Source: Coptis chinensis | Taxonomy: Eukaryota > Streptophyta > Magnoliopsida > Ranunculales > Ranunculaceae | Assembly: GCA_015680905.1 (NCBI GenBank) | Contig: CM027378.1 | Location: 5,747,001-5,811,000 of the forward strand | Reading direction: 5' to 3' | DNA: 64,000 nt | Program-made: the position numbers and the translations under genes | Shown: piece by piece, positions 1 through 64,000 of the stretch | Numbering within the stretch: position 1 is the first letter of the stretch | Layout of the letters: every line of letters begins with the position of its first letter | The notes under the pieces: model-generated | The model's input: only the letters and a program-made list of their open reading frames with translations | Databases searched by the model: none | Told to the model about the DNA's origin: nothing

Positions 1-125
1 TCAGGTTATTAGATCTCAAGATCTCAAGAAAAACCTCTTTTTCATCTAATTAATCAAAAGCCATCTTCTTTTATTGGATTTGATCTCGTTTTAACTTTAA
101 CATCGTAAAGCCACCCAACATGTCA

Positions 126-578
126 TCAAAGATTCAAAAACACATGGATTGCATTTTTGAAAAGCAAAAGAAGAGAAAAGTAGAACCGAAAAAGCAAGCA
201 ATTCCAAGACAATAACTCAATAAGATTGATGGTTTTTGGGAGTTTCGACTTTTGTGGTGGTGTGAATCGACTGTTGATTTGACAATAAGATTGATGGCTT
301 TTGGGAGTTCGGTTTCTTGTGGTGGTGTGAATCCGACTGTTGATTTGCTTTCGACCTTGGTGACCACATTTAGAAAGAGATATTTGAGGAGGTGCTGCAA
401 ATTTTTTGAGTGAATGCAAACTTAGCAGCACCATCAAACCCACCAATCTCTTCATCATGAACGTGTGATTGGGTTGTCTTGTTCTTGGGGAGTTGTTGGA
501 GGGAAGAGAGAGAAGAGTAGTAAGGGTACGGTCAAAGGTAATTTGTCTTGAAGACCAAAAGTAAATAGTAATGAGCAA
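126..578 (-). CDS. Possible small secreted protein frame, unrecognised
   Basis: A 150-residue frame on the minus strand. An internal Met (MMKRLVGLMVLLSLHS) begins a hydrophobic stretch that looks like a signal peptide. It is followed by a Lys/Arg/Pro-rich tail in which a block beginning QINSR occurs twice, because the DNA beneath is a tandem duplication. No family is recognised; a wall-associated-kinase first exon was considered because of the signal peptide and a following Cys, but no cysteine pattern supports it. It may be a chance frame or a gene fragment. Confidence 0.18.
   Translation of the reverse strand: MLITIYFWSSRQITFDRTLTTLLSLPSNNSPRTRQPNHTFMMKRLVGLMVLLSLHSLKKFAAPPQISLSKCGHQGRKQINSRIHTTTRNRTPKSHQSYCQINSRFTPPQKSKLPKTINLIELLSWNCLLFRFYFSLLLLFKNAIHVFLNL
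218..349. repeat. Two-copy tandem repeat, unit about 65 bp
   Basis: Two adjacent units, each starting CAATAAGATTGATGG and ending near CTGTTGATTTG, with a few substitutions and small indels between them. It lies inside the minus-strand frame and explains the internal repeat of that predicted protein. Confidence 0.7.
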
Positions 579-627
579 AAGACTAAAAGTTTGTTGAAGA
601 TAAATAGATAATAAATGAAAATATAGT

Positions 628-926
628 TGTTGGGAATTATGGTCTGGTTCGGGTTCGGTTTTGGTCGGGCATTTTACCCTATATAACTGGATTTTGGGTT
701 GGGTTGATGCGGATATGGTTTCGGGCTTTTAACCCTTTTAACGAGTTTAGGGCCAAATTATCGGGTCGGGTTGGTCGGTCCAGGTTTAGATAGTGTGACC
801 AAACCCGACCCTATGTATTTCGGTCCGGGTTCGGGTTCGGTTTTGTCGGGCTCGAGGGCGTGGTTGGTCGCGGGTTTTTTGGGTTTTGGGCGGGTTTCGG
901 GTTTCGGGCAGAATGGACATCCCTAG
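628..926. repeat. GC-rich GGGTTCGGG repeat relic, hAT-like end
   Basis: The block is dominated by GGTTCGGGTTTCGGGC-type motifs, very unlike the AT-rich surroundings. Its right edge, read on the minus strand, starts TAGGGATGTCCATTCTGCC, which resembles terminal repeats of short plant hAT-derived elements rich in CCCGAACCC. No matching left terminal repeat or target duplication was found, so it is probably a truncated copy. Confidence 0.4.
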
Positions 927-1022
927 GTGAGCTCCTTAAGAAATTATCTTCTTCGTCCACAGATACTTGGATTTCTCCATAGTTTTCTTTGTTTTGTAGC
1001 TCAATTTAGTTCTTTCTCTAAC

Positions 1023-2127
1023 AGATACTTGGATTTCTGATGCTGTGGTGAGTGAAGTTGATGAAAATACGGTTCAGCATAACCTTCAAATCTTGTTTGG
1101 TCTCCCAGAGATTATTAGGGACTTAAGTTACCCTGATACAATCGTTGCATGGGCTGTCGCATACCTTGTTCATCCTCTTCAGTCTGTGATGCCTGACACC
1201 GCTGGAGCTTCAGAAAAGGGAAATGAAGTATGTGTTAAACCTATGGCATCGAGGAGGCTTCCACGTATTGCTCCTTCAGATATTATCCCCCCTGGCTCAT
1301 TGGGTGATGGTGCTCAGAATTCTGACATAGGTGATACAGTAGAGAATCTTGCACGGCGTCGGTGTTACATCTATTATTCTTCTGATGAAGACAATGTTCC
1401 ACCGACTATCACGAGGCATCCTGATCCTAGCTTGAGATCCCACAACTCGTGTTTGCATTCTCCATGAGCCACCATTTCCAAGTCTACTTCTATTCCACCT
1501 TCTCCAGTCGTTATGCGAGGCTCTGGAGAACATCCACATGCTGAGGGTGTTGTTGAGGTCACTGCCTCTGGTGTCGTCGCTGAGCAGAACCATGTTAGTA
1601 CCGATGTGAATGGAGGGGGTACTCGTTATGTTATTCTTGATACTATGGATGATGTACAGTCGGTTCACTCTGTCCATGTCTCTAGTCACTCCGGGAACCA
1701 CAGAGTGAGAGGCAATTCTGCAGATAATTGCTCTGCTAAAAGAGTTAGAAAAAACCCTTGTTCCAGTTTGGTATCATTTTCACTATCTTTTCAGCATGCT
1801 GAGGAGGTCTTGATTAAGTCCTCCACCCTTTTTCGTGAGGCTTGTGTCGAGGCTGAGCTAGAATCTCAACGTTCACGAGACCACGTTACCACTTTGTTAG
1901 AGGAATGTCGTCGACTTAGAGAAACAATGTCTGCTCGTGATGAGATAATTGCGTCTAAAGACTTAGAACTGATTACTTTAGCTGATAAACTCAGGGAGTC
2001 CCAGAATGTTGTACGAGCTATGGAAAGTGATCGTCGTTTGAGTGAGGAGAATACCGGTCGTGTGGTGCAGGAAAACTGGCATCTAGTTGAGGAGTTGCGC
2101 CTGCTCAAGAATCGTGTTACAGACTAG
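1023..2127 (+). pseudogene. Orphan coiled-coil protein gene remnant
   Basis: A stretch with good protein-like composition on the plus strand, preceded by an intron-like acceptor (CTCTAACAG at about 1014-1022). The N-terminal part reads like a folded domain (LFGLPEIIRDL, IVAWAVAYLV). The middle is Ser/Thr/Asp-rich and low complexity. The C-terminal 110 residues, from about 1800 to 2127, form a clear charged heptad coiled coil (ECRRLRETMSARDEIIASKD and onward). The frame is not continuous across its length. The family is not recognised. Coiled-coil tails of this sort occur in plant transposon-associated ORFs, so a transposon origin is as likely as a decayed host gene. Confidence 0.4.
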
Positions 2128-2248
2128 CCAGCTTGACATTTTGCTTTTCTTATTATGTATCTTCCGTTTGTAGTTCGGACATTTTGAAGGCTCTTGCACT
2201 TTAGTTATCTTGAATTATCGCGGATGTGGCTGTAAGGATATTTTGAAG

Positions 2249-2289
2249 CCATGGACTTTTCTGAAATGCCATGGACTTTTCTGAAATGA
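2249..2289. repeat. 20-bp tandem duplication
   Basis: The phrase GCCATGGACTTTTCTGAAAT occurs twice in direct succession just downstream of the coiled-coil remnant. A small slippage-type duplication with no evident role. Confidence 0.7.
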
Positions 2290-2374
2290 AAAATCTTCCA
2301 CAGCGGCTTGGCAATAAAATAGAACTTGAAAAGTATTGGCCTGAATATTAGCAAAGATATATACTCCCGCCCCC

Positions 2375-2411
2375 CAACACTACATGTGGATACGATTCAC
2401 ATGTAGTGTTG
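2375..2411. other. Perfect 14-bp inverted repeat (hairpin)
   Basis: CAACACTACATGTG at 2375-2388 is perfectly complementary to CACATGTAGTGTTG at 2398-2411, with a 9-nt loop. No T-run follows it and no gene abuts it. It may be the junction of two small insertions or a relic terminal structure. The rest of 2290-3810 holds no recognisable gene; part of it is probably the untranslated 3' side of the Gypsy element. Confidence 0.6.
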
Positions 2412-3812
2412 AATAAGAAAGTTACTGTGTATACCGATAAAACTGGGGATTTTCACCAGCATAATGTGAAAAGAAAATAGAATAGATAAGGAATTGATGT
2501 TTGGCAATTCACCAGTAGAATTCCATTGTAGAATAACTCGGTTGAGCAAATACAACCGGGCTGAGCATGTTGCCATACTCAGAATATATATCGAACGATA
2601 TTGTGCTGCATTTATAGAATGACCCGATTGAAGCGTAATCGGACTGAGCAATTTTGTAGTAATGCTCAGATATAAATAAGTCCATATAGTCAAACCTTTG
2701 AAGGTGTTATCTTGGACCGGTTTGAAAAGATTATCCCGATTAGCTTGAGCGTAGGTGAAAATTTGAGCTTTTGCTATGAAACTCAGAGATGACGTTAATG
2801 CACAGAGTCTGATTCTATGCATATTGTTTTCGGTTGAGAGGATAAATGTCATTCAACCGTACCAAGCGATGTTTTCTATCCAAACTTGGCGGCGCCTCCA
2901 AGGGATAGATTGCATCCAGCACTTGGGTTTTTAAAGTCCTAAAAGTTCGGAGTTACCCAGTTCACAAATAGGACCGAGCGAGGGTCGACGCCATTTATTT
3001 CGGACCAACACACGGTCGCTTCGTATGTTGGCTTTTTTGAACTTCGGGATTTATGTTTCACCGAAGCCGGGCAAGAGGGTCAAGGCCATATACGGACCCG
3101 ATACTTTTTAGTCGTCGGGACATTTTTCAAGCCCGGGCGACTCGCAAAGACTTGCCTTATCACTGGCCTCAGTCAATTATAAGGATTTGAACAGGCGAGA
3201 GGGACGCTCTAGTCTGTACCAAGCTAGACAATTGATGCCATTCAGCTGGGATTCGGAGTATGCATTTAGTATTCAATGCACTTCCAAGTGCAAAAATGCT
3301 AGAGCTTGGAATTTTTGCAAGCAAAAATGAGGCTTTTTCACTTGACCGGGCATGCTGAGCATTTGAACCGGGTTTTGTAAAGCTGATAGAGATTTGATAC
3401 GAAGTCATCTATACCAGCTAGGTACTCTTAGGTTTGAACCCTGCGGTGTGTCTAGTTGGAGGGTTAACCACCATCCGAACTTGACCCGGCCGCGGCTCTT
3501 GAACTGGATTTACGTAGATGCGGTTGTGCTAAAAATTCATAGCATTGTTAATAAGAGTATCACATTAACTTCCAATGTGGCAAATAAGGAATGACAGCGA
3601 ATGATCATTAGACTTAGTGTTATTCAATGACTTCGGTACATGATATAAAGAAAAACTTGCTAAAATGAGAAGCCATGCTTTTACTTTCGGGACATTGCGG
3701 GTAAAAGATTTTCACGGCATTATTAAATGATTTCAGTGCATCATTTATTTAAAAAACTTCCTAAGATGAGAAGCATTCCATGCTTTACTCATGACATCGC
3801 CGGCTAATGATT

Positions 3813-4780
3813 TTAAGTAATAAGACCCTTTAGATGCCAACCTATCCACAATGAATGGCCCTCCCAATTTTGAGAAAACTTACCCGAGCTCGGGTTATCA
3901 AAATTCTTGGCTTTTCTGAGGATCCAGTCACCAGGTTTGAAGACACGTTCTCTGAGTTTTCTATCATGACTGCGCTTCATGTTTTCTTGATATTTGACCA
4001 ATTGCTGAAGAGCTATATCCCGGCGTTCATCAATAAGAGCTTTGTCGTAAGCTAAGACTTCATCTTCAACCCGGATTTTATTGCTTGAGTTCAAATTTTT
4101 GTTGGTGCCATGATCTCTGTTTGGAGATCGCTTCGCACCATATGCTAAAGAGTATGGTGAAAAGCCACGTGGACCTTCTAGGAGTAGTCCTATATGCCCA
4201 TAGGGACCCGGCACCGACGAACCGGTTGCCTTTAGCTCGATAAGCCTTTTCTTAAGGGTATCGGGATTACCCTATTAGTAGCCTCTGCTTGGCCGTTTGC
4301 TTCAGGATGGTAAGGAGCAGAAAAATTGTGCTTTATGCTCATAGACCCACAGAATTGTTGCATCTCTATGGAGCCAAATTGGGAACCGTTATCTGATACT
4401 AATTCTGAAGGTACTCCGAACCTGCAGATAATATCACGCCACAGAAATCGCTTTACATCAGCAGTAGTTATTGAAGCCAAAGCTGTGGCTTCGACCCACT
4501 TTGTAAAGTATATAGTCGGTAGCCACCAACAAAAACCGAACTCTTCCAGGTGCCCTAGGCAAAGGTCCCACGATGTCGAGCCCCCATTTTGAGAAAGGCC
4601 AAGGGCTGAGAATTGGGTGCAGTTCTGTGGCTGGTAGTTTTCCAACTTTAGCGTACGTGTTTCTGGCACGGCACACAAATTTGAGTGATTCGTTTTGCGT
4701 CTCTTTGCATATACGGCCACCAATAACCCTGTGTTAAAGCCTTGTGGGCAAGACTGCGACCACCCGAGTGATTTCCACAA
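3813..4780 (-). pseudogene. Gypsy integrase region (fossil part)
   Basis: Frames contain the retroviral integrase core: KWVEATAL, then FGVPSELVSDNGSQF, then PYHPEANGQAEATNRV, which is the classic DNG...NGQ pattern of Ty3/Gypsy integrases. It is the last coding part of the element, reading leftwards. Confidence 0.8.
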
Positions 4781-4815
4781 ACACCTGCATGAATTTCTTT
4801 AAGTATCATTTCGCC

Positions 4816-5370
4816 TTACTCTGGGGTAAGACATCTTAACTGTGGCCCGAACCCCATTGGTCTTTTGTAAAGTCGAGCAACTCTTTCTTTAGTAAACAAT
4901 ACTGCGAATTTCCATGCTTCTCGCTTAACCTTCTGAGATAAAGCTTTCTCTATGGGGAGATTTCCCGAGTTCAGATACTCAATGAAGGGAAGCCTCCAAT
5001 CAGATTTTTCTAGTGCCAAGATTTCTAAGTCCCTTATCTCCAAATCATCAAGAGTTTCCTCTTCAGATTCTGCTTCAGATTCAAACTTTTCGCTTTCAGT
5101 GGGGATGATGTCGCCCCCAGTATCTTCACGGTCGCCCCCAATACTGCTAAGGTTACCAGGGTCCATTCCTTGATCTGAATCATTTAATGTGGGATCCTTT
5201 CTTTTGAGTTGTTTGCGCAAGGATGCCAAAGTCTGACGATCCTCAGCATCAACTGGATCTATAGATTCTGAAGATGCCCGCTCCGCCTGTTCTCTTTTTC
5301 TTCGTCGAGTGTTAACAACAAAGACTTGCAATGCGTTACACTCTATAACATATGCCTCATGAAGTTTCAT
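4816..5370 (-). pseudogene. Spacer polyprotein segment between extra RNase H and integrase (fossil part)
   Basis: An acidic, Lys/Arg- and Glu-rich frame ending with KRPMGFGPQLRCLTPE-type sequence. Its position between the additional RNase H and the integrase matches the variable linker seen in Tat-lineage polyproteins. No separate function is claimed. Confidence 0.6.
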
Positions 5371-5397
5371 TGGTTTTACATTGATGCTCGGCTCTTG

Positions 5398-5835
5398 CTA
5401 GAAATCAATCTGGATTTCTCTTGGTTCATCTAGTTGGACAGCTGCAGAGAGGTAAGCTAGTGCATCAGCGTGCCTGATTTCATTCCTTGGCCTTTGACTG
5501 ATGGAGATTTTGTCGAATTGCACAGCCAATTGGTGAATGACTGTTAAATATGCTGCCATCCTTTCATCTTTTGCTTGGAAAGTACCACCAAATTGATTAG
5601 CCACCAAGCGAGAATCTGTTAGCATTTGAATGTTCTTTGCTCCCAGCTTAAGTGCGGCATTCATACCATAGATAACAGCTTCATATTCGGCTTCATTATT
5701 AGAAGCTGAAAAGCCTAGTCTGACTGACCTTTCAATTTTCTGTCCTTCAGGGCTGATAAGTACACAACCTAGACCAGATCCGGATGCATTTTTTGAACCG
5801 TCAGTGAAGATGGTGGAGAGCTTGATTCTCATCAA
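5398..5835 (-). pseudogene. Additional (archaeal-type) RNase H domain of the Tat element (fossil part)
   Basis: The frame begins TIFTDGSKNASGSGLG, continues with NNEAEYEAVIYG and LTDSRLVANQ, and ends near RHADALAYLS. These are the catalytic landmarks of the second RNase H that marks the Tat group of plant Gypsy elements. It lies between the reverse transcriptase region and integrase, as expected. Confidence 0.85.
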
Positions 5836-6261
5836 AGATTTCGCCGCCCCGAATCGGATGTCTTGGGTGAGATTTTCTCGGTTTGTTCGGGGAACCGAGC
5901 GAATGATTAGGAAGTTGTTCTATTTACGCTAATTCGGACTCGGTTGGATGTCATCCACGGGAAAATCTGCCATAAGAGAGGCGGAGCATGCCCTTTTCTC
6001 GCAGTCCTTGGCTCATAAACGATATCATATCGCTAAGGTAACTTCGACCATTCAATCGACCTATTTGATTCCCCCGTTTGCCGAGGGTCTTTCGTAGAGG
6101 ATTTCGGTATAAACCCTCACCGTTCTCCCCCGAAAATATGGCTTCAACCGCCGAATTTGCATGTACTAAGGCCAACGCGACTTTCTCAATTTTGAGTAAC
6201 GACTTTTCTGCTGCGGTCGGTGTTTTGCTAACAAAATGAACCGCTTTTTTCTTGAGAATCA

Positions 6262-7317
6262 TCAACAAAATGGCGACCGGCTGCGCAGAGTCGATTCGAC
6301 AAGATAAATTCCTACAGGTTCTCCAGCCTTTGGACTAACCAAAATTGGGGGAGAAGTAAGGTAGGCTTTAACTTCAGAGAAAGCCTTTTCACAGTCTTCA
6401 TTCCAGGTGGATGCACCTTTCAGAGTCTGAAAGAACGACCTACATTTATCAGAGTATCGAGATATGAAACGACCAAGAGCCGCAAGACGACCTAAGAGCC
6501 TCTGTACTTCCTTCCTGCAGGTAGGGGGTGGCATGTCGAGAATAGCTCGAATTTGCTCCGGGTTAGCTTCAATTCCCCTGTGGGTCATCATGAACCCTAA
6601 GAATTTTCCTGAAGATAGGCCAAATGAACATTTGGCGGGGTTAAGCCTCATTTTGTATTTCTCTAGTCGATCAAATACTTTCTGCAGGTCAGCAAGATGA
6701 TCACATTCTTTGCTTGACTTCACAACCATGTCGTCAATATAAACCTCCATAATAACCCCAATGAGATCAGCAAAGATAGTATTAACCAGCTTTTGGTATG
6801 TGGCCCCAGCATTCTTTAGACCGAATGGCATAACAACATAGCAATATAGGCCTTTATCTGTTATGAATGCTGTATACTCCTGGTCATCATAGTGCAGTAC
6901 AATTTGATAATATTCTGAGCTTGCATCCATAAAAGATAGTTTATTGAAGCCGTATGTCGCATCCACCATATCTGAAATTCGGGTATAGGATAAGGATCAC
7001 GATTGGGCAAGCTTCATTCATGTCCGTGAAGTCGACACAAATTCGAGCTTCCCATTCTTCTTTTGGTATTTGCTACAATGTTGGAAACCCAAGTTGGGTA
7101 TTCAACCGGGTCGAATAAATCCAGCCTCCAATAACTTGTCAATCTCCTTATTCACTAGGAGTTTCCTGTCCGGGGCCATTCTCCGCGGTTTCTGCCTTAC
7201 CGGTTTGACTTTTGAGTCGATGTCTAATCTGTGACAAGCGACGCTGGGGTCAATTCCGGGCATATCTGTTGGATCCCAAGCAAAGATAACTCTGTTACTT
7301 TTCAATAAGGCCACCAA
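6262..7317 (-). pseudogene. Gypsy reverse transcriptase region (fossil part)
   Basis: Two neighbouring frames carry the start of the reverse transcriptase (KPVRQKPRRMAPDRK, INKLLEAGFIR-type sequence at 7102-7317) and its palm (FMDASSEYYQI, YCYVVMPFGLKNAGATYQ, EVYIDDMVVKS at 6262-6969). YIDD is the catalytic motif. The following GFMMTHRGIEANPEQI is the usual connection segment. Confidence 0.85.
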
Positions 7318-7730
7318 AGCTTCTTTTCGTTTGTTTGAAAGTTCTTGAGGAGATGAAAGTGGTCTGACTCTCTTCTTCTCCTATCTGCACTTCTTTCAGC
7401 TTATCGACTGTCGGAGGTCCTTTAGTTGGTGCCTCCCGAGGTGCTTTGGCTGCCCTCATTGGTGCTCGGTCCAACCCTCTTTGTAATTGCTATTTCGCCG
7501 GTGTTGAGAATGGTGTGTCCTCGACCTCGGACTTTTATAATCATCCATCGCGATGCTCATGGCATTTCGGGGATGCAATCCGGTCACCGGATCTTTACGG
7601 GTTCCCTCTGGCTGTTGGAAACTTAACAGCTTGGTGATAAGTGGACACCACCGCATGCATTGCATGAAGCCAATCTCTGCCTAGAATGACATTATATGTG
7701 GATGGGCGTCTACCGTAACAAAGTCAATTC

Positions 7731-8393
7731 CTACAACCTTGGGACCCTCGTGGTCGGCAAATTAATTTTACCAACCTTTTTTAGTGGAACCCCATTAAAG
7801 GCGATAATTGGAGTATCATCTTCCTGAATAAGATCATCGTCGAGATTCATGATAGAATAGCATCCAGAGAATAGGATACAGGCAGAGCTGCCAGTGTCTA
7901 TCAGAATTCTTTGGACTCTACGGATGCCAACCCATGCTGTAATCACCACAGCATCATTGTGAGGATAGTAGACTCCTCGCTCATCTTCTTCAGTAAAAGT
8001 TAGTCCTCCTTCTACCATAGTCTCAGCATAGAACCCAGATTTAAAGTTGATACTGTTTATGTGATTCCAACTACCAATTTTTTGAATCTTGCGCTTCATG
8101 CTCCATTTTCTTTCACGGTTGGATGAGCAAACTGCCGCCTGAGCATGACATACAGTTATCACGTCCTGCTCGATCAGATTTACATGAGCCATCTTTTGAG
8201 TACCCTTTAGATACTCCTTCAGCTGCCCCCCATCTGCCATTTTGGAGACCTCCTTCTTGAATGCATAACAGTCATTCAAAGTATGGCCGAAATCATTGTG
8301 ATACTTGCATTTCTTTGACTTATCTCTCCTTCCCTCAGTATCAGGTTTCATAGGGAACGGTTTAGAGAGTTTTCCTTTGAGCTTGTCATACAA
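7731..8393 (-). pseudogene. Gag zinc region and aspartic protease (fossil part)
   Basis: The frame starts with a Lys-rich segment with KKCKYHNDFGHTLNDCY, which is the zinc-binding end of gag in Tat elements. It then carries the aspartic protease signature RILIDTGSSACILF, with the catalytic DTG. Both are typical of a Ty3/Gypsy polyprotein. Confidence 0.8.
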
Positions 8394-9076
8394 TTCTGAG
8401 AGAGTGACTCTGAGCTCTGGAAGAGTAAGATCTTTGCTCTATCATTTGAAAAGTACCCTTGCTGCTTGTACTTTGAATCTTCCTGAACAGTAGCATACCT
8501 TTCTGCTCGCACCAGCAAATCTTGAACTGTTTCTGGAGGCTTCAGAGTGAGTGAGTTGTATAGACCAGACTTATCAAAAGGAAGAGCATTTTTGAAAGCT
8601 TGCGCAACAACGTCATCTGGGACATTGCTGACCTCCTTGAGCAACACTCTGAGTTTTCTGACAAGGTCTCGAATGCTTTCTCCTTTCTCCATGTGGAGGT
8701 TGAAAAGAGTTCCAGAACCTTTTATGGTCTTCCTGTTGTAGCGATAATGTTTTGAGAACTTGTCGGCGAGCTGCGGAAATGTATGGATTGAACGAGGATG
8801 GAGCTCGTTAAACCATGTCAAAGCTTCTCCGCTAAGGGTAGCTTGGAACATTATGCACATCAACGCATCATTGTTATTAAAAAGAGCCATAGACGATCTG
8901 TACTTCATCAAGTGCTCATCTGGACAACCATCTACATCATCGTAGGTTGGGACTGAAGGTTGTTTGAAAGAACCAGGGGAAATATAATCTCTGATTTCAT
9001 CTATAAAAGGAGATTCTTCAGGTCCTTTGATTGCCAATTTATGTCGTTTATCTTCCCGAGTAGCTTTGGAATCCAT
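8348..9076 (-). pseudogene. Gag capsid region (fossil part)
   Basis: The frame includes DEHLMKYRSSMAL, ALTWFNELHPRSI and FSKHYRYNRKTIKG, the conserved landmarks of the retrotransposon gag domain (PF03732 type) in plant Gypsy elements. This protein forms the particle coat in intact relatives. Confidence 0.8.
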
Positions 9077-9123
9077 AGCAGTTCTAATGAGCTCTTGGAC
9101 TCATTTGCTCATTCAAGCCGCCG

Positions 9124-10020
9124 CTATTTTCCTCGCAGAGCGACATTGTTGTTCGTGCCGACTCTGTAGGTATGATTTCTCCTTTCAGGGCTCCAGCCAG
9201 GCTCAACAGAGTCTTGCCTATGTTGCCTGAAATTTACTTCAGCCCTGCGGGGGTTTAGCTCTCTGGTTTGAGCGTAACCACCCACAGAATTGTGGAAGGC
9301 TCCGGTTCTGTGGCTTCTGGCCCATTGTTGGCTACCTCTTCTATCTCCAGCTCTCTGATAACCTCCCTTAGTCCTCCGGTGAGTGTTCCTTGAACCATTG
9401 TGTCCTGATTCTGAGGACTCTGAACCTCCAGGACTACGATCAAATCTTCTGTTGCCTCGAAATGTCGTGCGGTTGTCCTCTTTGTAGTACGGATCATGCG
9501 AGGCGTGCCAGACGCCCCGCTCTAGATTGATTTGAGCCGTAGAGGAATATCCGGAAACTGACATTGATTGTTCCTTGGGGTACTGGGAACGTCTTGACAC
9601 TGATCTGCTTCGGTGACGCTGTGGGCTACGAACCCGTCCTAGTATAGCGTTAGCTCCATCTAAACGCTCCACAATTGGAGTTCTGTGGTTTTGGGTGCTG
9701 CTGGAGGCATGGCTCCTTGGATGATACCTCATCTTTTGAGACCTGCTATCCTTTGGTACAGAAGATTCCTGCTGAGAGTTTTCTTCCCTAGGCCTTTTGT
9801 CGTCATTTCTCCTAAGCCGATTTTTTTCCGGGTCACCTTTAAGCAACATAGACATTAGAGTTTCTTCATCAGATGGGTGAGCATTGTGGCTTAGATCCTG
9901 AGGGCCCGATCCAGGCCCAAGGCGGCCTTGCAAACGCCTAGGCAATATGGACGGTCCAGATTTGGTGGAAATAGTACCTGACCTAGGCCCAAGGCGTTGC
10001 TGCAGACGCTGAGGCAGCAT
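9124..10020 (-). pseudogene. Arg/Ser-rich N-terminal gag extension (fossil part)
   Basis: A low-complexity, Arg-, Ser- and Gly-rich frame upstream of the capsid frame. At its start a block of the form LP-RLQ-RLGP-SG is repeated, matching a DNA repeat at about 9900-10020. Long basic N-terminal gag extensions are common in Tat elements. It is broken relative to the capsid frame. Confidence 0.55.
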
Positions 10021-10378
10021 TGGCGGTCTTTCCCCAGCAGATGCAAATCCGTCTCTGTGTGTGACAACTCGAGTATCCCTAGTTGCATCTTGTTCCCCTG
10101 CTGGAACAGTAATTCACAGGGTCTCCACCAAATCTTCTTCTTCATGCTGGGCGTCTAGATTTTGTGAGGGAATCTGACGTGTATATTTCTTCTGAGCATG
10201 AACCTCGGGCCAACAAACTATGTGTTGTCTTTGTCCTCAAAGATTAGGAGGCAGGTTTTGTGCAATTTCTGGAACTTGACTAGTGTCAGCCACCTTTTGA
10301 TTTCTTTTTGGTCTACCAGCAGCCATTGATCGTGATATTCAATATAATAAAAGAGAAGAACGTAGTCGTGGGTTGATT

Positions 10379-10396
10379 TCCCCACAGACGGCGCCA
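10379..10396 (-). other. Gypsy primer-binding site
   Basis: On the minus strand TGGCGCCGTCTGTGGGGA, which begins like the complement of a plant tRNA-Asp 3' end. It sits five bases inside the candidate LTR edge, where a primer-binding site should be, and fixes the element's orientation. Confidence 0.7.
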
Positions 10397-10401
10397 AAAG
10401 A

Positions 10402-11143
10402 TGTCGGGGCAAAAACCGATCTACCCAGACACTCTTAAAACAGAAACTGACCTTCTGAATATCACCACCTTCTGTAAAACGATTTCAGAACTCGCGCACC
10501 TTGTTGAACTTGTTGCATAGGAAAAAATGTTCTTGTTGTTGAGACTGAACCACTTTTTAGTTCAGTGGCTGCCTACATACCCCAGAGGGATCAAGTCTCT
10601 GAAAATCTCCGGAGTATAGAGTTTTTCAATGTAGTTCTGTTGGTGAAAACTCCTCATTATGTAACAGTCCGGAAAACTAGAGAATCCCTGGATATGGATC
10701 CTTGTCCTAGTTTTCAGTTACATTGGATAGAGAATCTCTGGATATAGATCTTTATCCTTAATTTTCAGTTACATTGGATAGAGTCCAATCTCCAGATTCT
10801 GCCAGGTCTGGCTGGGCCTTATTTTCATCTGATTACGGGCTTATAGTGAGGCTTGGCCCACATGCCATGTTGGGCCCTGGCTACGAACCAGGGCTAGGCC
10901 TGCAGATATGTAGGGTCCAGTCTGGGTGTCATGTCCAGAGATCATGCCCAACTGGTCCCTAGCGGCATTGTGCTGCTGAGCATTCCGTCCAGTTGGATGT
11001 CTCACTGCACAAGTTGATCCAACGAGGCCACAAAAGAAGAGGATCGGGTAATGCCATGTGGACCATTTATGAGGGTCCACACAACTATCAGCACCACTGT
11101 TACTAACTCCAATAATGCCGGTTGTACCTGGTGCTTAACGACA
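10402..11143 (-). repeat. Candidate Gypsy 5' LTR
   Basis: The 742-bp block starts TGTCGGGG on the plus strand and closes with TTAACGACA, giving the short TGTCG/CGACA inverted ends expected of an LTR. It directly abuts the primer-binding site. The inner boundary is well supported; the outer boundary rests only on the inverted pentamer, because no partner LTR or target duplication was found. Confidence 0.5.
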
Positions 11144-11144
11144 T

Positions 11145-11408
11145 CATCAAAAGGCTGCTCCAGTTGAGGAAGATGGCATGTACGACTTTGATTATTGGTG
11201 CCAACCGAGGTCTCTTAGTGGTGTTCCAAGTACTAAGGTTGATTCTATCAGAGCTAGTGTCGCTTTTGATAAAGTTGCGGTGCACTTGATTTCATATATT
11301 TATTTAGGCTCATTCACTATATTCCTTCGTATATGCGTTTCAGTAGGGCCCAGAATTTGGCGGTCTGCAGTGTATACTATCCATTTCCAGAGCTCTTTTG
11401 CGAATTGA
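11145..11408 (+). pseudogene. Unrecognised coding-like fragment next to the Gypsy LTR
   Basis: A plus-strand frame beginning right at the LTR edge (AAPVEEDGMYDFDYW, RSLSGVPSTKVDSIRASVAF). The first 50 residues look like a conserved exon; the rest reads like intron-derived hydrophobic sequence. It could be a host gene exon interrupted by the Gypsy insertion. No family is recognised. Confidence 0.3.
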
Positions 11409-11429
11409 CAAAATAGAAGGTGTTGCAAG

Positions 11430-11890
11430 GTCTCATGCGTGTGAAAAACCCAGTGACAATTTAACAGAGTAATATGATGAATTCAAAGTTAAAAAACAAG
11501 ACAAAACACAAAGAATTTTTTAACGTGGTTAACCGAATCATTGGAAAACGTCCACGTCCACGTCACTACCTATCTAAGGTAGTGAGATGAAATTCACTAT
11601 ATAAATCAATCGGTTACAAAGTAGGAATACTCATAATCAAGTCCCATGATTACCCGAATACTGTAATCCTCAATATTACAACCTTTCGCCTCCTTTCACA
11701 GGAAAAAAAAATCACTCCTTTCGTAGGAGCCACCAACAATAAACAAAGAAATGGAAAATATTCAACTTAGTGATCTCATTTCGTCTCAACAATAGGAACA
11801 CTAAATTGGCAAGATGAATGAAGTCTTTTACCACTTGGGAATCTCCAGAATTATTCTACTGAAAAAGCTTACCCGACTATCTGCGTTTCT
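11430..11890. repeat. Possible LTR-like repeat fragment
   Basis: Contains ACACAAAGAATTTTTTAACG followed by a CGTGGTTAACCGAATC stretch and a run of short exon-like words. This resembles the R/U5-side text of many plant Copia LTRs (acgtggttcgg...), including the Copia LTRs further right in this window. No paired copy was found. Confidence 0.3.
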
Positions 11891-12015
11891 TGCTTTATAT
11901 CACCACTCAAACTTCCAAGATCAAATCAGTTTTGATCACAATTCCTCAAAAATTGGGTTTGATTGATATTCAATTTGTTGTTGTCGATCTCTCTTTCTTG
12001 CAAAGTTATACGGAA

Positions 12016-12420
12016 CTGCTCTCCATAGTACAAAATATCAGGATATGGGTATTTATCGATATTCAATTTCTAGATATGTATCGTGGATATATCCCTCTTT
12101 GGGGATATTTGACATTGTTTCACATGCAAATATCGTGGATATATCCAAAATATCAACAAATATCGTAGATATTGTGGATATTTCTTGATATATCATGATA
12201 CATTATTTATATTTATTTGAAATATAATGGTAAATATTAAATAAAATTGTTATATACACAAAATATCGCCAAATATCGCCAAATATCACAAATATCACCG
12301 ATATTTGCAGTCGTATATATCTCTGAACATATCGTGATATTTATATATCTTTCTCTGAAATCTAGATAGATATCCCCAAATATCGCGATATATCGGGATA
12401 TTTTGTACTATGCTGCTCTC
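12016..12420. mobile_element. hAT-type MITE, complete, with 8-bp target duplication
   Basis: The element spans 12024-12412 (389 bp). Its ends are CATAGTACAAAATATC and the exact reverse complement. It is flanked on both sides by the 8-bp direct repeat CTGCTCTC (12016-12023 and 12413-12420), the target duplication length of hAT transposons. The interior codes for nothing and is built of many copies of AAATATC/GATATTT in both orientations, so each strand could fold into a long hairpin. Confidence 0.85.
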
Positions 12421-12566
12421 TGACTAATGGACCCAAATCATGGTTAGTCATGAAATGGGCCAAACATTATATGTGGGCTTTTCACTATGATCCCCACCCT
12501 CCCCAATCTGACCATTGTAGACACCATGAAGTCATCGATGAATACTGGCTACCCCACCAAAAGTCC

Positions 12567-12570
<4 letters not shown>

Positions 12571-12618
<48 letters not shown>
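12571..12618. repeat. (TA)n microsatellite
   Basis: About 24 uninterrupted TA units. Short predicted frames across it are artefacts of the repeat. Confidence 0.95.
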
Positions 12619-12620
<2 letters not shown>

Positions 12621-13312
12621 CTCGCGCACATTCTCTCTCCTCACCATATTGCTCCATTTTGCATATGATTGGCTCCTACAAAATCGGATGTAATAATAAT
12701 TAGTGACACCTCCCTAATCTATTTTTATATTATTATGACCTCCTCATTAAAAAAAAAATAACAAATTAAATAAACCTTATACACATTCTACCGAAAACCT
12801 ATTACATTACTCAAATCTAAAAGAGGGAATATCTCTTCCGTACCCAAAAATAAACGAAACCCCACGTAGTAGTTGAAACCTACATAGTAGTTTTGATTTG
12901 ATTTGATCGACGTGTTTACTCCTTCTCCGCTCTCCAACTTTTTGTTTACTAAAAGGTAAATATCTATTCGTATCCATCACTCCGATGAAGGTTTGAATCT
13001 GGTTTTTGCTAGAAATTGTAACTGCAAGTTCTTTTTGTGCTGACTCGGTTTGGTTCTATATAATATCGTATGATTAGTTTTTCTGGAATGTCATTGGTTT
13101 TATGTTGTACCTTTTTTTGTTGTGTAGTTGCAGGTTGGTATTTGATGCTCCGTTTTTCGAGAAGTCAATTGTTTCTTTGGTCATTTTCTTTTTGTGTTGG
13201 TATTTGTTTTACAAATATCTTTGAGAATCCATTTGTTTTGAGTGGAGAGTGTTTACTTTTTAGTCCGCCTTTGCGCACAATGATGTTTCTTTCTTGTTTT
13301 TTACTTAAACAC

Positions 13313-13978
13313 CTTTCGGGGAACCATTCATTAATGGGCAGGTTGTACCCTATGATCCTGTATATCATGAGGAATGGGTTAAGAACTATCACCAATCGCA
13401 GAATAGACGAGACAGAAAGCCGCACCATGGGACAGACCAATTAGGCGGAGGGATAACATGCTTCCTCCCTCACAACCACCCACACCTTATCGGCCATCAG
13501 AAAACTCTAATAATCAGAGCAAGAATGCTATGAACTGGAATGCAAATGGTCGTGTCCAAAACCAATCAGAACCATCGCCAACTCCAAATAGAGACATGCT
13601 AGCACCCCGATTCCAGAATCAGAACTTTCAGAACATTGGTATGCCACAATCATCATTACAGAATCAAAGGTATCAGAGCAGAGATATCCCACCTCCAATT
13701 CAGAATCAGGCTTTCCAGAATAGTTATCCGCAATCACATTCTCAGACTCGAGAATTTCAAAATCGGGACATGCAGCAACCAATTGAGAGGCAAGGATATC
13801 ATAATGGAAATGTTCCACCTCCAAATTAGACTTGGAATCACCAGAGTGCACCAATGCAGCATCCCAGTCAGAACCATAATTTCTCGGGTAGAGACGTGCC
13901 ACTTCCAACACCTAACTCGAACAACCAGAGGGATAATGTACAACCTCCTCCACAAGACCGAGAATTTCAACCAGTAGG
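13313..13978 (+). pseudogene. MORF/RIP organellar RNA-editing factor, C-terminal fragment
   Basis: The sequence reads GEPFINGQVVPYDPVYHEEW and continues to a basic segment ending RRRDNM, which matches the end of the conserved box of MORF/RIP (DAG-like) proteins. These bind PPR proteins in plastids and mitochondria for C-to-U RNA editing. A long Gln/Asn/Pro-rich tail follows, with repeats such as FQNRDMQQP and QSRDIPPP, as in the tails of several MORFs. The reading frame shifts once between the VPYD box and RRRDNM (about 13410-13440), and a TAG interrupts the tail at about 13828. The N-terminal two thirds of the protein is absent, so this is a captured, non-functional fragment. Confidence 0.75.
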
Positions 13979-13984
13979 TGAGAT

Positions 13985-16900
13985 ATTGTTATATCATTAT
14001 AATCAATGGGTATTCTATAAATAATTATATTTTCGTAACTTCATTCGTAACCATATTCTTAATTGTATCCCCTTCTTCTTTTGTATGAAATAAATACTAA
14101 TTTATAATCATAATGAAACTTGAACTTTAATTTATCTTATCTCTACTATTTGTATACAACCATTGAGACGGGTTGTTTTGAAGTTGGAAAATGGGTATTA
14201 TCAAAATAAAGAAAAAAAAAGAAGAGAAATTGGCAATATTTGATTTGATTAAATGGGCTCTGATTTTCCAGCCACTACTTTGAAATGAGTTGGAAAAAGT
14301 TTCGGGAAGTTTGATTGTAAAATTGTAATAATTGGAATGGGAAGAGGATTTTCATATTGTCAGAGGTCTTGAGAGGCTTGGAATTGGCTACATCTCTTTT
14401 GCTTATAGATTGTTTTGTGTACTCAATGCATTTGACATTAGAAGTACGTCTAACCGTCATGAATGTCATTAAGCTGATTCTTTGATATAGTAAAAGCCAT
14501 TATTTTTTTCATTTGTTTTACCACATAGGCCCCATTTTAGGATCTCGCCTAGGATATATACTCATAATGATGTATATCCTTCTCATTATGAGTTCCCTTT
14601 GAGTTTTTGTTGAGCTATGTTATTGGTGAAGTTGTACATGAGCTGAGAAAGTGAGGTCTCTGAATCCCTTAGTTATTTCAATTTTTGTTACTGTAATTGG
14701 ACTTTGCCATTTTGGTTAAGGTTCTTGATTATAGGATATGTCGAGGTTCTTGATTATATCAAATTTTAGTTGGCATATAGGTGTTTTTGCTAGGTATTCC
14801 ATGTATAACCCCCTTGAAATCATTTTTGTGAGAATTCTTGCTCTTTGACTTCGAATGCGAGATACTTGACCCGACTTTGATTACTTGACCAAGTAGGCCA
14901 TTGGACATTATGTTAAAGGATACAATTATCGCTTTATGTATTTCACTTTCCTATGGATATACTTAAGTTCATGACCACCCTTTTTGATGAATTTTTCTTG
15001 TGCTATTGGTGGCTCTATTTCTCATCATCCTTCTTCTCTATGCCGAGTTAGTTTGTCAGTATACATGGCTCTATTTCTCATGCTTCTTCTCTATACCGGG
15101 TTAATTTGTCAGTATACCTAGCAGAGTACCAATTGTCATTGGTGGATTATAGCACCATTTGAATCGGTTATGTAAGTCTCTTATTTTTGAGTTGATTCGG
15201 TTACTTTTACAATTTCAATGTTGAACTAGCATGTATTGTTCATATTGGTATTGACTTTTGTTTTGGTGGTTGTTTTAGACTTTTATTGACTTGAAAATAG
15301 CACTAATAATCAATAAAAATGTTCGGAAAATGAAGTTGAGGAGGGTCTTAAGCTTAAAAGACCATGAAATCAAATAAATATATGATACTCCACTTATAAG
15401 CTTCATCAGTTCACCATGGCTTATCAACTTCTATTGTCCCTTTCAACCAATTAGAAATAATGTTATGAGATTATGCCATCCACACACTTCGTCACGTTAA
15501 TTGGTTGTTTCTTAAAGGTGTAAATAGATAAGCTAAATGAGGTTAGGTTCTACCTTTTGTGTTTCACGGTGTTCTATGTTGTTATTGACATGCATATTTA
15601 TTTTGACTATGAAAGGGATAAGATCAAAAGGTATTTATTTAAACGGAGTTTGCCCTATATAATCTCCATATGAATCTATTCAAATAATTTTAGGTAACTA
15701 GCTAATTTTGTACTCATCATAGCTTTGAAGATAGAATGTTTCATTGTTGAGCTTCGACATCATATAGATTGTGTGGATCTCATTTTGAAAGTCGAAACTC
15801 TCATGCCATGCCTTATTTGTTTTGTAATAATATTCTTCTTCTTATTATATTTTTCCTTTTTTGTGTCGACGTGGGAATGATATATCCTACTTAAATTTTG
15901 CGTTTGTGTCTAGGAGACTTTTCTTTTCTCTTTATTAAGACCACATGAATTTAATTCTTAATTTTCACCTAAAGCCCAATATATGATTGATCTCAATAAT
16001 GAATGGTCAAGTCTAGATAGAAGAGGAGCAATTTCAATAATGATATGGAGTGGAACATGGTAGTGAAAGCTCAAAGTTAAATTGTTTGTGCCACAAACCG
16101 GGTGCTAGAGCTCGAGTATTGAGAGGTTATTTTGCCAAGAGAGGATTTTCACTAAATTGAACACTATAAGATCTTTATCCAAGGTAAGATTACTCAACCA
16201 AACATACATATATGAACCTATACTATTCTTGCAATGCAAGTTGTAACAGATTTCATGGCAAAATACTCAGATAAAAAGTGCACCCTCACTTAAATTCATT
16301 AATCATGCCATCTATGAGTTTTACTTTTGTGCAGCGTAAAAGTCGATTTGTAGACTCGGTTTTGATTTGATTACGTCTACGTTGATATGTAGTACACGTT
16401 TAATATATACTTTCTTTAGTTTTCATATAGATTTTATTTGGTTTTTTATCACGTGATGCTTCTTATAATACAAGATCTGTAAATGAGTCTGCTGATTTGC
16501 TTTTATATTATGTTTCACAGAAACATATTTTTTAACCACATCCCAAAACTGAAGCAAACGGAGTTTCACACTTAAAGAATGGGAATAAGTTGGGAGTAAT
16601 GCATATGCAATCCTTATTGCCCTTGGTTCTTTGTTTTAAATATTTCCCCGACAAAAATCTATATCAAAGCTCATCTTTTCATTGTAAGTGCATTAAAACC
16701 TGTGCATCCATCTTCCTTTGAATTTGTTTGATGAGTGGAAAATTGTATTTATTATTTTTGTTTGACGAGTTCTTCAAGATCATTGAACTTTAAATGGATC
16801 TAGATCCAGTTGGAATAATCAACGGGATAGATATGAATGACTATGCAAGATGTTAGAGCACATCTATATTGTAGGTTATAAAATCATATAGTTATGTTTT

Positions 16901-18500
16901 GTTGTTATTGGTGTCTTTCATATAATTGTTATGTGGCTGGTGTATATATGAATAGGTCTCTTAGATATATAATCTAAGACATACTAAGGTGTAAACATGT
17001 CAGATTTAGGGTGTACATTGAATGACACAGTGGAGATTTGACAAACTTATTAATTATTATCATGCGCAATTTATTGGTCTACTATTTATGTTGATAGTGC
17101 GTGTTGTGCAAGATATTGTTTGTGCTTAACAATGCTACACAATAATAGTTTCGTGGTCATTTGTAAATTTCTAACATAGTTATATGCGCAGAATGCATAG
17201 TCTTTTACTTTTATATTTTTTTCCTTAAGTCAACACATTTGGAAACATGCAAAAAAGAGATCCTGTTGTCGGTAACATAATGATGTCCAGGCTATGAAGA
17301 TAAAGTTTCCAAATAAATTTAACAAGCCCGGCCATATTATATTGGGTATTTAGATTTTTGAATTTTAAGTAGACACTTGGATATTAAAACTTAATACTTG
17401 CTTGCAGTTGTGCATCGTACTGTACCAAAGCATTTTTGTCCTCGCTTTTATATGTATTTGACGTTGCTTAGTCTTAGTCATTCTATGCGTGCTAGGCATT
17501 AGTGGTTTCTTATGTCAATTATTTTTTTATTTTTTTATTACATATATTTCTTAAAACTCTTTAGAGATAACCTAAGGAAATACAACAATGCACCTGGCAA
17601 TGGGAAAGTTGAACTGAGTAACCCCATATGAAAGTTATGAAGGCTATGGTGGCAAAAGCCAAGAAGGCGAACCATAACACACCAGGGATTCAAAATTGAA
17701 GAATAGTTGGAGTGACCAATCATCCCGCTGGTATGGTAATTATGCTCACAGATTATATTTCTTTAGTGATTATCTATATAGTTTTTCTACGTTATATTTT
17801 TTATTTCAAGTTGCTAATGCTATAGCCTAGAAGATTACAAGGTTTTTATTTCATTTCTATTATTGTAAATGTATATAATTAGTTGATTCTCAAAAAATTG
17901 GGTCCATATTCCATAGAATCATGTTTGTGCAACTCCTCATGATGCAATAATGAAATGGGTTTAGAGTTTTCATGTGAAATGGGTCTGACAGTTTTGTAAA
18001 TTCGATATTGAATACTTTATGGTCATGATGATTGTTCAATAGACACGTCTTAATCTATTAGATGAGTTTGAACGTCTCCATACAGTTGTATTTTGAGGTA
18101 AAAAATATTGTAGTTTCATGGCATTAATTATTTATATTTGGGTGTTTCATTGCATTATGAGTGGGTTTACACGCACCAAGCATAGTAGCACTTATACAAG
18201 TATGCATTGGTAAGTATACATCATGCATTTTCACCCTTCAGAAACTAGCTCATGTTCAACATTATAGGTGCACAAGAATGCATTTGTAACTTTATTGTAG
18301 TCAGTATTGATTTTCATGTATGACTTTTAGGTTGTTAGTTCATTGATTCAGTTTTCTGAGCATAAATAAAAAATGTACATGAGTCATGAAATAGAAATGT
18401 CTAGAGTGTTTCATTCTTTCAAGGTCTTCCACAATGTGATAAGTATGCCAATAAACTATATGCTTACTGTAATGACCCATCTTGAGACTTTGTATGACCT
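13985..18500. other. Long AT-rich stretch without a recognisable gene
   Basis: Both strands show only short frames. A roughly 55-bp tandem duplication (GGCTCTATTTCTCAT...) lies at about 15008-15117. A short coding-like phrase (about 17560-17740, with YESYEGYGG-type residues on the plus strand) may be another captured exon but was not identified. Otherwise it reads like introns or spacer of captured genes inside the putative Helitron. Confidence 0.4.
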
Positions 18501-18518
18501 TGGTGCTCATCTTGAAAT

Positions 18519-18726
18519 AGACTTCCACGATGCATTGTAATAGTCGAGGTGTAGCTTGAAGCTGACTTTATTATTATTAATTACTTGATACGGGAGCAAA
18601 GGAACTGCTATTGCAGATACGATTGACAACTAGCTGTGAATCTATTCTTAATAGTATTGCGCTACACTTCAATCTGTTTAGTGTTGGTAATAGTGGCTGG
18701 TACTTATATTGTATTGTAAATTATCA
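18519..18726. repeat. Direct repeat, left copy
   Basis: Starts AGACTTCCACGATGCATTGT and ends GTATTGTAAATTATCA. It matches 19396-19731 with few substitutions but lacks an internal block of about 115-130 bp present in the right copy. The two copies bracket the Mediator-associated protein fragment. Confidence 0.85.
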
Positions 18727-18742
18727 GTCTGAAGTAGATCAA

Positions 18743-19046
18743 ATGGCAAAAAAACCGAATGCACCACAATTTGAAGAGGATGATAAGGACCCACTTTTAG
18801 ATATATCTTCAATGACTAATAATAAGGAGGAGCTTTGGCTTATTCAATGGCCAGTTAATTAAGTAATTATGTCTTCCCATTTATTAATTCTTTTTTTTTT
18901 CTTTTTTTTTTAAACTAATGTGAATAAGGAGCTTTAGTGCATTTTTTTTCAGGACCTCGATCTTGATGGACAAGAGATAACACTTAAGTTGCAAAGGAAT
19001 GGAAATTTTGCTAGCTTTGAGACTTTATCAGGTAAGATTATATCGT

Positions 19047-19079
<33 letters not shown>

Positions 19080-19210
19080 TTTTTTTTTGCTTGAATTTGT
19101 GGGTTTTAACTTGAGAATAATGGCAGGGAAGTCTTACGAGTTGGTCAGCTTTGCTTCTCAAGTACATGATGCTACAGTGTTTCAATCTTTAGCGTCAGAC
19201 ACAAAAGTTG
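18743..19210 (+). pseudogene. Mediator-associated protein 2-like gene fragment (three exons)
   Basis: Three exons can be read: 18743-18862 (from MAKKPNAPQFEEDDKDPL to ELWLIQWPVN), 18953-19031 (DLDLDGQEITLKLQRNG) and 19127-19210 (GKSYELVSFASQVHDATVF). Acceptors end TTTTTTTCAG and TGGCAG; donors are GTAAGAT and GTAAGT. The WLIQWP motif and the exon order match the plant Mediator-associated protein 2 family as I recall it, a small nuclear protein. The last codon of exon 1 is TAA where the family has Gln, probably a nonsense change. The expected downstream exons do not follow, because the right direct repeat begins instead. Confidence 0.65.
19046..19090. repeat. (GTT)n microsatellite and T-run inside an intron
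   Basis: Ten or so GTT units followed by a T-run, within the intron between the second and third exons of the Mediator-associated protein fragment. Confidence 0.9.
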
Positions 19211-19395
19211 GTAAGTTGGGCATGTTATATCTCTACATATGGATATGAATGTGTTTATTTGTATGTATACTCCATTGACTGAGGGTTTGAATTCCTTTAG
19301 ACTCCTTTGAGTCCTCTGTTTTTTTAGCTTGCAATAGTCTTTTAGGATACTATTCTAAGGAATTTTGCATAAAAGGAGATTGAAAGACTCAACAT

Positions 19396-19731
19396 AGACT
19401 TCCACGATGCATTGTAATAGTTGAGGTGTAGCTTGAAGCTAACTCTATTATTATCAATTACTTGATGTAGGAGCAAAGGAACTACTGTTGCAGATACGAT
19501 TAGCAACTAGCTGATTTTATGCCCATGAAGATGCAAAGTTAGTGATAGTTGTTGTGCTGTCAACACACGCATGTGAGAGGATACTATAAATTGCTTATAC
19601 ATGCGACCAATAGCAAGACTTTTGAAGGCAGTTGGAGTTGTGAATCTATTCTTAATAGTATTCCGATACACTTCAATCTGTTTAGTGTTGGTAATAGTGG
19701 GCTTGTACTTATACTGTATTGTAAATTATCA
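19396..19731. repeat. Direct repeat, right copy
   Basis: A longer counterpart of 18519-18726, containing the internal block missing from the left copy. Its presence on both sides of a gene fragment suggests that the fragment was inserted into, or copied between, two versions of the same spacer. Confidence 0.85.
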
Positions 19732-20444
19732 ACAAGGCTTCTATCGTATTAGAGACCTCTTAAGTGATAACTATCTGAAACTTATTTTTGTGAATTCTAT
19801 ATACTTGCCAATGGTATCTTGACAGATCTTAGTGCGTTTTCCAGATGCGGAGTGCGCTATTTTTTTTTCCTGATAATCATGGAATGCTCTAAATGCTACA
19901 TGTATATATATGATCTCAAAAACAAAATTGGAATTGTTTACATGGCATGCAATTATTGATATGTTTGTGTCAAAGGCGTGAAGAAGTCACAAGCAAATTT
20001 TGATGCATTTTAAGGGAAAGAAGAACAAGAAGGAAATGGTTGCACAAAACATAGCAGTTTTAAGAATTTTTGCTGCATTAAGAAAATTAAGAATACGCAT
20101 AGAATTTGGAAAGCAAAAGAAAGCATGAGAAGAAGAGAAGAGTATAAACAATTGAAGTGAACTTAGCGACAATAATCATTAAAAAGGGTAGTAACAAAAC
20201 TTGAGATGAAAGGACATTCGAATTACATAATGAGCACAAGAGAAACTTCTGGACATACGTGACATTGATGGGCAATAATATAAAGGTAATGAATTAGATA
20301 TCAAATTCTCTAGAGATAAAGGCTTCTGTTAATATGAAAGTGTTTGTTATTATTTGTTTTAAGCGTAAGATAGCATTTATATATATCGTAAGCAATAAGT
20401 GAGAATGCACCTAAAACAATCGAGTAAACGTCTAATCGGCCTCT

Positions 20445-20662
20445 AGAAGTTCAAATTACAATGCCATTAGTATAAGGCACACCAGTCTGAGGTAACCATG
20501 TGTCCCCAACTATAAGTTATGAGACAGTGAACTTGACCGCATCAGTGGCATCTATGATATGGTAACCAGGCCATGTAACTCTATTTGAAGTATTTGATCC
20601 TGGGCCGGAATTGTTGTATTCGGCGTAATATAAAGTAGCCAGGGCGAAATCAACTGTAAAAT
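20445..20662 (-). pseudogene. Pectinesterase C-terminal fragment
   Basis: The minus strand reads [20 protein letters not shown], then [18 protein letters not shown], then VGDTWLPQTGVPYTNG. This is the characteristic C-terminus of plant pectin methylesterases, cell-wall enzymes that demethylate homogalacturonan. Only about the last 70 residues are present. A stop interrupts the FTV-x-LIVGDTW segment, and the catalytic Asp residues upstream are missing. It is a dead fragment oriented opposite to the other captured genes in the putative Helitron. Confidence 0.75.
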
Positions 20663-20689
20663 CCTAGCTTCAAGTTTCTGTAACTATAA

Positions 20690-22260
20690 AATTAAATATT
20701 ATAGTAGCATAGTATATATTGTAGTCCATTATATTATATCAAAGGCAACTGTAATGATATTGATTTTGTTAAAAGAGGTTAAATGTGGATACTTGAAGTC
20801 GTGAACTATAAGTTTGTATAATTTTATCTTGATCTAATTTTTTTTTCCTTCTTTATGCTAAGTGGGCCAACCAAGATATCAAGTAGTCCTTTATCACATG
20901 CGTATTTTATTGAAACTTTTATATATATATATATGGCGTTATGTTGAAGTCATGCTTCCTCTTGGTTGAATAATATGTATTTCAGGAGTTCCAAATCTTT
21001 AATTATGGGAATAGAATAGGAATTGGATGAGAAAGGACCCCATAAATAAAAAGCTTAAGACGTGCACTTATTTTGAATTGTGAATCGACAGTTTTTTGGA
21101 TAGGAGCTGAGGCTTCTTTTTGTATCGTGAAATTTGTTACATAATGCAACATCGGTTATCTTGCTTTCGAGGGGATATGGTAGAAATACTTGGAATCTAG
21201 AAGGGGTGAAGATTTGTCTTAGCAATGACTATATATTCAGACTCTTAAAGAGCTATCCAAGCTATAAATAGAAGAAAAAAGATCGTTCTTAGAGCTGCTA
21301 CAATTTGACACAGTAACACATCACTTGGAACACGCATAAAGAATTGACACAACAATTTTCAGACATCTACAAAGAACTAATGTTATTCATTTAATTACAA
21401 ATAGTTGCAAGTCTTTTAACAAAAAATATATATTCATTTAACGGCACCCGTCCAAGTATGAGAACACATCATTAATGAATAGTAAAAAAATAAACAACCA
21501 CTCAAGAACATCAGCAGATAAACCAGCCATAAACCACTCAGAATACATCAATACTTTGACAGATTTAACTCTTCGCGTAGCCATTCCTAGCTCAAATGCT
21601 TTAGAAATCAATCAAGAGATGAAAAACCTATAAATTTACCCACCAACAACCTATAAATTTCAGCATTGGATTTCTTTTCCGTGACAGATGAAAAACCTTA
21701 CTTTACACATTACATGTACATCAGTACGCTTATCATGAACTTGGCAATGAACAAACGATAGAAAATTAGGAAACTATAAAAAACAAGAGCAAGTTCAAGG
21801 GATATTGAGAAAAATAAAAGTACCTTTAAGAGTGATTGAATTTACTTATTCGCTAAAGTCAACTGAAGATAGATACTCGATAAATAGGTTAACCCATTTA
21901 CTTTCTTAAAAAAGTGAGAGTGAGAATACACGTGTGGAAATTAGAGATACAAGTGGTGAAAGTGAGACCACGTGTTAAGTATACTAATTAATGGGCTAAG
22001 AATTAAGCCAACATTTATCATAAAACCCATTAAAAAAATGATAATTAAAAGACAGCCCAAAATTTGGATATGTAATACACTATAAGGCCCATTGATAAAA
22101 AAAATATAATAATAATAATAATAATAATCTTTTAGTCTAACAAATTATTGGGCGATGGGAACTTTGATCAATTAATTTACTTTCTGAATTTCAATATGGT
22201 TTGGAAGTAAGATTTTTGATACATAATAAAAAAAAAATTAAAAAATATATATATATATAT
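20690..22260. other. AT-rich stretch without a recognisable gene
   Basis: Only short frames, an (AT)n run near 20918 and an (AAT)n run near 22104. Nothing coding was recognised on either strand. It forms the right flank of the putative Helitron. Confidence 0.4.
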
Positions 22261-22270
22261 AAAAATGGTC

Positions 22271-22300
22271 CCCGTTCGTTGAACGGGTTCAAAAATCTAG
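22271..22300 (+). other. Helitron 3' terminus: hairpin plus CTAG
   Basis: Stem CCCGTTC (22271-22277), loop GTT, stem GAACGGG (22281-22287), spacer TTCAAAAAT, then CTAG at 22297-22300 and a host T. This is the textbook Helitron right end. Confidence 0.75.
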
Positions 22301-22329
22301 TTATATACTTAGTGCCTCATACAAACTGC

Positions 22330-22800
22330 AAAGTCAATAATTCATCATCCTCATTGAATGTTTCCTAGGAGTGAAAATATTGATATCCAACCTTCTGATT
22401 GCCCAACCTAGATAGTTTGTCCCGAGCTTACCGTAATATCCTTCCTCAATGTTGCTTCTCCAGACCATAAAAAATTTCACAGTACTTCCGAGCTTCATTA
22501 ATCGATCAGGTTGACCAAATATACATGGCCAGCCACGTCTTAGATTAGAATAGCAGTGGTGAACTGGTGATTGATCAAATCAAAGTGGGTCTTTGAAAAG
22601 ACATTTTCGTGTTCCAGTTGGTTAATTTCCTTTTACTCTAAATCTCTAATCAAGAATGGTGTTACCACAAGTTCGAGTGACTGCCAAATTGGAACTCTTG
22701 TAATGCTCTAGTTCTTCCGCCCACACCACAGGACCATCAATATTGAAATTATCACAAAACTCATGATCATATTCCCAGTACTCTGTGTAGGTAGTAATGA
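22330..22800 (-). pseudogene. Unrecognised coding-like remnant
   Basis: The minus strand gives a protein-like reading that includes TEYWEYDHEFCDNFN, WAEELEHYKSSNLAVTR and, after frame changes, RRGWPCIFGQPDRLMKLGST. The residue mix looks coding but no family is recognised. It lies just outside the Helitron end and may be a decayed host gene. Confidence 0.25.
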
Positions 22801-23149
22801 AGTATAGATGAGATGCGGAGCATGATATCGTTGTTAATAATGGAATGGTGGAGAATATAAAAAATTTGACAATATCATATATAGATAGCCAATAAACCTA
22901 ATAACAAAACTAGAATAACAAAATCATTATCAAATCAATTTATGATCTCCATTATTCTAGAATGTCCTAATCCACCATTCTAGAATAATATTATATTTTT
23001 ATATCTTCCATTTATTTCTCCAATAGGTAGCTCATCCATGTGACTTGAAATTGAACTCATGGTGTTATATGTGATGTCAATTTTAGTTGCAGTATTGCCA
23101 CAAGTTCTTTATTATTCAACTCACACTTCAACAGGATTGCCACAAAAAC

Positions 23150-23460
23150 ACTTTCAAAGCGTCTTTTATGGAGAAAAACCACGCTTTTTGAGTGTCGGAT
23201 GGTGACCCGTTTATAGGCATGTCTTAATTTTTAAATGACGCTAACCAAAGTGTCTTTTATTTTGGAAAACACACTTGCCACTTGAAAAAAAAAATCACTC
23301 CTAAGATGGCGTGGTTTTTTTAATAAACACTTATGGGGCATGGTTTTTTTTAAAATAAAAACATAAATTCGACCTGGACATTTAGGCTCAGCAGAGCTTT
23401 TTGAAAAACAATTGATAATGCAATTTCAAAAAAAAAAAAAAAACAATTCCTGGAAAGTGT
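23150..23460. repeat. MITE-like repeat with GCGTCTTTT/AAAACACGC words
   Basis: The block alternates short motifs such as GCGTCTTTTATGG, ACCACGCTTTTTGAGTG and GGCGTGGTTTTTTTAATAAA, typical of small plant DNA-transposon derivatives, and closes near a poly-A run at about 23430. Clear terminal repeats were not located. Confidence 0.35.
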
Positions 23461-24029
23461 AGGCAAAATCTGTCCACGACTCACCATTCCAAAAAATGAT
23501 ACAATCATCAGCTATTCTAATATATGCAAATCAACAAACAACAAACTAATTGTATATCATTGTACATCATTGACTAATAACTATCAAGTCTTGTATATCC
23601 TTGTGTGAGTATAAGATGTCAAGCTAGAAAGTGCCTCAAAGTCCTGCAAGACATAAAAATATACACAGAAGTTAGACACAGTACAAAACATTGATTTAAA
23701 CAATAACATATCTCAGTGATCAAGAATAATCATTTGTAAAGAATCCAAAAGAAAAATCGGACTAGATGCTTCAGTAGCCTATTTATAACCTATACACAAT
23801 CTAAAGTTGCTACATTTTCATACAATTTCTATGATTACATAAGTTAGTAAGGAACTTGAGTAACAACTCCACAACACCAATCATCATGAAACACAATACT
23901 CTGGGTTCGCACTTTGGACAAGGTATTTGATAAGACAAGATGTTCAATGTAATCGATAACACTGAGTCAACAAAATATTCTCCCAAAGTGTTCTCTTGAT
24001 GCTAATATTAAGAAAGAGTGAAGCGAGAC

Positions 24030-24583
24030 AAGATGTGTGCCAACTGTAGGAAATTCGGCCATATGTTAGAGAACTGCACATGAAAACAATATAGTAGAAC
24101 AGGGGCTGTAAGAGATAAAGAATAAGTAGTGGAAACAGCAGTGACACAACCAGAAAGTAGTTGTTTGAGGACTGATCACGGTGTGGAAGTGGGGGGCACA
24201 ACACTATCTGAGCATGTGGATGCACAGGCCCAAGATGAAAGTTCTATTAGCACAAGTGTAGAGAACCCTGAACCACCTCTGAGTGATGTTGCTCTAATTG
24301 CAGGTGAAAGCTCTACAGTGGTAATTGAGGAGGTTGTACCAGTCTTGGCAGTGGCAAGCTTTGAAAGGGGTTTTGTTGAAGAGAATGCTGATAATGACCA
24401 AACTGAACTCACAGAGGATATGGACAGTCTAAGGGTGGTTAATACATAGATTAATTCTAATGAGGGATTGGAAATGGTTGTATACAATGCAGAGCATGTT
24501 ACTGGTGATACTGATTTAAGCATAGCTCTTCTGAATGAAGGACATATTGATCTAGTGACAGACATGATTACAGAAAACAAATG
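24030..24583 (+). pseudogene. LINE ORF1-like zinc-knuckle fragment
   Basis: The plus strand reads KMCANCRKFGHMLENC, a perfect CX2CX4HX4C zinc knuckle of the type that ends the DUF4283-containing ORF1 proteins of plant L1-type LINEs. A Ser/Glu/Val-rich acidic tail of about 150 residues follows, interrupted by stops (TGA after the knuckle at about 24080; TAG at 24447). The N-terminal RNA-binding part is missing. It could instead be a host zinc-knuckle gene fragment. Confidence 0.5.
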
Positions 24584-24830
24584 ACTATTATATATACAAG
24601 TATACTAGCTCCAATGTAACACAAAAACTAGCAACATAATTAATGAAAACATTTTAATGATACTCTAAATCAACAGCCTCACTAAACACAGTAAACAACT
24701 AATTACAACTAATTAAACTTAACCACAACAAAGTTTAGCTACAAGATGAATAAATGGGCCTCTTCACATCTTCCCATAAATTGTTAAACTTTGTTTCCTT
24801 CCCTATATCATTTGGATTTTGATGACAGTG

Positions 24831-25301
24831 TTACTCATTATGAGAATTTGAATCATCGTCCAAGCTCATCTCATCTACATTTCGATCTTCATCTGAAGAA
24901 CTCTCATCCATGGACTCATCCAAACCATCAAGATGAACATATCCTAACTCTTCACTAACTAAATCAATGTCTCGAGAATAGCCATCTTCATATTGGCTAT
25001 AGGAGGAAGGCCCAACAGTCTCAACATTGATTGCATCTTTTTCAAATGATTCCCTATGAAAATACCATGTCGTATAGAATGGGTCTATTCCAATACGAAT
25101 TAAATGGTCAGCCACTATTTTCGGAACAACCCTTCCACTCACATTATGACACCTCACACATGGGCAAGAGCACCAAGTTCCTTTTCCTAATCTATCGGTC
25201 ATGAACTTTAAAAAGGATTCAAGTCCATCCAAGTATTCATCGCTATGCAATGGTGCTGACATCCAATCTTTGTGTGGTGGTAATAGAGCCATTCCTATCA
25301 C
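24831..25301 (-). pseudogene. CACTA transposase-associated (TNP-assoc) N-terminal domain
   Basis: The frame reads KDWMSAPLHSDEYLDGLESF, then WCSCPCVRCHN, then HLIRIGIDPFYTTWYFHRE. This is the transposase-associated domain (PF13963) that starts En/Spm (CACTA) TNP2-type proteins, with its CPC...C zinc-like core. An acidic Asp/Ser tail ends at a stop. The transposase core that should follow further left is missing. Position and orientation fit the first coding exon of the older CACTA element whose end lies at 31133. Confidence 0.75.
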
Positions 25302-26321
25302 ACATAAATGGCTTTGGTTTGTGAGATTTATTCCTGCGTGCCTATTGAGGACACAAAAGATGTGTTGTAGTGAGGATACAAAAGATGAAACAGACCAAAC
25401 ACTCTCAAATTAACAGATAAATAGACATAATAAATGCAATTATAAACAAATAATACCAAAGGACAACAACGATATCGACAATCATAATTGTTAGGTATTA
25501 AATACATAAAAGTGGGCATAAGCAGAAAGCTATAATCAAATCAAGTTTATGAATAGCAGCCTTCAAACTCAAAAAAACACTAACAAATGTCAAAACTGGG
25601 AGACAAACAAGAATACTTATATCTAAATGGAGAGCGCTAACAAAGGAAAGGCATAGTAAAGAATGGTTTCAAATACTGCGCTGAAAGAAACCAGCCTCCA
25701 TTTACCACAACAGTGCACGTTTTATTGGTGGAGTTCATCTCAGGGAAGCGAGACTGAGGTACTGCAATACCTTAAAACCTAGGAAAGGAGGGCTCGAGAA
25801 GAGGAAAGGGAAGAAAAAGAGGGGGGATATGGGACATACATATGGATAACTCCACTACTTGACTTTTGAAATGTAAAATCCTAATCAAAGACTGCTAATA
25901 TGTATAGAAAACTGTGCAGCCCCAACTTCCCCAGTAGATAGTCCCTCTGACTGTCGCTGCATAAGTAACTAAGTAAGCCTTGCCATATCTTCCACACGAC
26001 TAAGGATGCTAATTAACCCCCATTCCGCCCCATAGACATGCAAATACAAAAAGGGAACTGTTTTTGCGTGCATCAATACATAAATACATCAATACATCAA
26101 TGATAAATTTGTTCGTGAATTAGCTTAGCTGAGTCTTCTATTAGGTATACCAGGCCAGTCTACCAGATCGAAAGACTGACAATGGAAGTTCAGTCAAAGC
26201 AAACTTCTTGTTTGGCCTTAAAAAGGCTCAATTGAAACAGGACAAGTATTTAGTGGTCTAAAATCATACTGTACAATCATAGTTTCTAAGTTACGAAGCT
26301 TCCAGGTCTAGACCTCTAACA

Positions 26322-29300
26322 CAACACTACACCAGAATAGCCATTTTGTAACAGAGGCAATTTTCCGTTAGTAACAATTATTTCTGTTACTTTTTGCGTG
26401 ACAGATATGTCCGTTAGTTTTGGCTACAACCGTTAGCAAATATGCCGAATAATAATTGGATAAATTGGCCACAATTATCCTACCTTTGCTTACGAATGTA
26501 TCCGTCAGAAAAGTAGCAAAAGAAAAAGTAATTAAAAAAAAGAAAAACCCAACCGTATTAAAAGAAAAAAAAATAGTAGAAGTCGGGATTAGTTGGTTAG
26601 CATTTAACACTTAATAATAACACTCCCATTCTTCGTCCACACCTCCCATCTGACACTGTAAAACCCTAACCTCTTCTATTCTCTTCTCTGAAATCCTAAT
26701 ATCCTAACCTAATGGTGAGAAATTATGACATCTAACATTGTAATACGTACACAACAGTCTTAGTCGGAGATGAGCCAGGTCTAGAAGAAGAGCTTGAAAG
26801 TGGAAGACGAAGTAGGTAATCCCCCTTTTGGTCTGATTTCTTTGACCACAAATTCTAATCGTTTTTCTTTTTGGGTTTTAAATTTGGGAATTACTAGAGC
26901 ATAAAGGAGGTATCTTTGGAATTTGAGGTACGTTTTTTTCTTCTTCTTTTCCATCTGATGAATTTGTTTTATTTTTGTTTTCAAGAGGAACTATTGTCTT
27001 TGTTTCTTCAACAAAAAGATGAAACATTGCCAAGAATTCAAGAAGAACAATGTATAAGAAATAAATTTTTAATTTTTTAGTATAAGAAATAAGGATAAAG
27101 TAACTGTTTATCCTTATTTTTATGTTTTCTTGGGTGGTACAATTGTTTCTCTGCTAAGGTTGGTTCTAGACTGTACGAAAGGATTGATCAATCCAGAGTG
27201 ATGCATACATCTATAGAAATGAAGAAAAAAGCTTCCAAGATTTATAAGAAATAGATGATATAAGCGTTATGTTTGATATGCATATTGAACCAGGAATCTC
27301 ACATCCATTTATCTTAATGTATGGTCCTTGAACAATTCAAATTGAAGTACATGTTACATATAAAAAGGTAAAATCGTCTTTGTCTAGTCTGTGCATATTC
27401 CATGACAAAAAATTCCAAGCTATATATTTCATAAAGGTAGATCTAGGATATAGCTTGCTAATACTGTCCATCCCATACTTTGAATGGAGAAACCCAAGTG
27501 TGCTAAGTCATTTGGTTGAGAATTTCTAAACTTAATATTTTGGGTTTTTGTGAGATAGTCTATCATATTAAAGTTTATGCACTTCTATCAGATTCACAAG
27601 GTAGTTATTTTGGCTGCCAATTATTGAAGTTCCTATAATGTGGCTATGTGTTGAACTTGATCCCCACAAACCCATACCTCCCTCAAAGCAGATATGATTT
27701 GGAAATGTTGCTTCGGTGGTTTGTGTTGGCCCATAAGAGCTTTTTAAATTTCGCACTGAAATATTAAACCTACGCTTAGTGATTACTCGTAGAGACTTGA
27801 AATTTACATTTGAGACATTTTTTTGGGTACTTTATTTTCGACGTGCTGTTATCACTTTTACAAGCAATCAAGCTTTGGGTAGGAGTACAAATTGTTACAA
27901 TTGAGCAAAGATATATGTAGTCTAACAGTTGCACTCTTTTAAGCAAATTAAGTGGTTCCATGATTGTACAAGTTAACTTACTTTTGAATTGTGCCATCTG
28001 GATGTTGATGTTTAACTTTTGCACCATTTAAAATTGTTATATTGAATGAAGACTTAAACTTTCTATATTAGCTTTCCCATTGTCCTTCTGAGTGGCCTTC
28101 TTTTGCCTAAAAAATGCAAATTTGGGACAAAATGTAAAGGCATGTTGCGATGCAATCGATGTTTGACATGGCATGGATGGTTACACACAATGGCTGCCAT
28201 AAAATATGATACTAAATTTGTATGTAGAGGTATGTTAGCATGAATTCCTAAAAAAATGTGATCGATTTTTTTATATTTTTTTTACTTCGGGTCCCTTTTT
28301 GTCATGTTGATTTGTTTGTTTTTCTTGCAAGAAATACCATGTCTTCATGAGTCACCATTTTGTGGGCGTGTGTTGATTAATTCATAGTTTTTGTCTATTC
28401 CTCTTTGGGAAATGATTTATATTCTTATTAGGGAAATCCTATTATTTTTTGTTTATTCATAGGAAAATATATAGATTCAATGACACATTTGTAGTTTTAT
28501 ACTTTTAAGTAATCTAGGAAACTGAATGTATATTGAAAATATTCACTTAATAATTTCATCTCTTTGAACTTATTAGGTTGATTGCATATTTTTTCTTTGT
28601 TGAAGGTTAGAGCAGGAGTTGAGATGGTATTAGTCGACGCGGTTGCAAAGCGTTCGCGTGCCACAGTGGAGATTATTTGGTGGTTCAACAAATACAATAA
28701 CGAGTGACACTACGGTATAGTAGTCTTAAATATTTTTTCTTCACTTTGAAGATATTTAGGTCCTACGCTCCCCATATAACTAGAGATGAGATTTTCTTCT
28801 TGTCTAGTCCTTCGCTCCCCATATCTTGAAGCTAATTATTCTATTTGTAGTCTTAGGTGTGTCAATTCTAGTCGCTAAATTCTTGTGGTGCATAAGAAAC
28901 ATGTATTGGTTGTTCAACATATGAGCCAATAAGCCAATATATGGCTTTTAATAAAATACTATATCCTTGATGTTTTCAGGATATTATGGGTAGATTAACA
29001 TTGCATGTGTCTTAATCGATTTCGTATCTGTTGTAGGTACTCAATAAAAGTACGTCCATATTTGTCAAATGATAGAGATTTATATCATGTGTTCTGATAA
29101 GGTAAATTTCTTCCCTTCATTTTGGTGTCCACGATGTATTTGTATATTTCATATGTACTTCATAATATTTAGGTATTAGAATGTTGATCGCAATTTCACC
29201 TTCTTGGCATATTATATATATTTCATGTATGTCCGTAGTTCCCGCCCTCTATATGCACCGTTTCCATATTGGTTTTTCTTTTTCAAGCAGCTCGACTTAT

Positions 29301-30157
29301 CTTTATTGGTTTATTCATTTTTTTTGTAGTATAGCTAGACTTATTTTTACTTCATGCAGGTAATGTCATTTATACTATATTTCTTTCTCTTTCTTTTGAT
29401 ACAATTTGCAGGTGTTATGAGGCAAGCCTCACAGTGAAAACATGTAAGATAGAGAGATGAAGTTTTGGGTTCGACATATTAGGTTTAATTGTAGTTAATT
29501 AGATATGTATATGGTTGATTTGTCGGTATCAAATGGATCAATAACAATTTTTTGTTTAGTCAAGAGTTGGTATTTGTAATCAATGAGATACATTTGTTTT
29601 AAGATTTGAATGACGGAGTTGGTGCAATTTCTGTTTGGAATGACACAAGTGTTTTGAAGAATGAAGTTTTTTTTTTGAAGTGTTGTACTATTGCCAAGTT
29701 CACAATTGTTATGATGAAAGGAGTTCATTTTTTTTTTTTAATGTGGTGTATGCTAGTGCAAAGTTCAAAGTTCGGGTGGCAGGTTAGCAAGAAGCCCAAA
29801 ACAAACCGGGATAGTATATAATATATATATTTTTTGAAAATAATTTACATATTCTAACGGCTATATTCGTTACAAATCTATAAGAAATAAATGTTCAAAA
29901 TTGCTCATTGACGTTAGTAACGCTTATAACTGTGACAAAGACCAAGAAATTAACGAAATCTGCATACAAGATAAGCGTTACAAATAATTTCAGTAACAGA
30001 TATATCCGTTACTAAAATTAATTTTGGTAACGGATATATCCGTTACTAAATTTCATGCAAGTGACAGTAACGCCCCAGAGCTAACGGATATAAGCGTTAG
30101 TAAAAATATTAGTAACGGTTATGGCCGTTAGTAAACGCATTTTCTGGTGTAGTGCAA
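26322..30157. mobile_element. Non-autonomous CACTA element, complete, 3830 bp
   Basis: The element begins CACTACACCAGAA at 26325 and ends TTCTGGTGTAGTG at 30154. It is flanked by the 3-bp target duplication CAA on both sides. Both subterminal zones are packed with copies of a CCGTTAGTAAC/TAACGGATATA motif in either orientation, the usual binding-site arrangement of CACTA elements. The interior, about 26640-29450, has no transposase domain; it reads like non-coding or captured sequence with a 5'-UTR-like start (AAACCCTAACC). Confidence 0.9.
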
Positions 30158-30525
30158 GCTGCACCATTCAATAGAAAAGTGTACATGGAAAACTCTAAGG
30201 AAGAAAAGTCGGCATTTCCTCTCTAGTCCTTGATGAACTGTCCCCCAAAGTTTGTTGTCGTCACTTCCTCTCTTTTTTTTCGACACTAATTTAGCAACCC
30301 TTTCAAAACTTGTTCATCGATAACTAGAAGCATTTCATGATATTCTAGCAGCTTTCTAATAGCCTGCTGCTTTGGTCCATGGCTTCTTTGCTACATAATA
30401 TTTTCTACCTAGTAATATTTCTGCCTCTTGCGCTCTTAACATCAGCTCAATTACCTTATAAAAACATAACCTTGGGTTCTTCTCTATCTAGTCAATTCCA
30501 AACCATATCTATCAAGCTGGAATAA

Positions 30526-30526
<1 letters not shown>

Positions 30527-30581
<55 letters not shown>
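30527..30581. repeat. Poly(T) run of about 55 bases
   Basis: On the minus strand this is a long poly(A), as left at the 3' end of a retroposed copy lying to its right (about 30582-31050). That block has no recognised coding sequence. A length of 55 suggests a young or recently expanded tract. Confidence 0.85.
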
Positions 30582-30586
<5 letters not shown>

Positions 30587-31597
30587 TACAAAAGCATCAA
30601 TTATTCAAAAATACCTAAAATATTTACAAAAGCATCACTCATTCAAAAATATTTCTCAAATTAATGTTAAATTTCAGTTAAATAAGATAACTAAATCAAA
30701 ATTATTCAACAATCATTCAAATTAACAAAATCAACGAATTTAACAATTCGATTTTAGGAGAACAGAAAATATAATGAGAAAGCTAGGGTTTCTAATTAGA
30801 TTTGAGGAGAGTGAAAAATCACCTTATTGAGTAAAACACCTTTGACAACGAAAGAGAGAGTGGAATCGCCTTAATCTTTTTTCGTAAATCACCTTTGAGT
30901 AAATCACCTTTCTGAGAAATGAAAAAAAGAAATGAAATGAAAAAAGAAAAAAGAGTCGGTGGTTTTTATTTCGTTTTGGGCTGTTTATATTGGGCTTTTC
31001 TTTTTTAAGTATTTCAAACAAAAAAATAAACGAGACTTTTTGTAATATAAACAACGCTGGTTACGGGTCCAAAGATTCGGCGCTAATATTCACGTCTTTT
31101 AACCTGTCTTTTATTAACCAATCTGGTGTAGTGACAAGATCACAAAACAACACAACCCAATGGCTCAATCCAACAAAATTTTCTCAATAATGACAGTCTT
31201 GACAGACATTCATAAGTCATAAACGAGCAAATCGTGGTTCATTGTGCATGTATGTATGGTCTCACTTTATTATTTAAGATTATTCTCAATAGTCGTCAGC
31301 CTGGATTTATATTAGTAATTCACAAGAATGGTTATTCACCCATAAATCACTTAGTTATGTCTTTGGCTGGTAAAACAATACTCGCTAACAATTTTCACAC
31401 TGACATACACTAGATGTGTTCATGGAACAACTGTGTTATTACAATTCTCATAAAGCATGGTGTAACGATTTTTCTTTTTTCGCTAAAAGGTAATTGATTC
31501 AAAAAATTTAAAAGGTTACAAGAAAAAAAAATATGATGTGTGAGACCTGTATAGTATGGGTTTCATCATATGTGAACCCACCTATTACATCCAAAAT

Positions 31598-32238
31598 TTA
31601 GCTTATGAATCGGAAATAAGTAGTGAAATGGTTTTCCAAATTCCTCACAAATGGAGGCTTATTATCCCACCATTTACTTTCTCCATTTCGTAAAGCAGCA
31701 CCATGTCTCGCACAACTGTCCGCTCCTGAATTTGTTTCTCTCCATGTAGTTGATATATTGATCCATGTTGCTTTCTCTCTTTGTTGCTTCCATTTTGATC
31801 TCACTATCCAATGCACTTTATCCTTCTGGAATGCTTGAACCACTGAGGTTGAATCTGATTCCACCCATATATATCTCCAGTCTCGATCTAGTGCTCTCTG
31901 AATCCCTTCTATAATAGCAAAGGTTTATGCCATATAGTTTGTTAAGTTGTTATCCCAAGTCCTCCTGCTATATGCCCCATATGATCCCGGAGAATCACTC
32001 CCCAACCTGCCATGCCTGGATTTCCCCTGGAATTTCCATCAACATTTATTTTTATAGTGCCCGACGGTGGGAGAAGCCAGTAACATTCCAAAATTTTGGG
32101 AGCACTTCTAAGTTTGTGCTGGAGATTAAATATGCGAAGGGTTTTCACATCTGTCATCGAATTGTTCATAGAACCAGATGATTTATGATACGCTCTGATG
32201 ATGGCTCTTCTAGTCAGGAAACAAATGTTAGAGAACAA
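31598..32238 (-). pseudogene. LINE (L1-type) RNase H domain fragment
   Basis: The minus strand gives PPSGTIKINVDGNSRGNPGM, then AGWGVILRDHMGHIAGGLG, then after a frame change WVESDSTSVVQAFQKDK and WRETNSGADSCARHGAAL. This is the plant LINE-type RNase H (RVT_3), with the Asp of NVDG, the Asp of ESDS and the late Asp present. Only this C-terminal part of a LINE ORF2 remains. The left side ends in AT-rich sequence and the right side is overrun by TRIM-type repeats. Confidence 0.8.
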
Positions 32239-32244
32239 TGTTCA

Positions 32245-32855
32245 AACAATGTCGATATTGTTCTCACTTACGTCACCCAAAAATCTCAATATTAAGTAAG
32301 TGGGCCTGATACCACTTGTAACGGACCCACCACTCACCACATGTTGATATTGTCCCCACTTACGTCACCTAAAGGCCCAAGTCCAAAGCTTGCCATACAT
32401 GGGTATGGGGTTTTCACTTAATAAGCCTCGGAACAACCCTACTACCACATACTCAAACAATGTCGATACTTTCCCCACTTACGTCACCCAAAAGCCCAGG
32501 TCCAAAGCCTGCCCAACCATGAGTGTAGTGTTTTAACTCAAAAAGGCCTCGACATTAGTAACTGGTAGTCGATACAATATAATTAAGATCCTAGACGACT
32601 TCTTAACCGATGTGGGATTAAACCTAATCCAGGGTGTCACAATCCTACTATCTTATAAGAGAATTGTCTTCGGCTCTGATACCAATGTAACGACCTTACT
32701 AACACATACTCAAACAATGCCGATATTGTCCCCACTTATGTCACCCAAAGACCCAGGTCCAAAGCCTGCCCAACCATGGGTGTGGGATTTTAACTCAAAA
32801 GGTCTCGACATTAGTAAGTGGTAGTCAATCCAATATAACCAGGATCCTAGGCAAA
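32245..32855 (-). mobile_element. TRIM-type LTR element cluster (fossil)
   Basis: At least three copies of an LTR-like unit starting TGTAACG and ending GGTGTCACA. One full unit spans 32317-32641 and another starts at 32686; a partial one precedes 32317. Between units lie very short internal stretches with CTCTGATACCA, the primer-binding site for initiator tRNA-Met read on the minus strand. This is the plan of terminal-repeat retrotransposons in miniature, which code for nothing. More than two LTRs in a row suggests unequal recombination between copies. The right edge is truncated. Confidence 0.6.
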
Positions 32856-33050
32856 GTAGGAGCAATACCGTCTTAAATCGTTTTTTGCCGGTCGTATTAT
32901 GGTGGCAAAAGGACTTTTCTTTTCCTCCCAGATTAAGGACGAGACAAGGTGTCTTATAACTTTTTATAGACCGTCGTAGTTGGTTTCCCCTTCTTTCTCA
33001 CAAGCCAGCCCAATATTTTGTTCATGCACTAAACCCAAGACTAAAACAAA

Positions 33051-33242
33051 ATGGCAAGAGTGAAGTTTTTGTGGGACGGTGGGAGTGCTCTGATAGTTCT
33101 GGTAGTGAAGGCCTCAGTCAAAGTGCAAGAGCTTTACCTCTCTCTGTCTCAAGATCGACAAGAGCTAAAGCTTCATCTCTCTGAAGCTTTGGTAACCATC
33201 TCTGTCCCTTTCAACAAGTTTCAATTTTGTTTAATGTCGTAA
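33051..33242 (+). CDS. Short possible first exon in the CACTA element, unrecognised
   Basis: A 63-codon frame (MARVKFLWDGGSALIVL, then SLSQDRQELKLHLSEALV) with coding-like composition in its first 45 residues, followed by AT-rich intron-like sequence. No family is recognised. It could be a transposon first exon or a captured gene start. The stretch 33245-34640 holds nothing else I could identify. Confidence 0.2.
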   Translation: MARVKFLWDGGSALIVLVVKASVKVQELYLSLSQDRQELKLHLSEALVTISVPFNKFQFCLMS

Positions 33243-34642
33243 TTTTTTAACCCCAATTTCCGATGTCTTTTTTTATAATTTGCACAATTTCTTATGTTAA
33301 AAACATTGCCTAAGGTTTCTTCATTATTTAAAATGCAGAAACCAATCTTTTTGTTCTAATATTTACCCTTGTTGCCTATTATTTTATTTTCTAGCTGGAT
33401 TGAATTGTGTGTGGGTTTTGTAAGTATACTACCCAATTCTTAACACAAATGAACTCATTTTTTTCCCCTTAAAATACGAAATGGATGAAACAAGCTTATA
33501 AGTAGAATGCTTTTTCTGGTTGCATAGATTCCAAAGTTTGAAACTTTGTTGAAGCCTCATTAGTAAGTGGAATAGTTCAATGGTAATATGCGATAGGGTT
33601 GCATCTAGAGTTGGAAATACAAGTGATTTAAGAGCATCAATTTCCTTATTCTATCAATTTGAAGAACTAACTCCCTTGGTCTTAGATTTTGATGTGTATA
33701 GATTTGACTATATACTTGAGGAAGATTCTTGTGAAGTTGTTTAGAAACACATATGCAGTATATATATGTTGTGACTATGTGAGCTGAGACTCTTTTCTTA
33801 AACATTTTTATCAAATTTTTGCTCTTTAATTAATTATCATGTTTCATTCGTCTCGTCTCATTTCATAGGGTAATTAATTTCATCTCTATGTGACCACGAC
33901 AAAAGATAAGGGGACCTTTAATTTTAAACTTTGAGTATTACTTTTTAAATGAAATATGCTCATGTGGTTGATGTAAAATGATAATAGTACTTCGTAGGTC
34001 TTTGACGAAAGGGCTAAGAGTTGGAACTCCTAATCCTTGAATATGGTTTATGATGTAATATTGAATGTGAAGTACCTCCACTCCTAAGTTTATGGGGGGC
34101 AGGTGTGTTTGCTACTATAAAATGTTGAGTAAAAATGAAAATGTAGGCCAAGTACAAACTTTAATATATAAGTGTTGAACCATGGTGTACATATTACTAC
34201 ATGTTATTGCAATATTATGAAAATGCATACTTGCATTTTAAAGTGTAAGTCGATATCATTTTGTTATGTTCTTTAATGTTTGCAAAAATGAATACTTGTT
34301 ACATATGGGAAAGATGTACGAATGTTACTTGTTTGTTATTGTTATTTATTAGATGCTACTTACATTTCATTGCTTGCATTCCATTTCTTTTTTATTTATT
34401 TTTTCGGTTGGGGGGGATCAACTCTTGAAATGTTAAAGGTAGTTATCTGTTTTTCGTTAGAGTGTGATGCATGCCTCTGAATTTGAGCATGTTTATTTTC
34501 CAGCTTATACATATACTTTCTTTTATCAAATAAGGCAGATTTTTTCTTTAGAGTTCTTATTTCATCTTATTTGTTATTTATTAGTTTTCACCTTTTTTTT
34601 TGTAATAGAAGTAGTTGGTGGTATTCAAATACTTGTGAGCTA

Positions 34643-35945
34643 AATGACTTCTATTCCTCCAAGCAAGGCATGGATGAAAGAAATAAGTCCCTGTCCTAAG
34701 TATCTGGAAGGTGTCGAATCTTTTATAAAATTTGCCAAAGACCATTCAGGGAATGTAGATTGGTATCTTTATTTGTCCATGTATAAACTGTCGTAATATT
34801 GGTGGTGGAAAAACTTATAAGGTGGTCAAGGAACATTTAATTTGTGATGGTATAATGCTAGGTTACATGGACACGGCACTTATGAAAAAAAATGTGTGTC
34901 GACACCCTTGTCGACACAGATACGCGTGTCGACACACCTAAAAACGGCAAAATTCGGCAAATCTAGAAGAGAAGAAGAAAAAATTGAAAACAATAGAAAA
35001 AGAAATAAAGAAAGAAAGAAAGAAAAGAAGAAGAAGAAGATTAGAAGAAGAGTTAGTGGGTTACCTGTTTTAGCTTCGTCTTATTTATTCCTCTTGACTT
35101 TTGAGGTGGTGGCAGCCGAGTTCTTGTTGCAGATCTAGATCTAGGGTTTGTGTTTGAGGTGGATATTGGGTAATGACTAAAAGTCTAACTAAACATTGGA
35201 CCTGTATGCCTGTTCAAAACTTGGGCTTGTATACAAAACAATTTACTGGGCTTCTCTTACTTGGGCCGTATTTTATGTCTAACTAAACATTGCAAATAGG
35301 CTTAATTTTTATTAGGCTTCTCTTATATGGGCTGCGTTTTATGTTTAACTAAACATTGCAAATAGGCTTAATTTTTATTGGGCTTTTCTTACATGGGCCG
35401 TGTCCCCGTGTCGATCTCCAACAGCTCGCCGTATCCGACACCCCGTATCCGTGTCGGACACCGACACACGTGTCCGTGTCAATGTAACTTAGGTATAATT
35501 ACATCCTACACTACATGGTATTGTCATGGCAACCCATTAATGATGTTGAGCCTAACCAGGAGTGTTGTAGTGCATCTTCTAGTGGCAAGACTCATGAAGA
35601 GCAGCCACGAATGCTGGATTTGGTGAATGATGTTTTTAGGTGTGTTCTGCCCGAGAGCCTCGATGCGTGCATGAATGAATTGGATTCACATGGGGATACT
35701 CATGCTGAACGTGGAGAAGATAATAATTCTGAAAACAATTCACGTGAGGACATAAAAGCTAAAAAGTTACGGGATGATGCAACTCGATCAACCTTTGTAT
35801 CCCTCATGTGGAGTCGAGGAAACAAAATTGTCTGTTATAGTTGAGCTGGTAGGCTTGAAGTCTACGCATAATTAGTCTATAACAGTTTTGATGAGTTACT
35901 TAAGACACTCAAAAGAGTTCTCCCCAGTGGTAAGTTCCAACTGGT
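34643..35945 (+). pseudogene. CACTA TNP2-type transposase remnant, split by a hAT insertion
   Basis: The N-terminal transposase-associated domain reads KAWMKEISPCPKYLEGVESF and, after a frame change, CPCINCRNIGGGKTYKVVKEH, ending at GIMLGY. The 635-bp hAT element follows, after which the same domain resumes with YTTWYCHGNP. An acidic linker (PRMLDLVNDVFR, NELDSHGDTHAE) leads to the start of the Transposase_21 core, seen as PLYPSC-VEETKLS and SFDELLKTLKRVLPSG-like pieces in changing frames. The catalytic core beyond is missing; the Copia element begins shortly after. Confidence 0.7.
34850..35500. mobile_element. hAT-type non-autonomous element, 635 bp, inside the CACTA transposase
   Basis: The element spans 34858-35492. 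Its ends are CTAGGTTACATGGACACGG and, on the other strand, CTAAGTTACATTGACACGG. The flanks are GTATAATG (34850-34857) and GTATAATT (35493-35500), an 8-bp target duplication with one difference. Both subterminal regions are rich in the palindrome GTGTCGACAC and related GTGTCGG words. The middle has a roughly 70-bp tandem repeat around TAACTAAACATTGCAAATAGG. No transposase is encoded. Confidence 0.8.
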
Positions 35946-36016
35946 GTCCTGCTTTCTGTGTCCTATATAATAAAATGGCAAAGCAGTATATTTTCTCCTT
36001 GTGACAAGGATCTTAC

Positions 36017-36655
36017 TGTTGGGAGATTTCACTAGAAGGTCACACCTCAATCTAGCTACTTTCTATCCCAAATGATTTCAACTTGGAGATCACACCAAGG
36101 AAATCACCCACCCAAGACTTTGGTAGTTATCACAACAACCTCAACCAAGCAAAACCACTACTGTATCATCACAATTCATAGCAACAATAATAATGGAAGT
36201 AAATATGCAAAGAGACACAAAGATTTAGGTGGTTCGGTAAATGTTACCTACATCCACACACAAGAGCCGAGTTTCCTTTATAACAAAGATTGGAGAGTTT
36301 ACAAGAGATCAAGAATCAATAAGAAGAGGCCTCACTCAAACCCTAGCTCAATAGAGCTCCCACAATCCCCTAGAAATGAATCTCTCAAAGTTCTACCTCA
36401 AAACCCTAATCTATTTCCTTTATATAGGTGTACATAGACAAAGGGGAAGTAAAATAGGCTTGGGCGCAATCACGAGCACGAAGCGAAGGCTTCTATGGGT
36501 GGCCTTGGCCCTCTTTTATTTGATCATGGCGCTGGCCAGTAGGTAATGAAGGCCAGCAGCCAGAGTGTAGGAGCGATCGCCCTCTTCATCAGGTTCAGAG
36601 TCGAGGGTGGCATCACGGACCGGAGCAAAGCTTCGGCGGTTCCAATGCCCCAACA
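36017..36655 (-). repeat. Copia 3' LTR
   Basis: Begins TGTTGGGAGATTTC and ends CCCAACA on the plus strand. It is nearly identical to the other LTR over the first 420 bp or so and clearly more different over the GC-rich last 200 bp. Confidence 0.95.
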
Positions 36656-36763
36656 ATCTCCCACTGGGAACCCGAGATTCTTCATGCACATCACATCTCA
36701 ATTGTAACAACTCAATCCAAATCCAATATACTAAAGAAACACTCGGCTCGTCCATCATGGTCT

Positions 36764-38410
36764 TCAAGCAAGAAGACCCACCGAAGTTGAACACAACTTC
36801 AACTTCTCAGTAGGCACGGTCTTGGTCAACATATCCGCCGGATTCTCACTCCCTTGGATCTTCTCAAGTGCCAAAACCTCATCCTCCAACAGAGATCGGA
36901 TAAAATGATACCGGAGACCAATGTGCTTGGTCCTAGAATGAAAGGCGGAATTCTTGGCAAGATGTATAGCACTCTGACTGTCACTATGTAACACACTTCT
37001 CTCTTGCTTCATCCCAAGCTCTTCCATCAATCCCTGTAACCAGATCATCTCTTTGCTTGCCTGCAGAAGCGGCCACATACTGCTTACGTGGTAGACAAAG
37101 CAACAATCTTCAGAATGGCGAAATCCAACTCGGCTGCGGTAGCACCCCTTTGTAAAGACATAACCAGTAGTGCTTCTTCTGCGATCTACTTCACCTGCAA
37201 AATCGGCATCCACATACCCTTGCAGGTTCACAACACCCCTTCCATAACGTAGGCATTTCTCTGTAGTACCTCTCAGATATCTCAATATCTACTTCACGGC
37301 TTCCCAATGTTGCTTGCCAGGATTAGACATAAATCTACTGACAGCTCCCACTACTTGGGCTATATCCGGACGTGTGCAAACCATGATATGGCATACATAA
37401 GACTTCCAATGGCAGAGGCGTATGGTACCTTAGCCATGAAGTTTCTTTCCTCAACAGTCTTGGGAGAGTGTTCCTTGGACAACTTGAAGTGAACTTCCAA
37501 AGGTGTGCAAACTGGTTTCGCACTACCCATACTGAACCTCTTCAATACCTTCTCAATATACTCAGCCTAAGACAACTCCAGAATACCTTTCTGCCTATCT
37601 CTTCTGATCCTCATCCCTAGAATCTGTTTCGCTGCACCCAAGTCCTTCATAGAGAACTCACTTGCTAACTTCTCTTTCAATCTCCCAATTCTGACATATC
37701 AGAACTCGCTACTAACATATCATCAACATATAGCAACAGGATGACGTAGCTGGAGTCGAACCTCTTGAAGTAGCAACAATGGTCAGCGTTGCACTTATAG
37801 TAGCCATTTCCTTGCATGAAGTTATCAAACTTCGTACCCACTACCTAGGGGCTTGTTTCAAACCATACAAGCTCTTTCGAGCCCGCATACCATATTCTCT
37901 TTACCGCTTCTTGATGAAACCCTCCGGTTGCCGCATATAAATTTCCTCAACTAGGTCACCATGGAGGAAGGCGGTTTTAACATCCAACCGCTTTCAAGAT
38001 ATAAATCTTCATTTGCAACAATACTCAACACCGATCGAATAGTATTCGGTTTCACCAGCGGGGAGAATATCTCGTGAAGTCAATGCACGCTTTCTGCTGA
38101 AAACCCTTGACTACTAGCCTTGCCTTGTATCTCACGGGAACCATCATGTTCCTCTTTGACTCTAAACACCCATTTGTTCGTAGAGCCTTCTTGCCCATGG
38201 GTAGTTTGGCTAACTCCCACGTGCCCAAGAGATGAGGGACTTCATCTCATCTTGCATAGCAAGCTCCCACTTGCTTGCATCACTCACCTCCAATGCTTCA
38301 TCATAGCATTGGGGCTCGCCACCATCGATGAAAGTAGCAAGTAATTCACATAGGTGGAGGCGGATATCTCGAACTTCGGTACATGTGGCTGGATGTCTTC
38401 CTTGGGGCAT
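36764..38410 (-). pseudogene. Copia reverse transcriptase and RNase H region (fossil part)
   Basis: The start of the reverse transcriptase region is recognisable as DASKWELAMQDEMKSL. The RNase H part gives MRYLRGTTEKCLRYG, then LQGYVDADFAGEVDRRRSTT, then SAIHLAKNSAFHSRTKHIGL, all standard Copia landmarks. The part between is decayed over several frames. Confidence 0.8.
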
Positions 38411-38730
38411 GAGGTGGAGATGGACTTCGGTGGTGTAGTATCCTCATTATTTCACGAGTCACTACTCTTGTCATCCTTTGTGGGCTCCCCACTATACCAC
38501 GACTTACATCGAAGTCTTCCAACTCAACATACTGCGCTCTCGTACCCGATTCCTTGGTTTGTGCTTCATCTCGTCGTCTTGTACATCACCTTCTCATTAA
38601 ACACAACATCTACTACTGAATGATTTTCCGATTTTGATCATCCCAAAAGCGATACCCAAAATCATCACCGCCATAGCCAATGAAGGTGCACTTTAGTGAC
38701 TTAGCATCAAGCTTGCTTCTAGCTTGGTCA

Positions 38731-39198
38731 CTAATGTGGACATAGGACACCACAACCAAACACCTTCAAATGGGAAAGGTTCACATCCTTCCCGCTCCAC
38801 ACTTCCTCCGGAATCTTAAAATCCAAAGGCAGCGATGGTCCTCTATTGATCGGGTAAGGCTCTTTGCTAACACTTTCGCCCAGAATGCTTGGGCAAAGCC
38901 TGCTAGTGTCGCGATACACCTAGCTCTCTCTGTCGATGTTCTATTCATCCGCTCTGCAACCCCATTCTGGCTGAGGTGTCCCGGCAAAGTCTTTTCCATC
39001 TTGATGCCATTGTCAGCCGCGAAGCTTCTTAAAACCTGAATCCTCATACTCTCCACCGTTGTGGGATCTCGACTTCTTTACCTTCAAGCTTGTCTCATTC
39101 TCAACCATGGCCTTCCAAGTCTTGAACACTTCAAATGCCGACTTGTGTCTCAAGAAATAGACCCACACCTTCCTAGTATGGTCATCAATGAAAGTCAC
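38731..39198 (-). pseudogene. Copia integrase region (fossil part)
   Basis: Frames include MTFIDDHTRKVWVYFLRHKS, then a DNGGEY-like site, then SQNGVAERMNRT, the integrase core landmarks of Ty1/Copia elements. Confidence 0.8.
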
Positions 39199-39720
39199 AA
39201 AATATGACTTTCCACCAAGTGAAGAGACATTAGCCGGCCCCGGACATCGTATGTATCAACTCAAGCCTTCTAGCTTTTGGTCGACCCCATTCTCACGAAA
39301 ACTCAACCGCTCGCTTTCCAAATACCACGGTTCTCCACGGTCAATCAATTTCGGTCGGTAACTTTGGGAGTTTACGGAAGAGTGAAGGATTTTCATTCCT
39401 TTCTCACTCATGTGACCAAAGTCTGCGGTGCCAAACATTCGGATCCCTCTTTGCCATGTGCCCGCGACAATCGACTCACAACCATGTGCGGTCGTGTAGA
39501 GTACCATCTTTCTTACCATTTGCAACAATCAATGAACCGCCGAGACCTTCCAAGTATCACCCGGTAAAGACGTAACAAATCCTTCACTTGCCAATTGCCC
39601 TACAGAAATCAAATTCTTTCCTCAAATCCGGGCGTGTCCGGCGTCCCTCAATAACCATGACGAGCCATTCATCTTGATATGCACGTCACCGCTTTGCCTA
39701 CAATGTCACAAGATTGGTCA

Positions 39721-40705
39721 TCACCAGAAAGACCGTTCAAAGGTCACGCCGGTGTAGTTCTCAAGGAACTCGATGTGAGGTAGCATGGAAAGATGGCCGG
39801 AATCAAGTACCCAAGACTCCTTCTTGTGCTCCATCGAACATATCAAAGCGTCATCTACCATCTCAACAACATTAGCTTCTTGATTCTTTTTCTTGTTCTT
39901 ATTAATGTTGTTGTTGTTTCTTGGTCTTAGGGCAATTGGGGCTATAGTGGCGGTGCCTACTACCACAATTATAGCACACCACTTCACTTATGTCTCGAGG
40001 TTTGTGTTCAACGTTTTTGCAATTGGGAGGCTTGAGATTTCGATCTCCCCTCCACTTTTTTCTTACTACGACTCTGTTTGACTTTCTTCCCTACTTTCGA
40101 TTGCTCAATGCCGACCGAAGTTGATCGAAGATGACGGACAATCTGTCTCGGATTTCCTCGGTTAGTACCATACTAACAACGTGCTCAAACTTCAACTTGG
40201 TCATTCCCTTGAGAGCCACTAATAGCCGCCATATAAGCCTTCCAACTTGGAGGCAATTGTCCAAGTATCGCCAAAGCTAACACCTCATCACTAAATGTAA
40301 TCTCAACCGACTCAATTGGTCCTTAGTTTGGTTGAATTCATTTAGGTGATCATAAAGGAGGTCCCCTCCAACATTTTTCATACTAAATAGCTTGGTGATC
40401 AAATAGACTTTGTTCGCGGCCGAGGGTTGTTCATACATCGTAGTAAGTGCCTCCATGAGAGACTTCGCCGTCTTCTCAGTCTTAATATTGAAGGCTACCG
40501 ACTTCGAAAGACTCAATCGGATTGTGGCCAAGGCCTTTCTATCTTGCAAATCCCATTTATCTTGCGGAATCTCCTCAGGCTTCTCACTTATCAACGTTTC
40601 CATCAAATCCTTTTGATAGAGAACATCCTCAATTTGCATCTTCCAATAGCCGAAGTTTGTTCCGTCAAACTTCTCTATCTTGTAGCTTTCCTTTTCGGTC
40701 GTCAT
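39721..40705 (-). pseudogene. Copia gag and protease region (fossil part)
   Basis: The gag frame starts TTEKESYKIEKFDGTNFGYW and includes LTTMYEQPSAANKVYL and DHLNEFNQTKDQL, typical of the Copia gag domain. The protease landmark WVLDSG appears in the frame at 39721-39987. Confidence 0.85.
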
Positions 40706-40803
40706 GACTTTACTGAATCAAAAACCTACGGTGGAGTACCTCTCAGAGAACTTTCCTCAAACACCCTGTAGCTCTGACACAGTCCTGAAGCTCTGATACC
40801 ACT

Positions 40804-41460
40804 TGTTGGGAGATTTCACTAGAAGGTCACACCTCAATCTAGCTACTTTCTATCCCAAATGATTTCAACTTGGAGATCACACCAAGGAAATCACCCACCC
40901 AAGACTTTGGTAGTTATCACAACAACCTCAACCAAGCAAAACCACTCTTTTGTATCATCACGATTCATAGCAACAATAATAATGGAAGTAAATATGCAAA
41001 GAGACACAAAGATTTAGGTGGTTGGTAAATGTTACCTACATCCACACCTGATAGCCGAAGTTTCCTTTATAACAAAGATTGGAGAGTTTACAAGAGATCA
41101 AGAATCAATAAGAAGAGGCCTCACTCAAACCCTAGCTCGATAGAGCTCCCACAATCCCCTAGAAATGAATCTCTCAAAGTTCTACCTCAAAACCCTAATC
41201 TATTTCCTTTATATAGGTGTACATAGACAAAGGGAAGTAAAATGGGCTTGGGCGCAATTGGAGCACGAGCGCTTGGGCTTATGGGTGGAGCGCGCCCTCT
41301 TTATTTGATCATGGCGAGCGGGTAGGTGAATGGCGCCCTCTTCATCAGATCATGGCGGTGGGCTGAGGTGGTGAGCGATCGCGCCCTCTTCATCAGGTTC
41401 AGGAGTCGAGGGTGGCATACGGACACCGGAGCAAAGCTCGACGGTTCCAACAGCCCAACA
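40804..41460 (-). repeat. Copia 5' LTR and adjacent primer-binding site
   Basis: Begins TGTTGGGAGATTTC and ends CCCAACA. Just inside, at 40791-40802, the minus strand reads TGGTATCAGAGC, the standard initiator tRNA-Met primer site, which makes this the 5' LTR. Confidence 0.95.
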
Positions 41461-41465
41461 CTTAC

Positions 41466-43268
41466 ATATTCGCTATGACTGCTCCTTCAGGTTTGACGGT
41501 TCTTCTTTCTCCAAGCTTTGGGAAATTATTAAGTAGTTACAAGCTACCTGTCCCTGGGCACGTTCTCATCTATGGATCCCGGTAAGTTCATCTGTGCAAT
41601 TTAATGCTTTTCTATTGGTTGAAGGTGTTATGTGGTCAAAGGAAGTTTCTCATGCTTACATGTTTTACCATGCTGAGAAGCTTCTATGCTGAGGTCCTTC
41701 TTCTCTTCTATTTTAAAACATATGGCTTCATTGTCAAACTTAATATTTTTCGTTCTGGGATAAATCCTGCAAATATTTTTGATTCCACCCCCCTCCCCGA
41801 ATCTTTTGAACTTAAATTCCTATTTCTAGTGTGTTGATCAGAATTTATGTAGCATACGTTATATAGCTTTTGATCTACTCAGGATCTTGATGATCTTGTT
41901 GTACTTTGGACTCGATCTGTCTAGCACTAGCTTTTTTCCTGATTGAGTAGTATTATTGCAATGTTGTGCCTAATAAAAAGTGTCGTAACTTTGTTTTATA
42001 GGTTAATAAATTATATATGTAAAGAGTATCTTAAATTAATTAATGGTGTACACAATGTTAAGGGCCCTCTAGTGGTATAGCATAAATTCGGTACTGTTAA
42101 TCTGTTATGACTAGTATAACACTATGCCCAACAGAGAAGGGAAAATGGAAGCTGAAAATTTGAAATTTGAAATTGAAATAAAAGAGGAAAGCCCACAAGG
42201 TGGGGCATGCATACTATTCTTGTGGATATACTATTCTTCTTACATTGTTAAATCTTGTGGGTTCTTGCTTCATAACGTCATATTTCTTTCTTCCAAGGAT
42301 CAGGGAAAACATTACTAGCCACTGCAGTTGCGAAATTCTTTGACGAGCATGAAGAGATCTTAGCACACTATACAACCTTTTTTATTTCATTCCTGTAACT
42401 TCTCGGCTTTCTCTTATTTAGGATATGTTGCATGCTTATCTTATAAATCATTTGAACTTCGTGATTTTTCTTTAAAATATGTGAGAATGGCTGGGAAAGT
42501 AAAGTTATCTTAGATTTGCTCTAATTTAGGGTTTCATTATACAGAGTCTTTATAAGTTGTTCTAGGCTTTCTTTAGAGAAAGCCTTAGTGGTTCAGTCAG
42601 AACTCAAGGACTATTTATCGGATGCTCTTGAACATTCCCCTTCTCTAGTCATCTTTGATGATCTTGACAATATTGTTTCATCTTTGTTTGACTCCGAAGG
42701 ATCTCAGACTTCCACATCCACTACTGCACTCGTTGAATTTCTTACTGATATTATGGATGAGCATGGGGTAATGCAATCTTTTCTAGCCCGTTTCTTTTGA
42801 GCATTATTGTTTAATTTCATATATCCTACCAACATTCTTCTTTTCGTTAAGTTCGTTTGCTTATGTAATAGTTTGCTGACTTTGCTCTATTAGATTTATT
42901 GTGTACATTGAACAGGAAAAGAGGCACATTGTACGGAATCAGCCCTGTTGCATTTATGGCATGTGCGCAGTCTCTTGAAAATTTTCCAAAATCCTTGAGC
43001 TCTTCAGGTGCTTCTTTAATTTATCTAGTTTCCATAATAAGCTTCATGTAAAGAGATGAAGTATGAAAACAGAAAAACGTAAACACCATGATAGATTATT
43101 ATTTATTACCAGCCTTGTCTCAGAATCTTTATGAAGTTTGTTCTTCACAGGGAGATTTGACTTCCATGTGCAGCTTCCTGCTCCGGCCTGCTGTCTCAGA
43201 GCGTGGAGCTATTTTAAAGCATGAAATCCGTAAGCGTTCTTTACAATGTTCTGAAGAGATTCTTGTGG
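41466..43268 (+). pseudogene. PEX1: PEX1 gene fragment: first AAA-ATPase domain exons
   Basis: Five exons in order: to 41581 (LTVLLSPSFGK, LPVPGHVLIYG), 42298-42370 (GSGKTLLATAVAKFF, Walker A), 42566-42767 (ALEHSPSLVIFDDLDNIVSS, Walker B), 42916-43007 (SPVAFMACAQSLENFPKSL) and 43151-43268 ([26 protein letters not shown]). They match the D1 AAA domain of plant PEX1, the peroxisomal ATPase that works with PEX6 to recycle PEX5. Most introns keep GT/AG borders, so the capture was from DNA. Defects: a Pro-Pro before Walker A is changed, the donor after exon 2 is not seen, and four extra bases shift the frame before SERGAIL. N-terminal and D2 exons are absent. Confidence 0.85.
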
Positions 43269-44309
43269 GTACTTAAAAAACTAGTGGTTAGTTAAGGATT
43301 TCCCTCTTCTTGAATAAAATTTCAGTCTTATCATTGTTATCAACCATGGATGGATTCTATCGACGGTGGTTTTCTTAATATGCACAGTTTAAAGGTTTCA
43401 TATCTTCGCAGACTCCCAAGTTTGAACGGGTAAGTTTCTACGAACATGAGAATTATATCATCTTGAATCTGTACATTTTTTTTCTCAAGTCCTTCATATG
43501 ATAGTGTTAAATTAAAGAAAGGAGTTATAATCCTTTTCCTTTTAATTCGGTAATTACAAGTAATTCCTACTTGAATGGGTTTAAGGTGCACCCTGCTTTC
43601 ATGACAACTCTTACATGATAGTTTGAATGGTAAATAGCCTATTAGATACTTAAACCTTAATGTTTTCAGTAGTGCCCTTTGTGCTAATTATTTGATTTTA
43701 GTATTTAATATAGGAATGCTATTATTAGGTATTCGGCTATAAATAGAGTCTTGTATAGTAACTTCCAGGTTCATGCGGACGAACTGAAGTCTACTCTTGT
43801 TGGAGTGAACTCACTTTACTCTATGTGGAGTGGCATTGCACTGATAATGCTCCTGCTGTGTTGTTTACCTCACTGATAATGCTCCTGCCGTGTTGTTTAC
43901 CTCTGCTTGGGCTAGCTACTTATTCCATCTCTAGAAACTTCTCGAGGCTCTTTACCCTCATGAAAGGTTGTGCGACTCAATGAAAGAACAAATTGCATAA
44001 AGGTGATGAAGATAGGATTTCAAAGCACAAATTGTTTTTTTACATTATGCTCTTATTATGTCTTGTGCACTTTAAAAGCCTAGTTATTTATTGGCAATCA
44101 ACAGTTTGAAAACATTGTAAATTTTGGAAAACCGATGTATAAGATATCAAATTTTGAAATGTATTGTTTTAATATGTTGTTTGTGTAATTGATTTTATGA
44201 TCTGAGAATCATCAATCATGTAGTATTATTTGTAGCTGTGTCGGAGAAAAAAAATAGGTTCTACCAAAAAAATTAATTATTCATAAAAAAAATTACTTTA
44301 AACAAATAC

Positions 44310-44652
44310 GACGGGAAATACTATCGTTTCTTGACTTCCCTAAAACAACACACGACGAAAATGTGTGTCCTACACTTCAGACGAAAATTTACGACGGTTG
44401 GGTATGTTCTAGATTTGAAAATATGCAATACGAGTAAAAAGGAAATTTGTGATGGTTTTGAATGTCCTATAATTAACGATGGCTTTAAGTGTCTCACAAC
44501 TGTCGCATTTCTAATTCTATTTACCATGCACTTTTCCGTCGTTAATATTAACGACAGGGCTATTCACGACGAACTCTGGGACACCAGTTCTCGTCGTAAA
44601 TCTCGATTTAGGACGGCTATTACCGTCGTTTTTGGCATTTTTTGGTGTAGTG
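44310..44652. repeat. CACTA right subterminal zone and terminus
   Basis: Repeated short ACGACG/CGTCGT words (GACGGTTGGG, CGTCGTTAATATTAACGAC, CTCGTCGTAAATC, ACCGTCGTTTTTGGC) lead to TTTTTTGGTGTAGTG at 44652. Read inwards it begins CACTACACCAAAAAATGCC, a standard CACTA terminus. Confidence 0.7.
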
Positions 44653-45133
44653 TACGTTAATAATACTTAGTATATTTTATACGAGTATTAATTCTTTTGA
44701 AATAAAATTTTGGATTTTAAAAATTTGGTACACTTAAAGAGAAATTATAATATATATTTGTCAATATAATTAAAAACATTCCACTAACTATATATCACTA
44801 GCAAATATTTATAACTATATAAGTCACGAAAATGGAACATATTATTTTGGAAAGAATGATACAGGTGGTGTTAGTAACTACAAATGGTTATAGGTCCATG
44901 TCTCTGAAAATACTAACATCATAAATATATAATTGCATCTGATGGTTCAGTTTTAAATTTTAGTCTAAACAATCTAATAACTATTAGATGTTGGTGAAAC
45001 AAATGCAAGAAAGTTAAAGAGATGACTGTAGGATTATACACATACTCTCTGTGCATGAAGAAAATTTAACAATTAGAGCAAACAAAATCCGGAAAAATGC
45101 GCTAGAGAATAACAACTCATTTAGTTAAACCTA

Positions 45134-45591
45134 TATGTACTTTAAAGGAAGAAATGTAGATTTTTATACGCATAGAAATGCCACTAACAAAATCAAGTAA
45201 TTGGGCTAAGAGTCCAATTTTTCCAAATATTTTCACCCCAAGTCCACTTTAATTTTAATTTCGTCATAAGTCCTATGTAAATTTAAATTTGCATATGAAA
45301 ATATTAATTTAAAATTGAAATATGTAAAATACTATATCTAAATTTAAATTTACATTACATAGGACTTATGACAAAATTAAAATTGAGAATGTGTTCTTAA
45401 GCCGAAATTTCGTCAGTCCGGTTTGGAACTTGTGGAGAAATTAAAAATCAAAGTGGACTTATGGCAAAATAATTATTGGGCTTTGTCTTTGGGCCGTAAT
45501 CTCTGTAACAAAATCGACTTGGAATTGGAACGGTAGTGTCATAATATTTATAACTAAAACAAAAAGGCAGTAACAACATTGAGACAAAGTC

Positions 45592-45667
<76 letters not shown>

Positions 45668-45968
45668 ATTCTCTAAACCTAATTTTTTTGTGGTTATGAA
45701 GCACTCACAATAATGATTATCTTCCCAAAATATAGATAAAAATTGTTGTCATATTTAAAAAGAAATCTAACGGTCCAGAAATGTTGAATTTTTGTAATTG
45801 TTTTTTGTCAATGTTAGATGTTTCCAAATAAATTGAAATTTTGTAGAGATGATCTTAATATTAAGTATATCATATCCACAAAAAAAATAGGTTTAAATTC
45901 ATTTTGTAGGTAAAATTTTACTTACGTACTTATTTTAAAGTTAATTTGAATAGCTACTTTTAAGAGAA

Positions 45969-45971
<3 letters not shown>
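45134..45971. repeat. Flanking direct repeat D, left copy
   Basis: Starts TATGTACTTTAAAGGAAGAA and runs to TTTTAAGAGAATG, followed by a (TA)n tract. It matches 62836-63616 with about six substitutions and one single-base indel outside the (TA)n tracts that I could count, so roughly 99 per cent identical. It contains an imperfect foldback: CGTCATAAGTCCTATGTAA near 45263 pairs with TTACATAGGACTTATGAC-like sequence near 45355. Confidence 0.9.
45594..45664. repeat. (TA)n microsatellite inside repeat D
   Basis: About 35 TA units. In the right copy of D the same site has only about seven units, showing fast length change since the duplication. Confidence 0.95.

Positions 45972-46023
<52 letters not shown>
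45972..46023. repeat. (TA)n tract at the left MULE junction
   Basis: About 25 TA units directly between repeat D and the left terminal inverted repeat of the large MULE. Together with 62754-62830 it indicates insertion into a pre-existing (TA)n array. Confidence 0.9.
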
Positions 46024-46027
<4 letters not shown>

Positions 46028-46167
46028 TTGTCTAGAGTGCCACTCTTATAGTGACACTCTTATCTCACTCTTCTCTTGAGCCGTGGGATCTAAGCCCTCA
46101 AGATCGAAGATCTCAATGAGGGTAAAAACGTATTTTTCCTCGTCATCTTCTCAAAACCGATCTAAAA
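46024..46167 (+). repeat. Outer terminal inverted repeat, left
   Basis: Reads CGGTTTGTCTAGAGTGCCAC and continues with CTCTTGAGCCG, CAATGAGGGTAAAAACG and AAACCGATCTAA. It pairs with 62611-62753. It is followed by tandem copies of an ACCGATCTAACAAAAA word, also mirrored at the right end. Confidence 0.95.
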
Positions 46168-46454
46168 AAAAACCGATCTAACAAAAAACCGATCTAACAA
46201 AAAAAAAAACCGAAATTGGGTTCTCTCTCTACGGCTCTCTCGACTTCTTCTTCTCATCATTTGGCAATTCGGTTTCTTCATTTGGTTTCTTCTTCTCTCG
46301 GACGGTATCATTTGGCAATTCAACTATAGTGCACTTTTGGTTATGGTGCTTGCCTATTGGAACGCTTTTAATTGACACTTGGATTGTCATTATACCATAA
46401 AACTTGAATTTTGATTTAATTTAGGTTGCTATGATTATAGTTATGATTGATACC

Positions 46455-48150
46455 CTCGTTTAAAGGCGGCGACAATTTGGTGAACTCGTCGATTCTTCAT
46501 GCCGTGATTACCGAGTTTTGAACTCGTCGAGTTCGGTGAACTAGCATATTCGGTGAACTCATGCATTATTCTTCAAAGCCAGATTACGTCGGGGAGTTCG
46601 GTGAACTCGTCGTATTATTCTTCATGCCGTGATACTCGGCCGAGTTTTGAACTCTTTCGAGTTCGGTGAACTCTGTCGTATTCTTCATGCCGTGATACGC
46701 CGAGTTTTGAACTCGTCGTATTCTTCATGCCGTGATACGCCGGAGTTGGTGAACTCTATCAAAGTTTTGAACTCTTTCGAGTTTTGAACTCGTGATGATA
46801 CGTCGAGTTCAAAACTCGGCAGAAGTTCGGTGAACTCTGTCGTATTCTTCATGCCGTATTCTGTCAGAGTTTTGAACTCTGTCAGAGTTCGGTGAAGTAG
46901 CATATTCGGTGAACTCTGTCAGAGTTTTGAACTCTGTCGTATTCTTCATGCCGTATTCTGTCAGAGTTTTGAACTCTGTCAGAGTTCGGTGAACTCTATC
47001 AGAGTTTTGAACTCTGTCAGAGTTCGGTGAAGTAGCATATTCGGTGAACTCTGTCAGAGTTTTGAACTCTGTCGTATTCTTCATGCCGTGATTCTCGCCG
47101 AGTTTTGAACTCGCCGAGTTTTGAACTCTTTCAGAGTTCGGTGAACTCTGTCGTATTCTTCATGCCGTATTCTGTCAGAGTTTTGAACTCTGTCAGAGTT
47201 TTGAACTCTTTTAGAGTTCGGTGAACTCTGTCGTATTCTTCATGCCGTATTCTGTCAGAGTTTTGAACTCTGTCAGAGTTCGGTGAAGTAGCATATTCGG
47301 TGAACTCTGTCAGAGTTTTGAACTCTGTCGTATTCTTCATGCCGTGATTACGCCGAGTTTTGAACTCTGTCGAGTTTTGAACTCTTTTCGAGTTCGGTGA
47401 ACTTTTAAATTATTCTTCATGCCGTGATTCGTGGGAGTTGGTGAACTCTGTCGAGTTTTGAACTCTTTTAGAGTTCGGTGAACTCGTCGTATTCTTCATG
47501 CCGTGATTCTCGTCGGAGTTTTGAACTACATGTCGAGTTCGGTGAACTCTATCGAGTTTTGAACTCTTTCGAGTTTTGAACTCGTCGTGATTCTGTCGAG
47601 TTTTGAACTCTTTTCGGAGTTCGGTGAACTCGTCGTATTCTTCATGCCGTGATTCGCCGAGTTTTGAACTCGTCATTGGGAGTTCGATGAACTCTATCGA
47701 GTTTTGAACTTTGTCGAGTTCGGTGAAGTAGCATATTTCGGTGAACTCGTCGAGTTCACCGAAATATATATTCGGTGAACTCTGTCGAGTTTTGAACTTT
47801 GTCGAGTTCGTGAACTCTATCGAGTTTTGAACTCTGTCGAGTTCGGTGAAGTAGCATATTCGGTGAACTCGTCGAGTTTTGAACTCTGTCGAGTTTTGAA
47901 CTCGTTAGAGTCGGTGAACTCTATCAGAGTTTTGAACTCTGTCAGAGTTCGGTGAACTAACATATTCGGTGAACTTTGTCAGAGTTTTGAACTCTGTCAG
48001 AGTTCGGTGAACTGACAGAGTTCGGTGAACTAGCATATTCGGTGAACTCTGTCAGAGTTTTGAACTCTGACAGAGTTCGATGAAGTAGCATATTTGGTTA
48101 ACTCTGTCAGAGTTTTGAACTCTGTCAGAGTTCGGTGAACTCTGTTAGAG
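46455..48150. repeat. Array of GAGTTCGGTGAACTC / GAGTTTTGAACTC near-palindromes, left arm
   Basis: Some 1.7 kb made almost entirely of two related units, GAGTTCGGTGAACTC and GAGTTTTGAACTC, joined by CTGTC or CTTTC spacers and interspersed with ATTCTTCATGCCGTGAT and AGCATATTCGGTGAA words. Each unit is an inverted repeat (GAGTTC/GAACTC) with a 3-base centre. Long predicted frames across it are repeat artefacts. Confidence 0.95.
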
Positions 48151-48241
48151 TTTTGATGTTTAAGTTATTTACACTGTTTATGTACATTGGGATTTTTTAC
48201 TGTTTAAGTTATTTATATTTTTAATTTTTCGATTTATAGAA

Positions 48242-50230
48242 ATGGGAGGCGAGACATCAATCAATATCGAAGAAGGCGTAGTTGGGTCTTCCGTTTACTA
48301 AAGCCCTGTTCAAGGCACGCAAACATTAGTCGCTCCTTATATAGGAATGACTTTTACAAGTGTTGATGAGGCAAAGACTTATTACAAAGAGTATGGTCAA
48401 CAAAAGGGATTTGAGACTTCGTGTTGGACGACGCCAAGTAACAAAATCAGTGGATTTGGTTAGTGGTTGTTTCTTGGTTTGCTCACGTGAAGGGGTTAAC
48501 AAGAGATGAAGTCCGATCAAGAAATACATCAACTATCGGTGTGGTTGCCAAGCTAGAATTAATTATTAAGAAAAGAATGCATGAAGAGATATATAGGAGG
48601 TCAGCGTTGCTCATAATGACCATAGTCACGGTCCGGTGACCCCATCGAAGAAGAATTTGCATGAAAACTAACAAACATATGCGAAGCGTGGGTGCTTGAC
48701 CGAGATATTTAGTGATAACGGTTTATCCGTTGGGAAAGTGGCATCTGTTTTCCATGGAGAGGAAGTTGGGTTTACGGAAAGATTGTTGGAACCATTATTA
48801 TGGTTTGACCGTAAAGATGCCTAAAGAAGGTGATGCAACCGCCGCGTCCGCAATATTTTATCTAAGCGGAAGAGTCTTTGAGGATCCTCGGTTATATTAC
48901 GCTATTGATTTAGATGAAAATGGGACTGCGGTGAACTTTTTCTGGGTTCATGGGAGGTCTCGATGCCAGTATGAATATTTTGGGGATGTTGTGTCTTTTG
49001 ATACCACATATCGTACCAATGAATATTCCATGCCTTTGGCCCCTTTTACTGGAGTCAACCATCATTATCAGTCGATTCAGTTTGGTTGCACATTGTTGCT
49101 TGATGAGACAGAAGATACATTCATATGGCTATTTAAGGCCTGGCTTGCAGCCATGGGTGGTCGTGCGCCAACTGCAATCATCGACCCGGGATAGGCGATG
49201 GCGGCATCCATTGCCAAAGTGTTTCCTAATACTCGTCATCGTTCTTGTCTTTGGCATATTATGCAGAAATTCAAGAGAAGATGTCATTTACCAAATTTGA
49301 GACATTGGTAAGCGAGTTGAAGAACACTATTTCTTTTTAAGTATAGGATTGTTGATTTTGAGAGAAGATGGTGTACAATCATTGAGAAGTATGAGTTGTC
49401 GAAAATCCTTGGTTGACAGAGATATATTCAATGCGGGAGAAATGGGTTCCTTGTTATCTCGGTGGCACCTTTTTTTTGGTATGCACACGACCGGGTGAAG
49501 TGAATCGATGAATGCTCATTATGACCGGTTTGTCAATTCGACGACTACGCTTTATGCGGTTTGTACATGGTAATGAGAAGTCTTTGGCTTTGCTTGCTAG
49601 GAAAGAAAAGAGATTCGATTACGCGCGAAAGCATAGTTCACGCGGATTGTGCCTAACGATGCTTTCATCCTTATGCATGCCGAAGGTCTATACGATCTCA
49701 ATATTCAATAAATTTAAAGAGCAACTAGAAAAGGCAAAGATGGAGTACAAAATTGATGGGGAACAAATTGACAAGTATGGAACCGGAAGCTACATGGTGA
49801 AATGGAGAGACCAATTGAAGAATTCGTTTGGAGAGTGAGTTTCGATAGAGGAACCTTAGAGGGAGATCTGCGAATGCAAGTACTTTCAGTTTATGGGTTT
49901 GCTTTGTGGTCATATCTTAAAGGTTTTTATACGCTACGAGATTGAAGAGATTCCAAACCATTTTAGATTGACGCGGTGGATGCAAAAGTCTAACACTTAT
50001 AGAGCGGAGTTTGATCTTTGGATTTGTGGTGGGAATGTCTCAAATGAACCTTTGAGAGTGGCTCATTCTATCAAGGTTGCTTCTCAAGTGGCTTACGATC
50101 GTCGATACTTTTGAGGGTTATTCATATTTTATTGAAAAGATTGGTGAAATGGCTATTGAAATTTCAAAGTTTAATGAGACTTCCTACAAAGGAGACGAGA
50201 AGTTGCAGAGCCTTCTCGATACAACCGGTT
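48242..50230 (+). pseudogene. FAR1-type MULE transposase, damaged
   Basis: Starts at ATG 48242 (MGGETSINIEEG). The FAR1 DNA-binding domain lies at about 48340-48690 (GMTFTSVDEAKTYYKEYG, VCSREGVNK). The MULE transposase core lies at about 48955-49290: the first catalytic Asp in DVVSFDTTYRTNEY, then APFTGVNHHYQSIQFGC, ETEDTFIWLFKAWLAAMGG, and a CLWHI. Next come SMNAHYDRFVNSTTTL and IFNKFKEQL, and a SWIM zinc finger CECKYFQFMGLLCGHILKVF at about 49868-49927. The usual ITDQD second-Asp motif reads IIDPG followed by a stop, and there are several other stops and frame changes. It is related to FAR1/FHY3 proteins and should bind its own ends and cut DNA when intact. Confidence 0.85.
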
Positions 50231-50369
50231 AATACATCACGTGTTTTTTTTATTTGAATGTTTAATTTGATATAAATTTAGTGTTTAATTCGGTGTTTAA
50301 TTTGATATAAATATTTATTTTAATTAGGTCTTTATTTCAGCTATTTATTTTGAATCCCAACATTTCTCA

Positions 50370-50512
50370 AACAAAAGGGAGGGGAAGAAGAAAGCGGATA
50401 GATGGAAATCCCCCAAAGAGATAGCCCTAAACAATTCGGGGAAGAAAGTGTCACAGATGTGGAATGATTGCTAACCATGACTCGAGAAATTGTCGGGGAA
50501 AAAAAATAATAC
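50370..50512 (+). pseudogene. C-terminal zinc-knuckle exon of the MULE transposase
   Basis: After an intron-like AT-rich gap the plus strand reads KREGKKKADRWKSPKEIA and, after a frame change, ANHDSRNCRGKK. A Lys-rich segment followed by a C...GH-DSRNC knuckle is the usual end of FAR1- and mudrA-type transposases. The first Cys pair is blurred by the frame change. Confidence 0.5.
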
Positions 50513-50879
50513 GTAATCGTCGATTGTAAGTATAGCTTTATTCAAAACTCTTTCATTCTAAATGTTCACTAGTTCTAATGATATTTTATCTCTGGCGTCA
50601 TGGACTTCATTGATGTCCGGACTTGTTAAGAGTGGTTTAGATATGGCAGCCTTGTTAGAGTTTTATCAAGTGTTGTTAAGTTGAACTGTGTCGAGGGTTG
50701 TGTTCCATTGCATCATTATGTCCATTGGATAGTATCTAATGTTGTCTGCTAGCTAGGCTCTAGATAGGAAACATCATAATGATAGACCGGTGCTTTTTTT
50801 GATAACTTCTTTCTCCTTTTTATTTTCAAAGTTCAATATTGCTAGTTTAGGTTACATTTGGGGAGTTTAATTAGACCGA

Positions 50880-51345
50880 GTTCTAATCTCATTGATGTTG
50901 TAGAAAAGAGAAGTATGGCTCAAGGAGAAATGGAGAATCTGGAGGCAAAGCTTTGCTTTAGGTAAAAATATGCCTACTCATCATTCGTTTCGCCCTCGAC
51001 TTTGCATCGGTCGATCTTGATCTTTTCATCATTCTCTGCGGTTATGTTTCGATTTCTGGTTCCACAAGATGCCACAGTATCACCGCCACCTTGACTATGC
51101 ACCATTCAAGAAAGTCGTCAAAATTGAGTTATTAGCTACACGGGAGAAATTGTCGTGAAAAGAGCGAGAGAGAAGAAGCGAAGTGTTGAAAGAAGGTGGA
51201 GAAGTTGAAGAGCTGAAACTTGGAGTGAAAGGCTTGAACAAGCCAAAGCTAGGTGCAAAAGCGGGGCTATACTTGTTGCTAATTCATTCGATGTGCTTAA
51301 ATGTTGTAATACGAGAACAATAATATTTGGGATTGCATAAAGCAT
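50880..51345 (+). pseudogene. Possible further transposase or accessory segment, unrecognised
   Basis: Short coding-like pieces: MAQGEMENLEAKLCF-type sequence near 50915, a Cys/Phe-rich stretch near 51030-51090 and a Lys/Glu-rich, coiled-coil-like stretch at 51140-51270. None keeps one frame for long. No family is recognised. Confidence 0.25.
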
Positions 51346-51579
51346 TTTGATGTGCTTATTATAAATGTTTCTTTGTTGTTACCTGGCGTGCCCACTTGCA
51401 ATTTTGTTTCGTAAGTTGATATGATGTATTGATGCGGATACTATACCACCCAATTATAATGCCAACGCGTTTGTCAACAACAAATTTACCTCAACTCATA
51501 TGATCATCAATCAACATCAACACAAACAAACCAAACCGATAAATTGCCAAAACATCAACATCAATGATATGGACTTAGT

Positions 51580-52015
51580 ATGGCCATATCGTTTGGATTT
51601 GAATTTGGATAAAAATGGCGGTGTCTGTTTGGACTAAGTCCAAACGGTGTGGCCATGCCGTTTGGGACAAAGTCCAAACAGACACGCCATTTTTGCAAGT
51701 TCAAAGTCCAACGGCATGGCATTACCGTTTGGCCTTAGTCTCAAACGGTGTGGCCATGCCGTTTGGAACTAAAACCAAACGGTGTGGCCACACCGTTTTG
51801 GACTTTGAACTTGCAAAAAAAAATGGTGTCCTGTTTGGACTTTGTCCCAAACGGCATGGCCACACCGTTTGGACTTAGTCCCCAAGCGGCATGGCCATAC
51901 CGTTTGGTAAAAAAGGCCAAACGGTGTGGCCATGCCGTTTGGGACTAAGTCCAAAAACCGACGCCCATTTTTTGCAAGTTCAAATCCAAACGATATGGTC
52001 ACACCGTTCAAGAGG
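51580..52015. repeat. Array of CCAAACGG...CCGTTTGG palindromes between the convergent genes
   Basis: About ten or more copies of CCAAACGGTGTGGCCATGCC followed by GTTTGG, in both orientations, joined by TTGGACTTTGTCC or TTGCAAGTTCAAAGTCC words. Each unit is an imperfect palindrome of about 26 bp centred on TGGCCA. It sits just past the transposase gene and before the end of the convergent PMD gene. Confidence 0.9.
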
Positions 52016-52034
52016 CAAAAAAACAGATCTTTTG

Positions 52035-52255
52035 TGTTTTGGCAAAAACATTGCGTACTGCATTAGATTTTTGTGTTTTGGTAAATAACATTGGGATTTT
52101 TGTTGATAACATTGGGATTTTTGTGTTCTGCATTAGAGATACTAATAGAGATAACATTGGGATTTTTGTATTCTGCATTAGAGATACTAATAGAGATAAC
52201 ATTGGGACATTAGAGATAACATTGGGACAATGTTTTGCATTAGATTATTAATAGA
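52035..52255. repeat. Tandem repeat of ATAACATTGGGATTTTTGT / TTAGAGATACTAATAG units
   Basis: Three to five imperfect copies of a unit of about 55 bp (ATAACATTGGGATTTTTGTG, then TTCTGCATTAGAGATACTA), following directly on the palindrome array. 52260-53180 holds no recognised gene; it includes a CANCRRAQEE-type phrase on the plus strand and a duplicated CTCCCGCGATCATCTCAACTA word near 52990 and 53068. Confidence 0.8.
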
Positions 52256-54264
52256 GATACTTCGATGTGACAAATTAAAATGCGCAAATTGTCGGAGAGC
52301 ACAAGAAGAGCCATTGAATGGATATAAACCGAGATCTAAGCAAAAACACATACATACGATACCGGTAAGTAGTATAACTGTTTACTCCACTGACAGCAGA
52401 CGTCCTATTAAAATCAATGCTTGCTAATAGCAGAAACATAACCAAAGGCAATGTGACATGAAATACATGAAACCCTAGGATCTTAGGTGAACATGAAAAG
52501 AATGACAAGTCCAAAGCAAGATCACTATCATTTCATATTTCAACAATGTGACACCATGTGAAATACATTGTTTGAATTACTGAACGTACATAAAGCTAAG
52601 TTGCTACATATCAACAACTTGCACTTACAAAAGAGTCCTAACATAACATTTTTTGACTACAAAGAGATTTCCAATCTAACTTTCTGACTTTATCTCCTTC
52701 CTGCAAAACAAAAAAATTGAATAAACAGATCAGTCAAGCAAAGTTAAATCAAACTGCTTTATTAAGGTATGACAGAAAAACTAACCTCTCCACTTGCTTC
52801 CTCATGTTCACCATCTTCCGCCACCACCATTTGCCTAATTACCCCCCAATAAAAACACATGAATCAGTATAAATACTACCACATATGTCAACAACACCAA
52901 ATCTAGAAACCTCATTGATTGGAAAACTCTTGAACTTAAGTCATGATCAACTCTCAAAAGAACAAAGAAAGACAAATGCCAATAAACACTCCCGCGATCA
53001 TCTCAACTAGCACAAACTGAAAAGTAAAAAGCAAAACCAAAGATCATCTCAAATGCCAATAAACACTCCCGCGATCATCTCAACTAACACAAACAAACCA
53101 TTTCCATTTCCAACACTCGTCCCAACACAAGATAAAAGGAAGTAAACTAACCAAACTAACCACTAAACCCTAAACTAACCAAACTCAACATACCTAAATC
53201 CTATGCTCCTTCACGATATCGTCCGCCAATGAACTTGCACGGGTCAAATTGTATGCCTCCATGAATTAGTTACGTGCATTCTCTCGGAATCGCAGATCCA
53301 CCCAATTTGCAGGCCTTGATTGAGCAAGCGAGAAATTTCATCGACGACGGGTGCTTTGGGAAAATTAAAACACAAAACTACATTAGTATATACATTTACA
53401 TTTATAAAATACCAAAACAAAACAAAACAAAAATTAACGTTGTAAGATATTAACTCACTTTGATTATGATATGGAAGACTCTGTAGGGAGTAGTGACTAA
53501 GATGATCAGGGTTTATCATTCGAATATGACTATTGTTTTCGTACCAACTCATGTATCTACTAACACACTCCCATGGATAAGACGGAATGGGTCCTCGTTG
53601 TTCAAGTTGAATCAAGTGATTCTGCCAATTACTCCAGTAGGAAGACGCAATATTAAATTTCACATCATACCCGCGTCCGGAAGTAGTTCGCGTCGAGGTC
53701 TTTGGTTTTGGGGGATCTGAGGGTACAAACTGCATATGACCCAACTGACGCACAACCCTCACAACATTGTACTGCTCGACATTATCAAGAAAGCATATAA
53801 ATCCCTCGAAAAATGTTATTTCATCCACCGGCCGTGTAGCTCGGACTTCAACATAGGGATACCATTCAACCTGTCAAATAGCATATGATCGAGGAAATTA
53901 ATCATTAATCACATACTAATAATATTAATTAATAAATAAAACTATTTATATACAAAAATGCTTACATCGGTACAAGTCATATTATCAATGGTGGCTCGGG
54001 TATACTTCAATGCAAATTGTTGTGCTAGCATAAAAGATTGAGTGCGAAAGTACCTATTAGCACGGGACATGCTCAAATGATAGTCCTCATTTGGGTATGG
54101 CCGAACACCGGAAGTACTCATAAATCCATGCCTACATTAATATAGACACCGAAGTTAATATTGTAATAGATAGATAAAATTGACATTGAAAAGAAAAACA
54201 AAAAAACTAATACACGTAGGAGAGTGAAATAGCCCCGAAACACCCTTCACCTTGGCACTTGTGG

Positions 54265-54460
54265 CGGTCCCAAGACCTACAAGTAAGCCGGTAGAAGGTG
54301 CACCCCAGCGTAGTCTCGATCTCGGCAAATTTGAAAATCGCCTCGGATAACAAATGGGAACACCGTACAAGTAAGCCGGTAAAGAAGTCGCACCCCACGC
54401 CGTAGTCTCCTCGATCTCGGCAAAATTTGAAAAGCGATCTCGGATAACAAACGGGGCTGC
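54265..54460. repeat. Tandem duplication of about 88 bp within a PMD exon
   Basis: The segment ACAAGTAAGCCGGT...GATCTCGGCAAA...TCGGATAACAAA occurs twice, giving PFVIRDRFSNFAEIEE and then a second, shifted version, FPFVIRGDFQ. It is specific to this copy and would disturb the PMD fold. Confidence 0.8.
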
Positions 54461-55417
54461 AGTTCGGGCGATGTCGGTGAAGGCGGTACATCCAAAGAAA
54501 AATAACAGATAAGCTCTCAAGCAAACTACACCTCTTTTTGGGTTGACGCCTTCTTCACAACAACCCTATTTTTTCATCACGTAAATCTTCATCCGTTACC
54601 TTCCCAAAGAAACTGCTTCATCAAGAAATCCATCCTAACTTTGGAAGTGAACTTATTGGATTTCATCTCGCGATCTATCTTATCCATGGGTATGCCAAGA
54701 TTTTTGTGGAGGTTTTTTTGTTCAAAGGTCATCGGTGTCGGTGTCCCCGATCGCTTTTGCCTCGATCGAAACTCCTAAGAGTTGGGAAACATCGCCCAAC
54801 GTGATTGTCATCTCGCCCCACGGCATATGAAACGTGTTGGTCTCTGGATGCCACCTCTCCACAAACGCAGAGACCAACACAGGATCCTGATGCCTATATA
54901 CACCTAAGACCAGAGCACATAAGCCGGTCCTTTGAAGCTCCACGTGAAAAGTAGAACAGTCTGAACACTCTCCTCTGATATCCCATTGTACCAACTTGTT
55001 TAGGTGCCCATGGCACTTCAACACCCCTCGCTCCGCCTAAAACAACAAAAACTTAGTATTAATGTATGCACAAGTTTCGTAATACAAAATTTAAATACTA
55101 ATAGACACTATATGATAATATTACCTGCCCCTCCCAAACATCGCGAGCCACGTGCACTGCATAGTCATACAACAGATGTGACACACAAGGGCCACCTCCA
55201 TAAACACCTCTCTTGAACTCCAAGTCATTGTTAGACTTTCTCACAATATTCACTGGAGGTACAGGTACATGGACTTCCTCGTCATCCTCCTCCTCCTCCG
55301 CGTCCTCCGCGTCCTCTTCCTCCTCGTCAGCCTCCTCTTCTGCATCATCAACACCCTCTTCTTCACTATCAGCATGACTTAGAACTACACTCTTCCCACG
55401 ATCCATATTTACGTCAT

Positions 55418-55478
55418 TGTCATCTACATCTACATCTACATCTATATCTACATCTAAATCTAAATCTACATCTACATC
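55418..55478. repeat. (ATCTAC)n hexamer repeat in PMD exon 1
   Basis: About ten ATCTAC-type units on the plus strand, reading as an Asp-Val repeat on the minus strand in the frame that joins the Asp/Glu-rich region. Confidence 0.85.
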
Positions 55479-55929
55479 GCATCATTTCTTTAATCGCCCT
55501 TTCTTCTCTTTTGATTTCCTAACTCTACACCACTTACAACATTACTGGGATCATCCGCTTTCCGATCCCCTCTATGAACTGATGCCGAAGTGGTTGTTCT
55601 CCTTCCTCTCTTTTTCTCAGGCTCCTCATCGCGACCCGAACTACTACTCCCCCCACCTAACAACTTCTTAGCACCGCGGAAAACACTTTTTTTTTGCATT
55701 CTTCACATTCAGATTCTTTGTTTGAGGCATTGCTACAAAATAAATAGGAGTTAAAATAAGACATTCAACTAATTCAAATTGTTGCAATACCAACGTGAAA
55801 AACAAAGAACGAAATAAGGCGTGTGCATGCCAATCTATATCTAAGGTGTGCATGTATCTAGGCAAACTATACTCCTCTATTAAATCCCCCTCCACACACT
55901 AACAAAAAACCCAATCTAATTCAAGCAGC

Positions 55930-57420
55930 GCGAAATCGACTAGGAAAACTTTTGCGAGAACGATTCATGTAAAACTTTAAAGCCGCCATGGAGATAATGA
56001 ACATCGAAAAAAGAAGCACATTTGTAAAAACGAAAATAGTCGACGCCGCATAAGAGAAAGACAATATAAGACATCGTGATTCGAAAACTAGCAAGTCGGG
56101 TAACCTCTTTTAGTTTTATGCGGCGTGTGAGTTGAAGTTTTACAACATCTAAACTTAAAAGAATTTCTTAGGCCATAAGCTTTTATTAAGGGGTGGGACT
56201 TTTTCAAAACCTTTAAAGCTTTGTGGAATCTCGCTGGCGGCAATCAAGGTATGTCATCAAGCATCAATAAACCAACTTTGAAAGCCTGCTTGGCGAAGTT
56301 CGCTTATTTCTTTGAAAGCCCTGCCTAATCACTTGAGATGGGGGTGCCCTTAGAATAGAATTCTAAACCGCGTGGCGCTTTTGATCAATAGGAAGAGGAT
56401 CACTCCGCCATGGTGAACGTAACTCTTGGCAACTTCCATCCGCCAGAAGCAAAATGACCTTCCAAGACAAGATAAGAAATAGGTCCGGCCAACATCGTCA
56501 TTCCTCTTAATTCGAATGGGACTATACTTGGTGGTCATTGCCGTACAAAATCCGGATGGATGGAACATTTGTCTACCCCCATTTCGAAGTTTAAAGTGAT
56601 AAATGTTAAAGCGGAATCTCAGATTCCAAGATAACATAGGCGCCAAGATAAATAGGCGTTGACTCGATCTAAGAAGCATGGCGACGGTCGGCTCTCCAAC
56701 ACGAACAACCGGCCCCCGGAAGGACTTAAGGACAAATGCCCCGGGCCTAGGTCGAGAGGCATAGGTTTATCTAGTCCAAGTAGGCTATATGAAAGAAGGG
56801 AGAATGCCACTTGTCGTTACTAAGTAATATACCTTAACGCTGCTGCCTGAAAACCCAACCAATTCTACAAGGACTGCGCCCTATCTCAATCAAGATTTTA
56901 TCTCTCCAAGGAGGAGCCTACTAGGCCCTTCACTCCTGAATGGGTATAGAGATGTCTTCAACAAAGCATGTCCCCGAAAGGCGACTTTCTGCACCTACCC
57001 CGCCCCTGCCTAAATTAGATATAAGTTCAAGACGGGTTGGGGGTAAAAGGCTAAGCCAAACTACCACCTACCCATCGCTTAAGGGATGTTGTGAGAGGTA
57101 GTACCCCTTCTTGGCCGAGAGCGCATACATAAATGATGTGGTCCCCGGATTACTTAATATTAGTAACAAGAGATTGGTCTTTTGTAGTGTGATGAGTAAC
57201 TATAGAGATCGAGGTTGAGATCAAATCACATCTTGTTTTACTAAGGCTTGGCGCGACCCGAGTAAGGCGACTCTTTCCCTCTTTTGTTTTCATCCCCGCA
57301 TCTTTGGTATGTCCGCAAGACCCTAAAGTTTAATATAATCCTCATCAAGTTCTGGGGACTCTCTCTTTACTTGTAGTTAAGTAACTTTAAGGCAACGACA
57401 ACCGCCGGTGTAAGGACCGG
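55930..57420. other. Block of unlike composition, possibly organelle-derived (NUMT-like)
   Basis: The block is GC-richer than its surroundings and has no plant-nuclear repeat character. Its texture (CTTGGCAACTTCCATCCGCC, CCCGAAAGGCGACTTTCTGC, ACCGGCCCCCGGAAGGACTT) recalls plant mitochondrial intergenic DNA. Frames on both strands are short and no known gene was read. It lies upstream of the PMD gene, inside the MULE, separating that gene from the right arm. Mitochondrial origin is an impression from style, not a match. Confidence 0.35.
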
Positions 57421-57529
57421 TTCTAAGCGTGACTTAGAATCAGACCTTGGTTACGTTTTTGGAATTTTTGTACTTAAATCATACAAAAATGGGGTTTATT
57501 CAACAATTTTGAATATATATGCCATGTTT

Positions 57530-57785
57530 CCGGATGCAAGCTCATGACCCACGAAGTCTCGAGCTCGAAAGCAAGTCGAGCTTCACTCGAGCTCGTTTTG
57601 TAAAACGAGTCGAGTCGAGTCGAGCTCGAGCTAATTATAATTCAAATCGAGTCGAGTTTGAGCACAAAGTGGAGCTCGACATTGAGTTTGACCTCGGCTC
57701 GAACTTCGACTCAAAACTCACGAGCGAATCGAGCATGCCAATAATACTCGCCTCACTCGACTCGATGACCACCCCTAATCAAAGG
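57530..57785. repeat. GAGCTCGAGTCGAG-rich repeat, hAT-derivative-like
   Basis: Alternating CTCGAGCTCG, GAGTCGAGTCGAG and GAGCTCGACATTGAG words, as in a common class of small plant hAT-like repeats with self-complementary CTCGAG motifs. The frame across it is a repeat artefact. 57800-58520 holds nothing recognised. Confidence 0.5.
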
Positions 57786-58527
57786 GGAACAACTGTCGAT
57801 ACTCGATCTTAAGTCTCTAACTCAAAAACTAAATTGATTTATCAGTATACATTATTTTTATTTTTATTATTTTTGGGTAAATTTTATCAGTAATTCAGTA
57901 TACATGAGTATGTACTGTTTTGCTATTGATGTTGTTCCAAAGGATGTGTAAGCTAATAAATCAAAGGAACACTTATATGAAGCTCAACAGCATAGAGTTA
58001 CTCATGACTTTTGGCGAGGATGATCTACACATCGTGGTCTTGTGGAGATCGTCGTAGCAAAAACTTATTACTTACCTTGTTTTGACCTGAAAGGTGTCAG
58101 TACTATTAACATGAATTCTATAAGAATTATTTGTACTTATATTATATATATTTCTTATAATAAAAGAACAGATTGGATGACATGGATTCTATAATAAAAG
58201 ATACCATCTTGGCATCTTCCATATTCCAATCATTAACGACTTTCATAGAGTTCAACCACCAGTAACATAACTAGTTCAGAACTTTAGATAAGTGAGAGCA
58301 AAAGTAAGAGTCAATTGAAGCTCCGCATATCATTGTTTATTATATTTTTCTTAATAATCAGAAATTAGATGTTACTTGGGTTGTGACAAACCGGCCTCCG
58401 TCCATATTACATCCTTTCTTGTGAAGTGTGACTGGAACACTACTAACAAAGTTCCCCAGGGAAAGTGCAACATGAAAGCCCTATAACTTAATGGAGACTA
58501 TGAGCACCCTGTAAAGGGATTATGGGG

Positions 58528-58917
58528 ATGGATGTGGATCTTACGGAACGTATCTATATATATCCGCTATACTTGCGAAAATATAAATTTTGTTATACTC
58601 GAAATCTTGTGAAACTTGTGTTAGATGGATGACCACTAGCTAGGTTCAGCTTTATTTTGGTTTTCATGCATTCTTAACTTCATTTTAAGAATGGGTGATA
58701 TCAACAAAATGGGTGATATCAACAGGGAAAGTACAAAATGGGTGTCTAGAATTCAAAAGAATTGAATCAAACATAACATTATATATATAAAAAAAAAAAA
58801 AAGAAGATATAGAAAGATAGAACAGGTTAATTCTAAACCGAGCTATATATTTATTTTGAATCAAGCAAAAGCAAGATACTCCGATCGATATGGCCTCAAA
58901 TAAAAATCTAGTGATAC
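58528..58917. repeat. Direct repeat pair, first copy
   Basis: Starts GATGTGGATCTTACGGAACG and ends AAATAAAAATCTAGTGATA. It matches 60467-60829 at well over 90 per cent, with small indels. A 20-bp word (AATGGGTGATATCAACA) is doubled only in this copy. The 1.5 kb between the copies has no recognised gene. Confidence 0.9.
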
Positions 58918-60466
58918 ACATACACACACAAAAGAGAAAAAGGAAACTGAATAACTCTTCTATTAATTAGTGTATTTAGCTCTGACTTTGGAAAACTCAA
59001 TTTTCTGCACTTTGTTGCTAAATAGTGGGATATTATGTATCAAGATTGTATTGTGTGGATAAGATTTTTGGGGTGTTTGCTTAGTTGGATCTGCTATTGG
59101 ATTTCTCTTGTTCTCTATGTGTGAGTTACCTAAATCTACTTTGCTTAACAAACGTTTTCTTTACTAATAATGTACTAACATAAAAGAATGAGTGTTTACA
59201 TTTGGTGTGTGAAAAGGATGCTGTTCTATGATATCCTTCCTCTGCCATGAATTTCAGCCTATAACTGTCAGTGCGCTTTGCTAGAATGCTACCCTACATT
59301 ACTGAAAATATCCCAAATAAATAATATATGTGATGTCGAATTAGTGCTCAAGTGGTGTCTTGTCATCTTTTCACCTTTGATCGATCTGTATGAACTCTAT
59401 GTTGAATTTGGTATCGTTTCTACATTTCTCTTGATCACATCTTTGTTGGAAGATTTAGACTTTGGATTCGGTTAGCTTTTTGGGAAATATTTCGGAATAA
59501 GGTTTGTGACTTTGTACAACTTAAAGATTTAATTTAGTTGACTGAGATCGGTACCATAAACTAGTAATCTGATGAGAATTTGAAGAGTAGTAACCTTTGA
59601 GAGTTTATCTGACGTTGAAGTGTTCGATTTACTATGTATTGGTGCCGATCGGTTAACTGAAACACAATAAGCATCTAAGTATATTGGTTGTATATAAAGC
59701 ACAGACGCTTTGGCTTGATTCAAGACAATGAATTGGTCATTAGTTCACATAAGGGTTTGTTGTACTCGTAGTACCTAGCCTTATTCACCGTTCTGAGAAG
59801 GAAGTACCCAAGTAGCAGGATTGACTCCTCGCGATAAGCCAAAGTGATGACTTAAACATTCAATCGAAAGTCCAAGATATAGCCCAAATAAGTCTAATTT
59901 GGATTGGCAGTCCAGTTTGACAACATACGACAAAATGATCATAACTTTCTCTAGAAACCTTTGTTTTGCGAACCGTAAATTTGGTTGGAAACTAGACTTC
60001 ATGAGCTTTCTAGTGGTGTGTGTTATGTATGGAGAAACGTCCTATTCAGATTCAAGTTTGACTTTGAACTTAGAAGAAAATCAGGAATAGTTTTAATGCT
60101 TGTCTCTTCAAGATCCGAAGTTTGTATTTAGCTATAAATTCTCTAAGACTTGTAATGGAAGTAGAGCAGTATTTGAATGAAGATATAGGACTTTTATTGA
60201 GAAGAAGTGGTTCTTCTTGGTGAAACAACTCTTATCTCTTTGGTGGATTCCATAGAGTGGTGAGTTCTAGTAACACAACTCTTATCCCTTTGGTGGATTT
60301 CCATAGGGCAGCGAAGTTCTTTGTTTTCTCTTAGTTTGTGCTTGTATTTACTTCCTATTACACCATTCTAAATGGTGTCACAAAGAGCTTGTCTAACTTC
60401 ACTTCTCTGATTATCAACTGATTTATCCTTCCTGAGTTTGGTGAATGCAAAACTTCGATATCATTT

Positions 60467-60829
60467 GATGTGGATCTTACGGAACGTATCTATATATATC
60501 CGCTATACTTTTAAAAAAATATAAATTTTGTTATACTTTCGAAATCTTGTGAAACTTGTGTTAGATGGATGACCACTAGCTAGGTTCAGCTTTATTTTGG
60601 TATTCATGCATTCTTAACTTCATTTTAAGAATGGGTGATATCAACAGGGAAAGTACAAAATGGGTGTCTAGAATTCAAAAGAATTGAATCAAACATAACA
60701 TTATATATATATAAAAAAAAGAAAAAGATAGAAAGATAGAACAGTTACCTGAAACAGAGCTATATATTTATTTTGAATCAAGCAAGCAGTACTCCAGTCG
60801 ATATGGCCTCAAATAAAAATCTAGTGATA
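60467..60829. repeat. Direct repeat pair, second copy
   Basis: Counterpart of 58528-58917. It ends TCTAGTGATATCAACAGG, only about 80 bp from the right arm of the MULE. The pair could be the terminal repeats of a small non-coding insertion or a local tandem duplication; neither primer site nor target duplication was seen. Confidence 0.85.
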
Positions 60830-60894
60830 TCAACAGGAGAGACAATAAGTTCATAACTTCATTGTTTGATTTAATGATTTATTTATTTTGAACT

Positions 60895-61014
60895 TGGATA
60901 AACATAACATTGATGTCTCTGTCTCCATTTCTATAAATCAAAAAAATTAAAAATATAAATAACTTAAACAGTCAAAAATCCCAATGTACATAAACAGTGT
61001 AAATAACTTAAACA
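60895..61014. repeat. Right-arm copy of the transposase leader
   Basis: On the minus strand this reads AAACAGTGTAAATAACTT's complement, then TTTGATTTATAGAAATGGAG and ACAGAGACATCAATGTT. It mirrors 48150-48275 on the left, where TCGATTTATAGAAATGGGAG opens the transposase. So the inverted repeat of the element extends into the first codons of the transposase. Confidence 0.85.
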
Positions 61015-61672
61015 TCAAAACTCTGACAGAGTTCGGTGAACTCTGACAGAGTTCACCGAATATGCTACTTCACCGAACTCTGATAGAGTTCACCGAACTC
61101 TAACAGAGTTCACCGAATATGTGTTTGTCACCGAACTCTGACAGAGTTCAAAACTCTGATAGAGTTCGGTGAACTCTGACAGAGTTCAAAACTCTGATAG
61201 AATTCAAAACTCTGACAGAGTTTACCGAACTCTGACAGAGTTCACCGAATATGCTAGTTCACCGAACTCTGACAGAGTTCAAAACTCTGATAGAATTCAA
61301 AACTCTGATATAGTTCACCGAATATGCTAGTTCACCGAACTCTGAAAGAGTTCAAAACTCTGAAAGAGTTCAAAACTCTGACAGAGTTCACCGAATATGC
61401 TAGTTCACCGAACTCTGACAGAGTTCAAAACTCTGATAGAGTTCACCGAGCTCTGACAGAGTTCAAAACTCTGACAGAGTTCAACACTCTGAAAGAGTTC
61501 ACCGAACTCTGACAGAGTTCAAAACTCTGATAGAATTCAAAACTCTGACAGAGTTCACCGAATATGCTAGTTCACCGAACTCTGACAAAGTTCAAAACTC
61601 TGAAAGAGTTCAAAACTCTGATAGAGTTCACCGAACTCTGACAGAGTTCAAAACTCTGACAGAATACGACAT
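61015..61672. repeat. Array of GAGTTCACCGAACTC near-palindromes, right arm
   Basis: About 0.65 kb of the same units as the left array, in inverted orientation (AGAGTTCACCGAATATGCTA, AGAGTTCAAAACTCTGA). It is shorter and more regular than the left array. Confidence 0.95.
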
Positions 61673-61674
61673 GA

Positions 61675-62440
61675 AGAATATTTTTTTCGGCAATTTAGGA
61701 TTTTGATTGCATAGCAGAAAAGGTTTTCCCAGCATAGATATATGATGAACGAAAGTTATCATGCTTATGTTGGTTGTCGTTCTATTAACTTTGGTGGTTG
61801 CCCAAAGCAAGCGTATGTCTCTCTTGAACATAGTGGATCCAATGGTCCGACACTCCGACTCTGAATTGTATATATGGTTCTACTTCTTTAGAACCCGGTT
61901 TGCATACACGAACCTGTCTAGAAGAGGAATCAACTCCAAGGGTACCTCTACCATGTTGTATGCTTATTGCTTAGGCACCAATCAAATGTGCCACATTTGC
62001 TACCATATAAGCATATAGGTAGATTGGCTGCATTTCTTTTTTCCTCATCGGCTGCTAATGTTCCTCAAAATCTTAGTTATTACTTACTACTACGGATTTT
62101 CACTATTGCAGTTTGATGGACAAATACTCGTCAAAATCATCTATCCGCTTAGTATACTCAACAGGAAAAAAAATGGTTACTCCAGCTCCTCAAAACAGAC
62201 AAGTCTGAGTCGTACTTACAAGTTTACAAGGACTAAAATACTACAAGATACAATGCACTTTTTTCTTAACCAATTGATACAATGTACATCAAGTAACTAA
62301 CCAATTTATACAAATACGATTTCAGGCCAAAGTAGAGAATAAAATGTGTTAATGGAAGCATACCTTAATTGGAACTCGAGAGAGAGTGAAGTTTAGAGAG
62401 CTCAGGTGGTCGTTAATGGCGATGGAAATATGTAATTACT
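61675..62440. other. Right-arm-specific segment with a coding-like phrase
   Basis: Between the right array and the outer repeat there is about 760 bp, against about 290 bp at the matching place on the left, and the two do not look alike. The plus strand reads MMNESYHAYVGCRSINFGGC, then PKQAYVSLEHSGSNGPTL, at about 61741-61860. This looks like a piece of an exon, family unrecognised; possibly captured sequence. Confidence 0.35.
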
Positions 62441-62749
62441 ATAGTCGATCTTTTTTTTTTTTTTGCTAGATCTGTTTTTTTAGGTGGTTGTTAATGGCGA
62501 TGGAATTGGGTACTGATAAAGTCGATCCCTCTTTTTTTTTTTTTTGTTAGATCGGTTTTTTTTTGTTAGATTTTTTTTTTTTTTTTTTGTTAGATCGTTT
62601 TTTTTTTTTTGTTAGATCGGTTTTTGAGAAGATGATGAGGAAAATACGTTTTTACCCTCATTGAGATCTTCAGATCTTGAGGGCGAGATCCGACGGCTCA
62701 AGAGAAGAGTGAGATAAGAGTGTCACTATAAGAGTGGCACTCTAGACAA

Positions 62750-62753
<4 letters not shown>
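62441..62753 (-). repeat. Outer terminal inverted repeat, right, with T-rich tandem words
   Basis: 62611-62753 is the reverse complement of the left terminal repeat. Just inside, at 62441-62635, several T-run plus GTTAGATCGG units mirror the left-end ACCGATCTAAC words and have expanded. Confidence 0.9.

Positions 62754-62830
<77 letters not shown>
62754..62830. repeat. (TA)n tract at the right MULE junction
   Basis: About 38 TA units directly after the right terminal repeat, followed by CGTAT and then repeat D. Confidence 0.95.
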
Positions 62831-62831
<1 letters not shown>

Positions 62832-62835
62832 GTAT

Positions 62836-63616
62836 TATGTACTTTAAAGGAAGAAATGTAGATTTTTATACGCATAGAAATGCCACTAACAAAATCAAGT
62901 AATTGGGCTAAGAGCCCAATTTTTCCAAATATTTTCGCCCCAAGTCCACTTTAATTTTAATTTCGTCATAAGTCCTATGTAAATTTAAATTTGCATATGA
63001 AAATATTAATTTAAAATTGAAATATGTAAAATACTATATCTAAATTTAAATTTACATTACATAGGACTTATGACAAAATTAAAATTGAGAATGTGTTCTT
63101 AAGTCGAAATTTCGTCAGTCCGGTTTGGAACTTGTGGAGAAATTAAAAATCAAAGTGGACTTATGGCAAAATAATTATTGGGCTTTGTCTTTGGGCCGTA
63201 ATCTCTATAACAAAATCGACTTGGAATTGGAACGGTAGTGTCATAATATTTATAACTAAAACAAAAAGGCAGTAACAACATTGAGACAAAGTCGAATATA
63301 TATATATAGTAATTCTCTAAACCTAATTTTTTTTGTGGTTATGAAGCACTCACAATAATGATTATCTTCCCAAAATATAGATAAAAATTGTTGTCATATT
63401 TAAAAAGAAATCTAACGGTCCAGAAATGTTGAATTTTTGTAATTGTTTTTTGTCAATGTTAGATGTTTCCAAATAAATTGAAATTTTGTAGAGATAATCT
63501 TAATATTAAGTATATCATATCCACAAAAAAAATAGGTTTAAATTCATTTTGTAGGTAAAATTTTACTTGCGTACTTATTTTAAAGTTAATTTGAATAGCT
63601 ACTTTTAAGAGAATGA
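62836..63616. repeat. Flanking direct repeat D, right copy
   Basis: Near-identical to 45134-45971, same orientation, ending TTTTAAGAGAATG plus a short (TA)n tract. It includes the same internal foldback. Confidence 0.9.
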
Positions 63617-63632
63617 ATATATATATATATAT

Positions 63633-64000
63633 GGGGCTGGCTACCTTGACAGCTCCATTTGACAGCTTATCTTGACATATCATCTTAACCATCCAGATCT
63701 TACAAAATCAATGGACAGATCGTGGTTTTTGTTAACAAAAGAATAGAGCAGGGGTAGACTGGTCATTTTACAATTTAATAAGAAATAGCAATTGAAATAT
63801 GTTTTCTTCCTCCGTCTCCTCTCTCTCTCTCCATCTCAAGTGAATTGAAAATTTTCCCTCTCAATCCTTCATTTTTTCTCTTATTAAAATTAAACTTTAA
63901 AGAAAACGAAGCAAGGCGAAAATTAAACTTGAAGGGAAAGGCGACTTTGAAGAGAGAAGACGGATGAAGCTAGTCAAAAAATGAAACTTCAAGAAGATGA
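63633..64000 (+). mobile_element. Probable left end of a second (TA)n-inserted element, cut by the window edge
   Basis: Right after a (TA)n tract the sequence changes to GGGGCTGGCTACCTTGACAG, then TTTGACAGCTTATCTTGACA and TTAACCATCCAGATCTTAC. The plan, short repeated GACAGCT words then a CCATCCAGATC phrase, parallels the outer repeat of the large MULE (ACACTCTTATC words, then GAGCCGTGGGATC) without being the same family. The partner end would lie beyond the window. No coding sequence is recognised here. Confidence 0.4.

Follow-up and report, generated by a model that had tools for sequence, protein, structure and literature searches.

Several MULE lineages are known to carry a PMD gene along with the transposase. 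Table 1 of Dupeyron 2019 (PMC6446971) gives antisense PMD for the MULE groups MUDR, MUDRAVI2, MDR, MULE-Monocots and MULE-Solanaceae_1, including most of the MUDR group itself; for these plant groups the table lists SWIM or CCHC fingers and does not mention FAR1. In the same table, the plant Jittery sub-group (group 36) has a FAR1 N-terminus, SWIM or CCHC, a single ORF and no PMD. In addition, MULE transposase-PMD fusions are described from grasses and Amborella (Ikeda 2017, PMC5418596). PMD proteins silence plant transposons, as reported for MAIN and MAIL1 (Ikeda 2017, PMC5418596; 2021 review, PMC8616336), yet transposons themselves carry PMD genes. Here we describe an element in a 64,000-nucleotide stretch of the Coptis chinensis genome (the window). 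Like the antisense-PMD groups, it is a MULE with PMD antisense to the transposase, but its family combines FAR1 with SWIM; like the fusions, it is a MULE-borne PMD, but one encoded as a separate gene on the opposite strand. The first-pass annotation proposed that PMD takes the place of mudrB, an idea already in print (Dupeyron 2019, PMC6446971). The apparent novelty lies in the pairing of PMD with a Jittery-type (FAR1) transposase whose targets are TA repeats; it adds a FAR1-type lineage that targets microsatellites to the known MULEs with antisense PMD.

The element occupies positions 46024-62753 of the window (16,730 bp) and is sited in a TA microsatellite, with long (TA)n runs directly adjoining both ends (45972-46023 on the left, 62754-62830 on the right); because of insertion into (TA)n, the 8-11 bp target site duplication is unreadable in this copy. 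From 46024 the left end reads CGGTTTGTCTAG..., and the reverse complement of this finishes at 62753. The outer parts of the terminal inverted repeats lie at 46024-46209 (plus strand) and 62578-62753 (minus strand). Their outermost 60 bp are identical, and the first 150 bases have 143 matches, 5 mismatches and 4 gap positions, which agrees with the long TIRs of MULEs; a genome search recovered the right repeat at C2:5809605-5809753. The inverted similarity between the ends extends to about 2 kb, chiefly in inverted subterminal arrays built of a GAACTCTGTCAGAGTT-type repeat. The left array, of GAACTC/AACTCTGTCAGAGTT-type repeats, spans 46480-48156 (plus strand) and the right array 61015-61663 (minus strand). 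Exact AACTCTGTCAGAGTT is found 13 times on the plus strand and once on the opposite strand of the left array, 13 times on the opposite strand in the right array, and nowhere else in the window. The long terminal repeat has its inner edge, with the transposase start codon in it, at 48148-48261 (plus strand); the inverted copy of this edge at 60909-61023 (minus strand) may serve the PMD gene as 5' leader or promoter. A hairpin-forming minisatellite (51578-52008) separates the two convergent genes.

Insertion into TA microsatellites is characteristic of MULEs such as MuTAnT and TAFT. Among the ends of the present family that were examined, a TA run adjoins 11 of 14, lies within about 15 bp in two and is absent at one, a tally that includes copies L002 and L008, whose common flank may reflect one duplication. 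The target is the one described for Jittery and AutoMuTAnT/MuTAnT (PMC4486113). The end of the latter, GGGGTTTGCTAGAACA, is similar to CGGTTTGTCTAGAGTG of the window element, and the AutoMuTAnT transposase is described as similar to that of Jittery (PMC4486113). However, AutoMuTAnT is 4.9 kb long with a single ORF, whereas copies of the present family measure 12-17 kb and also possess a PMD gene in convergent orientation, along with long subterminal arrays.

The transposase gene (48242-50520, plus strand) is decayed but recognizable by Pfam comparison of the window ORFs and of copies L039, L041 and L042, with MULE DDE, SWIM, a CCHC-like knuckle and, from a copy, FAR1. Its start, read from the sequence and the copies, is the ATG at 48242. 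The MULE-type DDE domain PF10551, which assigns the element to the MULEs, covers roughly 48988-49182 in the window (E 1.6e-17) and has E 2.6e-33 in L039; SWIM covers roughly 49869-49937 (E 4.1e-6). The N-terminus of the window copy is broken, and the FAR1 domain was scored on L042 (E 1.8e-14). The CCHC knuckle was identified by eye, its Pfam matches being weak (0.03-0.08). A FAR1 N-terminus (L042) together with SWIM (window) corresponds to the domain set of Jittery group 36. It does not single out that group, because half of the plant members of group 35 (Hop) have FAR1 as well (Dupeyron 2019, PMC6446971), and the single ORF of group 36 contrasts with the convergent PMD gene here.

The PMD gene is on the minus strand and converges on the transposase, and its five exons are legible through comparison with the copies. 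Together with the Pfam matches, this bears out the first-pass annotation's description of inverted repeats enclosing a plus-strand FAR1/SWIM MULE transposase and a convergent five-exon PMD gene. In an alignment of 16 copies, a conserved acceptor-like site, TTTTGTAG (TTTTTTAG in one of the 16), precedes the start codon of exon 1 (55730-55125); a basic and then an acidic stretch follow, and the donor GTAATA is conserved. Exon 2 (55036 to about 54215) carries, over roughly 54749-54889, the N-terminal part of PF10536, which scores above the Pfam cut-off (E 8.9e-18). It is broken in the window copy but open in L039 (233 aa), and contains near 54295-54373 a tandem duplication that is missing from almost every other copy in the alignment. 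Exon 3 (54131-53966), open in L040 and L031, gave no Pfam match when searched alone. Exon 4 (53870 to about 53459) corresponds to the C-terminal part of PF10536, whose match at 53538-53873 (E 8.7e-7, 28.9 bits) falls under the 34.9-bit curated cut-off. Exon 5 (53353-53201), read from the sequence and the copies, ends the gene with a stop codon.

In the element subfamily PMD has a regular place as second gene, and transposase and PMD have been amplified together as a unit. Among 270 transposase and 188 PMD places listed, 21 convergent pairs 5.9-7.9 kb apart were found, against a mean of 0.14 and a maximum of 2 in a shift control, and four further copies (L048, L049, L050 and L057) were confirmed by reading the sequence to have PMD in place. 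At least 25 copies share the place and orientation of PMD with similar spacing. One copy aligns nearly end to end with the window element; the unit aligns over 14,557 bp to a copy on C6 and, with large gaps, over 12,126 bp to one on C7, and across both genes the alignment is largely continuous at about 85-95%. PMD lies inward of 10 of the 40 terminal ends scored (two being the window copy's own) and outward of none; six of these ten also have a transposase among the matches listed, always in the convergent layout, and eight of the 14 ends with an inward transposase have no PMD among the matches listed. These counts come from genome searches in which, out of hundreds to thousands of candidates, the 40-150 best were scored: the best 40 of 205 places in one search, 40 of 41 in the terminal-end search and 101 of 103 in another, which left out two second fragments of listed genes; of the 3774 first-look PMD candidates, the best 60 places entered one comparison and the best 30 that with PF03108. 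The co-occurrence that the first-pass annotation had proposed as a check is present, and on the pairs, alignments and ends its suggestion of a second gene in a MuDR-like convergent layout holds as regards the layout and the gene's standing in the family.

The same annotation named related elements without PMD as evidence against its reading, and these exist in part. Sister elements whose transposase is 81-90% identical to that of L039 are without PMD in the parts read (L052 and L056 almost through, L058 and L059 in part), and their ends are similar to those of the two-gene form. Since three of them have the right end in common, they have multiplied; they would also fit the single-ORF trait of Jittery group 36. 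The genome seems to contain a form with PMD and a form without it, which are closely related, have multiplied separately and offer a natural comparison for whether PMD aids escape from silencing. The subterminal arrays are not specific to PMD, because L052, L058 and L059 carry them too. In this the family differs from VANDAL21/Hiun with VANC (PMC5735166), another MULE that has both an accessory gene and non-coding tandem repeats; the accessory gene is VANC there and, by its Pfam match, PMD here. A role of the arrays as PMD targets in the manner of VANC was accordingly dropped as evidence.

The first-pass annotation also held PMD to be better kept than the transposase, as if selection had acted on it longer. 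As a count of disabling changes the former is correct: outside the indel-prone acidic stretch and exon 5, PMD has fewer than the transposase in all six copies, with 0.86 against 1.38 per 100 nt in the window copy. As a sign of selection it finds no support, because codon positions differ about equally and out-of-frame dN/dS is the same in the six-copy sets. The ratio of position 3 to the mean of positions 1 and 2, counted for PMD outside the same two regions, is 1.10 (0.94-1.31) for PMD in 16 copies, and in six copies 0.98 (0.76-1.21) for PMD and 1.04 (0.83-1.27) for the transposase. In-frame dN/dS in the six-copy sets is 0.71 for PMD and 0.61 for the transposase, and the out-of-frame controls (0.70 and 0.72; 0.67 and 0.56) are equal to these, so an initial case for purifying selection was withdrawn. 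For the 16 PMD copies, 13 in the element layout and three outside it, in-frame dN/dS is 0.58 (0.48-0.70), and the out-of-frame values of 0.73 (0.60-0.90) and 0.72 (0.60-0.88) have overlapping intervals; this is suggestive of constraint, yet the codon positions do not differ. Changes common to L029 and L038 include no stops, and 16 of 32 fall at codon position 3 (P 0.06; Fisher 0.12), with a weaker leaning (9 of 21) in those common to L015, L029 and L038; taken as changes on one internal branch, these give no significant result. The partial copy L038 was used for the common changes and lies outside the dN/dS, codon-position and exon-alignment sets, and the partial transposase copies L002, L004, L006 and L008 were aligned but lie outside the six-copy counts. 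Overall, neither gene shows clear selection among copies.

On balance, we favour, with some reserve, the joint reading that the window holds a decayed copy of a co-amplified, two-gene subfamily of FAR1-type (Jittery-like) TA-microsatellite MULEs in which PMD is accessory. Its long terminal repeats flank the transposase gene and the convergent PMD gene, and each terminal region would be the promoter of the adjoining gene, as in MuDR, whose promoters are placed in the TIRs (PMC3310237). The existence of sisters without PMD argues for an accessory rather than an essential gene. It is moderately likely at best that the protein would stand outside the transposition machinery and act in trans, blunting host silencing, for example by competing for partners with MAIN and MAIL1, its host relatives; carriers might then gain an advantage in spreading, although PMD would not be needed for transposition. 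A counter-silencing role is plausible, the link to silencing coming from the literature, where it has been suggested that element-encoded PMD proteins may counter silencing (Ikeda 2017, PMC5418596; 2021 review, PMC8616336). The main rival, tentative but serious, is that PMD was captured once, from the host or another element, and has been copied along since with no benefit to the element. Gene capture is reported as frequent in MULEs (PMC6446971, PMC5418596), sisters without PMD in the parts read have multiplied, and PMD is without a codon-position signal. Moreover, of seven loci inspected, four have the same PMD gene in other surroundings with no transposase among the matches listed, in two cases beside a DUF538 fragment, which fits ordinary gene capture. 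Against this, the multi-exon gene, splice sites and acidic N-terminus included, can still be recognized across the copies, and PMD recurs in antisense in several MULE groups (Dupeyron 2019, PMC6446971), as would hardly be expected of a useless passenger; the stop-free changes common to L029 and L038, leaning to codon position 3, also speak against it.

That the PMD protein would itself take part in transposition, for instance in insertion, as a mudrB-like helper, is in our view improbable. The window element shares with maize MuDR two convergent genes adjoining long terminal repeats, PMD being next to the second repeat, and mudrB is apparently required for integration (PMC6446971). The second gene differs, however, by its Pfam match, as do the FAR1-type transposase and the microsatellite target. 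In addition, sisters that have similar ends and arrays but no PMD in the parts read have multiplied, although the protein may be supplied in trans, and among solved structures none matched L009, the single PMD protein compared, which is outside this PMD family. A later chance insertion of an unrelated PMD gene or PMD-bearing element into the window copy alone is very hard to credit, even though PMD sequences are abundant in the genome and the gene also occurs outside the layout, because the layout is common to the copies and contradicts it.

There is also a modest chance that PMD is an exchangeable accessory cassette, gained by one branch of FAR1-type, TA-targeting MULEs and, bordered near its own ends, passed to or from other element surroundings without that transposase. 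Such movement, if true, would make most sense if PMD benefits its carrier, for example by protection from silencing. The 188 PMD places have none of the 150 listed places of the MuDR-type DNA-binding domain PF03108 within 40 kb, so this domain gave no driver for the PMD genes outside the layout. For other PMD clusters (L033 and L012), no comparable transposase was found in the 7 kb read downstream (L053 and L054). Two of the 30 best PMD candidates, L021 and L033 of another cluster, are within 40 kb of a PF03108 domain.

The transposase and PMD genes of this element are linked and have been amplified together in the source genome, which its content marks as that of a plant (935.6 Mb, 116 contigs, nine of them chromosome-size; the window is C2:5747001–5811000). 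After merging, the transposase and PMD searches yield 270 and 188 places, respectively, counts which, like those of pairs, are lower bounds because only the best 101–150 of 2706–4545 first-look candidates were scored per search. Among the places listed are at least 21 convergent transposase/PMD pairs with a spacing of 5.9–7.9 kb and six other pairs within 30 kb, as opposed to 0.14 pairs on average and never more than 2 in 1000 circular shifts, and the proposal that PMD belongs to the element as a unit is thus borne out. For 167 of the 188 PMD places, no transposase is found within 12 kb among the matches listed. Five top relatives of the transposase for which no partner is listed were read, and decayed PMD was detected in four of them (L048–L051, of which L051 subsequently entered the pair list) and none in the fifth, L052; another locus, L057, also carries PMD in the sequence read. 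Counting the window, at least 25 places have both genes.

Most of the window element, with both of its terminal repeats, is matched by a copy on contig C6 (14,557 bp), and larger parts of the right half are missing from a copy on C7 (12,126 bp). Since the C6 copy lacks 57837–58744 and the C7 copy most of 56071–60653, insertions or deletions make the right part of the element variable. This part also contains direct repeats, each about 390 bp long, with 89% identity (58531–58916 and 60467–60829). PMD is present within 18 kb inward of 10 of 40 scored terminal ends and outward of none. Transposase is listed within 30 kb inward of 14 of these ends; PMD is also present at six of the 14, in the convergent layout in every case, and is absent among the matches listed at the other eight. 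The two-gene places, the C6 and C7 alignments and the inward position of PMD rule out a chance neighbour.

The element spans 16,730 bp (46024–62753). Its ends are inverted copies with the outermost 60 bases identical, and their first 150 bases align with 143 matches, 5 mismatches and 4 gap positions. A short palindromic repeat forms a long array inside each end, in opposite orientation on the left and right, and the inverted similarity reaches the transposase start codon at 48242 (48148–48261 versus 60909–61023). Long TA runs adjoin both ends. Of 14 ends examined in the family, 11 are abutted by a TA run, two have one within about 15 bp and one has none, so this family inserts into TA repeats. 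This target matches that of MuTAnT of Medicago, whose published end, GGGGTTTGCTAGAACA, is similar to that of the window element and whose transposase is described as Jittery-like (PMC4486113). Two copies on C4 of the genome (G000; L002 at 101747 kb, L008 at 101871 kb) have one flank in common and therefore possibly represent one segmental duplication, not two insertions.

Both genes are broken in the window copy. The plus-strand gene encodes a MULE transposase, for which MULE and SWIM domains were scored in the window and the FAR1 N-terminus in another copy (L042, E 1.8e-14); a CCHC knuckle is visible by eye in transposase copies. The minus-strand PMD gene has five exons, with the PMD domain scored in exons 2 and 4 (exon 4 under Pfam's cut-off), and most of 16 aligned copies retain the splice sites of its first intron and an acceptor-like site before the start codon. 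Between the convergent genes is a hairpin minisatellite of the CCAAACGGYRTGGCCA type (51578–52008), and one of this type also follows the PMD gene in the locus L015 (3409–3790).

The same genome contains related elements whose sequence, as far as read, has no PMD. In L052 and L056, whose transposases are 88% and 81% identical to that of copy L039, no PMD was found from 0.4–0.5 kb past the transposase match through the right end. The L052 right end is common to L058 (88%) and L059 (83%) over about 520 bp, and the distance from transposase match to right array is about 3.4 kb in all three; in L058 and L059 (transposases 90% and 88% identical), PMD is absent from the parts read, about 3 kb of each being unread. 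In L055, which is more distantly related (67%), the 7 kb read contain no PMD. Regular absence of PMD from related elements, which the first-pass annotation named as evidence against its reading, is thus seen in part: L052 and L056, read almost through, lack the gene, as do L058 and L059 in the parts read.

Among seven PMD loci of the family inspected with 1.5-kb flanks, the match to the window is confined to the gene in four (from 53161, or 53200 in L015, to 55783 in L015, L025 and L029 and to 55113 in L038), and similarity to the element extends past the gene in the other three (L019, L031, L035). No transposase is found within 250 kb of these four among the matches listed. L025 and L029 have a common upstream flank with a DUF538 fragment (L025 3484–3843, plus strand, E 1.3e-10; L029 20–319, minus strand, E 0.012, under cut-off), which was not seen at L015 or L038. 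In the PMD tree, L015, L029 and L038 form a fully supported group, and all four loci are placed among transposon copies, a weak placement in a star-like tree. PMD proteins of other clusters (L012, 1420–2154, plus strand; L016, L027, L033) weakly match DUF1985 and DUF7745 (E 2e-4 to 0.025, under cut-offs), and the sequence downstream of L012 has a weak match to DUF1985 (L054 6055–6537, minus strand, E 0.0064); these domains may be distantly related.

By analogy with MuDR, whose terminal regions are reported to drive its genes (PMC3310237), each terminal region would drive one gene. The PMD protein would be an accessory acting on silencing, a reading in which we have moderate confidence and which is drawn from the literature: the PMD proteins MAIN and MAIL1 silence transposons (PMC5418596, PMC8616336), and an anti-silencing use of PMD by MULEs is a speculation of Ikeda 2017 (PMC5418596). 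The subterminal arrays resemble the tandem targets of VANC (PMC5735166); since sister elements without PMD have arrays too, these are not counted as evidence for a silencing role.

The strongest rival explanation is that PMD is a passenger gene. Judged by codon positions, copies of both genes decay without a clear sign of coding constraint, the per-position divergence being 0.069, 0.065 and 0.073 in 16 PMD copies and 0.057, 0.062 and 0.062 in six transposase copies. In the six-copy sets, dN/dS is the same in the right frame as in wrong frames, and in the 16 PMD copies it is 0.58 in frame versus 0.73 and 0.72 out of frame, with overlapping intervals. PMD had been described as better kept, as if under longer selection. 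In all six copies it does carry a smaller number of disabling changes than the transposase, in a count that excludes exon 5 of PMD and its acidic part, which is prone to indels, but neither the codon positions nor the dN/dS controls indicate clear selection.

Antisense PMD in MULEs is already published: Table 1 of Dupeyron 2019 gives it for several MULE groups, including most of the MUDR group (PMC6446971), and Ikeda 2017, which reports transposase–PMD fusions, credits the first rice MULE with PMD to Babu 2006 (PMC5418596). In the same Table 1, the plant Jittery sub-group has FAR1, one ORF and no PMD (PMC6446971). The window element is of the FAR1 type like this sub-group but has a convergent PMD as its second gene. 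Among the open-access papers listed by our literature searches, we found none that describes a FAR1-type or TA-targeting MULE with convergent PMD, and Repbase may hold such elements; the combination appears to be new.

Directly repeated copies of a sequence of about 800 bp lie on either side of the window element (45134–45990 and 62836–63632; 762 matches, 6 mismatches and 1 gap, TA runs excluded). Unlike the usual target duplication of a MULE, this pair has the appearance of a tandem duplication into whose TA junction the element inserted. The right flank copy finishes in a further TA run, followed by GGGGCTGGCTACC... (63634 to 64000), apparently the terminus of a second MULE that targets TA. 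At C2:5814532, about 3.5 kb past the window end, there is a MULE transposase.
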